64,000 bases of DNA from Membranipora membranacea (taxonomy: Eukaryota; Bryozoa; Gymnolaemata; Cheilostomatida; Membraniporidae), in NCBI GenBank assembly GCA_914767715.1, contig OU612072.1:20274001-20338000 (forward strand), written 5' to 3'. The notes beneath the pieces are model-generated. The model had not been told where the DNA came from. It saw only the letters and a program-made list of their open reading frames with translations, and did not search any database. Both the position numbers and the translations under genes were made by a program. Shown here in pieces: positions 1-64,000 of the stretch. Each line of letters begins with the position of its first letter. Positions within the stretch are counted from its first letter, which is position 1.

Positions 1-405
1 TATATAACTTAAAAGCTGCATGGTGCGTAAAGTATGTGATGAGAGCACCAAGTTAGCTTTTTACTGCTTGGCACTGAACCCTGCTAATGTATATGTAGGC
101 AGATAACTCGATTTTTTGCTATCATTGTCGCATATTCGACCCACTAGGGGCCGAATACCCAAGCAGAACAGACACCTCTCTTTTACTCATTATTGCTCAT
201 GTTTGGTTTGTATGGAGTTCTTCCTGTTGAGGAAGAAGGCAACTCCATACAAAAAGTGTTTTGTTTATCTAATCAAATTTATCCACAACATTTGTTTTTT
301 GAACTTTGTTACAGGTAGGTATTAATTCAATTAACTAATGACTCATAGTTGAGATGCCTTTTCGACATTAAAATCAATTTGTATTCTTGAATATTAAACT
401 AAGTT
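1..405. other. Intergenic, no gene seen
   Basis: No splice-supported or domain-bearing reading frame is visible. Bases 30-100 resemble the TGATAAGAG-type dispersed unit found near 9 and 17 kb (GTGATGAGAGCACC, then a 'ttactgcttgg' block), so this edge is probably a decayed copy of that repeat. Confidence 0.5.
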
Positions 406-745
406 AAATACCAGAAAAGCAATCTTTACCATACCAGATAAACATGCTCCAAGGGCTCTCCCACCAGAACTGATCAGCCTTGATGTTCCCCCGGTCTTAT
501 ATGCACCGGAGGTCATCACTGTTGATAGGCATGGCCAAAAACCGGGAGATTGCATTTGCCCATCGATCACTTTAAATTTGAAAATAAAAATGCAAATAAA
601 CTGACTTCCTCTTGAAAAAATGGCGATAGCATTTTGATTTTTGTCTGATAAAAAGGTTTAATTATACATTGTTATATGACAGCGATTGAACCTCCCAAAA
701 AAGCGGAGATAAGATGTCTGATAGCTGAGATTAATTTATTTACGC

Positions 746-1303
746 CTAGTACACAACAGATTTCGTCAAAAGATAAAACTGAGATTGGTCTCTGATTTGA
801 AGTGGTTGACACTGTCTGTTATCACTTGCTCCCATCTTCTTGGTTTTATTCTCTCTATCCGAAATCTCCTGAGCCTGAGCTGTGAGAACTTGAGATCCCA
901 CAGCTTCTGCTCCTCCTTCTCCTTGACTCTCCTGAGTCATCCAAGTAAGCTGTGATGTTATCTCACATGTTTTCATGAAATCATTTTTATGACTTCCTAA
1001 TGGACACAAAATACCCGTCCTAAAGTGTCCTACCACATAATCCATTCTAACTAGGGTGGGCAGTGCTTGGATGTATGAAAATAGAAGGGCAAAAGGTGTA
1101 ATTTCTGTACCAAGATATGGTACCCAAGAACGCCTTGATATGGACAATATAACCAACTGCGCTGAGAAGCTCTCCAAAGCAGATACTGCCAAACACAGAT
1201 TGAAAACCAAATCCCTCAAAATAGTGGCCATCAACGCACCAAACCCTTTAATCTCCGTTGACATGCTACTATCCGGTTGCTTTACGGCTCTGCGCCACCG
1301 CAT
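746..1303 (-). CDS. Conserved repeat-borne ORF, unknown function
   Basis: A 185-codon frame on the minus strand within repeat copy A. The N-terminal two thirds is hydrophobic with candidate membrane-spanning stretches (for example around the CLAVSALESF and LLFSYIQALP segments). The C-terminal third is polar and Gln/Glu-rich (QESQGEGGAEAV, then SDRENKTKKMGAS). In repeat copy B the C-terminal ~90 codons remain open at 48,889-49,239 with conservative differences, while the upstream part is shifted and stopped. I do not recognise a family. It could be a protein of an uncharacterised mobile element, a captured host exon, or chance. Conservation of the C-terminal frame between two otherwise drifting copies is the only coding evidence. 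Confidence 0.35.
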   Translation of the reverse strand: MRWRRAVKQPDSSMSTEIKGFGALMATILRDLVFNLCLAVSALESFSAQLVILSISRRSWVPYLGTEITPFALLFSYIQALPTLVRMDYVVGHFRTGILCPLGSHKNDFMKTCEITSQLTWMTQESQGEGGAEAVGSQVLTAQAQEISDRENKTKKMGASDNRQCQPLQIRDQSQFYLLTKSVVY

Positions 1304-1483
1304 TAATCTTCGTAGAGACTGTTTTAGATCGCAGGCTATCCTTATTTTCTATTGTTGTATATATGTACACTAAAAATAGATTTTATGCAACAGTTTTAGA
1401 CAGCAGAATTTTTATAAACCAGTTTTACTACAGGCAAACCAGTTTTTTATTTCTCAATCACCCCTTGTGACAATAAAGGTCCG

Positions 1484-1941
1484 TACATACATACATACAA
1501 ACAAACATACGTACGAACATACGTATCTATGTACATTCGTACGCACGCACGCACGCACTCACGCACGCACGCACTCAAGCACACACACATACATACATAC
1601 ACACACACATGCATATACATACACACACACATGCATATACATACATACATACATACATACATACATACATACATACATACATACATACATACATACATAC
1701 ATACATACATACATACATACATACATACATACATACATACATACATACATACATACATACATACATACATACATACATACATACATACATACATACATAC
1801 ATACATACATACATACATACATACATACATACATACATACATACATACATACATACATACATACATACATACATACATACATACATACATACATACATAC
1901 ATACATACATACATACATACATACATACATACATACATACA

Positions 1942-1973
<32 letters not shown>

Positions 1974-2006
1974 CATACACATACATACACACACATACAT
2001 ACTTAC
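1484..2006. repeat. (TACA)n microsatellite
   Basis: Almost uninterrupted tetranucleotide repeat with ACGC and ACAC variants at its left edge. It makes long meaningless open frames on both strands. The array at the same place in repeat copy B (49,677-49,860) is much shorter, so the two have changed length independently. Confidence 0.98.
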
Positions 2007-3900
2007 CTCTATTATGGTAATTTATAATGGTCCTAACATGGTTGACATGCAAAAAGCGGCATTTTGCAGCTAATTTGCAGGCAATTTAGACAAATCGTCT
2101 TCCAAACAAGGAGTTATTCGCCACTAAGAATGAGATATAGGTAGGCAAGCATATTAGACAATTGATACCAACATTCAGTCATCTGGAGGACATACTATCT
2201 TGTAAAAATCAACCAAAGTAAGTAAGTTCTTGGTTCACCAGACATTATCAATCTGAAGATATTGCAAGTGGTGTCCTTTTTTCTCAACGTTACTCATCTG
2301 TCACATTAGCACAAGGGAGAATGACAACTGCTTGTGTATTGCATTGTGGGATACTAAAACATCATTATTAATTATTTGACAGCTTTTTTTTTCCTCAAAC
2401 TACCTGTCCCTCCCACCCAAAAACCTGTTCAGCTGTTCTAATAGTGCCCTCTAAACCTTTTTCGAGGAGCACAGAAGGGCATTGAAATTTAAGGGAGAAA
2501 GGGTTTTGAAAATTATCAAAATTCATATTGAGCTATGTTGTTTAAACATGTTGAACTGTAATTTTTGGACTGAAAATTGATGGTGCAGGGGGTGACCGCT
2601 GACCTTGGTACAGTCGGGTTGGGAGCCATTTGGGGCGAATCGTAGCCTGGCTTATTATTTTAAAACAACCCCAACCATTGGACGGGTTGAAATAGAAAAC
2701 AAAGTTAATGCGCGTTGCATTGTGGGATATTCATTCACCTATCTAAGAATATTTGGCCGCCTAAAATCTATTTGATCAAAAATGAGGAAAAAGGAAAGAC
2801 ATATATAATTATTTCAAAATCAAGGAGAAGATTGTGATTGTGTGTGCCACCTGTGAATGATATTACAGCAGGCTGTAAATTCAATCCAATTGCAAATGGG
2901 TGTCAAAAGCATTGCGCAACATGGTCCCTCAGATAACATCGTCTTATAAAAGTATTTATTAATTGAATAATTTGCCCTACACATCGTAGCAAAAGTCTAA
3001 GTGAACCAATCTGTCAAGTTTCCGAAAAATTGGAAATTTCAGTATCTACATTGCATTGTGGGATATCATATTACTGCAGGACTATAATATTTTCTACTTC
3101 AAATAGGAATGGAACTGATAATTGGTCTGACTCAACAAGGCCTGATACACAAAATCACAATGACTGCCAGCAGAACCCGAATTAAACAAAGTCCAATGTA
3201 CTGCAATATTTTAATCACAGCAGCAACCTGATGAACCAATGACTAAAGATTATGAATATCAAAACAAGAAGCCTAGCCTAAAATATTATAGAGTTGTATG
3301 AGATGCAAAAAACTCAATTCATATCGAAGACAGATATTGAGATAAATTATAATGATGCAATGAAATTTAGTACGGAAATACCTTGATACCTCACTAATAA
3401 GGCACCAGTGCTTCCTTACTCTTCCGCTTTATTCTTAGTTTCTCTCAGTACTAATTGGAGACACATACTAAGCAAGCGAATGAAGTACTGGATTAATAAG
3501 AACCCTCCCACATCATTTAATAATGAGGTTATAAACAATGATTTTGATTTATTTTATAATTTATATCAGGCTGTCCCCTTCAATGGTATTTTGGGTGGTG
3601 CCAGTTTTTCTCACCTGAGTATATTATTAACATTTTGTATTCTGGTGATTGCTTTGTACTTGTTATGTGCATCAAATCTCTGACAAGGGAGGGGAAATAT
3701 TCATTTCACTGTTTTGTATCCCTAGACTATTGGACTGTTGTCGTATGTTTCTCTTATCAACGGGCAAATCACAGAGGTGCAATGGGCATATTATTGTTGT
3801 TTGCTTTACGAAAGTTACTTCTCGGTAATGAGAACTGTCGAAAGCACCACAGTTCCTACGAAAATATGATGCTAAATGAAAACAGACTGTTCATAACTGC
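2007..3900. repeat. Body of repeat copy A with CATTGTGGGATA motifs
   Basis: No convincing gene. The block aligns with 49,860-51,820. It carries the motif CATTGTGGGATA (or its close variants) near 2342, 2717 and 3052. The last lies in a short module ('cagtatctacattgcattg') that also occurs alone near 8.1 kb. Confidence 0.7.
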
Positions 3901-3904
3901 ATCG

Positions 3905-4235
3905 TAAGGAGCTTTGACGGCGCGAATAATCACATCCTTTGCTATCAAGCAAGAGGTCCTGGGTTCGATCCCCGTTCTCTTCACGAGCGATTTACCCTGG
4001 CTTTCCCTACCCACATAGCACAAAACCCGAATTCAAATTCAGCCAACAACTCTCACACATCACACACATCTCAAACTCTCATTATTTGCAAAACCGACAA
4101 TGGAGGTGTGTACTATCAGTAGTGATACAAACTGTCAAGGGTCTTTGAGCACTAGGGGTATCAATCACCTGTTCTCTGGTGAGTGCGGTTTAATTCGAAT
4201 ATCCTACCCCCACATAAGACAAGACAAATGCATCG
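3905..4235 (+). mobile_element. tRNA-derived SINE-like element
   Basis: The segment has a polymerase III B-box-like string GGGTTCGATCCCC about 60 nt after its start, preceded by a tRNA-like head (gcgcgaataatcaca). A conserved non-tRNA body follows, ending with 'gggtctttgagcactaggg' and 'cacctgttctctggtgagtg'. The same head and body occur at 51,825-53,060, where the body is split by an insertion. The A box is weak, so it is unlikely to be a working tRNA gene. Confidence 0.6.
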
Positions 4236-4305
4236 TTTTCAAAGGAGAATGAATAAACAAGAGAATAATACGGCAAAGTCTGGTTGGTGTACCACTCTTC
4301 CCATC

Positions 4306-6210
4306 CCTACACTGTCTTGACCAGGTCTTTGCAGACCGGGACTCAACATACCGGAGGCCAATTATATGTTTTCAATGAAAATATCCCTTCCTTATCGATT
4401 AAAACAATATACTAAGTTCCGTTAGGTTGGGGTACTTGGATCAGCACGCAGGCTATCGGGCCCGGCAATCATTCTCAATAGCAGATTAATCTCTCTGTGT
4501 TTCAAGCTTGTATGGTATCAGGCCAGGGGGGGTCACCCTCCCACCCTCCGTTATCAGCCTGTTGTAAATACAAACTTTGGCATCTGCAGTGCAAATAAAG
4601 TAGAGCATTTTAATCCTAGATGCTTTGTTTGACAGAAACTACTTAATTTTACTCAACAGCAGCTATGTGATGACAGGATGCTTTCTTTCTGGCAGGTCTA
4701 AACAAAGCATATACAATGGTTGATTGTTACATAGCAGGTTATATATATTTGTAAAGATATATATATATATATATATATATATATCAACTTGTTGTATATT
4801 AACGTAGTCAGCAATGCGGTCTGTTGGGTATTGTCTAGCTGTAGTGTCAATCCAGTGTAGAATTCTTCAGTATGCTGTCAGCAACCTGCTGTGGAATGTC
4901 AGGAATTACCATCGTTACTGATATTAGCAGAGTGACATATCCATCTACTGTATAACCTCAGTAACCAGCCTATCTGGAATGGCTATACCCATCAGTTGTT
5001 CTAAGAATTAAAAAAGGCATTTCCCTTTTATTTCATTGTTTAATTCAATTTAAATTAATTTTAATTTAATTTAAGTTTATAATTAAGCCTCAACCTTGGT
5101 TGTTGAGTCGATTGTTTGAGCAAGTAGATGGGGAATAATATTGGCGGTCCAGCGCCTGAGATCTTGTAGATGCAGTGGTGTCAGAAAGGTGTTAGACTAC
5201 AGTTCCTTTCGCTACAAGTCTGCAGACCATCCAAAAAATCCTTCACTGGAAACAGTGTGTCATGGAAATTAACAATCGTGACCTCAAGAGTTTGATTTTG
5301 GGATCTTCGATGAGTGCATATTAGTAGATATACAGTACTGACCTACTCCCTTGTCGGAAATTAGTTCTATTATGAAATATCAATTGTAGCATAAATAATA
5401 AAACACCTGTGTGGCCCAGTCAAACACTATAAGACACAGCGCCTAACACAGGAGTGGCATGCCATCTCTACTGTAACAGGGGTGTATTGCAAATATCCCG
5501 GATCCCCAGATGATCTTCGATTGAAGTATCGCCTGAAGTTGAGATGTGAGTCATCCATGAATTTTAAATCTCTTTCCAGATTTTTTATAATCAATTTATT
5601 TTCACTCACATTTCTTATCATTGGTATAAAGTTGGGAGACAATGTTACAATACGCCCCTGCCTGGGCTGTTATTACCATTTCCCTTACGACATTAGGATA
5701 TGTGTAGAAAATTTTCTAAGCATTCTATTCTGTCAAGCCTAAACAATGAAATTATTAATAACCAAGTAAAATATGTATAAATCAAACATTTGACTGCTAG
5801 TTTTATAAGAACAAAGAGGCCTTCATTGTATGGATGTATCGCAATCGTGTTTGGAATTTGTGAAATTCTTTCAGTATCTGTTCTTTTGCTTGAGTATGAA
5901 ATTTACGCATTTGTTTAGACAACTCACACATGTTTGAAGGGCCAAGCTTGCACTATGAATACAGGGCTGTACTAATGTACCAGTATCTTTCCATTTTAAA
6001 ACACCAGTACTTGATATCTTTGGGAATACAGAGTTTGTCAAGGTTTTACTTTGTGACTGTTATCACCTATTTCCTGCTGTTATTCTGGGTTTCTGGGATC
6101 ATTGCATCATATTACCCCCATACAAACTAATGATGTTGAAATCAAATAATAGTAAAAACACAAAAGAAGGAAGTTGTCATTGCTAAGCAAGCAGGCTGAA
6201 TGATGATTAA
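4306..6210. other. Intergenic, no gene seen
   Basis: AT-rich unique-looking DNA. Contains an (AT)n run at about 4757-4783 and an AT-rich imperfect repeat at 5038-5085. The short frames here have no domain signature or splice support. Confidence 0.6.
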
Positions 6211-6218
6211 ATGAGCAT

Positions 6219-6322
6219 GCAAGGGAGGGAGGGAGGGAGGGAGGGAGGGAGGGAGGGAGGGAGGGAGGGAGGGAGGGAGGGAGGGAGGGAGGGGGGGAGG
6301 GAGGGGGGGAGGGAGGGAGGGA
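6219..6322. repeat. (GGGA)n microsatellite
   Basis: About 25 near-perfect GGGA units. One strand is purine-only, so it could form triplex or G-quadruplex structures. Confidence 0.97.
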
Positions 6323-6469
6323 CGGAGCCCACTGGTGACTATAGCTTCACCTCAGTGCAGCTGTCATGTATGATTGCGGAAAATGCTGACATGTCAGAAT
6401 TACACTCAGTTTATTATCTGACAGATTAATTTTGTGAATGTTTTTTCCCAGCTGAGATCACATTATTTT

Positions 6470-6830
6470 AGATCTCCCTTGTACTACCATCATCTCTATC
6501 TTTTTCTACAAGGTCGTTTATTGACCCACAATGCTATAACTGTTTTGTTCAAATAGAAATAATCGAGAAGGATATGAACTAAAAATAGCGATCCTAAAGA
6601 AAGTATCTCCAAATATAATCTTCAGAGCATCTCAAGAGTCCAATTATTGAGACAGAGAAGCTGGTTGCTTTGTAAATACTTCACTGTGGGTTTAATGTAA
6701 CTGATTAACCAAAAAGACTCTCTATCTAAGAGTCTGGCCACTTTATAATAGTTCCTGGTACGGTGTTGACTGTGGGTATTTTTTATTACGACACTTAGCT
6801 CCATATCCTGTAATGCAACAGGAGAGAGTA
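6470..6830 (-). repeat. Dispersed repeat with decayed ORF (pair member 1)
   Basis: Homologous to 55,370-55,738. Both copies hold a minus-strand frame beginning MELS, followed by THS, then TRNYYKV and RLLDR. In this copy the frame shifts after about 45 codons relative to its partner. The spacing to 'ttgacccaca' downstream is kept. Family unknown; it may be one end of a retroelement, since its partner directly abuts a LINE tail. Confidence 0.55.
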
Positions 6831-7960
6831 CTGATATCCGGCGTTAGAATGCAGTGTTTTCTAATCGGTTACCCACAGTGATATCATGTGCTAGATATCA
6901 CTGCTCCTTTCTTCGCGTAACACGAACACCAAGGTGTACAATAAATCATTTTTGAAGATGGTTTTCGGGTGAAATAACGGTTGATGACTGATATTGTAAT
7001 ACCCTACTGATGCTATGAAACCCATGCAGGCATGTAGACAAAATAAAAAGAGCGGCACCTCTTTGACAGAATATGGTTGATGATCAGCTCAGGACAACCA
7101 TCTCTTCAAGAAATACATATAAGTTGATCTGGGAGGGAAATTTCAGGGGGATATATGTTAACTGTTTGTGTAGCTGACGGTTAATCTGTTCCAGAATACC
7201 ACATTCTTGCGCGTATAAAGCCGAATTGAGCGATAGAAACCATCACTTCAACTAAAAAGAGTGTACGTTTATTTTGAAAGTGAGTTGGGGCGAGGAAATG
7301 TACTGCTATTAAATAGAGCATATCACATATCAAACTGTACTGACAACCATACATTTCATTAACTTCAGATATAGAACTAAAACTCCAGTGTATTTTCTCT
7401 CTCCAGGTATTTATGATCTCACACCATTCATATTCCTGTAAAAGATGATGATAGATACTAATGGCAATCATTTCAAAACAGCAGATTGTAATTATTACTA
7501 TCTATACACTTTGTATAGAATCAAAGTATCATTACGTATTTATGTGGACAGCAATTCAATCTTTATTGAATAAAATTCTAATTTTGGTTTTGATGGCTGT
7601 GCATTACTACTCTTCTCATTCACACCAGCTGATAACTGTTAAAATATTCAGAAAATATTTATATATTAACGACTTCATTGGCATCAATTGCCAATCAGCG
7701 AAAAGCATCAACCAATTGTGTCTTCCTCATTCTTATGGATATATTGAAGTTATGGGGAGTTGTGCTCTCAGAGGAAAAGAGGGTATAACTTCGTCAATCT
7801 TTTAAATACTCCAATAGAGAGAGGACGTTGTTGGTATAAAAATATGGCATTGTTTGTCACTCACAGCATCTCAGAAAATGCATGGTGAGGTAGGGGTGGA
7901 CCTTGAGGAATATGATCCCTGGGAACAAAATGTCGCAAATACTTAATAATCATGCCTGAA
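6831..7960. other. Intergenic, no gene seen
   Basis: No domain-bearing frame and no obvious tandem structure. Confidence 0.5.
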
Positions 7961-8009
7961 TCTTGAAATGTACCATGATTAATAAAATCCTGGGTTCACA
8001 CTTAATCCT

Positions 8010-8135
8010 TCCTCCCTCTATAGGAAGGTTGGGAAATACCCGGGTACAGGTAGTTCGTCAGGGTTTAGGAAAATTAGAAAGACTTACAGTATCAACACTG
8101 CATTGTGGGATACTATATTACTATGATATATGGTG
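8010..8135 (+). repeat. CATTGTGGGATA short dispersed repeat
   Basis: The module reads 'tagttcgtcagggtttagg', then 'aaaattagaaag', 'cagtatcaacactg' and GCATTGTGGGATAC. The same order occurs near 3010-3065, 9985-10,075 and 50,870-50,925, so this is a short interspersed family with this motif near its 3' side. Confidence 0.6.
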
Positions 8136-8870
8136 TAGGAAGTGGAAATGGTTGTGGTTTACATTTTGTACTGCACCTATGTTGTGCAAACAGCAGGGGC
8201 AATGCAGCGAGGCCTATTACCACCAAACTACAATGACTGGCGGCACCGGAAATGAGCTTAGTTTACTCAGATCACTACTTGCTCCGATGTTGGCTTTAAC
8301 GTGCCTATCAATATATCTAACTCCAAAAAAATGCTTCATCCTCTACTGTATTAGGAATTGTGTTACATTGTAAAATGCACCATTCGTATTATTGAATAGC
8401 AGTGGATGAACCCTTGTCACCCGGCTTCATAAGGGCCACAGCTATTTTTTTGCGGCTGCACATCAAGCCTACAGTTCATGCGGATAAGACCATCAATACA
8501 TGCCTGATAAGAGTAGAACAGTAATAATATGATTCAGGATAAATTTGGAAAATAATTTGATGGGTTGTGTGTCTTGCATATGGGCTAAAGCATGAAGGTC
8601 GAGGGTCTAATACACAATGATTAGGAACTTACTGTACCCTGTTTCAGTTGAAGGCCAGTTGGAGAATACCTAGATACAAGCAGTCACTCAGGGTACATTT
8701 TACCATTTTTCTTTCTTGACTCTACCATTTTTGAATTTTTAACAATGTAACCTGGTAAAGTGTACTTGCAGGATATTTATGATAAGAGTGTCAATTACTT
8801 TGCGGCTGGAGTCCTAAATATTGGTGACATGAGAAGGTCTTATCAATGCCAAGTGCGCAACACAGCACCC
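8136..8870. other. Intergenic, no gene seen
   Basis: Nothing supportable. At about 8838 a lone CTTATCA half-motif precedes the duplicated units that follow. Confidence 0.5.
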
Positions 8871-8879
8871 TATTAAAAG

Positions 8880-9800
8880 TCATGCTTGTTCTACATAGGT
8901 TCCAAATATTCACCGCTCATGGCTAGATGCGTCAAACATTTGATAAGAGAACCTTTCACTGGATATTTTTGAATACTGTTGCACTAGTTTCTATTGTAAA
9001 TATTGCATTGTCATTAATACAGGCAATATGCGGTCTCATGGTCGATAATTCACAATACATAACCAGATGGCGACGATTTGATAAAAGCACGCAATTCACC
9101 TTTCACTGCATGTAGCCAAATATAGAGTTCCTGGGACTGTGTCTTAGAAGGGAATTAATTGATACATGACAACAGCACTGTGATGTTATCATAGCCTGCA
9201 TGCGCCTATGAATATATCACACATTAACCTTACATCTCAGACCAATAGTTAGCTACTTGGCCTCCTGTTTTATGATTTGAATTACACTATGTGCATCGCT
9301 TGTATAATAGAAGGACAGTGGGCGAAGCCAAGTCAAAAGTAAACGGAGACAAGACTATACAGTCAATGCATGTAGGACAGCTAAGGGTAAAATTCACACT
9401 TCTTGTTCTACATCAGTTCTAAATAATATGTAACCACTTATGGCTAAATGCGTCAATCATTTGATAAGAGAACCTTTCACTGCTTGTTATTGAATATTGT
9501 TGACACAGGTTTCTCTTATCAATGTAAATATTGCAAGGTCAGTAAGACATACAAATCCAGGTCTCATGATCAAACATAATATATATAACCAGATGGTCAC
9601 ACAACTGATAAGAGCACCCAATTAACCACTAACTGCTTGTGGCTGAATATAGTTAATGTGACTGTCTCTTATCAGTGTAGTTTACATCACACAGCAACAT
9701 ACACTTGAGGGTTACTAACAAAGCCTGCATGAGCCTGTGAAAATATTACACACTTTTCTTACATCTAACCTCTAAATATGACTCAGCTACTTTCTCTACA
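8880..9800. repeat. Duplicated ~516-bp unit with inverted GATA-type arms
   Basis: 8880-9260 and 9396-9800 align as direct copies ('cttgttctacat', 'tggctaaatgcgtcaa', 'ataaccagatgg', 'agcctgcatg'). Each copy holds two sub-elements in which TGATAAGAG is followed 51-60 nt later by the inverse CTCTTATCA. Clear pairs are 9462-9470 with 9513-9521 and 9606-9614 with 9666-9674. The earlier copies (8941 and 9079) have decayed right arms. Related pairs occur near 16.84 and 17.01 kb. Confidence 0.75.
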
Positions 9801-9944
9801 ATTACGAGGCAGCGAATATTACAGGGTAGCATCAACATTCTCTGACATATTGTGGAGTATAAAATACGATTGAATCTAGGATAGTTTATTGAGAATCAGA
9901 TGTCTGGTTCTGAAAATGTGCTAAAAATAAAAAAATGGTTCTGG

Positions 9945-10135
9945 TTTGGCACAGCTGCAGCATTCAGCCCTTCGTCAGTTTTTAAGCAGGTTGGGGAGCA
10001 CCTGGGTTCAAGCAGTCAGTCAGGGTTCTGGAAAATTGAAAAGGAAAGCATCCAGGTTGCATTGTGGGATACCATAAGGCAACATAACCACATATATTAT
10101 TATGTTATTGGCTTTGGCTCAACAAACCACTGAAT
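9945..10135 (+). repeat. CATTGTGGGATA short dispersed repeat
   Basis: Another member of the family near 8.1 kb: 'gtcagtcagggttctgg', 'aaaattgaaaag' and GCATTGTGGGATAC at about 10,059. The open frame across it is a by-product of the repeat. Confidence 0.6.
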
Positions 10136-11295
10136 TGACTGCCGGATTCGTGATGGAAAAAAGACTGCTAAGATGGCCATCCGTAATTCAATTTTTTGAA
10201 GAGGGAATCGATATTTTTGTAACCTTGACAACATGATAGCGCCTGGTGGATATAAACCAATATTACATTATGACAGAAGGGTTACGCTGCTGGTGAAATG
10301 TTACTAGCTACGCCAACACACCTGCTCAAATGCTGCTGAGGCAATGTGGCTCTTCAGAAACACACAGAAAGGCTAGCATATCAACAACTGCAGATATTTT
10401 TGGTCTCAAAAAAACCTTGAGGAAAAATTATTTTAATTAGTAATTTTTATTAAACAAATATGGTAAGAATCAAAACTTGAAGCCTAGCCCTAGTTTTTTT
10501 GGAAGTTTTACAGAGTGGAGAATCGAAGCTGGATAATACGATAAAAAGTAGAACAATGCATGTAATATAGCAAGGTTTATGTAAGGTAATGTAATGAGGA
10601 ACTAAGGGGGAGGAGTGAAGCTCAGAAGTGAGCCCCGGGCTTTAAGCCCCCCCCCCCCATAAACTCCTCAGAAATTAAATGATTACTTAGTATAATCAGG
10701 ATAATTCATAAATAATTGTCCCTAATATAAACTTAAACTTAGAGCTCACTGAAACATCAGCAGCATGGTTCATCCAGTTCCTCTTTCTTGTTATACCATC
10801 ATCGGAAATTAAGTGAAGCAGCCAACATTTATTTCTGACTTTATTAGACACAGGAATCTGTTTTCTCATCGTAGCTCTTATTGTGGAGACATGAAGAGGT
10901 CAGCATCAACTCAGCATAGGCGCCAGCTTTAGTCTTTCTCGGGTAAACCAGCCTAAGAGTTCAGAAAACATAACAAATCAAATGAATGCTGAATATTTTG
11001 TGATTCGATTTAATGTTTGAGCGTGTATATTCGTAAGGTAACCATTCTGTCTTGATTTGTATTACTTACTTATAATAATTTGTGAAGAGCATGTTTATTC
11101 ATATGATCGGCAGCATGCTAAAATGATCATGTGACCTAATCTAGTGGTCACATATTATAAGGACACAACATTGGGGTTAGTCTGAGCCCCCCAGACTCTG
11201 GCCTCTCACCTGACCGACGGTCCCCTGGGGAAGACTCAGCCTAACAAGAACACAGCATACATTTTTTAATTAATTTCAATATTGCAATAAATATG
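10136..11295. other. Intergenic; region downstream of the NHL/mucin gene
   Basis: No gene seen. The minus-strand gene at 11,302-16,688 should place its 3' UTR and poly(A) site here. A C-homopolymer lies at about 10,648-10,660. Confidence 0.5.
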
Positions 11296-11301
11296 TATCC
11301 C

Positions 11302-14300
11302 TTACGGAGGTATCCTACTGATGACTACAATACTCAGAGTTGGATATCTGCTCTCTTTAACAAATCTGTCTGTCAGTCTCTGCTTCAGTTCATCCGGTAT
11401 TTCTGTGACTGTGCCATCAAATGTGACATCAGTAGACCAGGTTACTGTCAGAGTGTCATTCTTACAGCTCAGCTTAGCCTGAGAACCAACCTTAGGTCTG
11501 CAATCTGAAAACAAACAAACAATTTAATGTGATCGCGCTTGTATCTCTTACAAAGTTTCGCCTTTTGAAGCAGCCAAATTATCACCCCTCTGCGTTAAAA
11601 TCTGATTACAGCAGCCACGGAGCCAAATAACATCCACATCAGCTTCAAATTTTATTCACCTCGAACCAGTGCTCATTCAGAAAATTTTATCACTGGTTTG
11701 AGGTCTTATATATGCAGCTTATCATTAAACTGAATGTGTCAAATTGTCCCCCTATACTAAAAGGGTTATGAGGCATTTCTCATCATTTAGTTATTTTCTC
11801 AAATTATTCTCAACATACTTATATTGGACTTCAAATATAAGACTTGTGTGTTTACACACAGCCAGCCCTTAAAAGCGTTAGGGATGGCGATCGCCATCCC
11901 GAATGCTTTTAAGGGCTGGCTGTGTGTTTACATTGTACATTTATAGGAATTTATTTGTAACAAACCTAACTGCTCACCTTGTTGACATAATTCTCTTATC
12001 TGGTTGACATATCCATTAGCGAGGGTTGTTAGAGTAGATAGGGCCACCAGATCGGTCAGTACTGTACACTTTACGTAATCATACCTAGCAATGATATCGA
12101 CTCCTCTCACCAATAAGTAATCTACAATATTAATAAATATTCTTTAGAGTATAACTGGAGGCGTTATACATGGGCTTGGCAATTATCAGGCGCTCTTTTT
12201 GCTATATCCATTCATTAAACAAAAAATTGAAAGCCTTTTTCGATTCTGCCAAAAGAAAAATTGGCTGCGTGAAAAGGTTATAACTTTGGCACTTCAACAC
12301 TACGTAAGTGTTATATCTCAGTCTCTACCTTTGATTTCTACTTTGAGTGAACAGTTGGTATTTTTCCCGTTTATACGATACTTGTAGACTCCGACAGGTA
12401 GTTCTAGTGTATGAGTAGTGCCATCTAGTGAGAGGTCAAGCGCTGATAACCCAGTAGAAGCCGAGACAACTCCTCTGATTACTTCTGGGCACTCTTCTAG
12501 CCCATATTTTGTACCTGATAACGCAGTCATAGTAGTTGTTGTAGTAAACTTAAAATGCTAGCAGAAAGCTGAGTAGTAGAACGAGTATCAAAAATGGCAG
12601 CACAATCTCAAAGATGGTGTGGCTACATGCAACGAGAAACTATGGAGCTGAAATGATACCACAAATATAAATAGACTATCCAAGTAAAAATAAATACGGT
12701 TAGTAACGGAGTAGGGACCCGGGTGCTTGTGTGCTAAGTGTACGGGCTGAGGTCTTAGGCTCAAAGTAAATAATTGTAAATACTAACTTAAAAACCTCAT
12801 ATATGCTTATCAATAACCTATTTATATAAATACTCACCATTATTTATGACTATGATATTAACAGTGCAGTTGTCTCTTTTGATCACATGACTACCGACAG
12901 CATATCCAGATTGTACATCAGGAGTTATCTCCACAAACGCCCTCTCCTCAGCAGATGTCACATACAGTGTCATGTTACTGTCCTGACACTGGTTACCCAT
13001 TGTAGATCCTGCAGGATGTAAGAGATATTTAATATTTAGTTGTCGATACTAAACATTGATGAAGTTCAAATACTATCTGGTACAAATGAATGGAGGCAAA
13101 TTTAGGATTTGAAGGGGAGTACTTGTGCACCATGAAAGTTATTGATGATCGTATTTTTGCGGGTCCAGATCTTAAGATTATATTACTCCACTGGACTGTA
13201 ATAAGAAGCTAAACTTGATGACAAACTATTTATAGATATACTCACCATTATTTATTACCATAATGTTGAGAGTACAGTTGTCCCTGTAAACTACGTGAGT
13301 TCCAACTGCATATTCAGATTTTATTTGAGGAGTTATCTCCACAAACAATTTTTCCTCTTCAGATATTACATAGAATGTCATATTACTGTCCTGACAAAGT
13401 GTAGTTGTTGGTGTGGTTGTAGTTGGCGGTTTGGTAGTTGTTGGTGTGGTTGTAGTTGTTGGTTCGGTTGTAGTTGTCGGTTTGGTAGTTGTTGGTGTGG
13501 TTGTAGTTTTCTCTTTGGTAGTTGTTGGCGTAGTTGTAGTTGTTGGTTGGGTAGCTGTTGAAGTTGTAGTTGTCAGTTTGGTAGTTGTTGGTTTGGTAGT
13601 TGTTTGTGTGGTTGTAGTTGTTGGTTTGGTGGTTGTTGGTGTGGTTGTAGTTTTCTCTTTGGTAGTTGTTGGCGTGGTTGTATTTGTCGGTTTGGTGGTT
13701 GTTGGCGTGGTTGTAGTTGTCGGTTTGGTGGTTGTTGGTGTGGTTGTAGTTTTCTCTTTGGTAGTTGTTGGCGTGGTTGTAGTTGTTGGTTGGGTAGCTG
13801 TTGAAGTTGTAGTTGTCAGTTTGGTAGTTGTTGGTTTGGTAGTTGTTTGTGTGGTTGTAGTTGTTGGTTTGGTGGTTGTTGGTGTGGTTGTAGTTTTCTC
13901 TTTGGTAGTTGTTGGCGTGGTTGTATTTGTCGGTTTGGTGGTTGTTGGCGTGGTTGTAGTTGTCGGTTTGGTGGTTGTTGGTGTGGTTGTAGTTTTCTCT
14001 TTGGTAGTTGTTGGCGTGGTTGTAGTTGTTGGTTGGGTAGCTGTTGAAGTTGTAGTTGTCAGTTTGGTAGTTGTTGGTTTGGTAGTTGTTGGTGTTGTTG
14101 TAGTTGTTGGTTTGGTGGTTGTTGGCGTGGTTGCAGTTTTCTCTTTGGTAGCCGTTGGCGTGGTTGTAGTTGTTGGTTGGGTAGCTGTTGAAGTTGTAGT
14201 TGTCAGTTTGGTAGTTGTTGATTTGGTAGTTGTTGGTGTGGTTGTAGTTGTCTGTTTGGTGGTTGTTGGTGTGGTTGTAGTTTTCTCTTTGGTAGTTGTT

Positions 14301-16688
14301 GGCGTGGTTGTAGTTGTTGGTTGGGTAGCTGTTGAAGTTGTAGTTGTTGATGTGGTAGTCAGTTTTGGATCTACAAAATTAAAAAATAATTTTGTGAAGA
14401 GATATTTACATCCTTAGGTAATATAGACTGAATTTTGTGGCCATGAAAGGAAACTATAGTCTTTTTATTTATCAGTTATTTCTTCATGTGAGTGAAGGGA
14501 TGGCACTTTTATCCACGATCAAACAAGAGTATTATCTATAAAGTGATCTTCCATTCAGACAAATGCGCCATGTTAGAATGGGTGACTCTCTACCTGCCAG
14601 TAAGTTCAAGTTTGGGCACCCATTCATTATATATTTATATATATACCGTACAAACAGGTATTTTCTCTATTAAGCGCTATATCGCTCAAGAATAGGTGCA
14701 GTATTAAAATTAAAAATTCCACCTATTAATTCAACTTGAAATAAGGTACAAAATACTCCTTTTGTAATTCTATGTAGTGTACTCACACATGAACTGCTGG
14801 ATCTTTTTGTATTGTCCGACGTACAGAGAATTTTTAGTGATGAGCAGAGAGGTTGGGCGATACAAACATCCTGAGCAGAGATCCAGGGTGGTCACTCTGT
14901 CTGTGTTCAGGTCCACTAACCGGATCTTGTTATTGTACTGATCAGCCACGAGTAGAGTCTGATTACCTAAGAACACGAGGTCACATGGGTTGTAGAATAG
15001 AGAGTTTAGTAGAGTGCTGTCTGCGTAGCCTGAGGTCCCTGGTGACCCGGAGATCAGTGTTATCATCTTCTCTCTATATGTGATACGGTAGAGAGCGTGA
15101 TCCCATGTTGTGACATACAGATCCCCGTTGTCATCCTGTGTCAGGTGTGTGATAGACTGGAGTCGGTCGGACTTAACGAAAGTACCGACAGAGGCGGAGC
15201 TTACATTGACTGTCCTCACAGCTTTGTTATAGTAACCAGTGACGAGAAGCTGATCGACATCATTATTGTCTCTTATTACAGACCAGGGATCGGAGAACTG
15301 ACCGGGGCGACCGTCTGTGTATCCGCGAGACTGACACTGTCCACTGAAGACGGAGGTGATCCCTGTGACACGGTTAATATCTCTCAGACATTGATTATAT
15401 CGATCGGCTACAACTACATGCCTATCTGTGACCTGTGTGAATCCATAGATATAACCAAACCGAGCCTCAGATCCTCTCCCCTCTCTGTATCCTCTCTCAG
15501 CTGTGTTCCCGGCTATGGTCGTAGATGTTTTACCATCACTGGTCTTCAGTGAGTGCTTGTCAGTGTACAGTATGTGACCGGGTTTGAAGAGATCTTTTTC
15601 TAGGTGATAAACAGAGTGAGAGGTGGTGGTGAAGTTTGTAGCTGTAGATCTGTCTAATCTGTAAGATTAATATTGTTATGTAAATGGACGATGTTCGTTA
15701 ATTTGATCTTATTAACGCAGTAATTATTGAACAAAAAAACCACCGATATTGCAAATGCAATATTTCAAATTCATAATTTAAATGAAGTGTATTTTACGTA
15801 TTGTAAGTGTTCATGTGCTGGTGGGTGATTCAAATATATCAGAATTATGAATTTTTCCCAAAATTGATTCAAATTGATTCAAATGGATAGTTGTGTTTTC
15901 TATCAACCAATTAAATTTAGATGCAGGTTATGCACCAGAGACCATAATATATAATATTTTACATGCGGCTTTTGTTCACAGTAAATTTTTGTTATTTGGA
16001 GTTGTCTCATGTTATACACCATGAGGAGGCAATACACAAAATTTCAATTAAGCGACCTAAATTCAAAATCTTGAGTAAAACAGATATTTGCTTCAATTAA
16101 TCAACAAAAATGTTTGCAATGTATAAATTACAAAAAAGTAACAGCTTGTACCAAAATTAATGTGTAATATCACAAATCACAAGAAGGAATGAAACGATCA
16201 AATGATTAGTTCACTGTACATTGCCTACCCTGAATCTGATATTTTTACTAAAGGATATTCTAGCATAGAACTCAGAAGGCTTTCAAACCCCTATTTATCA
16301 CATCGATGGAAATTGACTCACCGATCAACTAGACACTGCGTATCCTGATCCATACACCACACAGTATTTAGTGTCACACAACATAACGCCTGTCAAAACG
16401 ATGATGGTGTTAATTAAGTTTGTTACAACAGAAATTAACAAGGTACTTTAGGTTAGGGGGGGGGAGAGACACCTCCCATATAAAGAGAATACTGATCCCC
16501 CATTGAGACCCTCTGCTCACTCATCATATAAGTAATTATGTCAGGGTTAAAGTATGTCATGCTTGTAATATTATGTACTATAACTACTTCTTTTTTTTCA
16601 GGATTATTACATAATATCAATTTTAAGGCTATAATTGAATTGCAATTCTCATTATACTTACAAGGAAAAGTGCCAGTCTCAGCTCCAT
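11302..16688 (-). CDS. Secreted NHL-propeller / mucin-like multidomain protein
   Basis: Eight minus-strand exons join in phase, all with GT-AG introns: 16688-16662, 16389-16322, 15658-14787, 14370-13246, 13008-12838, 12514-12329, 12121-11978 and 11504-11302 (stop TAA). The product is 931 residues. Residues 1-21 (MELRLALFLALCC...) form a signal peptide. About 40-322 is an NHL/YVTN-type beta-propeller, with blade motifs such as VVVADRYNQ, LYVTTWDHALYRI and LLVADQYNNKIRLVD. About 323-645 is Thr/Pro-rich (TTTPTTTK units), probably O-glycosylated. Two homologous ~55-residue modules follow (CQDSNMTFYV and CQDSNMTLYV), each with paired Cys. Then come a HYR-like stretch (CPEVIRG to CSLKVEIK), a short helical linker and a Cys-containing C-terminus. 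No membrane segment is visible, so secretion or matrix location is inferred. Residual doubt concerns only the ends and minor exons. Confidence 0.85.
11855..11926. repeat. 72-bp near-perfect palindrome in an intron
   Basis: Perfectly centred between 11,890 and 11,891 on GGCGATCGCC. The outer arms are CACACAGCCAGCCC and its complement, with mismatches only around 11,877-11,880. It lies in the last intron of the NHL/mucin gene. It may be a tiny foldback element or a transcript hairpin. Confidence 0.85.
13402..14370 (-). repeat. Coding Thr/Pro repeat with 243-bp higher-order unit
   Basis: The mucin-like exon is built of short units encoding TTTTTPTTTK and KEKTTTT. Above this sits a 243-bp (81-codon) unit: 13,604-13,804 and 13,847-14,047 are apparently identical, and more diverged partial units lie on the 3' side of the plus strand. 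The period is a multiple of three, so copy gain or loss keeps the frame. The long plus-strand frame (Val/Gly-rich) is a shadow. Confidence 0.9.
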
Positions 16689-16694
16689 GATTTT

Positions 16695-17120
16695 CAACAG
16701 GCCAAATATTCTACACCTCTATTCTCTCCTCAGTACGGTAAGTGAATGAACTGGCAGTGAACATAAGCCCGCTGCGGAGGTATTTAGCTAGCGGCAACTA
16801 ATATTTAACAAGTTATCTTTTATGTGTGTCAAACTTCAGATAAGAGAGCCGAGTAAACCATTCTCTGCCTGGTACTAAATACTGTTGACGTAGTAATCTC
16901 TTATCAGTGTAAACATTTAAAGGTAGCTATATTGGACAAAATCGTGTGTCCTGTTTTAACAAAGTCCCCAATATTGAACCAGGGTACTGCTGTGTGCGTC
17001 AGAGACCTGATAAGAAGGACAAGTGAAAGTTTCACTACTAAGTACTCAATCATGCTAACACAACGATTCGTTTATCACTGTAAATGTTACAGGAGGCAAC
17101 AAATTTAAGTTCTATGAAAA
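16695..17120. repeat. Upstream region with two inverted GATA-type units
   Basis: This is the 5' flank of the NHL/mucin gene. AGATAAGAG at 16,838-16,846 is matched by CTCTTATCA at 16,898-16,906, and TGATAAGAA at 17,008 by a weaker inverse near 17,072. Both units share 'gcgtcaga/tgtgtcaaa' on the left and 'tgtaaa' on the right with the copies near 9 kb. Confidence 0.65.
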
Positions 17121-17124
17121 AGAA

Positions 17125-17440
17125 TGTAAATGTTGGCATGCCTACCTGAGTTTCACTTGATGAGGCCCGATATTTACAGGTCTGAGTCTGTTGCATCAAT
17201 TGAGCTAAAATGATAATATGGAATGACAACTCTTTGTTTGTCATCAATATCTCTCTAACGGCACACAATTCTTGTGGTGTTTTTAATGGTGTAACAATTA
17301 TACCTGTACCTGTAATTGTTGATGAGATTTATCAGGGGGCCTGATGCTTACAAGCCTGAGCCGGTTTGGTCAACTGAGCTACAATGATATTGACGAAGGA
17401 TGACAGCACACAATTCTTGCGTGTATCAATGTTAGCCAAT
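17125..17440 (-). mobile_element. Two decayed tRNA-like SINE heads in tandem
   Basis: On the minus strand, TAGCTCAGTTGACC (near 17,375) and TAGCTCAATTGATG (near 17,205) look like polymerase III A boxes. Each is followed by a similar 'ctcag...tgtaa' stretch and flanked by 'acacaattcttg'. The B boxes are not recognisable, so these are relics rather than tRNA genes. Confidence 0.4.
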
Positions 17441-19005
17441 TTATTATTAGCTATCTTTTAATCAATTGCATTGCATGGATCTTACGACATCAAACTATCT
17501 CAACCTAACATACTAGCGATAAGATTTTTGTAGTGTCTAACTTCTATCCTTTAATACATAATGCCGTTATCTTGAAGAAACAATTAATGATGAGATCATT
17601 TATGATTGATATCAAAGTGACGCAACTCAATCATGTGGAAGCTAGGAATATTGAATTTATTGACGCAATCTATACAAATACTGCTGATCTTGTGCTTATT
17701 ATTGGGAGGGCGTTATAGCTCAGCCCCTCCAATATTTAATCAACATCAACCCAGTGAATGTTGTGGATTCTTATTCTCAGTCACAACTAAACAACAAGAT
17801 GCTATCTAGAGATAACTTCTGACTCACTCTTCAGATATCAGATATCAAACCATATATCCATAGAATGCATATGTAAGGAAGGCAGGATTAAAGACATTGA
17901 AGGGTGCGAGGGATTGAATAGTCAATCAAGAATTGCCTCCCAATTGGACACAAATGATCCCTGAGCCACCGTTCGCCTGGCAGTTAATCTCACGCAGGGT
18001 AAACAATTACAATTTCTTCATAGACATGGCACGATGGGGCTGCTTAGAGAGCATGTTCCCGAAGCTATGGGTGAAATTCAATTTATAAGCAAACAGTTTA
18101 CTGAAACTGCGCAATCTAGCAGTATTCATGCTGCAGTTTTATGTGGCTAGTGCAAACTATATATAACCTGGTATCTTAACCAGAGAGCATACCTGCCATG
18201 TAAACCGACAGCAACTATGTGATACACAGTCATTCAGAAGAGCAGTTTCACTCTAGATTAATTTTGTATGGCTAGTCTGTTATTTTAAAAATTTATTCAA
18301 GGCTGCCGTTTGTCTCAACTATTAATAATATGTATGTTTTTACCAAATGACATAGTATTAGGAAAAGCAGCTAATTTTGTATGACGGCTACCCGCGCATA
18401 ATTAGGGAGCTTGATCATTTTTAGTAATCTGTGGCATCCACGGGTTGTTAAAAGACATGAAAGCTCAATAAGAAAAAAAGAACTTTATGTTTCTGTCAAA
18501 AAGACAGTCATCTTAGCATTGCTTACAATTATGCCAAGCCTCGGTGAATAATTAGAAGATGATGGATCGATAACTTTAAGTATTTGTAACAGGCCCCATG
18601 ATTTATTTACAAGGCAGCCAGGGTTGTGAAAAAACTATCGGTATAGGCGCTCACCTCTCAACGCGTCTGAAGTGGATGGTCAAGGGCTCAAGTACCGCTG
18701 CTAACCAAGAGTGAGTGACTTTCTCTTGCTAGAAGGTAAACCAGTTGTGTAAGGGTTGTGCCACATCAACCCTCCAATGCCATACAAACAGGACCAGCGG
18801 TAAGATGAGTGATAGACTTAGGGACTCTGCTTGCAGAGTACGGAAGTAGCTAAAGCTAAAACACCGTTCCTCTTACTCTACTGTTTAAAATTTGCCTAGC
18901 ACCCAGCCGGCACAACTGCATCTAAACTATGTTGGAAAGATGTTAACCTCAGAGGCTGAACTACGTCTGCCTAATGTGGCAATCTGTCACGCTAGTATAT
19001 GTCGG
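17441..19005. other. Intergenic with a possible tRNA-derived relic
   Basis: No gene seen. At about 18,640-18,720 a tRNA-like order appears ('ggtataggcgctcacc' then GGGCTCAAGTACC, similar to a Leu/Ser-type B box), probably a SINE remnant. The rest is unstructured AT-rich DNA. Confidence 0.4.
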
Positions 19006-19006
19006 A

Positions 19007-19174
19007 ATGGTGCATTCCAATAGATATTGTAACGATACATAAACTGCCTCTTTTACACATCTATGGTGCATTCCAATAGATATTGTAACGATACATAAAC
19101 TGCCTCTTTTACACATCTATGGTGTATTCCAATAGATATTGCAACGATACATAAACTGCCCCTGTTACACATCT
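19007..19174. repeat. Three tandem 56-bp units
   Basis: Units at 19,007-19,062, 19,063-19,118 and 19,119-19,174. The first two are identical; the third differs at a few bases. The unit starts ATGGTGCATTCC and ends TTACACATCT. Confidence 0.97.
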
Positions 19175-20030
19175 AAATGGAAGCTTGTACATGTATTTCT
19201 TGTGACTAAACAGCATAGTTCCGATGTCATTCCAGTATGGAATCCATTTGATTCAAACATCTTGCAGATCACTTGTAACTATTGAAACTGTGTATATTTA
19301 GATATTATTAACACCCAATTACATACAGCCTTCCAAACTACTATAATCTAGTCCATTGGATCTATTTACCCTCAGCTTGCAAGACAGACTGACTTCAGCA
19401 ACCAAATGAGAAAGAACCTAAATTCAAAATGATGTGCTCAAATTGGAACAGCTAGTGCTGAGGACTCTTTGTTGTGTATGCGTTAAAGAGTCAATTGTAC
19501 TGGATGTAAACAAATAGTTTGTCAGTGAGCACACAACTTCTTATGTAAGATGAAATTTACTTTTAAGGGTGATAAATGATAAATATATTTTGTTATGAAA
19601 TGAGTTGGGTGTGTATATACGAATATCTACACATGAAAGAAACGAGTAAAATAAATATTAATGATGAAGCCATGCAACTGATATTACAAAAAAAAGGTAA
19701 ATGGAGAAAAAAAGGAAATCTTGTATAATATGTTAGAAATATACCTAAGTTTGTGGATACTTTTATACATAAAAAAACACACTTACCTAGAAGTTCAAGA
19801 AAAGCAGGACTGACTAGATATAAAAAATTCATGTGACAACACTGAGTTTGTAAAAAAGTTATTATATCAGAATGATAATATAAAACGATGCCAAAGTGCT
19901 GAAACAGAACGAGGAAAAATTACAAAAAAAACTGTTGGAGGGAGTTAAATATACAATATTTATTGATCTAATAAGCGTTCCGAGATCAGATTTAAAAGGC
20001 ACGTGAGGTAGAGAGTCGAGTTGTAGAGTG
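19175..20030. other. No gene; 3' flank of the DUF4806-like gene
   Basis: AT-rich DNA without a supportable frame. It should contain the 3' UTR and poly(A) site of the minus-strand gene to the right. A CACTG string at about 19,840 could be a CACTA-type terminus, but I found no matching inverse. Confidence 0.4.
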
Positions 20031-20034
20031 ATGA

Positions 20035-23000
20035 TTAGTTGATTTTTACCTGAACGTTACTTCTCTCCCTCTGCTCCCGGAACAGTCTTTTTTCTTGCGT
20101 CTGCCTAAAAAATTGAATAAAAAAAATATAAATATTTATAAGCATAAGAGAATTTACTTCACAACACGCCAATGAAGCAAGACTGATGCAGATAAGTGTG
20201 ACCAAGCAGGGACTAAACATATATGCATATTCATAAAGTGACACCTAACAGGGACAGAGTCCTATCTTGAGATTACAACGCCGGCAAATACAACAACTTA
20301 AAAGAAGAGTAAGCAAGATGAAGTAGAAAACAGCTCAAGTGATGGCAGGCCGGTGCGTGCCAGATCATGATGATAGATTAATTATACAACGATGCTTCTT
20401 ATTAATTATGAGTCCATAGGAAACATTGATTTCCAGACATTTCCCCCTTACTATTTGAATGAAACATTGTATATTACCTTAGCCACCAGTCCAGGCTGGT
20501 TTCTCAGGTGGTCTTGTACTCGCTTGTAGACATCCGCCTCAGACACCTTGAAGAACTGTACAAGGGCATCTGAAAAATTACGAAAAAAGTTCATAAATTC
20601 ATCATAATACTGAAACCTCATGAGCTGAAAGGATGAAATAGTATTGGTTATAACTATTCTAAATATTGTTCGAAAAGAAGTAGGTTGGATATCAGAAATA
20701 ACCAGCAACAACCGACTTCAGCTCAGACCGAGGAGTTGCTCAGATGAAGGCACCTTAAAAATCTTGTGCTGATTGTGTTTATTATTATGACAGAAGTACT
20801 GCTAAACATATCTATCATGAGATTTGTCTTCATCTGTATAACGTTCAAGATCATGTAGCTTACCTTTTATTATTGAGTATAACGTAGTAGTCCCAAAGGC
20901 AGCCTTTCCCTGGTTGCCCTTCCCCTCCATATTCATCGATGATCTAGCTCGTATCGATATTAGTTTACTCATAACCAGACTGACTCCCTTTTGGAGGTTG
21001 CAACCTCCAACCGTTAGCAGCTGGAGAAGCTGAAAAGAAAGCAAGATATTTTTGCAAACCCATCTGACTTATGTTTCAAGACATGGGCAACTCGGCATTG
21101 TCATATTTCCATGCCAATAACCCAGTGTAGACCACTATTGAATTTCCAGTCCGGACTGTAAACCAGCCTATTATATTATATAGTTTAATTTCGGGACATA
21201 AACACCCATTTTTTTTAGAGAGTTGATGACAGTAGTTCACTTTGATCTGTTTGTATGTTCTAAATGAGTGAGTTAAAGTCTGTTTTAAAAGCATCGGGTT
21301 GAAATGGACATGGAATGCAGCAATGACATCTCACCAGCTCCTGCCTTTCCTCTGGGGAGGGGTCAAAACTGAAGATCTCCTCTGTGGTGTTGAAGAATGG
21401 TACACCCGAGGCTGCGCCGGCCTGTATGTTGCGCTCAGCTTGCAACTGGAGCATCATTGTCGTCATTCTGAGCATCTGCTTGCCCAGCGTAAAAATACCT
21501 TCTACAAGAGAACATGGATTGTGATAATGCAAAATGATAACAATAATATGTCAGTGTACATGTAGACTCTGTGATTTCAATCACCGTCATTATCTTTTCT
21601 TGGATCAAAAGTGACTAATGATTAATTCTGAAAAAGATGTAATGATCACAAATTTTACATTCGCCACAGTTACACGAATCTTTGAATAAAATATCAGGTC
21701 ATTCCAAGCATCTGAAAGTTTGATTATGCGAGTTTAGCCGTGCAAACAAAATCACGTCAGACAGCATAAGGATAAATTTTCTATTTGTAGTTGCTACCAT
21801 CCAAATTAACAATGCAACCTACTGATCTGCTTAATGGCAAACATGACAGTTGTTGCCAACAATCGATTCCGAAATGTCAACTTGTCTGGTTTTCTTACTA
21901 TGAATTGTGTCTAGTTTTTTTGTCACATCACCGTCCAGAGGTGGAGGTAGGTGCTGAGAGAGTGATGGTGTCAGAAGATCTTCATCAATCGAAGTTCTTA
22001 GTGCGGAAGAAGGCAGAGAAGGAGTCCTCATCGGAGATGACAAGCTGGGTGTTTTACTTGTGCTAGCTTTTGGGGTGCAGCTTGAGGGCTTAGGAGCGTC
22101 TGACTTGTTCTTTGGGGTCTTAGGAGGTTTGGGTAAACGTTGAACGAGCGAGCTTGACTCTTCAGAATCGGTCTGAAAATCTAGAGAAAGCAAAACAGAA
22201 TAAATTGGAGGTTATGACAAAGTAAATGTATTTCACAGGCACAAGCAGAGCTGGGGTCTCATATGCAGGTAAGCTGTGGCTGAAGGTTGAGTAAAATAGA
22301 TAACTTTCTTAAATCATGTATAGCTAAAAAGAGAGCAACTGTATTTCAGGAGTGATCCCCTCATTGATCTCAATAAGGCCATTCCCAATGTTGGCTATTA
22401 TCATGATATAAAAATACCATAAGCTGACAGTTGCGCAGCAGTCCATATGGCTCAACAGAAACATCATTGCTTATTGAACCGTAGGAAAATGAAAATAAAA
22501 AGCCTTGCTAACCATCGTCTGCCTAGTTGGGAAGATAAACAGATATGCTTACATACCTTTGGCAAAATGCTGGGAGTACTTTTGGTTCGGTTTCCTGGCC
22601 CTCTTCCTATCCTGTTTAGGACTGTCTTCCGCTTCCTCTGCAATCTCATCTGAATCTGAGCCTGGGTCAGATGTTTCATCATATTCGTCGCAAGCCTTTT
22701 TCTCATCTAAAAATGGATCAATATGTGATTATGTCGAAAAACAGCCACTTGAAAACAATATCTACACGATCTATCCGGAAAAGTTACATTACAGCAAAAA
22801 GTAGGTGATAGGAAGCATAGCACCTTAGGTATAAATTAATCACGTATCCAATACATTTTTGGACTGTGTTTAACGCTCATTTTGAAATGCTATACTGCAC
22901 ATGAATTTGCATGCCACCATGAAATCAAGACTTCAATTAAATTTAAGAAACAAGAATCACAAAATTATACAATTTGCTGAACCTACCTGACTGGTGTTTA

Positions 23001-25602
23001 ATCTTGACAAGAGGATATGAGCCCCATCCTTTCGAGGGAACCTTTAGCGATTCTATAGCCGTGGATGAGTTTTTCAGTGGCCATCTCACTGTCTGAGCTT
23101 GCATGTCCAACCACACAGTTGGAATCGTACACTCTGATTCTTGGTTGTTGTCCTCCATCATTACCGCCAATGTCCATTTTCCTGGCTGGAAAAAGTAAAT
23201 GGAAAAACGAGAAAACTCATGACAAGTGAATTCACTCATCTTAGCCAGGGACTATGACTGCTGATATTTTAAGACACATAATTTCGAGCCTACAGCAATG
23301 CAGCAGTCGATGTCATTTTAATGCAAAAAATTCATAACATTAAGGATATATATTGCATATATCAAAATTTTCCAAAAAGTTAATACTTTAATATGTGAGG
23401 GTAGGTAATAGTGTCTATGGTTATAATAAGATATTGTATTGGGATGTTTTCTTGAACCGCAAATTTGTCGAGCCTGTTCATATTATCAAATTATTATTAT
23501 CTCCTGTGTGGTTATGCAGCAACCCGCTGATGTAAATTGTAGTGTATCTTATCAGTATCATTTAAAAGTTTGACAAATTGTTACAAACACTCATCTAGAC
23601 ATTGTGATGAACAGGGATAAGAGTCAAATCTATATCATTCTCCAAAGATAAACACACCATTTTCCTGGCAATATCTTCTCGCCTTACAATCGTTGTTGGG
23701 AGATCTACAAACAATGATTTTCTAAATTTTCCTATACCCAAATCCAGCGAGTCACATGGAACCGTAAACAAACTGCAAAACCGCTGCTTCGGAACTGTTC
23801 GCACTGTCAAAGTATTGGCAGATTGATCAACTATGAAACAAACTTCTCCAGATCGAAGCCTGACAACACCATTGCGATAATCAGCAGTCAATTTCATACA
23901 AATTTCTTTTGTTCCCACAAGCTGATGTCGCTCTGATATTCTCTTAGAAACCTGTGCAATCGGATTGTTTTTATTTCGGACTAACCGTTTCATCTGGCCC
24001 AAATAATTCTCATAAGGAAATGCAGAGATGGCGTTCAAACTAGTACCGAAGTTTCTGCAATCATCTACAAGGTGGATCAGTGAGTGGACATTGTAACTTG
24101 CAAATGTGTCGCCATACAAATGCTTTGCCTCCTTCACAAAAGAAACTAGTAACTGATGAGAAAAATCCAAGTAGTAGTTTCTCATGCTATCATCGCTTTC
24201 TAAAAGAATGGACATAGCCACACACAGGCACATAAAATGATGGTAATACGATTGTGGTAAAGCCTTTCTTAAAACAACAACCCCAGTGTATAGAATGAAC
24301 TGCCGCCACTCAGTCGCTTTCCACCTGTCAGAAAGCTGTAGTGATCGAGGCTGTCGGGCAAACTCAGCAGGCATCTGACCATGAAGTTGTGCCAATGAAG
24401 AAGATATCTGAGACAGTTGTACATGGGAAAGGCGGGCTAGGGATGTTTTTTCTATTTTCCAAAACTTAACTAGTCGTCGCATTACGCCGAGGCAGACCAA
24501 ATGCATATAGTCTAGGGGAAATCCAGTTACGCACGGAAAGCTGATACCTGACAATGGACTGACACCCTTCTGATGACCATCTTCATACCTGAGGCTGGCA
24601 AAGTCATCATCTGTCCTCAGTGGTGCGTTGAAGTCATCAAAACAAACTCTACCAGATTTCCATTTACCTTTAGCACAGCATCTCTCACACCCATCAATGC
24701 CATTGTGACCAACAATTGATTTGAGAAGGGCACGAGCGGGAGCATCACAGATGACACTACGTAATGTCATAGAATAAGTAGTCTCATCGTGGACAAAGCC
24801 TGTAGAGAGTTGAGTGTATTCCTCGAGAAAGTCATTCATAAACTCAGCGATATCTGTTGGCTTCCCAGCACCATAATACAAGGCAACAACAACAGGGCTA
24901 GAACCATTAACAGACATGAGAATCGGCCAAAAGCCCTCAGGACTCGATTTATAGAGCGGCAGACCGTCGACGTTTATCTGCACACAATAACTACGCGTGC
25001 GTGGGTTCAACAGTTTGGTATTTATCATAGTGCCAATCAGAATGCCAAAGTATGAGTACTCCCCACCCAGTTTTTTGGTAACTGCTACAGTCCTTGCTGT
25101 GTGCAGCAGAGCCCTCATGTCTTTTGGGATCAATGGAAAGATTGTGTTGAGTATTCTTAGAATACCATTCCCTTGGTCACGAGTGACACGCTGCTGTGAA
25201 GCCCACTCAGCAACTTCATCCCGAATTGCAAGCTGTTGATGCTCACTAAAACCAGATTGGAAGTCATGAAACATTTGTTCAAACCCTTGACTTGATGACT
25301 GATCCCCTAAGAAGTCATCAAAAACAAGATCACTACCAACATCAGAGAAATTTGGGTCTTCAGCGGTGTCAGTAGCAGAACTGAGCAATTGCATCTCTAC
25401 AATACTGTCATCATTATCACAAATGTGATCAAGACGATTTGAAACATCAGCAGTGACCAAATCAGAATAAAGGTTTCCAGCAAAAAAGCTATTCACTTCT
25501 TCATCAAGTTCAGTAGATGCAAACAATGCAGTGGCAGCTGCATCATAAGATCGCAATGTTTTAATTTTTTTTCGGCTTTGTGACGACATGGTCACTTACC
25601 AT
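20035..25602 (-). CDS. DUF4806-like partner protein of a CACTA-like transposon
   Basis: Eight minus-strand segments join in phase: 25602-25600 (the ATG alone), 23185-22987, 22706-22557, 22180-21899, 21501-21335, 21029-20864, 20569-20478 and 20100-20035. An alternative last acceptor four bases upstream (20,104) gives a stop at 20,057. The product is about 368-374 residues. It starts MPGKWTLAVMMEDN with conserved W/P-rich residues to about 66. A highly acidic stretch follows (DEYDETSDPGSDSDE), then a basic KRARKP block, a Ser/Pro-rich linker, and a C-terminal region like DUF4806 (FDPSPEERQEL, LTVGGCNL, GNQGKAAFG). Such proteins accompany transposases in several animals; a DNA- or chromatin-binding role is inferred. 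An upstream non-coding exon may end near 28,884 (CACTG followed by GTGAGT). Its first coding intron contains the transposase. Confidence 0.75.
23595..25589 (-). CDS. CACTA/EnSpm-like (tnp2-type) transposase
   Basis: One uninterrupted frame of 664 codons from ATG at 25,589; the GTG six bases upstream is unlikely as a start. After an acidic, low-complexity N-terminus (~120 residues), the RNase H-like core carries an Asp in NVDGLPLYKS (about 208), an Asp in CDAPARALL (about 282), a CERCC cluster (about 301-305), DYMHLVCLG (about 360) and a Glu in SAFPYENYLG (about 527). This order fits the D-D-E plus C/D-H arrangement of CACTA transposases. RWKATEWRQF and YNVHSLIHL are further family landmarks. 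It would cut and join transposon ends in the nucleus. It lies entirely within an intron of the DUF4806-like gene on the same strand. No internal stop or frameshift is seen, so it may be active or domesticated. I could not identify the element's ends. Confidence 0.85.
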   Translation of the reverse strand: MSSQSRKKIKTLRSYDAAATALFASTELDEEVNSFFAGNLYSDLVTADVSNRLDHICDNDDSIVEMQLLSSATDTAEDPNFSDVGSDLVFDDFLGDQSSSQGFEQMFHDFQSGFSEHQQLAIRDEVAEWASQQRVTRDQGNGILRILNTIFPLIPKDMRALLHTARTVAVTKKLGGEYSYFGILIGTMINTKLLNPRTRSYCVQINVDGLPLYKSSPEGFWPILMSVNGSSPVVVALYYGAGKPTDIAEFMNDFLEEYTQLSTGFVHDETTYSMTLRSVICDAPARALLKSIVGHNGIDGCERCCAKGKWKSGRVCFDDFNAPLRTDDDFASLRYEDGHQKGVSPLSGISFPCVTGFPLDYMHLVCLGVMRRLVKFWKIEKTSLARLSHVQLSQISSSLAQLHGQMPAEFARQPRSLQLSDRWKATEWRQFILYTGVVVLRKALPQSYYHHFMCLCVAMSILLESDDSMRNYYLDFSHQLLVSFVKEAKHLYGDTFASYNVHSLIHLVDDCRNFGTSLNAISAFPYENYLGQMKRLVRNKNNPIAQVSKRISERHQLVGTKEICMKLTADYRNGVVRLRSGEVCFIVDQSANTLTVRTVPKQRFCSLFTVPCDSLDLGIGKFRKSLFVDLPTTIVRREDIARKMVCLSLENDIDLTLIPVHHNV

Positions 25603-25672
25603 TATCGTTGGTTGGATCACGACGCTTGATAACAGGACGCCGGTACACAGCAACCACAGCAAACAGTTCAAT
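25600..25672 (-). promoter_or_regulatory. Exon carrying ATG against a splice donor
   Basis: Acceptor TTTCTAG precedes this 73-nt exon, and the exon ends AATG|GTAAGT, so the ATG is its final codon. Spliced, it joins CCAGGAAAATGG and starts the DUF4806-like protein. Unspliced, the same ATG opens only a short frame (about 13 codons) that overlaps the transposase ATG at 25,589. Splicing could therefore choose between the two proteins. Confidence 0.6.
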
Positions 25673-28600
25673 CTAGAAACAAAATGAATTAGAATATTAT
25701 GGCTCAAGAAAGTGTAAAATTAGTAGCATGTTAGCTCTACTGAGCAAGCTAATAAAACAACAGTCAGCGGAATTCAAAGACAAGCTTTCACATAAATTTC
25801 ACATAGCTTCTAAGGCAGTATGAAATATAAAGGTTCACGGACAAAGCTTGATATTGAAGTTCAATTCTTAGACTTTCTTCCCTCATATTGGGCAAAGTCA
25901 GGCTGTGAATATTGGACAGGTCTAGATATGTGGTGGGAGATGTCATGGGAAAGACTAGGCAAACTTCAACTTGTAGGCACCGAGAGGGTAGCTGCTGCAT
26001 TGTTTATGTCTCAATAAATTATAATCTCAACAAAGATGATGGGATAAGTTAGAGTCGCAACTGACAAGTGAGTGAGTTTGCCAGTGTCAGTTGTAATACA
26101 AAACAAACAATAATTGCAGCCCAAGGCACCCTCAGGTGTATTAATTCTATAGCACCAAGTGAGTGAATTATATCAGTGTCAGTTCTCTATACAATGTGAG
26201 CAAACAAACAACATACCAGTCTTGTATCAAATTTGTAAATATCAACAGCAGTATGAGTATATCCTATGGTGCTCAAATACAAACAAACAGCCAACTTCTA
26301 CACAAGTTTTCAGGGGCAACAATATCTAACAATATATAATGTATTAGGGTCCAATGCTATAACAGGAGCACAAATCTGTTTACTTTTTTTCAATAATGCC
26401 CTCTATGGAAAGGCAGAATGGCCTAAGAATTGGAAGGTAACTGAAGTTAATGCCTCAACCACTCAGATTGTGTACAACAACATAGTTCACAATGACAATA
26501 CCCAGCAACAGTGAATGCATTTACCGAGACAATTTTCTGACTGAACATCGTGGAGACAAGTTCAAAACCAACAAATAATTGTCACCACCAGTACTCAGGT
26601 CTGATCCTAAAGAAATGCATAACTTTGCCAAGCCAATGAATTTAGTCAATTGTATCAGTATGGACAATCTGTACCAGTGTCGAGAATGTGAGCATGCCTG
26701 ACATTTCATGGATTCTGCAAGTTATCATAGCTGTTTCATCACTTAAGCTTGAAAGAGGTGGTCAGGGCCTGAACTATTTGCAGTAGATTGAGGAAGCACC
26801 AATGACTTTTGAGTCTTCCAAACTTCGATCTCAAGTTGAAAGGAGAACATAGGATGTAACCATTGATTTATGTTCAAATGCATTGTATTCAGTGGGATGT
26901 GAAATCCTCTAAACGACTTTGTATATGACTTTGTATATTCGCACTCTCAGCAACATGAGGAAAATTCTACCAATAAGACAGACTTTTAGGAGCATATTAA
27001 GGAACAATTATAATAATGCAGATTTTAAGTATGCAGAAATTTCTGATTTCTTACCATAGATTATTACAAATTTGTTCAATGGTTTTTTTGAGGACAGTGA
27101 AAGTAAGAACGGGTGCTGCGCGTTTAATTGTCCACTTTATATTGAAATTACCAGAGTTAGCATAGCACAGCATACCAACAGCCTTGAGTCTCGGTCAGAG
27201 ATGGATTCAAACAATAAATTAAAGACTGGCAGCCGGAAAGTGATCTATTGAGCAACGAGGGCTGGCAGCAATACCACTTTGACTTGCGGCGATTTCAATG
27301 CTGATCTTAATTGTACTACATTGGAAAACCTTGGACATACCAAACTGAAACTTCAAATCTTACAACCTTAAAATAGTGTGTTCTGAATATAAATAGCTGT
27401 TACGACGAATGGGGCCAGCAGCATACTTTTTCATCGCAGATCACTTTTCCACAGGCTACTTGTTAATCATTAAACAAACAAAAATTCAGCGCCAATAGCT
27501 GGTACTGTATCGATGAAACAAAGTCACTAAGTCTGTAATTTGACATAAATAGCTAGGGGAGACTGGACACCGCTCATATGGCTAGCAAAAACTTACAGTG
27601 GAAAAGATCAGCAAACCTCGTAATTGGTCGTGACTTTGGCTTATGTGATATCCCTGATTGTACCAGAAAAAACTATGTGGTGAAATTTGCCAAATTAAAT
27701 GGCTATCAGTGCAAAAATTTAATTTGCATGCACAGCCCTAATATTCTGAATGAGAAGTCAATGATTCAATCACTAGCCATGCACAACCAGATTATTCAAT
27801 AATTAAGTAAGACAACAGCTGATGCTATTTTTGTACACTTTCCACACTTACAGTATATAATAACTCTACGCCTGATACCTTGTTACCTTAAACTATTAGT
27901 TTCCATTTGGACGCCTATCACTGTATTTTAATTCATTGCAAACAGACTTCACCGAGATCCATTAAAACAAGCTCCCTCCATCATTTATAATTGAAAGATT
28001 ATGGCCCCACCAGGGCTCTCAACCACTCAGATTTAGCCCGAGTTACTCAGGTTTTTGGGCTCAACTCAGGGGATTTGAGATTATTAGCTAAAAACTCAGA
28101 TTTTGCCTCATATTCATCAAAGTTTGGGAATTCCTCTGGGTGTGGTCTAGTTGTATGATTATAAAGAAACAATTTAATGTTATGATATATGAAATACAAT
28201 AACCAGGATGAATTTTACAGTGAATCTATATCAATGATCTGCTCACAACTCTAAAAAAAAACAGTATCATTCAGGACTAAATTGCTCTCTAGGCTTTGGC
28301 AGCCGGACCCATTGAGGAAGCTAACAGAGCTCTAAAACTCTAAGCCGTTTGTGCACAAAATATCGGCAAAACTCAGGTTTTGGATTCTCCCAGGTTGATA
28401 GCCCTGGGCCCCACACAAACAAAGAGTCAAAAAATGTGATGAGACCAGTGAATAAAGTCTTGATCATAAAAATCTAGCTTGGTCAAAATAAGAGTCATTA
28501 AGATTATAACGCTGTTAGGGCCTAGGCCTACTCTACCCAAAGCAAGGCAGCCTCATATTGTATTGACAAGCTTATCTTGGCAAATTGTTACTTATACCAA

Positions 28601-28880
28601 CTCAAAAAATGTGAGTTACTAGTTACCATTAAGAATGAATGTGATGATTGACTTGACATACAGATCAAGTTACTGCTGAACAGGAATTGTCCTGGACAAA
28701 TTTCCATTTAGATAAGCCACCTACTACATCATACTTACCTAACTACTATTAGTACTAAGCTGCAATTATCTAGCGTAGCTAAGCTAAGCCATACAACATA
28801 CTAAAAAAAATGATGATGATGTTGATGAAACCTAAAGCATAAATGATAAATCTAATAGCACAATATTTTCGTGTTACTCA
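25673..28880 (-). other. Probable 5' intron with decayed coding remnants
   Basis: No intact gene. On the minus strand, 26,709-26,266 reads with only a few stops and has protein-like segments (TFSTLVQIVHTD, GKVMHFFRIRPEY, VAGYCHCEL, SEWLRH), suggesting the relic of a larger transposon-type protein. A short direct duplication ('aagtgagtga...cagtgtcagtt') lies at 26,068 and 26,158. At 27,990-28,410 there is a dispersed repeat ('ccactcagatttagcc') related to 55,030-55,160. Confidence 0.4.
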
Positions 28881-28898
28881 CCAGTGATAAGAAGGTAG

Positions 28899-29462
28899 GT
28901 ACACCAGTTCTAGTAGAGACTCACTGAGACTAAGAGAGAGAGCTAGTACAGTACAAGTTGCTAATATAGTAATAATCCACTGAACTTCAAGTGAGATATA
29001 TTTATGGTTCACTTGGATCTAGTCTAGTGTCAAGACAGATGTAGTGGATGAGTATGGAAGCAATGTCACTGTCTGTGTGTCATAGACTACACGATTACTG
29101 CTGCATATAAAACCAGTGGAAATGAGTGATAGTTACTCCTAGTCCTTGGTGAAAGTCTTGCTGTGTGAATGTGTAGGAGTAGTACACCAGTTCTAGCTAG
29201 TAGAGACTCACTGAGACTAAGAGAGAGAGAGCTAGTACAGTACTGTACAAGTTGCTAATATATATAGTAATAATCCACTGAACTTCAAGTGAGATATATT
29301 TATGGTTCACTTGGATCTAGTCTTGTGTCAAGACAGATGTAGTGGATGAGTATGGAAGCAATGTGTCATAGACTACACGATTACTGCTGCATGCAAAACC
29401 AGTTGAGTGATAGTTACTCCTTGGTGAAAGTCTTGCTGTGTGAATGTGTATGAGTAGTGTCA
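28899..29462 (-). repeat. 283-bp direct duplication, possible promoter/5' end
   Basis: 28,899-29,181 and 29,182-29,462 are close tandem copies ('gtacaccagttctag' to 'tgtgtgaatgtgta'). On the minus strand a non-coding exon could start in the left copy and end at about 28,884 with donor GTGAGT, splicing to 25,672. The duplication would then be the promoter or subterminal region of the transposon unit. Confidence 0.6.
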
Positions 29463-32290
29463 GTTCGAGTGGAAAACAAAAACAGTTATAACTCAATTGA
29501 GTTACATACATCTTAATTTAAACTATGCGCTATTTTACTAACTCACTCTGATTGGTCAACAAGGGCTTTGATCGTGGGGACAACTCCTATCATTGGAAAG
29601 TAAAATACTACATTGAATAGAATTGCCACAGACATCGACATCAAATGGTTTTGGGACCACATACGTTTTGGTAGCTATTGGACAAATTTGATATTGGTCT
29701 TTTCTATTTAACTGATTCAGACTGCTAAACATGATCGACCAAGCTTGGGGTTGATATACATATAGGCAGTATATATAACCACCACCTGCACCATAGGATT
29801 ATAGGTTAGAACCACATCGTGACAAGAGGTGTTCAGTTTAGTGAGTGATAAGCCATTACCACCACTCTAGCTAAACTGTTGGGTTGTACAGCAGAGTAGT
29901 AGTACTGTAGGTGGAGTAGATGTGTTTTCAGGTCAGTTTCCATATCGGCCTAACTATGTTGGTTGTTACACATCTATTATATATCTATAAGAGATAGTAT
30001 TTTCGATGTAAATCGTCTAACTTATCACCCATTAAGACCCGAAATTTGGACTGAAAAGTAGAGGCATTTTCAATACATTTTATATATTGATAAAACTGTG
30101 TCGTTGTTTATATGTGTTTTGGGCATCTAAACCATGCATATATTTCAATATATAATGTCCAACACGATAACGAGCCCAATGCAATGTTGGAATCATGTTG
30201 CCGCATTCTGTGTGCCGACTGGGCAGCTGCCTTCTGGTTTTCAAAAACAAGACATAGTTGTCTATGTCAATAATTAGTTTACTAATTTGTAAGGTAACAA
30301 GTAATCATTAGTACGACTTATCCCGGTGAAAGCGACATTAACTATGAATCTCTAACTTCATGATATTGAATACGTCATTTGCTTCCTTTCGATTAAAATT
30401 TTGGCCAATGTCAACTTGAATTTTTTGACAGTTTTTGTTAACCACAACACTAGCACGCAATTACCGGTTTTGATCATGGATGTATTTTGGTTTATATAAC
30501 AAGTATTTAAGATAGTATTACTCCAGGGTAATAAGGTAACTGGTTCGGAATTGCCCTCTCACGTTAACACCTTCAAAAATGAAGAGTTGCCCTCTCTCTT
30601 CGAATTTTCACAGGCTTTGATATGATTGGCCGATTACATCTTACTTTTTTCTTATTGGCCTGTTCAATAACTTCATACTGATTACAATATCTGTGTTGGG
30701 GAACACTGAGTTAGTTATCGATATTGCTAGTAGTCAACTTTCTGAACAGCAGTCAGACTCAGTGGCACCAATCAGTTACTTCACAGACACATAAGACCAC
30801 GATGAAGAGATGATGAGCCAACTCAGCTTCACAAGAAGAAGAAGAATGAAATTAGAACAGCTGTGAATGGACTTGATTGAATCAATTTGTTGTAGCTCTC
30901 AGGTAAATAAATGTTATTTAGTATTTATTTGGTACACTACTATAACTATTCTACTACTCAGTTGTGAGTGAAAAATGAGTAGACTAACTAAGAAGTCTAG
31001 CTAGTAACTGTTAGTTACTATCACTACTAGTAGCTTTCTGTAGTTTGCCAATGGTACCAGTCCAATGTACAGTGCAGTGTAATATCAAGTAAGGAGAAGG
31101 ACTCATAAGAGTTGTAAGAGGGGGGGGGGAAGGCTCATACAAGTCCAAGGAGTTAACTCCTTACTCCTCGCTTTGTTGTTTTTTGGTGGTGGCATGTTTA
31201 GGTGGGCAACTCTCGTGCAACTAATTGTCTAGAACTGTTATTGCTAATCTACTATGGCTACATGTAGGCCTACATACTTTACATTGTAAGGAAATGCCCC
31301 CTCTCTTTACTACAACTACAGCCTATGTAGGCTGGGTCTTGTATTTGTATAAAGTGTGTGCATAGGCTTTGCCTCGGCGCAACTGACGGATCATTATTGC
31401 TTTATGTCAACCATTCCCAACTGTCTGAGACTGGTGGGGTCACCCTTAAATACAAACAGCAAAACTATATACATATTAGTATACACTTTATTTACTGATC
31501 AAGCATGCGCATATAAGACCAAGTGGTACATCATCATCTAGTTTAGTAGGCGAGACCTGCTTTTAGCTTCGTTCGAGAATTGGCCACTTATCAATTGAAC
31601 TATGCTCACTCTTGTGTGAACTATTTGCGAACAAATTTATCTAAGGAGCGAGGATATTGAGCATTTAAGTTGTAATGATCTTTTGGTTTACAAAGCACAG
31701 CTCATGCTAATTGAAATATTCCCTGGTCTATAATGTAATAAAGAATATACCAACCCCGATCACCAGAGGTAGGAAACCAGTGCAGACCTTGCCTTTTGCC
31801 AATGGTATTGAATTCAAATGATTTGTTGGCTGTACAGAGTCTCAACTGCGTCACAGTGGTCATTTCATTATAATAAGCAGTGATCGGGGAGGGGGGCGGA
31901 TTGCATATAATATTACATGTGTGGGCTCTTTGAGTTGCAAGCATGTACTTCGCCTTAATTCAGGGTCAACCACTGACAACCATTGGTTATAGTGGTCTGT
32001 AGTTGGAGAGTAGAGAAATTGGTTACTGAGAGAAACTAGACCATTGCCAGCTTGCACACAATTGCAAAAGTTTCCCAAATGTAAATCTTCATCAATAGAA
32101 TGGTGTATTCAAGTGTTGTAGAGGTACTAGCTCTCTAGAGTATAACGCTGGTTTCATTATTCGTCTTGTTAATTTGGGAAAAAAGCAGATAGGCCTAGAT
32201 ACAAGAAATGACTCCTTTTGATTGCAGATTTTTTTGTATTTTAGTCTACATTGTAAAGCAACACAGACCGCAGAATAGTACTGAGAACAG
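29463..32290. other. Intergenic, no gene seen
   Basis: A splice-donor-like 'ctctcag|gtaaat' at about 30,902 after a short ORF-poor block could end an untranslated first exon of the weak plus-strand gene that follows. Perfect palindrome AAGGAGTTAACTCCTT near 31,148. Confidence 0.35.
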
Positions 32291-32294
32291 TACA

Positions 32295-34857
32295 ATGAAG
32301 AAGAGAGTGTTTGGGTGGTTTATAGCAGATGTGATACAACTCGTAGTATCAATAGTCGTTCAGCTTACTCAATTCAAACAGGTAAGCAGAGAATCAAATT
32401 TTCAATTTCGGTTGTAAAATTTGATTAAGTTGCAGCAGGGAACTGACCCAGAAAGGCTTGAGATGGCTGGGGTTATAAGCATCGATATCTCCACTGTTAC
32501 ACTTGCATCGAGCATAGTTAGTAATATAATGATATAAATGTCAGGTGATATGTGTAGGCTAACTGATGATAATTGCGTCGGTGTAATCGTTGAAGTATCA
32601 TGGCATAAATTTGGTAAAACTGCTTGAACACTGGCAAGACTTTTTCATTGAAATTGGCCAGTTAGTGTAATAAGGAGTTCAGTGACTATCGGAGTTGTGC
32701 TCTTTTTTTCATGGAGGGAACAACTCATTCCATCTCGCAACATCAAGTCACCTCTTCCCTATATTCCACCCTCCTTGCCACAGCTCATTATCTTGAATGA
32801 TCATTTTGGTTACAAATGTGCTGGCGTTATGTGCTGATCAAACCTGTAGATCAGAGTGTTTCCATTCCAAGACACCAGATATAAAACTTCACAAACTTCT
32901 TCACCAACGGCTGGCAAATCTGTTTCCATCATAGGGATTGTAGATTTAACCAGGTCTTTAAGTGTTGTGTTATTTGTTATTTGGCAACATGCTAGAATCA
33001 GGCTCTCAATGCAGAGAAAATTGAAGGGTCCAGGGATAAACCTTGTAGCAGCAAAGCCTTGTTATAAGACTGCAAATAATTTGAATGCAAATAATGTACT
33101 TAGGACATTGGAATGTATTATATTCATACTTTATCACATCATCAACTAAATATTTGTTGCAGAGAATACAGGAGAAAGACTGATTCAGTATGGCATGATA
33201 ATGGCAGAGTTACGCATCAGAACCTTTGGTGATTTGAATTCTGTCCTGAGAAATCTTGATGTACCGAGTGAGTGTCTGAGTGTCAAATAGTTACATTATT
33301 ATGATTCATGATGGGTCATGATATACTCTTCGCTACCCTGACGCAGTGATCATTTGTATTTGATTGTCCAAATCAAGGATACCATCGGTAGCCTAATTGG
33401 TAACCATATCTCATAATCATTGACCCCCCTCCCTCCCTCCCTTCACCTGCTATCTACCTTATCAACCTAATTAGTGGTTAACTAATTAGATTGATAAGGT
33501 AGATTGCAGGTGAAGGAAGGGGGGGGGGGGGGTGAATGAAATGATAATGAAATCTGTCTCTTAAAGGATTCGCTTCTGGTGTCACCAGTAAAATGGGAGG
33601 AACTTGAAATGTAGGCATTTATCACAGAACTTGTAATGGTTCTGGATCAAAGAAAGAAGAAATATGTCTTCATCCAACCAACTTAACATTATTGATGGCC
33701 AACCACCCAACCAACGCTGCTCCATATTGAAAAGTTTCCCCACTCCTGATTGCTAAAATGATTTATTCTGAGCCATGATTTTTGCGTCATATTGTGTACT
33801 CTGATCTAAACTTCAACAGTGCCTCTGTTAGAAGGGAATTAGGGGGGGGGGGGGGGGGGTTATTGTATGACACCTGAAGCTTTTGAACAAACCATCGGAG
33901 TGAGTATTTGCTAGTGTTGTTTCACCTTGGGCCTGACACTGAGCTTATATATATTATATCTGCTTTCGCTTTGCATAATTTTGTCTTTTGTGATAGTATG
34001 GTACTTCAAAAAGTGCTGTTTTGATGTGGCCGCGTGGGCCTACATACATCTCAATTCGGAGTTTAGTGGACAGTCATAGCTTCATCATATTCTATAGACG
34101 GCATACAATAGATAGCTGTCAGGAGGTCATTTCTCACAGATATACTCATATATGGTGTCCCAAACTCCGCACATAATTTTATTCTACAACAATCTTACCG
34201 TTGTTTTGACTTCACATCACGAAATTTCTACATACAAGATTATTTTTTACAGTTTTACTATTTGGAGGAGTGAACGTAGAATGGGGACAGTGACTCAGAA
34301 GATATACGACAGAGCATCATACTCAGCAGATTTCTCACACCTTGTCACCCACCACCAATAACTCCAGCTTCAAAGAAGCACACTCTGCTGATGCTCTCTT
34401 TGTTACACTTGGAACTGAAGTTGTGGAGACACCAGGGACAAATACCCCCCCCCCACCCAAGGTATGTATGGGCTTGAATGATCACCAATGCTTATCTATC
34501 AATATTTTGGGAGTCACCAGCAAAATTATTATGTCAAACAATGTGATCCTCTGATTCATGATTGTTGCTACATCACTTAGACGCGTATTATTATATAGTT
34601 TTTTTTGGTGATGGGTTGCGGTAAATATCGAATATACCAAGTATATCAAATTGAGGATACTTTAGCCAGCGACACGTTGAAACCCTCCCCCTAATTTAGC
34701 CACAATCGCTCTGAAAGTATGACACGGTGATTGATATAAATTTTTCTTCTTTTCAGACTATAATTGAGACTCATGGTGGTATAGAGCGGACACCAGTCAT
34801 GACACATCAAATATGCACCATGAGCACCTCCTCCGATAGTGAACTGTCACAAAAGTA
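32295..34857 (+). CDS. Weak spliced gene candidate, unknown product
   Basis: Possible exons: 32,295-32,381 (MKKRVFGWFIADV, very hydrophobic, donor GTAAGC), 33,173-33,270 (NTGERLIQYGM to RNLDVP), about 34,302-34,461 (ending TNTPPPPK, donor GTATGT) and 34,757-34,857 (TIIETHGGIERTP to SSDSELSQK, stop TAA). The last two join cleanly in phase 0 at a strong acceptor TTTTCAG. The middle join needs a weaker donor (GTGTCT) and I am not sure of it. The first exon might be a signal anchor. The rest is Thr/Ser/Pro-rich and polar. I recognise no domain. Confidence 0.3.
33434..33522. repeat. ~40-bp-arm inverted repeat (foldback)
   Basis: Arm 33,434-33,474 (TTCACCTGC, CTACCTTATCAA, CTAATTAG) is answered by 33,482-33,522 with about three mismatches around a 7-nt loop. 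The flanks are a pyrimidine run on the left and a G-run on the right, which extends the pairing. It lies in the possible intron of the candidate gene. Confidence 0.85.
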
Positions 34858-34859
34858 AC

Positions 34860-36635
34860 AGTCTTATATCTGCGCAGCACTATGTTGTCACTGCACACTG
34901 TTGAATCGATAGATCACAAAGTAGTGCCACATTAACTTTCCCCATATGATAATTGAAAGGGATGGGCACATGCTCTCATTTTATCAAAGTTTCAAGCTGT
35001 TCAGTTTTCACATTTGTATTGATATATCAATTGACTTTAGGGCATTTCTTGCGCCTACTGGTATTTTATTATCCTGTTGACAATCGCAGGAGGCCTTCTA
35101 GGGTTGTTGATTGTGAATGCCAATGTTTTGTGGGTTAACATATGCAAGAATAACATCTAAACTTTTTAGTATTTTCTACTGATTCAATTTTTTTTTTGGA
35201 CAGTTTATTGTTCTCACCTCGTCGATTATTCATAATTTTTCATTCCAATGCTTTGCATCCTATTCAGGTATCAGTGAACTTAAGTTCAATGCAGGTAGAG
35301 ATACAACACACAGTGGTGCGCGTACCACTGCACAACACACAGGTCTTCAGCTAGAAACCATGAGTCAAACGCTGTTTCGAGGCCTTCTCTAGTACAACTT
35401 CCTCATGGCCGGCCCCAGCAGCATGAAGCCACCCCTGTGTGTTGCTGAGCATCTCAATCAATCTCATCGATCCCTCAGTGCATTTTGTCAGTTTCGGTGG
35501 TTTGACATAATTGGTGTGTTTACGCTGTTGCGCAACCAGGGAGGCTGCCAACTCTTCATTGTTTCAGTGCAACAATGTTCGCCCCATCACTCTCATGCTT
35601 ACTACGTGCTCCTACTGTGGATCAACATGTATATCAGTTATATTTAAGAGTACAATGAGTACGACTTGTTTTTTAAAATAAACAGCTTTCAATTCATTTC
35701 CAAAACATGATCAAAAGGTTCATCACTCGACAAATAGGCTGAGCACTAGGTTCATGTTGATGCACTGATCTTACATCTTGTCATATATCATTAGATGATA
35801 CATTTGGTTGTCGTTGTCACTGAACTGTGTGGGTGAGTCCGGTTGAGGTTGGTGAGAGGGTCGGCCTACCTCTGTATGTCCGAAACAAGAAGTGTCATTT
35901 GTATAGCGCACACATACATATTGAGGTTTGATCACAGCAATGAACTCCCTCTTCATTGATCACAGAATGGTTTCTCAGGCATTGTGTTTAGCAATGGCAG
36001 GCAAATTTACAAGTCGGTTTATCCCTGTGTTAAGCTTCTTATGGCTCATAGAGGGTTGCAGTTAGGTGGGAATCGGTGCTGCTAGTGCACATTTTTTGGT
36101 TAGTGAGGTCCAAGACTACTATCCTGGTTAGTAGTTAGTACAAGGCAGTTTAATAATTTTTAGAAATTAGTACAAAGCAGCTTACCAATTGATAGAGGTT
36201 TATAGTACGATGGCACTGCTTGCATAAACTTTGCTAATATTGAACCCTCCTTGCTATAATCATCACCATGGTAGTATCATTGCTCGTAAAGAGTTAGTTA
36301 TTTTTTTATTTCTCATCTAAACAAAATTCCCTGTCCAGTGGTACAAATTATGACTCTGTAAGACCGGTGTGAGAGTATTTGTGTTCAGATATATACAAAA
36401 TAAGTCTAGTTGTACACTTTTTTGTGTGTTTCAATACCTCATCAATCATTTCTGTTATTGCTGGGTGGTTAAAAGTTATATAGATAGATCAGGAATCTTG
36501 TTTAGAAGAAGTTTATTTAAACTTTCCTTCTACACCCTCTAGATTTTAAGATATATCAATTTTTACAACCCCTTATCATTTTTAGGAATTTGAACAAGAA
36601 TAGCTAACAAGAGGGATTATATAGATGACACACTA
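34860..36635. other. Intergenic, no firm gene
   Basis: A minus-strand frame at 35,351-35,560 (LAASLVAQQRKH, KLTKCTEGSMRLIEML) looks protein-like but has no start, splice support or recognisable family. A plus-strand frame overlaps it. Neither is called. Confidence 0.35.
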
Positions 36636-36641
36636 AGGGTT

Positions 36642-36790
36642 AATCTACGCTCCTTGGGATTTTTTAGCGTGGATGGCTTTCATTAGCTGTTTGTTGGCTG
36701 AAGATGTTCTGGGCATGGAGCGCAAGCTCTGAATTTTATGGAATGTGGGTAGAGAGAAGCAAGGGCAAATCAAACCAAGGAGTAACAGCT
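36642..36790 (+). repeat. Short dispersed repeat (inverted partner at 45.2 kb)
   Basis: AATCTACGCTCCTTGGG at 36,645 begins a block that matches, in reverse orientation, about 45,305 down to 45,210. It includes GCTCTGAAT, ATGTGGGTAGAG and a GCAAAGG/GCAAGGG stretch before AAATC. Probably a short interspersed element present in both orientations. Confidence 0.65.
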
Positions 36791-37688
36791 TCCCCTGTTA
36801 CTTCTTGATCAAACAGACCTATAGTTCAATGACACAATAGAACTTGTTTGTACGCAATGTCTGATGGTCACTGTAAATTCTAAATATATCAATGCAGGCG
36901 ATAATATTAAGCTGATAGCTTTGAAAGATTATCTGCTACAAGACTGTCCAGGCAATTATTTATCGCTCTAAATCTTAACTGATGTAATGGCCCTACAAGC
37001 CCCTAATCTGGCAACCCAGCCGCCTGTCTAAGCTACCGGTCTCATATATAACAGAATTAATATCAGTGTGGGTATTCCTTTGGCAGGAATTTGTTGAAAT
37101 GATTGGAACAAGGAGTAAAAGTACTCCTTGATTGGAACTCCAGACTATAGCTGCATTGCGGAAATCCTGTCGTAATGGTCGAAACTTCTAGGAAATGTAT
37201 TTGGTAGACCACATGGAACTGATGCATCGATGTTGTTTTGCCCGATACTAGCCACATCACTCAATTACATGCAATTGATTTGAAATGAAATGTTAAAAAA
37301 ATTAAACCTTTTTAGTTGAAAATTGTATTAATCTGAAGTAGGTTGGTGAAATCAGTCTTGATATTCATTGATAAACCTTTAGGTTATAAGAACTTTCAAC
37401 ACACCAATCTTTTCAATGCATGCATTCAAATGGCTACAATGTACAGTTCAATCTGCCTGATCACTTTCAATGGGATTAGCTTATTGAATTGAACAAGATT
37501 CTCAGTGTCTATTTGCCAATTGTTTACCTTTTACTTGACATCAACATCTTAGCCAAGCAGCTGAGTTCAAGCATAATTGGATGTATTGCTGTTATCCAAG
37601 TTGTTTACCCTTGAAGTCATAATCAAGATAAGCCAGTCAGAATGTTAATTTTGTTGACATTGGCATTCATAGGCAACCTGTACAGAAC
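36791..37688. other. Left flank of the Harbinger element, no gene
   Basis: AT-rich DNA. A short palindrome, CAAGGAGTA and its inverse around AAAG, lies near 37,110. No supportable coding. Confidence 0.5.
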
Positions 37689-37691
37689 TTA

Positions 37692-37707
37692 AGCTGTGGC
37701 TACATGT
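37692..37707 (+). repeat. Harbinger left terminal inverted repeat
   Basis: Sixteen bases identical to the complement of 43,278-43,293, next to target duplicate TTA. The similarity between the two ends stops abruptly after base 16. Confidence 0.95.
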
Positions 37708-37875
37708 GCCGAGTTAATTACGAGTCGATGCCCTATTTAGAGAGGATCGGCCGAGCTAATCCTGCTTCACAGCCCTACCTGATGTACGTTATGGTCGGGT
37801 GATTTAAATGAGATTATAGGTCATGTGACTAGATTGACCAATGAGATTCAAGGGCGAACATAGGTCATATTAAAT

Positions 37876-40132
37876 GTGTCCTCCATCTTGAACTCTCCAA
37901 AACCTAAGCAAAACTTCAGTCTTCACTCAGTAAAATCGATTCCATGTGCTATGGATGATCTTGAAGATATAGAGCTCGAACACTACATGTTTCTCATTGT
38001 TGTGGGGGCATATTTAGCTCTTCAGAGGAACCACAGGGAGCACTGGGTTCACCCTTTGAACCAGACTAGACAGGAAACATCAGTGATCAACAGGTTTCAG
38101 CAATTAAGACAGTATCCTGATAGGTTCCATGCACAGTACATGATGACACCACACACCTTTGACTATCTGCTTGCTATAGTTGGACCAAGGATCAGGAGAC
38201 AGGATACTGTGATGAGGAAGGCTATTGACCCTGAAACTAGACTCTGTGTGACTCTGCATTTTCTTGCTACTGGGATGAATTTCAATAGCCTAGCATACAT
38301 ATATGCTCTAGGTAGAAAGACTGTGTCAGACATGGTGTATGACTGCTGTGAGGCACTGTGGGATATGCTATGTCCAATCTACTTGAAACCTCCCACCAAC
38401 CATAATGAATGGAGATCTATCTCACAGAGGTATGTCCTCTCATTGACCTGAGAGAAATAGGGACAGTGAAGTGAGAGTGAGGTTGAGGTTTAGGTTCTGA
38501 AGTGATTTTTATTCATGTATTAATGACTGACTGAGATCATCTCAGATTGATTTCAAATGAACACCTGGTAAGAACCCAACTCCCAATTAAGATGCCCTAT
38601 CCAAGGAGGAAAATGATCTATGTATGTATGCACTAACTATCTCGTCAGTAGCCTAATATATAATGCTGCTCTCCTCTATTCATTCGCAGGTTTCTAGATG
38701 TGTGGAATTTTCCGAATTGTGTTGGAGCGATTGATGGTAAACACATCCACATGCGGGCACCTGATAACACAGGGACTTTATATTTTAATTATAAGAAGTC
38801 CTTCTCGATAAACCTAATGGCGATAGCTGGAGCAGACTACCGCTTCATCATGGTAGATATTGGCCAGACTGGAAGCTGCAGTGACGGTGGGGTGTGGGAA
38901 AGATCTCAATTTGGACAAGCATGGAAGAGAGGTATGTACACAATAATTTTTTCACTGGTAATGCTTGTGCTCTGATGTATGTTGCCAATTACTGCATGAA
39001 AATAGAAATCCTCCCTTGAATAAGATTAGACTACTTCCCTCTTGTGTATGATAAGATACCCTTGCACCTTCAATATAATATGATTCTCCCTTTTCGCCCT
39101 AAATGAACTGATAATCCCCCTCCCTTTATAAATTTCTTCCCTATCAATCTGTCACCCCCCCCCCCCCCCACATTAATGATATGATACCCAATTTCCTATC
39201 CATAAGAACTTAATAAGATTCCCTCGCCTTCACAAATATTATTATTCCTATGTATGATGATCTATGTCCCTTGCCCCTCTCCTCCATCAATGATTAGTCT
39301 CAACTCCTCTATATATATTGCCCCCTTTGCTATATATCACTGTTCACAGAGATATTTTGTTTCTCAGGTGAGGTGAATGTTCCACCACCAATATCACTGC
39401 CGAATACAGAGGGTCATGAGGAGGAGTATGTTCTCATCGCAGACGAGGCTTTTCCGCTGCAGACTAATTTGTTGAGGCCATTCGCACGACGAGACCAGGA
39501 AAATGACATGGTAAAGAAGAAGTTCAACTATAGACTATCAAGAGCTCGCAGAGTGGTTGAGAACACCTTTGGTAAGTAATATAAAATTCAAATCCCTGTT
39601 ATTCGAATTAGAGGCAGCATCAATGGCAGTAAATAGCTTCATTTTATGTGCCTGCAAGTCTGAGAATTTTTGAGACATCATGGGTAGATATTAGAATATG
39701 ATATTATAATTATTTATCAAACGTCACTGTTCTCAATAATTATGGTGTTGGAGTTATCTTCGTTGTCAGTTTATGTTATTCACTGCCATTTTTACAGGAA
39801 TATTATCAGCTAGATGGCGGGTTCTATTTACACCCCTTGACGCAGATGGAAAGAAAGCAGCTTCAATCGTTCAAGCCTGCTGTGTGCTCCACAACATGCT
39901 CTGCTCGCTATCTGACAATGCTTATGTACCACCTGGTTATGCGGATCAGCCTCTCCCTAATGGTGAAGTTGTGGAAGGTTTATGGAGACAAGGTGATGGT
40001 ATGCCAGGACTCAACGCAGTTGCCAGAGGCCATGCAGCAGCAGCATCAAATGTCAGAACCCGTTTTTCACAATGGTTTAGTGGGCCAGGTGCGGTTGACT
40101 GGCAGGACGGGTATATTACAAGAATACGTTAG
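37876..40132 (+). CDS. HARBI1-like Harbinger transposase
   Basis: Four exons with GT-AG introns join in phase: 37,876-38,429, 38,690-38,931, 39,368-39,571 and 39,798-40,132. They encode 444 residues. It starts MSSILNSPKP; an alternative Met lies at residue 26. The nuclease core holds Asp200 in CVGAIDGKHI, Asp250 in GSCSDGGVW and Glu330 in RRVVENTFGIL, with the family landmark ADEAFPL at about 290-296. These are the DDE residues of DDE superfamily 4. The N-terminal third is helical (RFHAQYMMTPHTFDYLL, TLHFLATGMNF) as in HARBI1 proteins. A polyadenylation signal AATAAA lies near 40,286. It would act in the nucleus with the MADF partner. No break is seen, so the enzyme may be active. Confidence 0.93.
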
Positions 40133-40426
40133 AATACGTTGACTCTGTTGTAATTTGATGTTAGACAACTCCAGACACTTTGTATATTTCGATCAGCAGT
40201 GATTTTATTTTCTAAGTTTATTTAATTATTCTTCCTGCTATTGTTTTTGTGTAAATATTGTCGATATATGTATTTTTAATATAACAATAAAGAAACAGCA
40301 AGATTTTATATCAGATGTACTGTACTAGATGACAAATACTGCAGTGGAAAATGACGTGATGGAAGTAAATGTTATGGGACTTGTCATCCAACATATTTCA
40401 TAGTAGTTGAGACAATGAAGTATATG

Positions 40427-41040
40427 AGCCCATGCAGCGGTAATGTGAGAACTAGGTTTGCACAATGGTTGAGTAGGCCAGACACAGTAAACTGGCAGGA
40501 CCAGTATATCACTTGAGTATGTTGACTATGTTATCTTCTAATGCTGGACAACTCCAGACAAGTTGGATATTATAATCAGCAGTGATTTTATTTTCCAACA
40601 TCAATAATTCTTCCCGCTATTATTGCGACTTGACATCCAGCATATTTCTGAGTAGTTGAGACAACGTAGTATTTGAGCCCATGCAGTGGCAATGTGAGAA
40701 CTAGATTTGGCCAATTGTTAAGTGGCCCAGATGATGTCGACTGCTAAGACCAATACATAACTAGAAATCATCAACAAATTGATGCTAGACAACTCCAGAC
40801 TGTTTGCAAAGTTTAATCAGAGAGTTTGTAGTTTTGCATTTTGTGAAAATGTCGTCAAGTATAAATGCGTATTATGCAGGTGGTAGAGGCCACAGTGAAT
40901 ACTATATTTGCACAATGGACAAGTGGTATGGTGGTAGTTGGCAATGGCAAGGAAGACCAGTAAAACACTAGATCACATTGACTTTTTGTAACATTTGGCT
41001 GTCAGACAACTCCAGAATCAGAGCCAGATTTAATCGGGGA
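40427..41040 (+). pseudogene. Three decayed tandem copies of the transposase 3' end
   Basis: The block at 40,029-40,220 (CCATGCAGCAG, 'cacaatggtttagtgggcca', 'gactggcagga', stop, then 'gacaactccagaca' and 'atcagcagtgatttt') recurs with decay at about 40,430-40,610, 40,677-40,820 and 40,885-41,040. The repeats cover the last ~35 codons and the start of the 3' UTR. They lie between the convergent stop codons of the two Harbinger genes. Confidence 0.85.
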
Positions 41041-41392
41041 TGTTTTCACATCTCATCGTACATATTATGTATTTTTGCAATGCAAGTATTTTTATAAATA
41101 AAATATATAAAATGAAGCAGTATGATTGTACTGAACTACTTGAAACAAACTGAGGTAGCGATAAATTCACAAAGAGACTGAGAGGAAATGGACGTATTAA
41201 AAGTAAATATAATGCTTGAGAATTCTTTGACATGAAAATATTGTAAAAATATTTCTGTGTATATGAGATAAGTATATGAGTAAAAATAGGTTTTATATAT
41301 GTAAAGATATAAGGTATATAATATAAGTAGCAGTAGTAGTAGTACGTATAAAATTCAGATTGATTTATGTATAAATATTATATGAAAAGTTT

Positions 41393-43098
41393 TCAGAGAA
41401 GTGTAGAAGAGTATGTTATTGGATTATCATATTGCCAGGAGCTCTCCACAGGAGGGGGGTTCGCAGGTGGATTAAGAACATCCACAAATGCTTGCCCTAC
41501 CTTGAGCAGCCACGCTGCCTGCTGGCTCTCGCTCAACAAACGATGTTGATTAGCCATCATGTTGCCAAATATGGTTGACTTGTCGGCTGGAGCGGGGGTA
41601 GCGGTTGGAACGGTGGTACTTCGCTGCTCTATTCGTGTTTTCATCGTTGACATATGATCTAGCAGCGAGTCCTCAAAGGCTACTTTGCGCTTCTTCCCTG
41701 ATGAGGATGTTGGTTGTGACGAGAGCTGCATTCAGATGATGTGGGTGATGAGGGCATGACGTCTGATGATGAAGAGGTTGATTCTGGTCGAGGTCGCAGG
41801 TTAGTCACAGGTTCAGGTAGATTGGTCGTCGATCTAAAAAAGAAGAAGAAATATTTAGTGGAGACAACAAACATACCGATACACTTTAACTGAATTTAAC
41901 GCTTAATCACCCCAGCGGTTTGAAAATTAGCTAGAGTTCGGGTTATCTAGTTTTAAGTTATCACTAAATTTTGGGTAGCTGAGGTTGAAGTTGAGGGTGG
42001 AAGTTATGGATAGGATAAGAGGGGAAGTTGAAAGTAAATGGAGGGAGTAAATGATGGCTAGCTTTAAATTAAGCTCATTCAAGCATGTGACAAATGGCAG
42101 ACAAATCCTCATGCTGCGAAAATATTACTCCTCTAGGGTAGCAGCTTAGAAACAGATGAGCTTACAACTAGGAGGGCATTATGTTATTTACAGTGATGAA
42201 TCTTAAAATACTTTGCACGAAAATCAAAACTCACAAGGGATTCATGAAAATGTTGTATGTGAGGTGGTATAACATATCTGGGTATCTACTCACACATTCA
42301 AACCCATATGGTCATCCATCCACATCATTTGTTTATACAGATGCCAAGGTGATTCAGTGTCTCTTCCTTTTCCACTCGCCTGTTTGAGTCTCAGTCGTTT
42401 CTTCGCTTGGTAGTAGCTATCTCTTAACTTTGCCCATGCTTTCTTTGCCTTATCCTTGTCTAAAAACATTTACAATAAATGATAAGAAAATCAGTAAGTA
42501 ACAACAATCACATTTCTGAGCATGTTGAATACATACAACTGAACATTAAGCTGCCATTCCATTTTCACATCATGATCTTAGCACTCAGATAAAACCAAAT
42601 CAATCACAGTCAGCTATTTTGGAATACATGTCCTCCAAAATGTGGGCACTTTCACCATTGCTTCCTTTTCTTATCCAGTCAGTCAGCTCTGTCTGTGTGT
42701 TGAGTTTGTTGCTTTTATGTGTTGGAGTTCCATTTGGAGTCAAAGTGAAACATCAGTCAGTTATCTCATGATCATGGGATGTCTGCTGGTCTGTTAATAT
42801 TACCAATCTATACCCATGGTAATGATGAATCATGGCAACTTTTCTGTTTTTATTTTACATTACTTTGCTGTTTGCTTAGCAGAGACTTTTGTGTGTCCCT
42901 TCACAAGCAAAAAAATCACACATATATACCTCTTAAGTCATCATAGCCTCCATTGCCCAGTTCTACAGCAATCTCTTTCCAAATATTGTCAACTACACCA
43001 CTCCTGTCCTTATAGTTCTTATCTTTTTTGTTATAAATAGGAGGATGTTGTTTCACTAATGAGATAATAAATTCCTCCATGTTTAATAGCCTTGTCAC
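41393..43098 (-). pseudogene. MADF (Myb/SANT-like) Harbinger partner, apparently frameshifted
   Basis: Minus-strand exons 43,098-42,930, 42,459-42,294 and 41,833-41,393 join in phase. Exons 1-2 form a MADF domain (MEEFIISLVKQHPPIYNKKD, VVDNIWKEIAVELG, then KAWAKLRDSYYQAKKR), the DNA-binding module usual for Harbinger second proteins. Exon 3 starts in phase with a Ser/Pro linker (TNLPEPVTNLRPRPE) but meets a stop at about 41,680. The expected continuation (SSGKKRKVAFEDSLLDHM to NPITYSSTLL) is open in another frame from 41,731. A one-base indel near 41,725-41,760 explains this; an assembly error or a tiny intron are alternatives. The partner normally brings the transposase to the nucleus and to the TIRs. 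Confidence 0.8.
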
Positions 43099-43277
43099 GT
43101 GATGACGGATGTGACGTATTTTACCGCGTTATTATTACAACAACCAATCAGCATAGAGGATCGTCCTGCTCCCTCGGGCAAAAGACCAACCAGGTCGATG
43201 GTCACTTAACACGAGTAATCACTCGTGCAGATCCACCGATTAACCACTCGTGACCCCAAATCGATGTAAAAATCGTG

Positions 43278-43293
43278 ACATGTAGCCACAGCT
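43278..43293 (-). repeat. Harbinger right terminal inverted repeat
   Basis: ACATGTAGCCACAGCT, the exact complement of the left end, followed by target duplicate TTA at 43,294-43,296. Confidence 0.95.
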
Positions 43294-43375
43294 TTAAAAG
43301 GTACCAGTAGATTTAAAAATGGTTAACCCTTTGGGTAAACACACAGATTATCGTAATGAGCTAGCAGCAGTTTAT

Positions 43376-43427
43376 CAAGAGCTGAGCCAGATACAACCAC
43401 TGTATGTTGTGTCTGGCTCAGCTCTTG
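43376..43427. ncRNA. Short hairpin with 22-bp arms, 8-nt loop
   Basis: Arms 43,376-43,397 and 43,406-43,427 (CAAGAGCTGAGCC... and its complement) differ at one position, which would be a G-U pair in one transcript. The size is within the range of a small-RNA precursor or foldback element. No transcription evidence is available; it begins 80 bp from the Harbinger right end. Confidence 0.35.
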
Positions 43428-43429
43428 TA

Positions 43430-43864
43430 GTTGACCAAGTAGCAGAGGAAAATCAATGAAACGTGGTTGCAAATACCGGATAATAAGGGCGCAAGAGATT
43501 TTTTTGCAAAGCAATCTCATTTTTGGCATAGTTACTCTGTACTATGATGAGCTTGGAAGCAGAGTTTGGTGACGTAATTTGATGAAAATATACAAATGGA
43601 ATTTGGTCAACCATCTAGCATTTTTCATAAAAGGTTAAAACTTCCCGCCCCCTCACTCTTCTGTCAAAGAATGATCATGATTGTACTTTCACCAAAACAA
43701 CCATCATTGTAAACATGTACATTCGCAAAATTAAAAACTCATCGCATTCATTATCAGCAGCAAAAGACAGGAAGTTAGGTCAGCTTACGATGACATCCTG
43801 TCTCTCTAATTCCACAAGTGTGTCATGATGACTTGTTACAAGTGCAATGGAATGTGTGTGTATA
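43430..43864. other. Intergenic, no gene seen
   Basis: No supportable feature. Confidence 0.5.
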
Positions 43865-44875
43865 TGTGTCAACTGTCCCGGATCTCACGGGATTGTCCAG
43901 GGATTATGCTCATTGTCCCTCAAGCACTTAATGTCCCTCAAATGTCCAGGGAAATGATTTATGTATGCTTAAAAATCGGTCATGTATGTTAGAATAGCTG
44001 TTATCATGTTTATTCAATTGCCCTGGCAACAGCAATGGACATGACACTATTTTGACATTGATGATACATTGTTTTACTATGACGTGTATGTCTATTGTTT
44101 GTAAGTGTAGTGTAGCCCTAATTCAATCTGTTAGAGACTGTGATAAAAGATAAGATAAGAGTGGTTACTAGCCAATGAACTTCATTGTTCATTGTTCATT
44201 GTTCATTGTTCATTGTTCATTGTTCATTGTACTAGCTAAGTCCCACTTCTAAAGAAATGATTTTGATAATACTAAAATCTCTTCACAAGTTTTTTCTTTA
44301 GTTATGGAAATATAAAATTCACACTCTGCACATTTTTGTCCAATTCTTCTCATCTCATCAAAGAAAGACAGTCACAATACCATAACCTAAAGCAAAGAGG
44401 TCATGCAAATACTTAGATGCATGGAATACCACTTACCCTTTTCTAAAGAAAAGTGTGCAGGGGATGGACTATGCCCATTGTACTTACTACTGTAAAAGTG
44501 ACATTAATATAACTGGTGGTGGATCTAATGATGTGTTCAGACACACACTTGGCAAGAAACATAAGGAGATGGCCAAGACTGCACAGACCAGTAAATAATA
44601 ATTACATTACAACAGCCATATCTATTGAATCTGTTTACTCATTTGTCTGTACGATTGCGTGGGACATTCTCTGTCATATCCATGTATCTATATTCAGAGT
44701 AAGCTTAATAGCATAAAATGCCTGGATTTTGGTCTTTTTTGCTTTGTAATTGCTCAAAAGCTTCGGCGGCCGGGGCGCTGCCCCAGACCCCACCAGTTGG
44801 CCTGGGCGGCCCCCTGGACCCCCAGCCTGGTTTGTCCCTCAAAAATATTAGCCCATGTTGACAGGTATGCTACCA
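43865..44875. mobile_element. Possible 1-kb non-autonomous element with short inverted ends
   Basis: The left end carries TGTCAACTGTCCCGGAT and repeated TGTCCCTCAA; the right end reads TTTGTCCCTCAAAAA and then TGTTGACAGGTATG. The inverse of the right end (CTGTCAACA) resembles the left end (TGTCAACTG). Just inside the right end is a GC-rich self-complementary block (GGCCGGGGCGCTGCCCC, near 44,770). A 7-bp CATTGTT array sits at 44,181-44,230. No coding capacity. Confidence 0.4.
44181..44230. repeat. (TTCATTG)n microsatellite
   Basis: About seven perfect 7-bp units. Confidence 0.95.
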
Positions 44876-44879
44876 GCGA

Positions 44880-45950
44880 CAATTAATTCGATAATTAAAA
44901 ATTTTGACAAGGAATATTGAGGTAATTAAGTCATTATGCCTGTTAAAGGCTAACCTCCCTGCTTGTGGCACACAAGCTGACAGCTTAAAATGTATTACTG
45001 TAAACGTTGTTGTCTTGTCACTAGCATTTAAATACTATCTGTACTAGTGGCAACACCTGCTAGGGAACTACCATCCAAGAGTGAGAGAGAAAAATGCCAC
45101 AATTGCTTCCTGTACACCATATAACTGAGATGGCTGGGAATGATAAAGTTTAACATCAAGAGCTCCTTTGTAGACAGGTAATGACTGTATACCAGGTTTA
45201 CAATAGATTTACCTTTGCCTCACTCTACCCACATACCATAGCATTCAGAGCTAAATCCTTGCTCAGAGCCATTCAATCTCAAAAATCCCAAGGAGCGTAG
45301 ATTATGACTATGCCAATAATCAGTATTAATACTGCATGCTTTGACACCAAGTATGTTTTCTAGCATCAGTCAGCATATTTTCGGTAGTTCTGTGGAGAAT
45401 ATGGCCTCATTCGCATATCACTTTTCTCCACTTAGGCATGTAGGGCAATTAATACAAAGTAGATCCTCGCTCAACTGGTGAGCGATGTTGTACTTTTTTA
45501 TTAGTAGCAAAGTTTTTGTGATAATTCTGCTAGCATAATTTAGCTGATGTATTCTATTTATGCAGTTGCTGCCTACATTCTCAGATTGCACAAGATATAG
45601 CTTAGGGTGGGCCTACAGTACAACACAGAAGAGTTGAACATAGGTATTTTGTCGGCTCATCATACTCAATACTAAGAGTTTTCTGTGCTTACAAAAATTG
45701 TGAGGAGGACAATTCGAATGGAATGCTTTCATTGTAGCAGCTAACTTGCTTGGTCATCTAAATACAAACTCATTGAATACAATGTCAATCCAATTATATA
45801 ATATTGACTAGAACTGGGCTAGAACTGTAAAGGATTATACTATAACAATACAATAGCAATAATGAATGTAGTTTATTTGGCAGGCAGGGTTAATTATACG
45901 ATAATGTTGCTGGTTGGGTAATGATATATGGGGCATGAAACTCAGTGTAT
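44880..45950. other. Intergenic with inverted dispersed repeat at 45,210-45,305
   Basis: The reverse-oriented partner of 36,642-36,790 lies at 45,305-45,210 (CCCAAGGAGCGTAGATT on the plus strand). No gene is visible in the rest. Confidence 0.5.
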
Positions 45951-45954
45951 GTCC

Positions 45955-47280
45955 TGAAAATCTGAGGTCTGTAGCTCAATAATTGCTTATTATGCCAGCT
46001 ACAAAAGAAGCTTTCTCTAAAGCATCACAAATCAGTAAAATAATGTGTAGGCACATTTTCTTTTTACCAGCAGCATGGCTTCGAATGGTCTGACACCACA
46101 AATTTTTATATCATTGGATTGCTCATCTTCTGAGGAACACAGTGGTTATTTTTTTTAGTAAACAAGGAAAATATCTACCAACATATCGAAAGCTTTATGG
46201 AAAAAAGTTAAAAAATTATATTAATTGCTGCCCTGCTGCCGGCTTATGTATGAAATTATTCCACTTTCATGGGGGCAAAGAAATACACAGTTTGTGAGTG
46301 TGTCCTGAAAATCTGAGGTCTGTAGCTCGATATTTTCTTATGCCAGCTACAAAAGAAGCTTTTTCTAAAGCATCACAAATCAGTAAAACAATGTGTAGCC
46401 AAATTATCTTTTGAGCAGCAGCATAACTTCTAAAGGTCTGACAGCACAAATTTTTATTCCATTGGATTCCTCATCTCCCGAGGAACATAGTGTTAATTTT
46501 TTTAGTAAAACAGGAAAACATCTTCCAACATTTCGAGAGCTTTAGTGAAAACAGTTTGAAAATGATAAAATTGCTGCCCTGCTGCCGGCATATGTATGCA
46601 ACTACTCCATTTTCATGGCGGGCATTTTTTGAGTATGATCTGAAAATCTGAGGTCTGTAGCTCGACAACTTATTTTGTTTGCAACAAAAAAGGATTCCGC
46701 TTTACAATCATTATGATTTATAGCCATATTGAGAGTTTAAAAAATTTGGCACCAACTCGAACCCAGAGCTCTGCGTTGACGAAATAAAGAATTATCCACT
46801 GAGCTACGACACAGACATGTTGTATCAAAATAAGAGTGTCTGCCTTAAATTCAGTGGAGCATGAATTCTGTATTACAATACTTACATTACATTACTGATG
46901 ATGAATACACACACAATCAGCATATTTGTGCACAGCTAAATCATCGCAAATCAATAAAATAATGTAGAAGCGCATTTTCTTTTGAGCAGCAGCATGGCTT
47001 CAAATGGTCTGACACCACAAATTTTTATATCATTGGATTGCTCATCTTCTGAGGAACATAGTGGTTATTTTCTTTAGTAAACAAGGAAAATATCTACCAA
47101 CATATCGAAAGCTTTACGGAAAACGGTTAAAAAATGATATAAATTGCTGCCCTGCTGCCGGCTTATGTATGCAATTATTCCACTTTCATGGGGGGCAAAG
47201 AAATACACAGTTTGTGAGTGTGTCCTGAAAATTTGAGGTCTGCAGCTTGATAAGTTTTTATGCCAGCCACAAAAGAAGTT
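45955..47280. repeat. Degenerate tandem satellite, ~340-350-bp unit
   Basis: The anchor 'tgaggtctgtagctc' recurs at about 45,963, 46,315, 46,648 and (diverged) 47,234. Each unit holds 'ggtctgacaccacaaatttt', 'cctgctgccgg' and 'aaagcatcacaaatcag'. The third interval is 250 bp longer because it carries extra DNA with a tRNA-like segment. Frames in the array have no conserved coding signature. Confidence 0.8.
46745..46815 (-). mobile_element. tRNA-like pseudogene / SINE head inside the satellite
   Basis: The minus strand reads GTCGTAGCTCAGTGGATAA (a good polymerase III A box) and, 35 nt later, CTGGGTTCGAGTTGG (B-box-like). The acceptor and T stems do not pair well, so a working tRNA is unlikely. 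Confidence 0.5.
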
Positions 47281-48615
47281 TTTCGCTTTATAATTTATAT
47301 GAATTTTGGCCTTTTCGAGATGTGGAGATAACTCGGGTTCACAAAATTACCTTATATGCCCTGAGTAGGGAAAGAGATGTAAAGTTACTGATCAAGCCGG
47401 ATGAGGACCCATGAGCTGTATCCAACACAGCTAACCTCAACAATGCAATCTAAATTTAGGAGCAAATCTTGATGTCTCAAGGTAGAAGGGCGCGCTGTAA
47501 AAATCATCATGACGCGATATCACAAACAATTACTGGGAGATTTAACCTCTAGTAGTTTGACACCCCCATACTTTTGGTAAGCAGTAACAATGCCGTCATA
47601 AACCAAGACTTTGTTTTATTGTGTTTAGAAAGTTATACCAGACCCTCGCCCTTCAATGTTATTGTCAGTGGTCATTGCTTTTCGCGGCAGAGTAAATTAA
47701 TACATATTTTTTAATTTGGTGATAGCCTTGAGTTTCTAATGCGCTTCAAACCTCTGATGCAAGAAGGAAGTAAACCTTTCACTGCTTAGTAATCCTAGGG
47801 TATTGGCGTATTTCTCTAACCACATATCATTCAGAGTTCGCGGGCCAGTCTCTTTTAAAAAGTATTTAGGAAAAAGTAAAGACTATAAATGTTTTAGACC
47901 ACATTAGACTATAATTTTATTAGATATGTTGGACTGCAATGCATCTGTCTTGTGATTAAAAAAGTAATGGTGCTGGTAGGGCATGGCCGTCACGTCCAAC
48001 TTTGTTTTGATTTGTTAGAAAAAAATGCGTATTGGAAGGCAGACTCTCATAGTTACTTTGTATTTACACAATTACTATCCTATCTCGATCCATAGCACCA
48101 TGAAGAGTGAAGGAAAGAATGCATGTATGCATTGCATTGTGGGATACATAATGATTTAGTTATCACAATTTTGACAGCCAAAAAAACAAAATGATTGAAG
48201 AAAGGAAGACCAAAGTTGTGTCCTCTTCCACTAGCAGTGGTAAGCCTTATATCCAACCTTACCCAACGGCAGTCATCATTTCGAGGACTTGAATTAATAA
48301 GTACGATGCTTGGACCTAGGGAACTAATACAGAAATTCTCCTCGATTTTACTCATGATATTCATAAACTGATTGCCTTGCTCTGAAGCAGAACATCTGAC
48401 GATACATTGCATGAAGACAAAGGGTAGGTGTATGAAGCTAAATTTGCAGCCTGTTGACATATGTTGATCTGTTCCTGCAATACACCGTAATCGTTTAAGG
48501 TAATGCTAAGTGATTGCTTAGAATTATCAATTTTATAGAGCAGCCTACACAGCTTTGCTAATAAATCAAAGTCATGCTTAACAAAGTTTGTATCTCTTAT
48601 CAATCAACTTTCAAG
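47281..48615. repeat. Repeat-derived DNA related to 53.6-53.9 kb
   Basis: 47,850-48,150 aligns with 53,600-53,900 ('ttagatatgttg', 'catctgtcttgtga', 'atcctatctc', 'agcaccatg', CATTGTGGGATAC). The minus-strand frames at 48,080-48,600 lack domain or splice support. Confidence 0.5.
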
Positions 48616-49676
48616 GAAGCTAAAGTTAAGTTAAATACCAAAAAAGCAGTCTATACCATACCAGAAAAAAATATGCTCCGAGGGCTCTCCCACCAGAACT
48701 GATCAGCCTTGATGTTCCCCCGGTCTTATATGCACCGGAGGTCATCACTGTTGATAGGCATGGCCAAAAAACCGGAGATTGTATTTGCCCATCGATCACT
48801 TAAATTTGAAAATAAAAATGCAAATAAACTGACTTCTTGATAAGATGGCGATAGGATTTTGATTTTTGTCTGTTGAAAAATGATTTAATTATACATTGAT
48901 TATATATGACAGAGATTGAACCTCCAAAAAAGGCGGAGATGGGATGTCTGATAGCTGACAGTAGAGATAAAACTGAGATTGGTCTCTGATTTGAAGTGGT
49001 TGACACTGTCTGTTATCACTTGCTCCCATCTTCTTGGTTTTATTCTCTCTATCTGAAATCTCCTGAGCCTGAGCTGTGTGAACTTGAGATCTCACAGCTT
49101 CTGCTCCTCCTTCTCCTTGACTCTCCTGAGCCATCCAAGTAAGCTGTGAAATTATCTCACATGTTTTCATGAAATCATTTTTATAACTTCCTAATGTACA
49201 CAAAATATCTGTCCTAAAGTGTCCTTCCATGTGATCCATTCTAACTAGGGTGGGCAGTGCATGGATGTATGAAAATAGTAGGGCAAAAGGTGTAATTTCT
49301 GTACCAAGTATATCAAATCTAAGAACGCCTTGATATGGACAATATCACCAAGTGCGCCGAGAAGCTTTCCAAAGCAGATACTGCCAAACACAGATTGAAA
49401 ACCAAATCCCTCAGAATGGTGCACCCATCAACGCACCGAACCCTTTAATCTCCTTTGACATGCTACTATCCGGTTGCTCTACGTCTCTGTGCCACTGCAT
49501 TAATCTTCGTAGAGACTGTTTTAGATCACAGGCTATCCTTATTTTCTATTATTATATATATGTACACTACAAATAGATTTTATGCAACAGTTTAGACATC
49601 AGAATTTTTTAAAACAAATTTTACTAGAGGCAAACCAGTTTATTACTTCTCAATCGCCCCTTGTGATAATAAAGGT

Positions 49677-49860
49677 CTGTACATACATACATACATACAT
49701 ACATACATACATACATACATACATACATACATACATACATACATACATACATACATACATACATACATACATACATACATACATACATACATACATACAT
49801 ACATACATACATACATACATACATACATACATACATACACACACATACACACACATACAT
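49677..49860. repeat. (TACA)n microsatellite in copy B
   Basis: Same position in the repeat as the 1,484-2,006 array but about one third as long. Near-perfect units. Confidence 0.98.
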
Positions 49861-51824
49861 ACTTACCTCTATTATGGTAAATTATAAAGGTCCTAACATG
49901 GTTGACATGCAAAAACCGGCATTTTGCAGCTAATTTGCAAGTAATTTAGACAAATCGTCTTCCAAACAAGGAATTATTTGCCACTAAGAATGAGATATAG
50001 GTATGCAAGCAAATTGGTGCGTGGACGATTGATACCAACAATCAATCATCTGGAGGACATACTATCTTGTAAAAATCAGCCAAAGTAGGTAAGTTCTTCG
50101 TTCACCAGACCTTATCAATCTGAAGATATTGCAAGTGGTGTCCTTTTTTCTCAAGGTTACTCATCTGTCACATTAGCACAAGGGAGAATAAAAACCAACT
50201 GCTTGTGTAATGCATTGTGGGATACTAACAAAATTCATTATTAAATATTTGACAGCTTTTTTTTTCCTCAAACTACCTGCCCCTCCCACCCAAAAACCAT
50301 TTCAGCTGTTCTAATAGTGCCCTCTAAACCTTTTTCGAGGAGCACAGAAGGGCATTGGAATTTAAAGGAGAAAGGTTTTTGAAAATTATCAAAATTCATA
50401 TTGAGCTATGTGGTTTAAACATGTTGAACTGTAACTTTTGAACTGAAAATTGATTGTGCAGGGGGTGACTGCTGACTTAGGTACAGTCGGGTTGGGAGCC
50501 ACTTGGGGCAAATCGTGGCCTGGCTTATTATTTTGAAACAACCCCAACCATTGGACGGGTTGGAATAGACAACAAAGTTCCTGTGCCTTGCATTGTGGGA
50601 TATTCATAGACTTATCTAAGAATATTTGGCAGCCTAAAATCTATTTGATCAGAAGTGAGGAAAAGGAAAGACATATATAATTATCTCAAAATAAAGGAAA
50701 ATATTGTGATTGTGTGTGCCACCTGTGAACGTTATTACGGCAGGCTGTGAACTTCAATCCAATTGTAAATGGGTGTCAAAAGCAAAGCGCAGCATTGTCC
50801 CTCAGATAAAATATTTTATCAATTGAATAATTTTTCCAAGACATGGTAGCAAAAGCCTAAGCGAACCCAGCTGTCAAGTTTCAGGAAAATTGGAAAGTTC
50901 AGTATCTACATTGAATTGTGGGATATCATCTTACTGCAGGACTATAATATATGGTGTCAGGAGGTGCAAATGGCTGTTGTTTTTATATTTTCTACTTCAA
51001 ATAGGAAGGGAATTGATAATTAGTCTGACTCAACAAGGCCTGATACACAAATTCACAATGACTGCCAGCAGGACCGGAATTAAACAAACGCCACACGGAT
51101 CACAACCTGCTCAAATGTGGTCAATGTACTGCAATATTTGAATCACAGCAGCAGCCTTATGAACCAATGACTAAAGATTTTGAAAATCAAAACAAGAAGC
51201 CTAGCCTAAAATATTATAGAGTTGTATGAAAGGCAAAAAACTCAATTCATATCAAAGACAGATATTGAGATTAATTATAATGATGCAATGAAATTTAGTA
51301 AGGAAATACCTTGATACCTTACTTATAAGGCACCAGTGGTTCCTTACTCTTCCGCTTTATTCTTAGTTCCTCTCAGTACTAATTGGAGACACAGGCTTAG
51401 CAAGCGAATGAAGTACTGGACTAATAAGAACCCTCCCCCATCATTTAATAATGATCTTATAAACCATGATTTTGATTTATTTTAAAATTTATATCAGGGC
51501 TCCCCCTTCAATTCTATTTTAAGTGGTCCCAGTTTCTCTCACCTGAGTATATTAACATTTTATATTCTGGCGATTGCTTTGTAACTGTTATGTGCATCAA
51601 ATATCTGATAAGGAAGGGGAGATATTCATATCACTGTTTTGTATCCCTAGACTGTTCTCGTGTGTTTCTCCTATCAACGGACAAATCACAGAGGTGCTAT
51701 GGGCAAATTATTGTTGTTTGCTTTACCAAAGTTACTTCTCGGTAATGAGAACTGCCGAAAACACCATAGTTCATGCGACAATATGATACTAAATAAAAAC
51801 AGACTTTTCATAACTGCACCGTAA

Positions 51825-52030
51825 GAAGCTTTGATAGAGCAAATAATCACATCCTTTGCTATTAAGCGAGAGGACCCGGGTTCAATCCCCATTCTCGTCT
51901 CGAGGGATTTATCCTGGCTTTTCCCTAACCACATACCACAAAACCCAAAATCAAATTCAGCCAGCAAACTCCCACACATCACACACATCTCAAACTCAGA
52001 CAACTCTCATAATCACAAAATCGACAACAG
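51825..52030 (+). mobile_element. tRNA-derived SINE-like element, 5' part
   Basis: The head GATAGAGCAAATAATCAC is followed by a B-box-like GGGTTCAATCCCC. The body matches 3,985-4,095 and resumes at about 52,975 after an insertion. Confidence 0.6.
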
Positions 52031-52034
52031 GTGT

Positions 52035-52960
52035 TGTAGGATGTTTAATGCCAGGGTTTTTTTTTTAATTATTAGATATTGATGCAATGACTATGACCAT
52101 CTAAAATAAGACTTTAACACACATACCATCATAACCTACAATTAAGTATAGATAAATTTAACAAGCTGAAATGCTCCACAGCTTTCCCTCCGTTCTATTT
52201 TGTGCACGACTCATGATAATGAGAATTTTTAAGTCAGTGTTGAGGATACAGCCATGCCAATAAGGCCACTATAATATTCTCTAAACTGCAAATTTTCTAA
52301 TGAATACAAACTTTACTCCAGGATTAACTTGACTTCCAGTCAAACCATTTTATGGAGTCATGTAAGTGCATAGATGTATTATTTTTGTCATGTTAATCCT
52401 ATATCAACGCATTATGTCTTGCTTGTGGTACTATACAATTGAGCTGTTAGACATTGGTAATTATTACATCATTTATATGACAACTGGTGAAAGTTAAATT
52501 CTTAGCAGCAATATAATGTATTATATATAGCAATGTATTTTTTCTCAGGTTGGTCGATATCATCTCATTCCTCATCACTCACCAAGCCTGTAAATGCTTG
52601 GATTTTCCGTTATCTAAACCTCTGCTTAGCTCATCAACTGTAAGTGTGTGTGAATTGTTTTCTTCATTTGTAATTGTTGGTCTGGGACTGCAATTGCCAT
52701 CATTGCATGGGCAACTTAAATGATTGAACAAAATATTCTTGTAATTTGAAATTTTAATTATCTCTGACAAAACCTTTAAAAATGATGTCTTTTTTATATC
52801 ACACCATGTTAACACCATCTCATTATTATTGTGATTTTTTAGGTCACAAGTTCTTTGAAGAATTCATAAACCAACAATTTTAACTTCACGTGCTCTGTTG
52901 ACAACCTAACGATCAGTGTAAATCCAGCAGATGGTATTTTATACCAGTACAAAAATGAAA
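52035..52960. mobile_element. Insertion interrupting repeat copy B
   Basis: Copy A passes directly from 'aaaaccgacaatgg' to 'gggtctttgagcac' within about 40 bases, but copy B has about 0.9 kb more AT-rich DNA between them. A minus-strand frame at 52,579-52,818 has no recognisable domain. No clear terminal repeats were found, so the insert's class is unknown. Confidence 0.5.
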
Positions 52961-53140
52961 TCAATTTTCCAGGGTCTTTGAGCACTAGGGGTGTAAATCA
53001 CCTCTTCTCTGGAGAGTGCGGTTTCATAAAACCACCCTACCCCACATAAGACAAGAAAAATGCATCGTTTTCAAAGGAAAATGAATAAACAAGAGAATAA
53101 TATGTCAACATCTGGTTGATGTACCATCCTTCCAATCCCA

Positions 53141-54045
53141 TGCTAGAATTGGGGATCACAAATTGGCTCATGGATTTCTATAGTGTAATGTTTCAGAGTA
53201 AATTAGTGAGTTTTTGTTCACATTGCCATAGTAACAGGAGTAGATCAAGGTCTAAAGACTACTAAAAGACCAAAGCATTTCATTAGTCAGGCAGTTACCT
53301 CTATGACAAAGTTGTGTAAAAAACTCTACATGACATGAACTATTGATGGTGGAAAGTGCCTTCCAAAAGAGAAGATAACTCTTATTCTCTGCATTATGAT
53401 ATCACACTACCCCTAAAACATGCTTTTGTCTTTTGGTAGCCGTCAAGTTCTAATTAATAAAGTTCAAAGTAGACAATACTCTGTATAGTAAATCTGATGG
53501 CTATTGTGGTGGGACAAAATTAAAGCAGACCTCCTGCCCTTGTTCGTACCCATACTCCGACCCCAACCATTGCCATTTTCGAGATCGCATTGACTTCCTT
53601 ACAATTATGTATGAGAAATATAAATACTTTGACTATAGGCTACATAAGACTATGTTTGTTAGATATGTTGAACATCTGTCTTGTGACTGAATTAAAATAA
53701 AATTGTCTGCAGGCCACCGCTGTCAAGCCGAACTTCAATTTGCTCTTTGTTGGCAGACAAATTGGAACAAACCTTAGAGATCAGATTGTATCTGGGTTCA
53801 TTACAGAATTACCATCCTATCTCAAGGAACAGCACCATGGGGAATAGAAAAGAAAAAACAATTGTGCATTGTATCGTGGGATACTCAATAACTGATTCAT
53901 AGGAATTTCTACAACATAAGGTTCTTTGAATAAAGAGAGATTGATGAAAGTTATATATTGTTTTAAAAGCGATATTACCACCTTCCCCCTCACAAAGAAG
54001 CGTGCAGTCGTGACGGTTTTTACCTCAGCTAAGCAAGTCAAGTTT
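53141..54045. other. Intergenic; includes second member of the 47.85-kb repeat
   Basis: 53,600-53,900 is the repeat partner. The terminal motif here is decayed to CATTGTATCGTGGGATAC. No gene seen. Confidence 0.5.
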
Positions 54046-54049
54046 TGAT

Positions 54050-54935
54050 ATTGTTAGGAGTCTTGCGCGGCTTGTATGATGATGCACTGGTAGTGGTTGA
54101 CAACCGAGCACAGATGGGCCATGGTGCTGGATAGCCAGCAGAGTAGCACCTTGTGCGCCGCCCAGAGAAGCAGCCTTCACGCAAGTCAGACGCACACGCA
54201 AAACTGGCCGACGCCGTCGTTTACTAGCGCGCATGAGACTAGTTGCGAGGCCTGCACTTGACACTTTGAAGTTTCAAGTGCGACAGGCTGCTGAAATTGA
54301 CGCGGCGGTGCAGGCTTGGAAAAGCAGCCTTTGGTTTTGACTCGCCGGAGTCCAAGTCCAATTTGTTTGAGAGCACTTGTATGGCTATGCACGGCGCTGA
54401 CACTGGACTTGGACGAAAGTTCTCCGGGCGAACATGGGAGCCAATGGAGACATTTGTCCACTGCTAAGACGGGAGACGGCGTGTCCTAAAATTGACAGGC
54501 ATGCACTAAAAAAGCAATAGCTGGATGCAAGGCTGCAATAGACTGGATAGCTCTGTCATACCACGGGCCAAAGGCCAAAAAAACAGGATGGTTGCTACAA
54601 AGTCAAGCACATGCCAAGTGGCATCAGGCACAGCGGGGAAAAGCAGGCAAAAGCGGCCGATTGTGATCATGAATGGCACTGGAGCTGCCTTTTTATCGTC
54701 TGAAGCTGCTGTCATCTTCAGCGCCCGCACGCACCCGAGCTCAAACAAAAAACACGGTACACGAGTACGACACAACAACCCTTGGTATAGGCCTGCATGT
54801 CGGCGCCTGGTCAGTCATCTCCAAAAACTGGCGCAGTAGAACACGCCCATGTCATAAGGCGATCTCGGTCACTGTTGAACAGGCCTGCGTCACCTCCTTG
54901 GAGATAATGGCGTTATCTGGTTGATCCTGCCAGTA
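54050..54935 (+). rRNA. rDNA-derived fragment: probable 5' ETS and first ~22 nt of 18S
   Basis: Base composition becomes markedly GC-rich at about 54,050 and returns to AT-rich at 54,936. The last 22 bases (54,914-54,935) include TGGTTGATCCTGCCAGTA, the near-universal 5' start of eukaryotic 18S rRNA, in the correct sense. Sequence then switches to 'attatattataatt', not to the expected 18S continuation. The upstream island would therefore be external transcribed spacer or IGS. The frames here are by-products of GC richness. It is a fragment, not a functional rRNA gene. Confidence 0.65.
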
Positions 54936-55365
54936 ATTATATTATAATTAATTCATCGGTCACCTGGTTTAAAAATTGATATGCGAAGTTTGTGTCGAAT
55001 TTTTAAATTAAATTTTAACATAACTGTAAAACTCAGGGCTCTTAACCACTGAGATTTAGTCCAGTTACTTAGATTTTTGTTGGCATGAATATGAGTGAAA
55101 AACTTGGATTTCCCCTCATATTCATATCCATACAGAACTATCTGTTTGACCACCGTACCATGTTCCTGGCTCTAGGACTTTCAGATTTTGCAGCTGGTTA
55201 CTAATGAAATATGCGTAGCGGGTGGATGACGAAAGATTAGATGATATCTATCAGCTGGTAGAATATCTCCCAAGTATAGAATGATGGAGTTATTTGTCAG
55301 CTTATTACTATTTTCATTCAGCTCTACAAATATTTTTTCTCAGCTTAGATCAAGTAATTTTCAAA
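54936..55365. other. Intergenic; dispersed repeat at 55,030-55,160
   Basis: 'ctcttaaccactgagattt' and neighbouring text match 28,010-28,140 ('ctctcaaccactcagattt'), a second copy of an unclassified repeat. No gene. Confidence 0.5.
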
Positions 55366-55369
55366 TCAG

Positions 55370-55837
<468 letters not shown>

Positions 55838-56410
55838 TATTAGCTATAACAAACATTAAATGTTGCGAAAAATGGATGCATATACTTTGTCATAATAAGA
55901 GCTTGCTACTAGTGTATGGAACTATGGGCTTTTAAAAACGAATCTCATCAAGTGTGATGCGCATTTGACTCAGAAAACAGTCTTTGCCCCATGAGCTTCG
56001 GTATTTAACATGTCTAAGACGACCAGAAGGGCAAAGTTCAAGAAAACCATGTATAAAGTGGTATTCATCAGAAAAACAGCACATGATAATGGAATTAGTT
56101 CTCTGTTTAACAATGGTATCGAGGTAGCCTACGTTAGGCCTAAATTCTTGGCATCGTTGAAAACTTTTCTTAGTAATTTCTTGTCCTTAGCATATATGCT
56201 AGTGTGCAAAACAGGTAGACAATACATTAAGAGTGAAACTACAAGACTTTTGAACAGCATGGAGGCTAATGGCTTCGAACTCAGATACATTCATTTTTTT
56301 ACAACATACATCCTTTGACTTGCTTTGCCAGTTATTTTATGCACATCATCTTCGAATCTTAGTTTGTTATCAATGTCTACACCAAGGTATGGTGTAGACA
56401 CCTGGAAAAG
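55838..56410 (-). mobile_element. 5'-truncated non-LTR retrotransposon, RT C-terminus
   Basis: On the minus strand, 56,400-56,330 reads TPYLGVDIDNKLRFEDDVHK followed by KASQR, the hallmark region just after the reverse-transcriptase core of CR1/RTE/L2-like LINEs. Downstream lie SLLMYCLPVLHTS and LLRKVFNDAKNLGL, matching the usual thumb/connection region, with stops and a frameshift. Homology stops upstream of about 56,410, so the copy is heavily 5' truncated and inactive. Confidence 0.82.
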
Positions 56411-57765
56411 TAGACACTATGATGGTAAATCTACATTTTGAGTAATGCAATTACATAGAAAACTTTACAGCAATACTGGTATTGTCACTGATCTCTAGGG
56501 AAGCTGAGCCACTGGCAAAATCCACATATATAAATCAGCAATAGAGAAATATTACTGTAATAATGTTTCACTGTATTCTAGAAATACTGTTACAGCTTCA
56601 CAATTAAACAAATATATGTGGTACGGGAAATATCAAAAGGGTGGAATACCTGGCCGTTACCTGGCTATGGTTTGGTTTTCGCGCTAGCTGTATCTAGCAA
56701 AACAAACTCACCATAAATGAGCCAAGAGAGGATAACTCCTGGATGGATAACTTCTGCAGACTAGCAACTGTCAGGGCTTCAGCCTAGAGAGGGTCGTGTT
56801 GGTGGCCAAGCCAACCTAACAGAGCTGTTATACTGAGTGTTGTGCTGGCGGTCAAGCCAACCTAGCAGAGCTGTTATACTGAGTGTCGCACTGGTGGCAG
56901 TGCCAACCTACAGGGCTGTTACACTGAGTGTGGTACTGGTGGCAGAGCCAACCTAGCAGATCTGTTATACTGAGTGTCAAGCCAACCTAGCAGAGCTGGT
57001 GTCTAGAGAGTAGCTAGCCTGTAGCGGGTGCATTTACATCTGATAGAATACTTTGCGAAGCGGGACGAACCCTGAACTTGCGCTCTGAGCAGATTAAACG
57101 GGACGCACCCGGAACCTTAATTGTGTAGCCTTAGCTATATTAGGTGTATTGATAATAATACTCAGACTTGACACTGAAACGCACTTAGTGAGATTAATAT
57201 AGGAGATGAGGTACACTGTCTGTGATAATACTATAAGACGATGCAGCCGTCTTACTATGGAATTCCATGTCGATAATTGCCAGGATTAAATGTGTATACA
57301 ACTTATTTATGTATGATGTCTGTGAGATCGTTTCTGTGGTAAATATATAAGTTGAAATCGTCTACATAATATCGGTATGATAGGTTCAAGTTTAAATCAG
57401 GGTAGATAGCCCTTTACACTTCGGAAATAGTCTGTTTGAATATTCTATATTTAGAATATTCAAAATTAGTAGGCATGGTACATCCATTATGTTAGCAGAC
57501 AGCTTTGGATTGATTTTGCAAGAGTTGCCCCTCATTAATGAGTATTACTGGGTTCGCTGTATTGAGCATAGCCTCGAAACTACCTCTTGAGCTGTCACTG
57601 TTTTCAACCAAGGAGTAACACATTTACTGTAGAAATAATGAGAAGCCTTGAAGACTCTTTACAAAATCACCACTTCTGGGCAGATAACTCTTACAAATCT
57701 GATAATGTCTTGCGCTAGATAACGTTTCATCAATCCATTGTGTTGCAGTGTTGAATTTATTTTTG
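56411..57765. repeat. Intergenic with 46-bp minisatellite at 56,795-57,010
   Basis: CCAACCT recurs at 56,811, 56,857, 56,903, 56,948 and 56,982. Units read 'gccaacctagcagagctg', 'ttatactgagtgt', then a variable 'tg-ctggcggtc'. No gene is evident in the remainder, although the upstream exon of the following gene should lie here. Confidence 0.75.
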
Positions 57766-57769
57766 TTAG

Positions 57770-60700
57770 AGAGTGAGGATGATAGCAAGGAGGTGGAGGA
57801 AGAGGAAACATGGAATGTGGAGGCAATCCTCAAAGAAAGTAAGTTAACATTCTAGATGCGCTGGAATTTTATTTCCCACATAGCCAACAAATTCTACCTC
57901 AGGTCATTCGATGGTTGCAATGCGCATTCATGGAAAGCCGGAAGGTGAAGCGGTAAAAAATTTGTCCTCCATTGTCAGGTCACATGTTGAAATCTTGACA
58001 ACTGCTCATGTTGTTGACGGAGGTATCTTTTCCACACTTGGATCCCAAAAAGAAAATTTCTGTCCCATTGACAATAAGGTGTATATTATAATTGAATTGG
58101 TGTTAATACTAATTAATTATATTGTAGTGGTACCAATACCCAGAATAAAAGAAAGTTCGTAATTGACTCCAAAAGGCTATTCGGTGTTTGCTCAGTGATT
58201 AAAAAGAGGTAGGCTGATACTTGTGAATGTTTTATTTCCAGAATACGAAGAAAAGAAGAAGCGAATGGCTAGTGCAGTGGGAGGATGAGGGCAGGTTAGT
58301 ATTAGTAGACAATATGTCGCTATCAGTTTTATTGTCACAATTCACACATAATTTCATGGTAACTACAATGAATCTGCAGATCATGTTTGATAGTGTTATA
58401 TTGCTTCCAATCTGTTCATCTATGGGAAAGTGAGTCTTTAAGACAAAATTAACGCTCCCTGATTTCTCTAAAATTACTTTGGCCATATCATAGATACTAA
58501 GTGTGATAAAGGGTGAAGAAACGGATGACTGGTAAATCGGTATATCAGGTTGATTTTAATGTTTTAGCCTTTATCTTCATCGCATCAATCTATTTTATTT
58601 TTTTCCCTCTTAGCAAGAGATGGAAACGTACATGGGAGCCGTTGAGCCACATCTTCAACTCAAGCAAGTTTGCTGAATACATGGTTTGTGCATATACTCT
58701 TTTATTTATTCTTCTATCCGATTGTATCCATTGCATTCAATTCAGTCACAAAATCGATTTTTAGCGTCTATTTGCACATATTGATGTATAGTGATAAAAT
58801 GTTGTAATTTATCTTCAGCTTTGCAACTTTTTTACTTGCCCACTGCGCACATCTCTAACCAATAACATGGCCCAAAATATTGGAACCATGCTGATGAGTG
58901 ATGAGGTACTTCATGTATTGCGTGCATATCTTTTTACTTTTGATATACAATTAACAAGCATCCTCACCTATCCTCACCTATCTCCGGTCTGTACGGATAG
59001 CGCAATAAACAAGCATGTTCTCTGTTTGATAGCTTAATAATTAGGGACCGAAGAGGTGAAGTAGCCTAAACATCATTATAGAAGAATACTCAAAAAAGCA
59101 GCAGGTGCCAACACAATTCATAATTATTATCTTTAACTGGATTTTAAGTTTTCTGCATTCATTATAAGGAATAATACTCATTTTTTGTGAAACCGTCTCA
59201 TTGTCTCTTTTAACTTACCTCTAGGACATTTTTTTTTAAATATTATTTTTACAGTGCGTAAGCAATAAAAATCAGATTCATGTTGACATTTACTCAGACT
59301 TTTTTCTGTTATTAGCAGCTCCAGCATATATAGTTTTGTCAATACTGTTTCCTTCAACTGTATTTTTGTTGAACAGTTCAGTAAATATATTTACATTGAC
59401 ATTTACATATAAAACAAAGGCTGACCGCAAATTTTGTTTGGACTTAGTATTTTAGTGAGGCGAAATCCCCTGTGCACAACAAACATTTAATCCGCAGAAA
59501 TTGTTTCTCTGATTTTAAAGTGGTGGCTATAATAAAGCATATAAACTTCCAACAAATAATCAACATTACATCCACCACCCAAGTTTCTGCCATAAAAATC
59601 TAATTAAAACTTGAAGCTCAGATCTAATAGCATTTCCATTAATGCAACCAACGCCCGCAGCGCACTGTATAATTTCTAAAACTCTGTTTTTAAAGCAGTG
59701 GCTATTATAAACTGTCTTTGCTGAGGATAAGTTAGTTTTTGTGACAAATTCATCTTTCAAGATTTTCTGAGGGTGTCGGAAAATGAAATTTCCAATTGCC
59801 AGTTGCTTTTGCCGGATATTATTTTATATTCTTTCTTGTATCGCCGGAGCATCATATAAAAGTTTTCATGAGCCCCTGATTAACCTGCACGGAGATATGA
59901 GTGATCTCCCTGTGCAGAAGGGGGGGGGGGGACAACTAATGACAAATGAGCAACATTACATCCACCACCCACCCATTTGAGGAATCGTTGTACATCTAAT
60001 TTCCTAATACGATGATGCCTACGCCATTTGACTTGCCCTAACTCATGTGGGGTCTGTGAAGACAAGAACACTGGAGAACATATTTATTTTCATCTCTTCA
60101 CTATCACTATCTTTCTCTAGCCGGGAGAGATGTAATCATTCTCATATAGGCTGCATGGGGGTTCGTTTTAAAATTGTCCACCCACTCCCTGACAGTAGTG
60201 TGTAGAATCTGATCAGACGGTTTGATTTGATTCGTCATAAATAATACGCTATTTAAGGGAAGAATGGTATAGCTAATTGAAAGACCCACTGTTTTCTATC
60301 TAATCTTAGGCTGTTCGTTTTCCCACAGAGGCAAATAACAACTCATTCCCATGCTTGCAAAGAGATACGATTGCTTGTGGTCACAGTGCAATCCCTAGTG
60401 AAAGTCTCTCATCATGAGAGATAGCATACGATCAAGCAGTTGCCTTCTAGAGTGATTGAAGGCACCCGTTTTGTCTTAGGCTCTTGATTACACAATGTGT
60501 GTTTGGGTTTTACTTTGAGGGCAACGGAGTACTAGTTGGTTGGCCTGGTCTAAATGTATTTACTAAGCATAATAAGATCATCAATGAGACTCTTTGGAAA
60601 GACAAAGACAGAGCACAACTTTGGATCGCATGTTGTTTGGGTTACCAAAGACAAAAATACTAAATTTGGGGTTAGCATACAGGGATACATACAAAGGCCT

Positions 60701-61878
60701 ATAAACAAGTATTTATTGAACAGGGTTAAGGTCATTGAACAATGTTTTGAGAGCGACACTACTTCTGAGTGAGTGGGAGTGTTTATAAATACAAAAATAG
60801 TAATAAATTAGGGCAAAAGGTTTTTACTCCTTGATATAGCCTAGGCCTTCTAAGGAAGCAATCAATTCAATGACTGAATAAGTGAATGAGTTAGATAGAT
60901 GACACTCCGTTTCATGGGCCCATGTTAAAAGTGTTTACCATAATGAAGTTGTTATATATACTTACATTGTCGATTGACACTCCCTTTCTCTCGGGTAAAA
61001 CAGAATGATGGTGGCAATCATGTAGGCCTACTGCCAAACCTATTAAATGTGATTACATTTCTTACTACTATCTGGCTATTATCACAGATAGTACTACTAC
61101 TGTCTGTCTTTTATCACAGATAGTAGTAGGTAGCTACAGCTAAAGACTGAAGTAGGTTAACCTCTTTAGTTGTAGAGATACTAACCAGAGAGACTTATAT
61201 CCCTGCTCACATAAGACGTTTGGGACAACATTTAGTCAAAAGGTTTGAAACAAAACTTGCTGTCATCATTTCCTAGGGGTCAAGAATGGTTAGCCATTTG
61301 AATGATAAAAGTGACTATACTGAACTAAAATGAGACTGGCACTATTCTCACAGAACATTTTCTGCATGAAAACTTCATGTTGCATTCTCACAAGTAAAGA
61401 GGGAACAACTCCAAATTATCTAAACCTTGCGGCCCGAAAGCAAACAAGGTAGCCTATGAGGTAGAATGAAATTGCTTTAAGTCTACAAATAGGGTAAACT
61501 GGACTGAAAGAATTAACTTGATTTGTAAACTTCAATTCCACCTCATGAGTAGAATTTTACGCAGTATGGGCTTCTCCTATGTATTTCGTTGTTTGAGTTC
61601 ACACAAATGTTTGCCATGAAATGGAAACTATGTGAGAGGAAATCTTTTGTTGATGATTTTTCCAGGTAACTGAAGTATCTGATCTTTCTGGTGAATTTTC
61701 TAATAAAGTGACGACTCGGTCCATTTTGATGACTGGTACTTTTATTTGCGCTGGTGTGTTTATGATTTATTTTATGTCCTTTAAATGGCTCATCGTGGGT
61801 ACGTTCTCAGTCATAACAGTTCTTAAACATTTCTTCTCTAAGAATAAAACGACAAGAGTCAAAGAGATCAAAGGATAA
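57770..61878 (+). CDS. Chromodomain-like protein with two C-terminal membrane segments, 5' partial
   Basis: Six plus-strand exons join in phase: 57,770-57,838, 57,903-58,078, 58,242-58,294, 58,614-58,683, 58,819-58,905 and 61,666-61,878 (stop TAA). The first exon is acidic (SEDDSKEVEEEE) and runs into TWNVEAILKES. Later exons give SEWLVQWEDEG and KRTWEPLSHIF, the Trp-rich pattern of a chromodomain. An unusual ~60-residue insert (VAMRIHGKPEGEAV to ENFCPIDNK) lies between the two halves. The last exon encodes two hydrophobic segments (ILMTGTFICAGVFMIYFM and WLIVGTFSVITVL) and a basic tail. Exon 2 could also end early at 57,952, removing part of the insert. The start codon was not found. A nuclear-envelope role would be one guess; function is unknown. 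Confidence 0.55.
58906..61665 (+). other. Long last intron of the chromodomain-like gene
   Basis: About 2.8 kb. A plus-strand frame at 60,590-60,772 (TEHNFGSHVVWVTKDKN to ESDTTSE) looks protein-like but has no splice support. Direct repeats lie at 59,565 and 59,954 ('caacattacatccaccaccca') and a small duplicated block at 61,078-61,130 ('tatcacagatagtac'). Confidence 0.45.
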
Positions 61879-62850
61879 TAAACACCTAAATCCTCCTTCG
61901 AAAGTGGAAACATATTGTATATATGGTGATCAAAAAGGTCACATTGTTTTAATTGAGTTGATTGTTGTGGCTGATTATTTTAGAATTCATAAGAATTATG
62001 CTACCCTGAGGTGGCAATAATTACTTTCTGCGCTCAATCAATATGTTTAACTAAACTCCCAACAATAGGCATTCGCTCACGCTGTTGCGCCATTTACTAG
62101 TAGTCATAATTACTTCTGAAGTCATGAAGCCGGCAGTCAACTAGGATGCAGGTTCTAAAAGTGGTGCTAGTTTTGGGATTTACTGGTGAGGTCAAATATC
62201 ATTTAACTTGATTTGATATATTTGTTATGAAGCTGGAAATGCGATCATGCCAAACTGCCATGTTTCAGGACCATTATTAAATTCTGCACTTCGTTAGGAG
62301 ATTTCTTACATACTTTAGATAACTAATTTCAGTTAAATTACTACATCAAATCGGTAGCATGTTTTTTTAGATTGACAGTACATTACTTGTGCAAGTTTCA
62401 TAGGATAAGTTATTGCTCTACAAAACCTGAAGTCAAAGGGACCTCGGAAAATTTTAATTTTTCGAAACATTCGTCCTTCAAAATCGATGCGTGACAGCCA
62501 ACTTGATCAGAAATGTGTCCTGATTGAATCAGGATGAAAACTCCAATAATCTTCGCACCATATGTTCAATTTGGAAGAGAGTGCTTGACATTGACCCGGT
62601 AAATTATTCGAGATTTTGGAAAATTCTTCCCGGTCAATACAGCAAATATGCGAATTATTTGAATTAAGAATAATAATAATTATGTGATGTATATAATAAA
62701 TAACTAATGTACTGTATATTTTAGTTACTGTGCTGACACAAAGCAATACCTGCTCTTCGAAAAGAATAATATACCCAACTGTAACCATCAGGAACGAAAG
62801 TGATCCAAAAGCAAAAATCAATGGGGAGATTTGGGCCTACGGTACCGGTG
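61879..62850. other. Intergenic, 3' flank
   Basis: ATAATAAACACC directly after the stop may serve as the poly(A) signal. A minus-strand frame at 62,507-62,821 has no recognisable domain. Confidence 0.45.
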
Positions 62851-62852
62851 TA

Positions 62853-63030
62853 GTATTGTAAACTGTCCCCCGCGCGAAAACAACCCCGGGACACTTTACA
62901 ATATTGTAAACTGTCCCGGGGACACTTTACAATAAAAACAGGCCTATTGTAAACTGTCCCCCCCTATTGTAAACTGTCCCCCCCTATTGTAAACTGTCCT
63001 CCCCTATTGTAAACTGTCCCCCCTATTTGT
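62853..63030. repeat. ATTGTAAACTGTCCCC repeats, inverted then tandem
   Basis: At 62,853-62,940 the motif faces its near-inverse GGGACACTTTACAAT twice. From 62,942 to about 63,026 it repeats head-to-tail with a ~20-bp period (four units), the last one degrading. Confidence 0.9.
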
Positions 63031-63335
63031 GACTGTCCATATCGAGTGCCCAGCGATTTATCACCATTCTAAATGGGTCAGATCATCTAACTGGAGCATA
63101 CCATGATGTTCTGGCTGCCACTATGATGGCCAAAGTTGTACCATGGGGATGGTGGTGGTATCTCATTGAATGAGTGTATAAAGCCTCTTTTTCATATGGT
63201 ACTTGGAGATCTATTTTTCGCAAACACTAGTTTTTTGAAGCTCCTATGATTTAGAGATGTCTGGTTTGCGAAGAAAGGTGCACTAAGCCAACAGTGGATG
63301 GATGTGTAGTTGCCGCATCACAGAACACACATACT
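63031..63335. other. Spacer between two tandem arrays
   Basis: Unique-looking sequence; no gene seen. Confidence 0.5.
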
Positions 63336-63340
63336 TTCAT

Positions 63341-64000
63341 TGCAGGTTCATGAGCCGCGCAAAAACAACCACCCAATTCATTCATCATAAAATCTACCTC
63401 CGTCAAGCATTTGCCTAGGAGTGATGGCAGTCAGTCACAAGTGAGACCTGGAGAAATAATTAATTTGAGCTATTCATATTGTGAGGATGGGTATTGCACT
63501 GTAAAATATTGCTTAAGCCGCGCAAAAACAACCACCCCCCAAGCTGTCTTATAAAGATATCTGTTAAAAAGTCACAAACATAATGAACCGTGATTTTGCA
63601 TCCATAATGCGATTGTCATAAGGTGACTGTGTACCAAATTTCAGATTAGTAGGTCAGAACTTAATGACACAACGGATGATATGTCGTTCTTTGCAAGTTC
63701 ATGAGCCGCGCAAAAACAACCACCCCATCCAGTCATCTTGAAATCTACCTCAATCAAGCATTTGCCTGTGAGTGATGAAAGTCAGTCACATGTGAGACCT
63801 GGAGAAATAACGACTTTTGAGTTTTTCATATTGTGCCGCCTGGTATTGGACTGTAAAATATTGCTTAAGCCGCGCGAAAACAACCACCCCCAAAAGTGTC
63901 TTATAAAGATTATCTGTCAAAAAGTCTCAATCATAATGAACCATGATTTGGCAGCCATAATGTGATTGTCATAAGGTGCCTGTGTACCAAATTTCAGATT
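63341..64000. repeat. ~351-bp tandem satellite, continues past the window
   Basis: 'gttcatgagccgcgcaa' at 63,346 recurs at 63,697, and the whole interval aligns (about 90% by eye). Within each unit GCCGCGCAAAAACAACC occurs twice, about 165 bp apart, so the unit is itself an old dimer-like structure. The array runs off the right edge. A frame at 63,738-63,965 is a satellite artefact. Confidence 0.9.

Follow-up and report, generated by a model that had tools for sequence, protein, structure and literature searches.

The closest described counterpart of the locus reported here is maize En/Spm. In the available parts of the published accounts, the ORF of tnpD sits within the intron-1 region of tnpA, and alternative splicing yields the transcripts of both (PMC2613891, PMC1636069), with the mRNA of the partner about 100-fold more abundant than that of tnpD (PMC2613891). 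Among animal elements, extracts of PMC1636069 describe for SmTRC1 alternatively spliced mRNAs and a short protein without a transposase domain. The same extracts suggest a CCC TIR core for animal TRC, with a 2-bp TSD, give Transposase_21 as the shared domain, and report the TIR CCCAGTCAAC for the A. aegypti TRC, a 9.2-kb element. A layout of CxxC, HxxxH and DDE residues is described for EnSpm, Mirage, Chapaev, Transib and RAG1 (PMC12730594, in part). VAChT is a single-exon ORF in the first intron of another gene of related function, ChAT (PMC3053374, in part).

The window (the whole 64,000-nt stretch of Membranipora membranacea DNA that was analysed) contains what is quite likely a full-length animal TRC-type CACTA element, in which one transcription unit would be put to two uses through removal or retention of an intron (Table 1). 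The likeness to En/Spm lies in a transposase ORF in intron 1 of a partner, which in En/Spm is DNA-binding; En/Spm differs in being a plant element with CACTA termini, and the comparison is one of gene plan. With SmTRC1 and other animal TRC elements it shares the CCC TIR core, the 2-bp TSD and, on our provisional filing, the animal CACTA branch, but SmTRC1, whose proteins are PrA and PrB, is 4.5 kb long and is likened by description. VAChT and ChAT, unlike the genes of this element, are neuronal host genes with no transposon. The likeness to RAG1/Transib concerns the predicted transposase fold and the arrangement of CxxC, HxxxH and DDE residues. The initial annotation knew of no description of such a locus. 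This stands for the start-codon donor, of which no description in a CACTA/EnSpm element was found in the open-licence literature as far as its available text extends; the nested plan, however, is known from En/Spm and the splicing from SmTRC1. What is new is a donor placed on the start codon and conserved there, with a second, out-of-frame ATG close by; new too is a partner in which Pfam shows no DUF4806 match but which appears to contain a weak BEN-like stretch. Through an arrangement this compact, animal CACTA transposons may produce a helper yet keep the dose of transposase low. It also raises the question of whether nesting in an intron, as in McClintock's Spm, is older than the divergence of plant and animal elements.

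Table 1. Features of the element in the window, and the start-codon junction in four lineages of copies (a slash marks the exon-intron border).
Feature	Position	Strand	Basis
Whole transposon of 11,322 bp; animal TRC type of the CACTA/EnSpm superfamily (provisional)	18902..30223	-	alignment with C7 copy, TIR, TSD
TSD TG, 5' side	30224..30225	.	flank letters
5' TIR CCCAGTCGGCACA, 13 bp	30211..30223	-	terminus reading
Pair of direct copies, about 280 bp each, putative promoter/leader region; common to C7 copy	28899..29458	-	repeat in alignment
Candidate exon-1 donor GTGAGT, after the direct copies	28882/28881	-	read from sequence only
Leader exon, 73 nt; last codon is the partner ATG (25602-25600)	25600..25672	-	sequence reading, ATG/donor in other lineages
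Out-of-frame ORF from partner ATG if intron retained, 13 codons + stop; overlaps transposase ATG (25589-25587)	25561..25602	-	
Phase-0 intron, 2,414 nt, GTAAGT...TTTTTCCAG; contains transposase ORF	23186..25599	-	sequence, acceptors in other copies
Transposase, 664 aa + stop; D208, D282, C301xxC304, H502xxxH506, E527	23595..25589	-	ORF, homologues, structure model
Partner exon 2, codon 2 onward	22987..23185	-	splice model, genome matches
Partner exon 3	22557..22706	-	splice model, genome matches
Partner exon 4	21899..22180	-	splice model, genome matches
Partner exon 5	21335..21501	-	splice model, genome matches
Partner exon 6, includes part of putative BEN-like stretch	20864..21029	-	splice model, genome matches, profile search
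Partner exon 7	20478..20569	-	splice model, genome matches
Partner exon 8, with stop codon ending at 20057	20057..20104	-	splice model
Subterminal tandem repeat, 56-bp period, near 3' end	19007..19175	-	repeat analysis
3' TIR, inverted, CCCAGCCGGCACA; 12/13 matching 5' TIR	18902..18914	-	terminus reading
TSD TG, 3' side	18900..18901	.	flank letters
Junction, window and C7a	ATG/GTAAGTGACC ATG		
Junction, C3	ATG/GTAAGTGATC ATG		
Junction, C2	ATG/GTAAGTTACA ATG		
Junction, C5b	ATG/GTGAGCAAAA ATG		

The borders of the element were read from an alignment with a copy on contig C7 (97.4% over 1,905 columns and 98.6% over 9,363 columns), which spans 30226 to 18901 of the window; similarity ceases at either end. 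The TSD reads TG on both sides of the element in the window and TA on both sides of the C7 copy; it is thus of 2 bp in both copies for which both ends were read. A single pair of TIRs, flanked by a TSD, encloses the leader, the transposase and the partner. Thus, both genes are cargo of one mobile element. Their intron placement alone would also suit a host gene with a transposon inserted in its intron, but the TIRs enclose both genes, which recur together in diverged copies; such co-mobilised copies contradict this origin, and we regard it as extremely improbable. Two motifs, CACATCTA and ACACATCT, each have five occurrences in the terminal 500 bp at the two ends and none inside the element. 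No claim is made for them as subterminal motifs, because three of the five occurrences sit in one tandem repeat.

Recurrence of the gene pair was surveyed in the same genome. In our clustering, 47 partner matches fall into 16 loci, and at 11 of these a transposase match lies upstream on the same strand, no more than 5 kb away. Of the five without one, three were read: the locus at C3:33.95 Mb, which was rejected as a transposase-free case since it is truncated on the 5' side, and two that have none in 4.1 and 1.4 kb. Conversely, 46 transposase matches form 24 loci in our clustering, and 13 of these lack a partner match in the genome search, among them C5b and C9, where the partner was located by targeted search. 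The loci C7b and C5c (C7:14.05 Mb, C5:7.79 Mb) are 98.9% identical over 10.8 kb, with a transposase 38% identical, an apparently spliced transposase 5' end and no detected partner. At C6:12.47-12.66 Mb, about 180 kb of sequence holds a cluster of decayed copies of this family, seen as several damaged pieces of transposase and partner.

The transposase has 1242 homologues at E<=0.001 among 7988 scored candidates; the named ones among the best 120 of these are mainly from mussels, starfish and a fish. An alignment of 20 proteins (that of the window with 19 of these 120) shows no change at any of the seven motif residues (D208, D282, C301, C304, H502, H506 and E527), and E527 is probably the catalytic E. 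The AlphaFold model (mean pLDDT 80.8, pTM 0.74) has 38 PDB structure matches at E<=0.001, all of them chains of the RAG1/2 complex (36) or HzTransib (2), with TM-scores of 0.28-0.43 on the query and 9-12% identity. The predicted structure thus points to a RAG1/Transib-like fold, at modest TM-scores. The TSD and TIRs of RAG1/Transib differ from those of this element. A transposase sequence profile found no relevant match among PDB sequences. Pfam hmmscan at E<=10 returned only DUF4218 (E 3.7e-4, below its cut-off) and no Transposase_21 (PF02992); the relatives P0002 and P0038 likewise match only DUF4218 below cut-off, and P0100 has no Pfam match.

We provisionally file the element as CACTA/EnSpm, animal TRC branch, by its termini, motifs and fold; the missing Transposase_21 match tells against a simple assignment. 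C(2)C and H(3-4)H motifs lie between the second D and the E, and the TIR starts with CCC. A plant-type CACTA element was rejected, as the TIR does not start with CACTA.

The junction itself is largely as the initial annotation had it. On the minus strand, a 73-nt exon (acceptor TTTCTAG) ends in an ATG (ATG1) set directly on a GTAAGT donor, GTAAGTGACC; splicing to 23185 in phase 0, where exon 2 starts CCAGGAAAATGG, opens a 368-aa partner frame; and the retained intron holds the full 664-codon transposase. One figure needs correction. The transposase was said to start 13 nt past the donor, but 10 nt separate the junction from the transposase start (ATG2), and 13 nt is the distance from ATG to ATG. 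The acceptor TTTTTCCAG is identical in copies C5a and C7a, and equivalents were read in C3, C5b and C9.

The string ATGGTRAG occurs seven times in the window against 5.94 expected. At this chance frequency a single instance proves nothing, and it is conservation across lineages that makes the junction real. The 5' part was inspected in 14 of the transposase loci and was readable in nine (unreadable in C7b, C5c, C2:6.34 Mb, C5:3.86 Mb and C1). The nine represent five lineages: four loci of the window type, two of the C3 type, C2, C5b and C9, with amino acid identities to the window transposase of 63% (C3), 58-59% (C2), 48% (C5b) and 49% (C9). ATG1 is intact in eight of the nine (GTG in C6, of the C3 type), as is the donor GT (GC in C9, ATG/GCAAGT). 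ATG2 lies at +13 in six loci and at +35 in C9, and is lost in C5a and C9b (window type), so that the 13-nt distance is found in four of the five lineages, all but C9. In ungapped comparison between the five lineages anchored at ATG1, identity is 87% (78/90) over the ATG and six donor bases, and 27% (98/360) in the 36 nt upstream. Leader exon lengths are 73, 91, 57, 41 and 52 nt, their 5' ends taken from acceptors read by eye. The partner exon follows the junction in phase 0 in all four lineages where it was located (window, C3, C5b, C9); the C9 junction, read across a frameshift, is the weakest, C5b carries a stop further on, and for C2 the 6 kb retrieved showed no partner exon. Judged by this sequence comparison, the ATG/donor junction is not a product of chance, and is conserved across five lineages while the leader has diverged.

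In-frame stops precede ATG1 in C3, C2 and C5b. Thus, ATG1 is the true start in these lineages. In the window, C7a, C5a and C9, no in-frame stop interrupts the exon ahead of ATG1, and the C3 leader exon has an additional upstream ATG.

We propose that when the intron is spliced out, the mRNA would begin its coding at ATG1 and yield the small partner protein. Retention would leave an mRNA carrying the DDE transposase, with its start at ATG2, 13 nt downstream, which ribosomes might reach by bypassing the out-of-frame ATG1 or by restarting after its short ORF. With a consensus donor on ATG1, the partner would be made commonly and the transposase only rarely. We infer a single promoter, this product ratio and leaky initiation; control of the switch by tissue, which the initial annotation gave as an example, would be conjecture. 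With the intron retained, the ATG1 ORF runs for 8-13 codons in all five lineages and ends just after the transposase ATG, or in C9 on it; retention alone therefore need not give much transposase. An A at -3 with a G at +4 makes a good start-codon context. ATG1 has this A and, unspliced, this G in the window, C3 and C9, so that retained RNA may give little transposase there; C2 and C5b are without the A. In yeast reporters, out-of-frame AUGs compete when up to about 17 nt apart (PMC9743702, in part), so a 13-nt spacing would probably let some ribosomes use ATG2. The spacing of ATG1 and ATG2 is, however, not fixed, as C9 shows.

The choice could also lie between splicing and early 3'-end formation, with the transposase mRNA ending in the intron by polyadenylation. 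ATTAAA is present at 23392 and 23322, between the transposase stop and the acceptor, and once in the C3 copy, but the three such stretches checked contain no AATAAA and that of C5b no ATTAAA. Moreover, hexamers of this kind are expected in AT-rich DNA. We consider this route rather unlikely. A promoter of the transposase's own, for example in the leader region, would make the nesting a matter of compact packing without a switch, and the nested mammalian VAChT/ChAT pair does use multiple promoters together with alternative splicing (PMC3053374, in part). Against it, ATG1/donor and ATG2 lie only 10 nt apart and stay together in four lineages, and a transcription start between the two ATGs would leave almost no leader; a separate promoter thus seems improbable.

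The start-codon intron may be an ordinary one, with ATG2 close by for no other reason than the early start of the ORF in the intron. Phase-0 introns right after the ATG are over-represented in eukaryotes (PMC1626468, in part), ATGGTRAG is at chance frequency in the window, and the spacing differs in C9, as it probably does in P0006 and P0007. The recurrence of the 13-nt spacing in four lineages is not explained by this alone, though the lineages share an ancestor, and we hold an ordinary intron to be plausible, though less likely than not. More speculatively, and more likely wrong than right, we suggest a conserved bifunctional start module, ATG/GTRAG N5 ATG, in which 16 nt would combine the starts of partner and transposase with the 5' splice site. 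If so, U1 recognition and the choice of start by ribosomes would act on the same letters and set the transposase dose, and the gene plan of En/Spm and animal TRC would be an ancestral CACTA trait, or a striking convergence with an unrelated (BEN-like) partner.

Contig scans confirmed no relatives with flanking DNA; evidence from beyond this genome thus consists of protein N-termini. Two of the 120 listed transposases have an in-frame M-V-S ahead of the usual start: P0007 begins MVSKM, and P0006 includes MVSYNSIIQTM. The protein letters suggest ATG spacings of +12 in P0007 and +33 in P0006, and both N-termini may fit the same start module.

The partner had been called DUF4806-like, a name that finds no Pfam DUF4806 support at E<=10 in the spliced protein or its pieces. 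DUF4806 (PF16064) was not found in this genome, and 14 control genomes are equally silent, making this a weak test for a domain split over exons. A Hydra table showed no more on DUF4806 than counts. No partner homologues were found at E<=0.001 among 2844 candidates, and C3-type partner exons used as query matched two short fragments. Compared with four other copies, the partner of the window copy is 42-48% identical in its C-terminal third. Between window and C3, dN is 0.57 for the partner (245 codons) and 0.28 for the transposase (642 codons), with third positions changed most and dS saturated or incomputable in most blocks.

Profiles of two and of five partner copies match PDB chains of BANP weakly (E 0.65-1.2), in a part that we take to be the BEN domain. 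Unrelated chains outrank BANP in both: three in the first (two designed proteins, with no stretch passing alone, and PbaA) and one, an ATP synthase chain, in the second. Pfam BEN occurs at one place in this genome, away from partner loci, and at none in the 14 controls. The partner may contain a weak BEN-like stretch, and our guess is that it could be a DNA-binding helper with a TNPA-like role.

Elsewhere in the window, ORFs at 37876-40132 and 41393-41731 look like fragments of a Harbinger-type transposase, with a second protein close by. ORFs at 746-1303 and 48889-49239 are similar in sequence and are probably copies of a single repeat; close to each is a long simple repeat (1447-2073 and 49582-49887) that is open in several frames. 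The 334-codon open frame at 13413-14417 is a valine-rich repeat and probably no gene.
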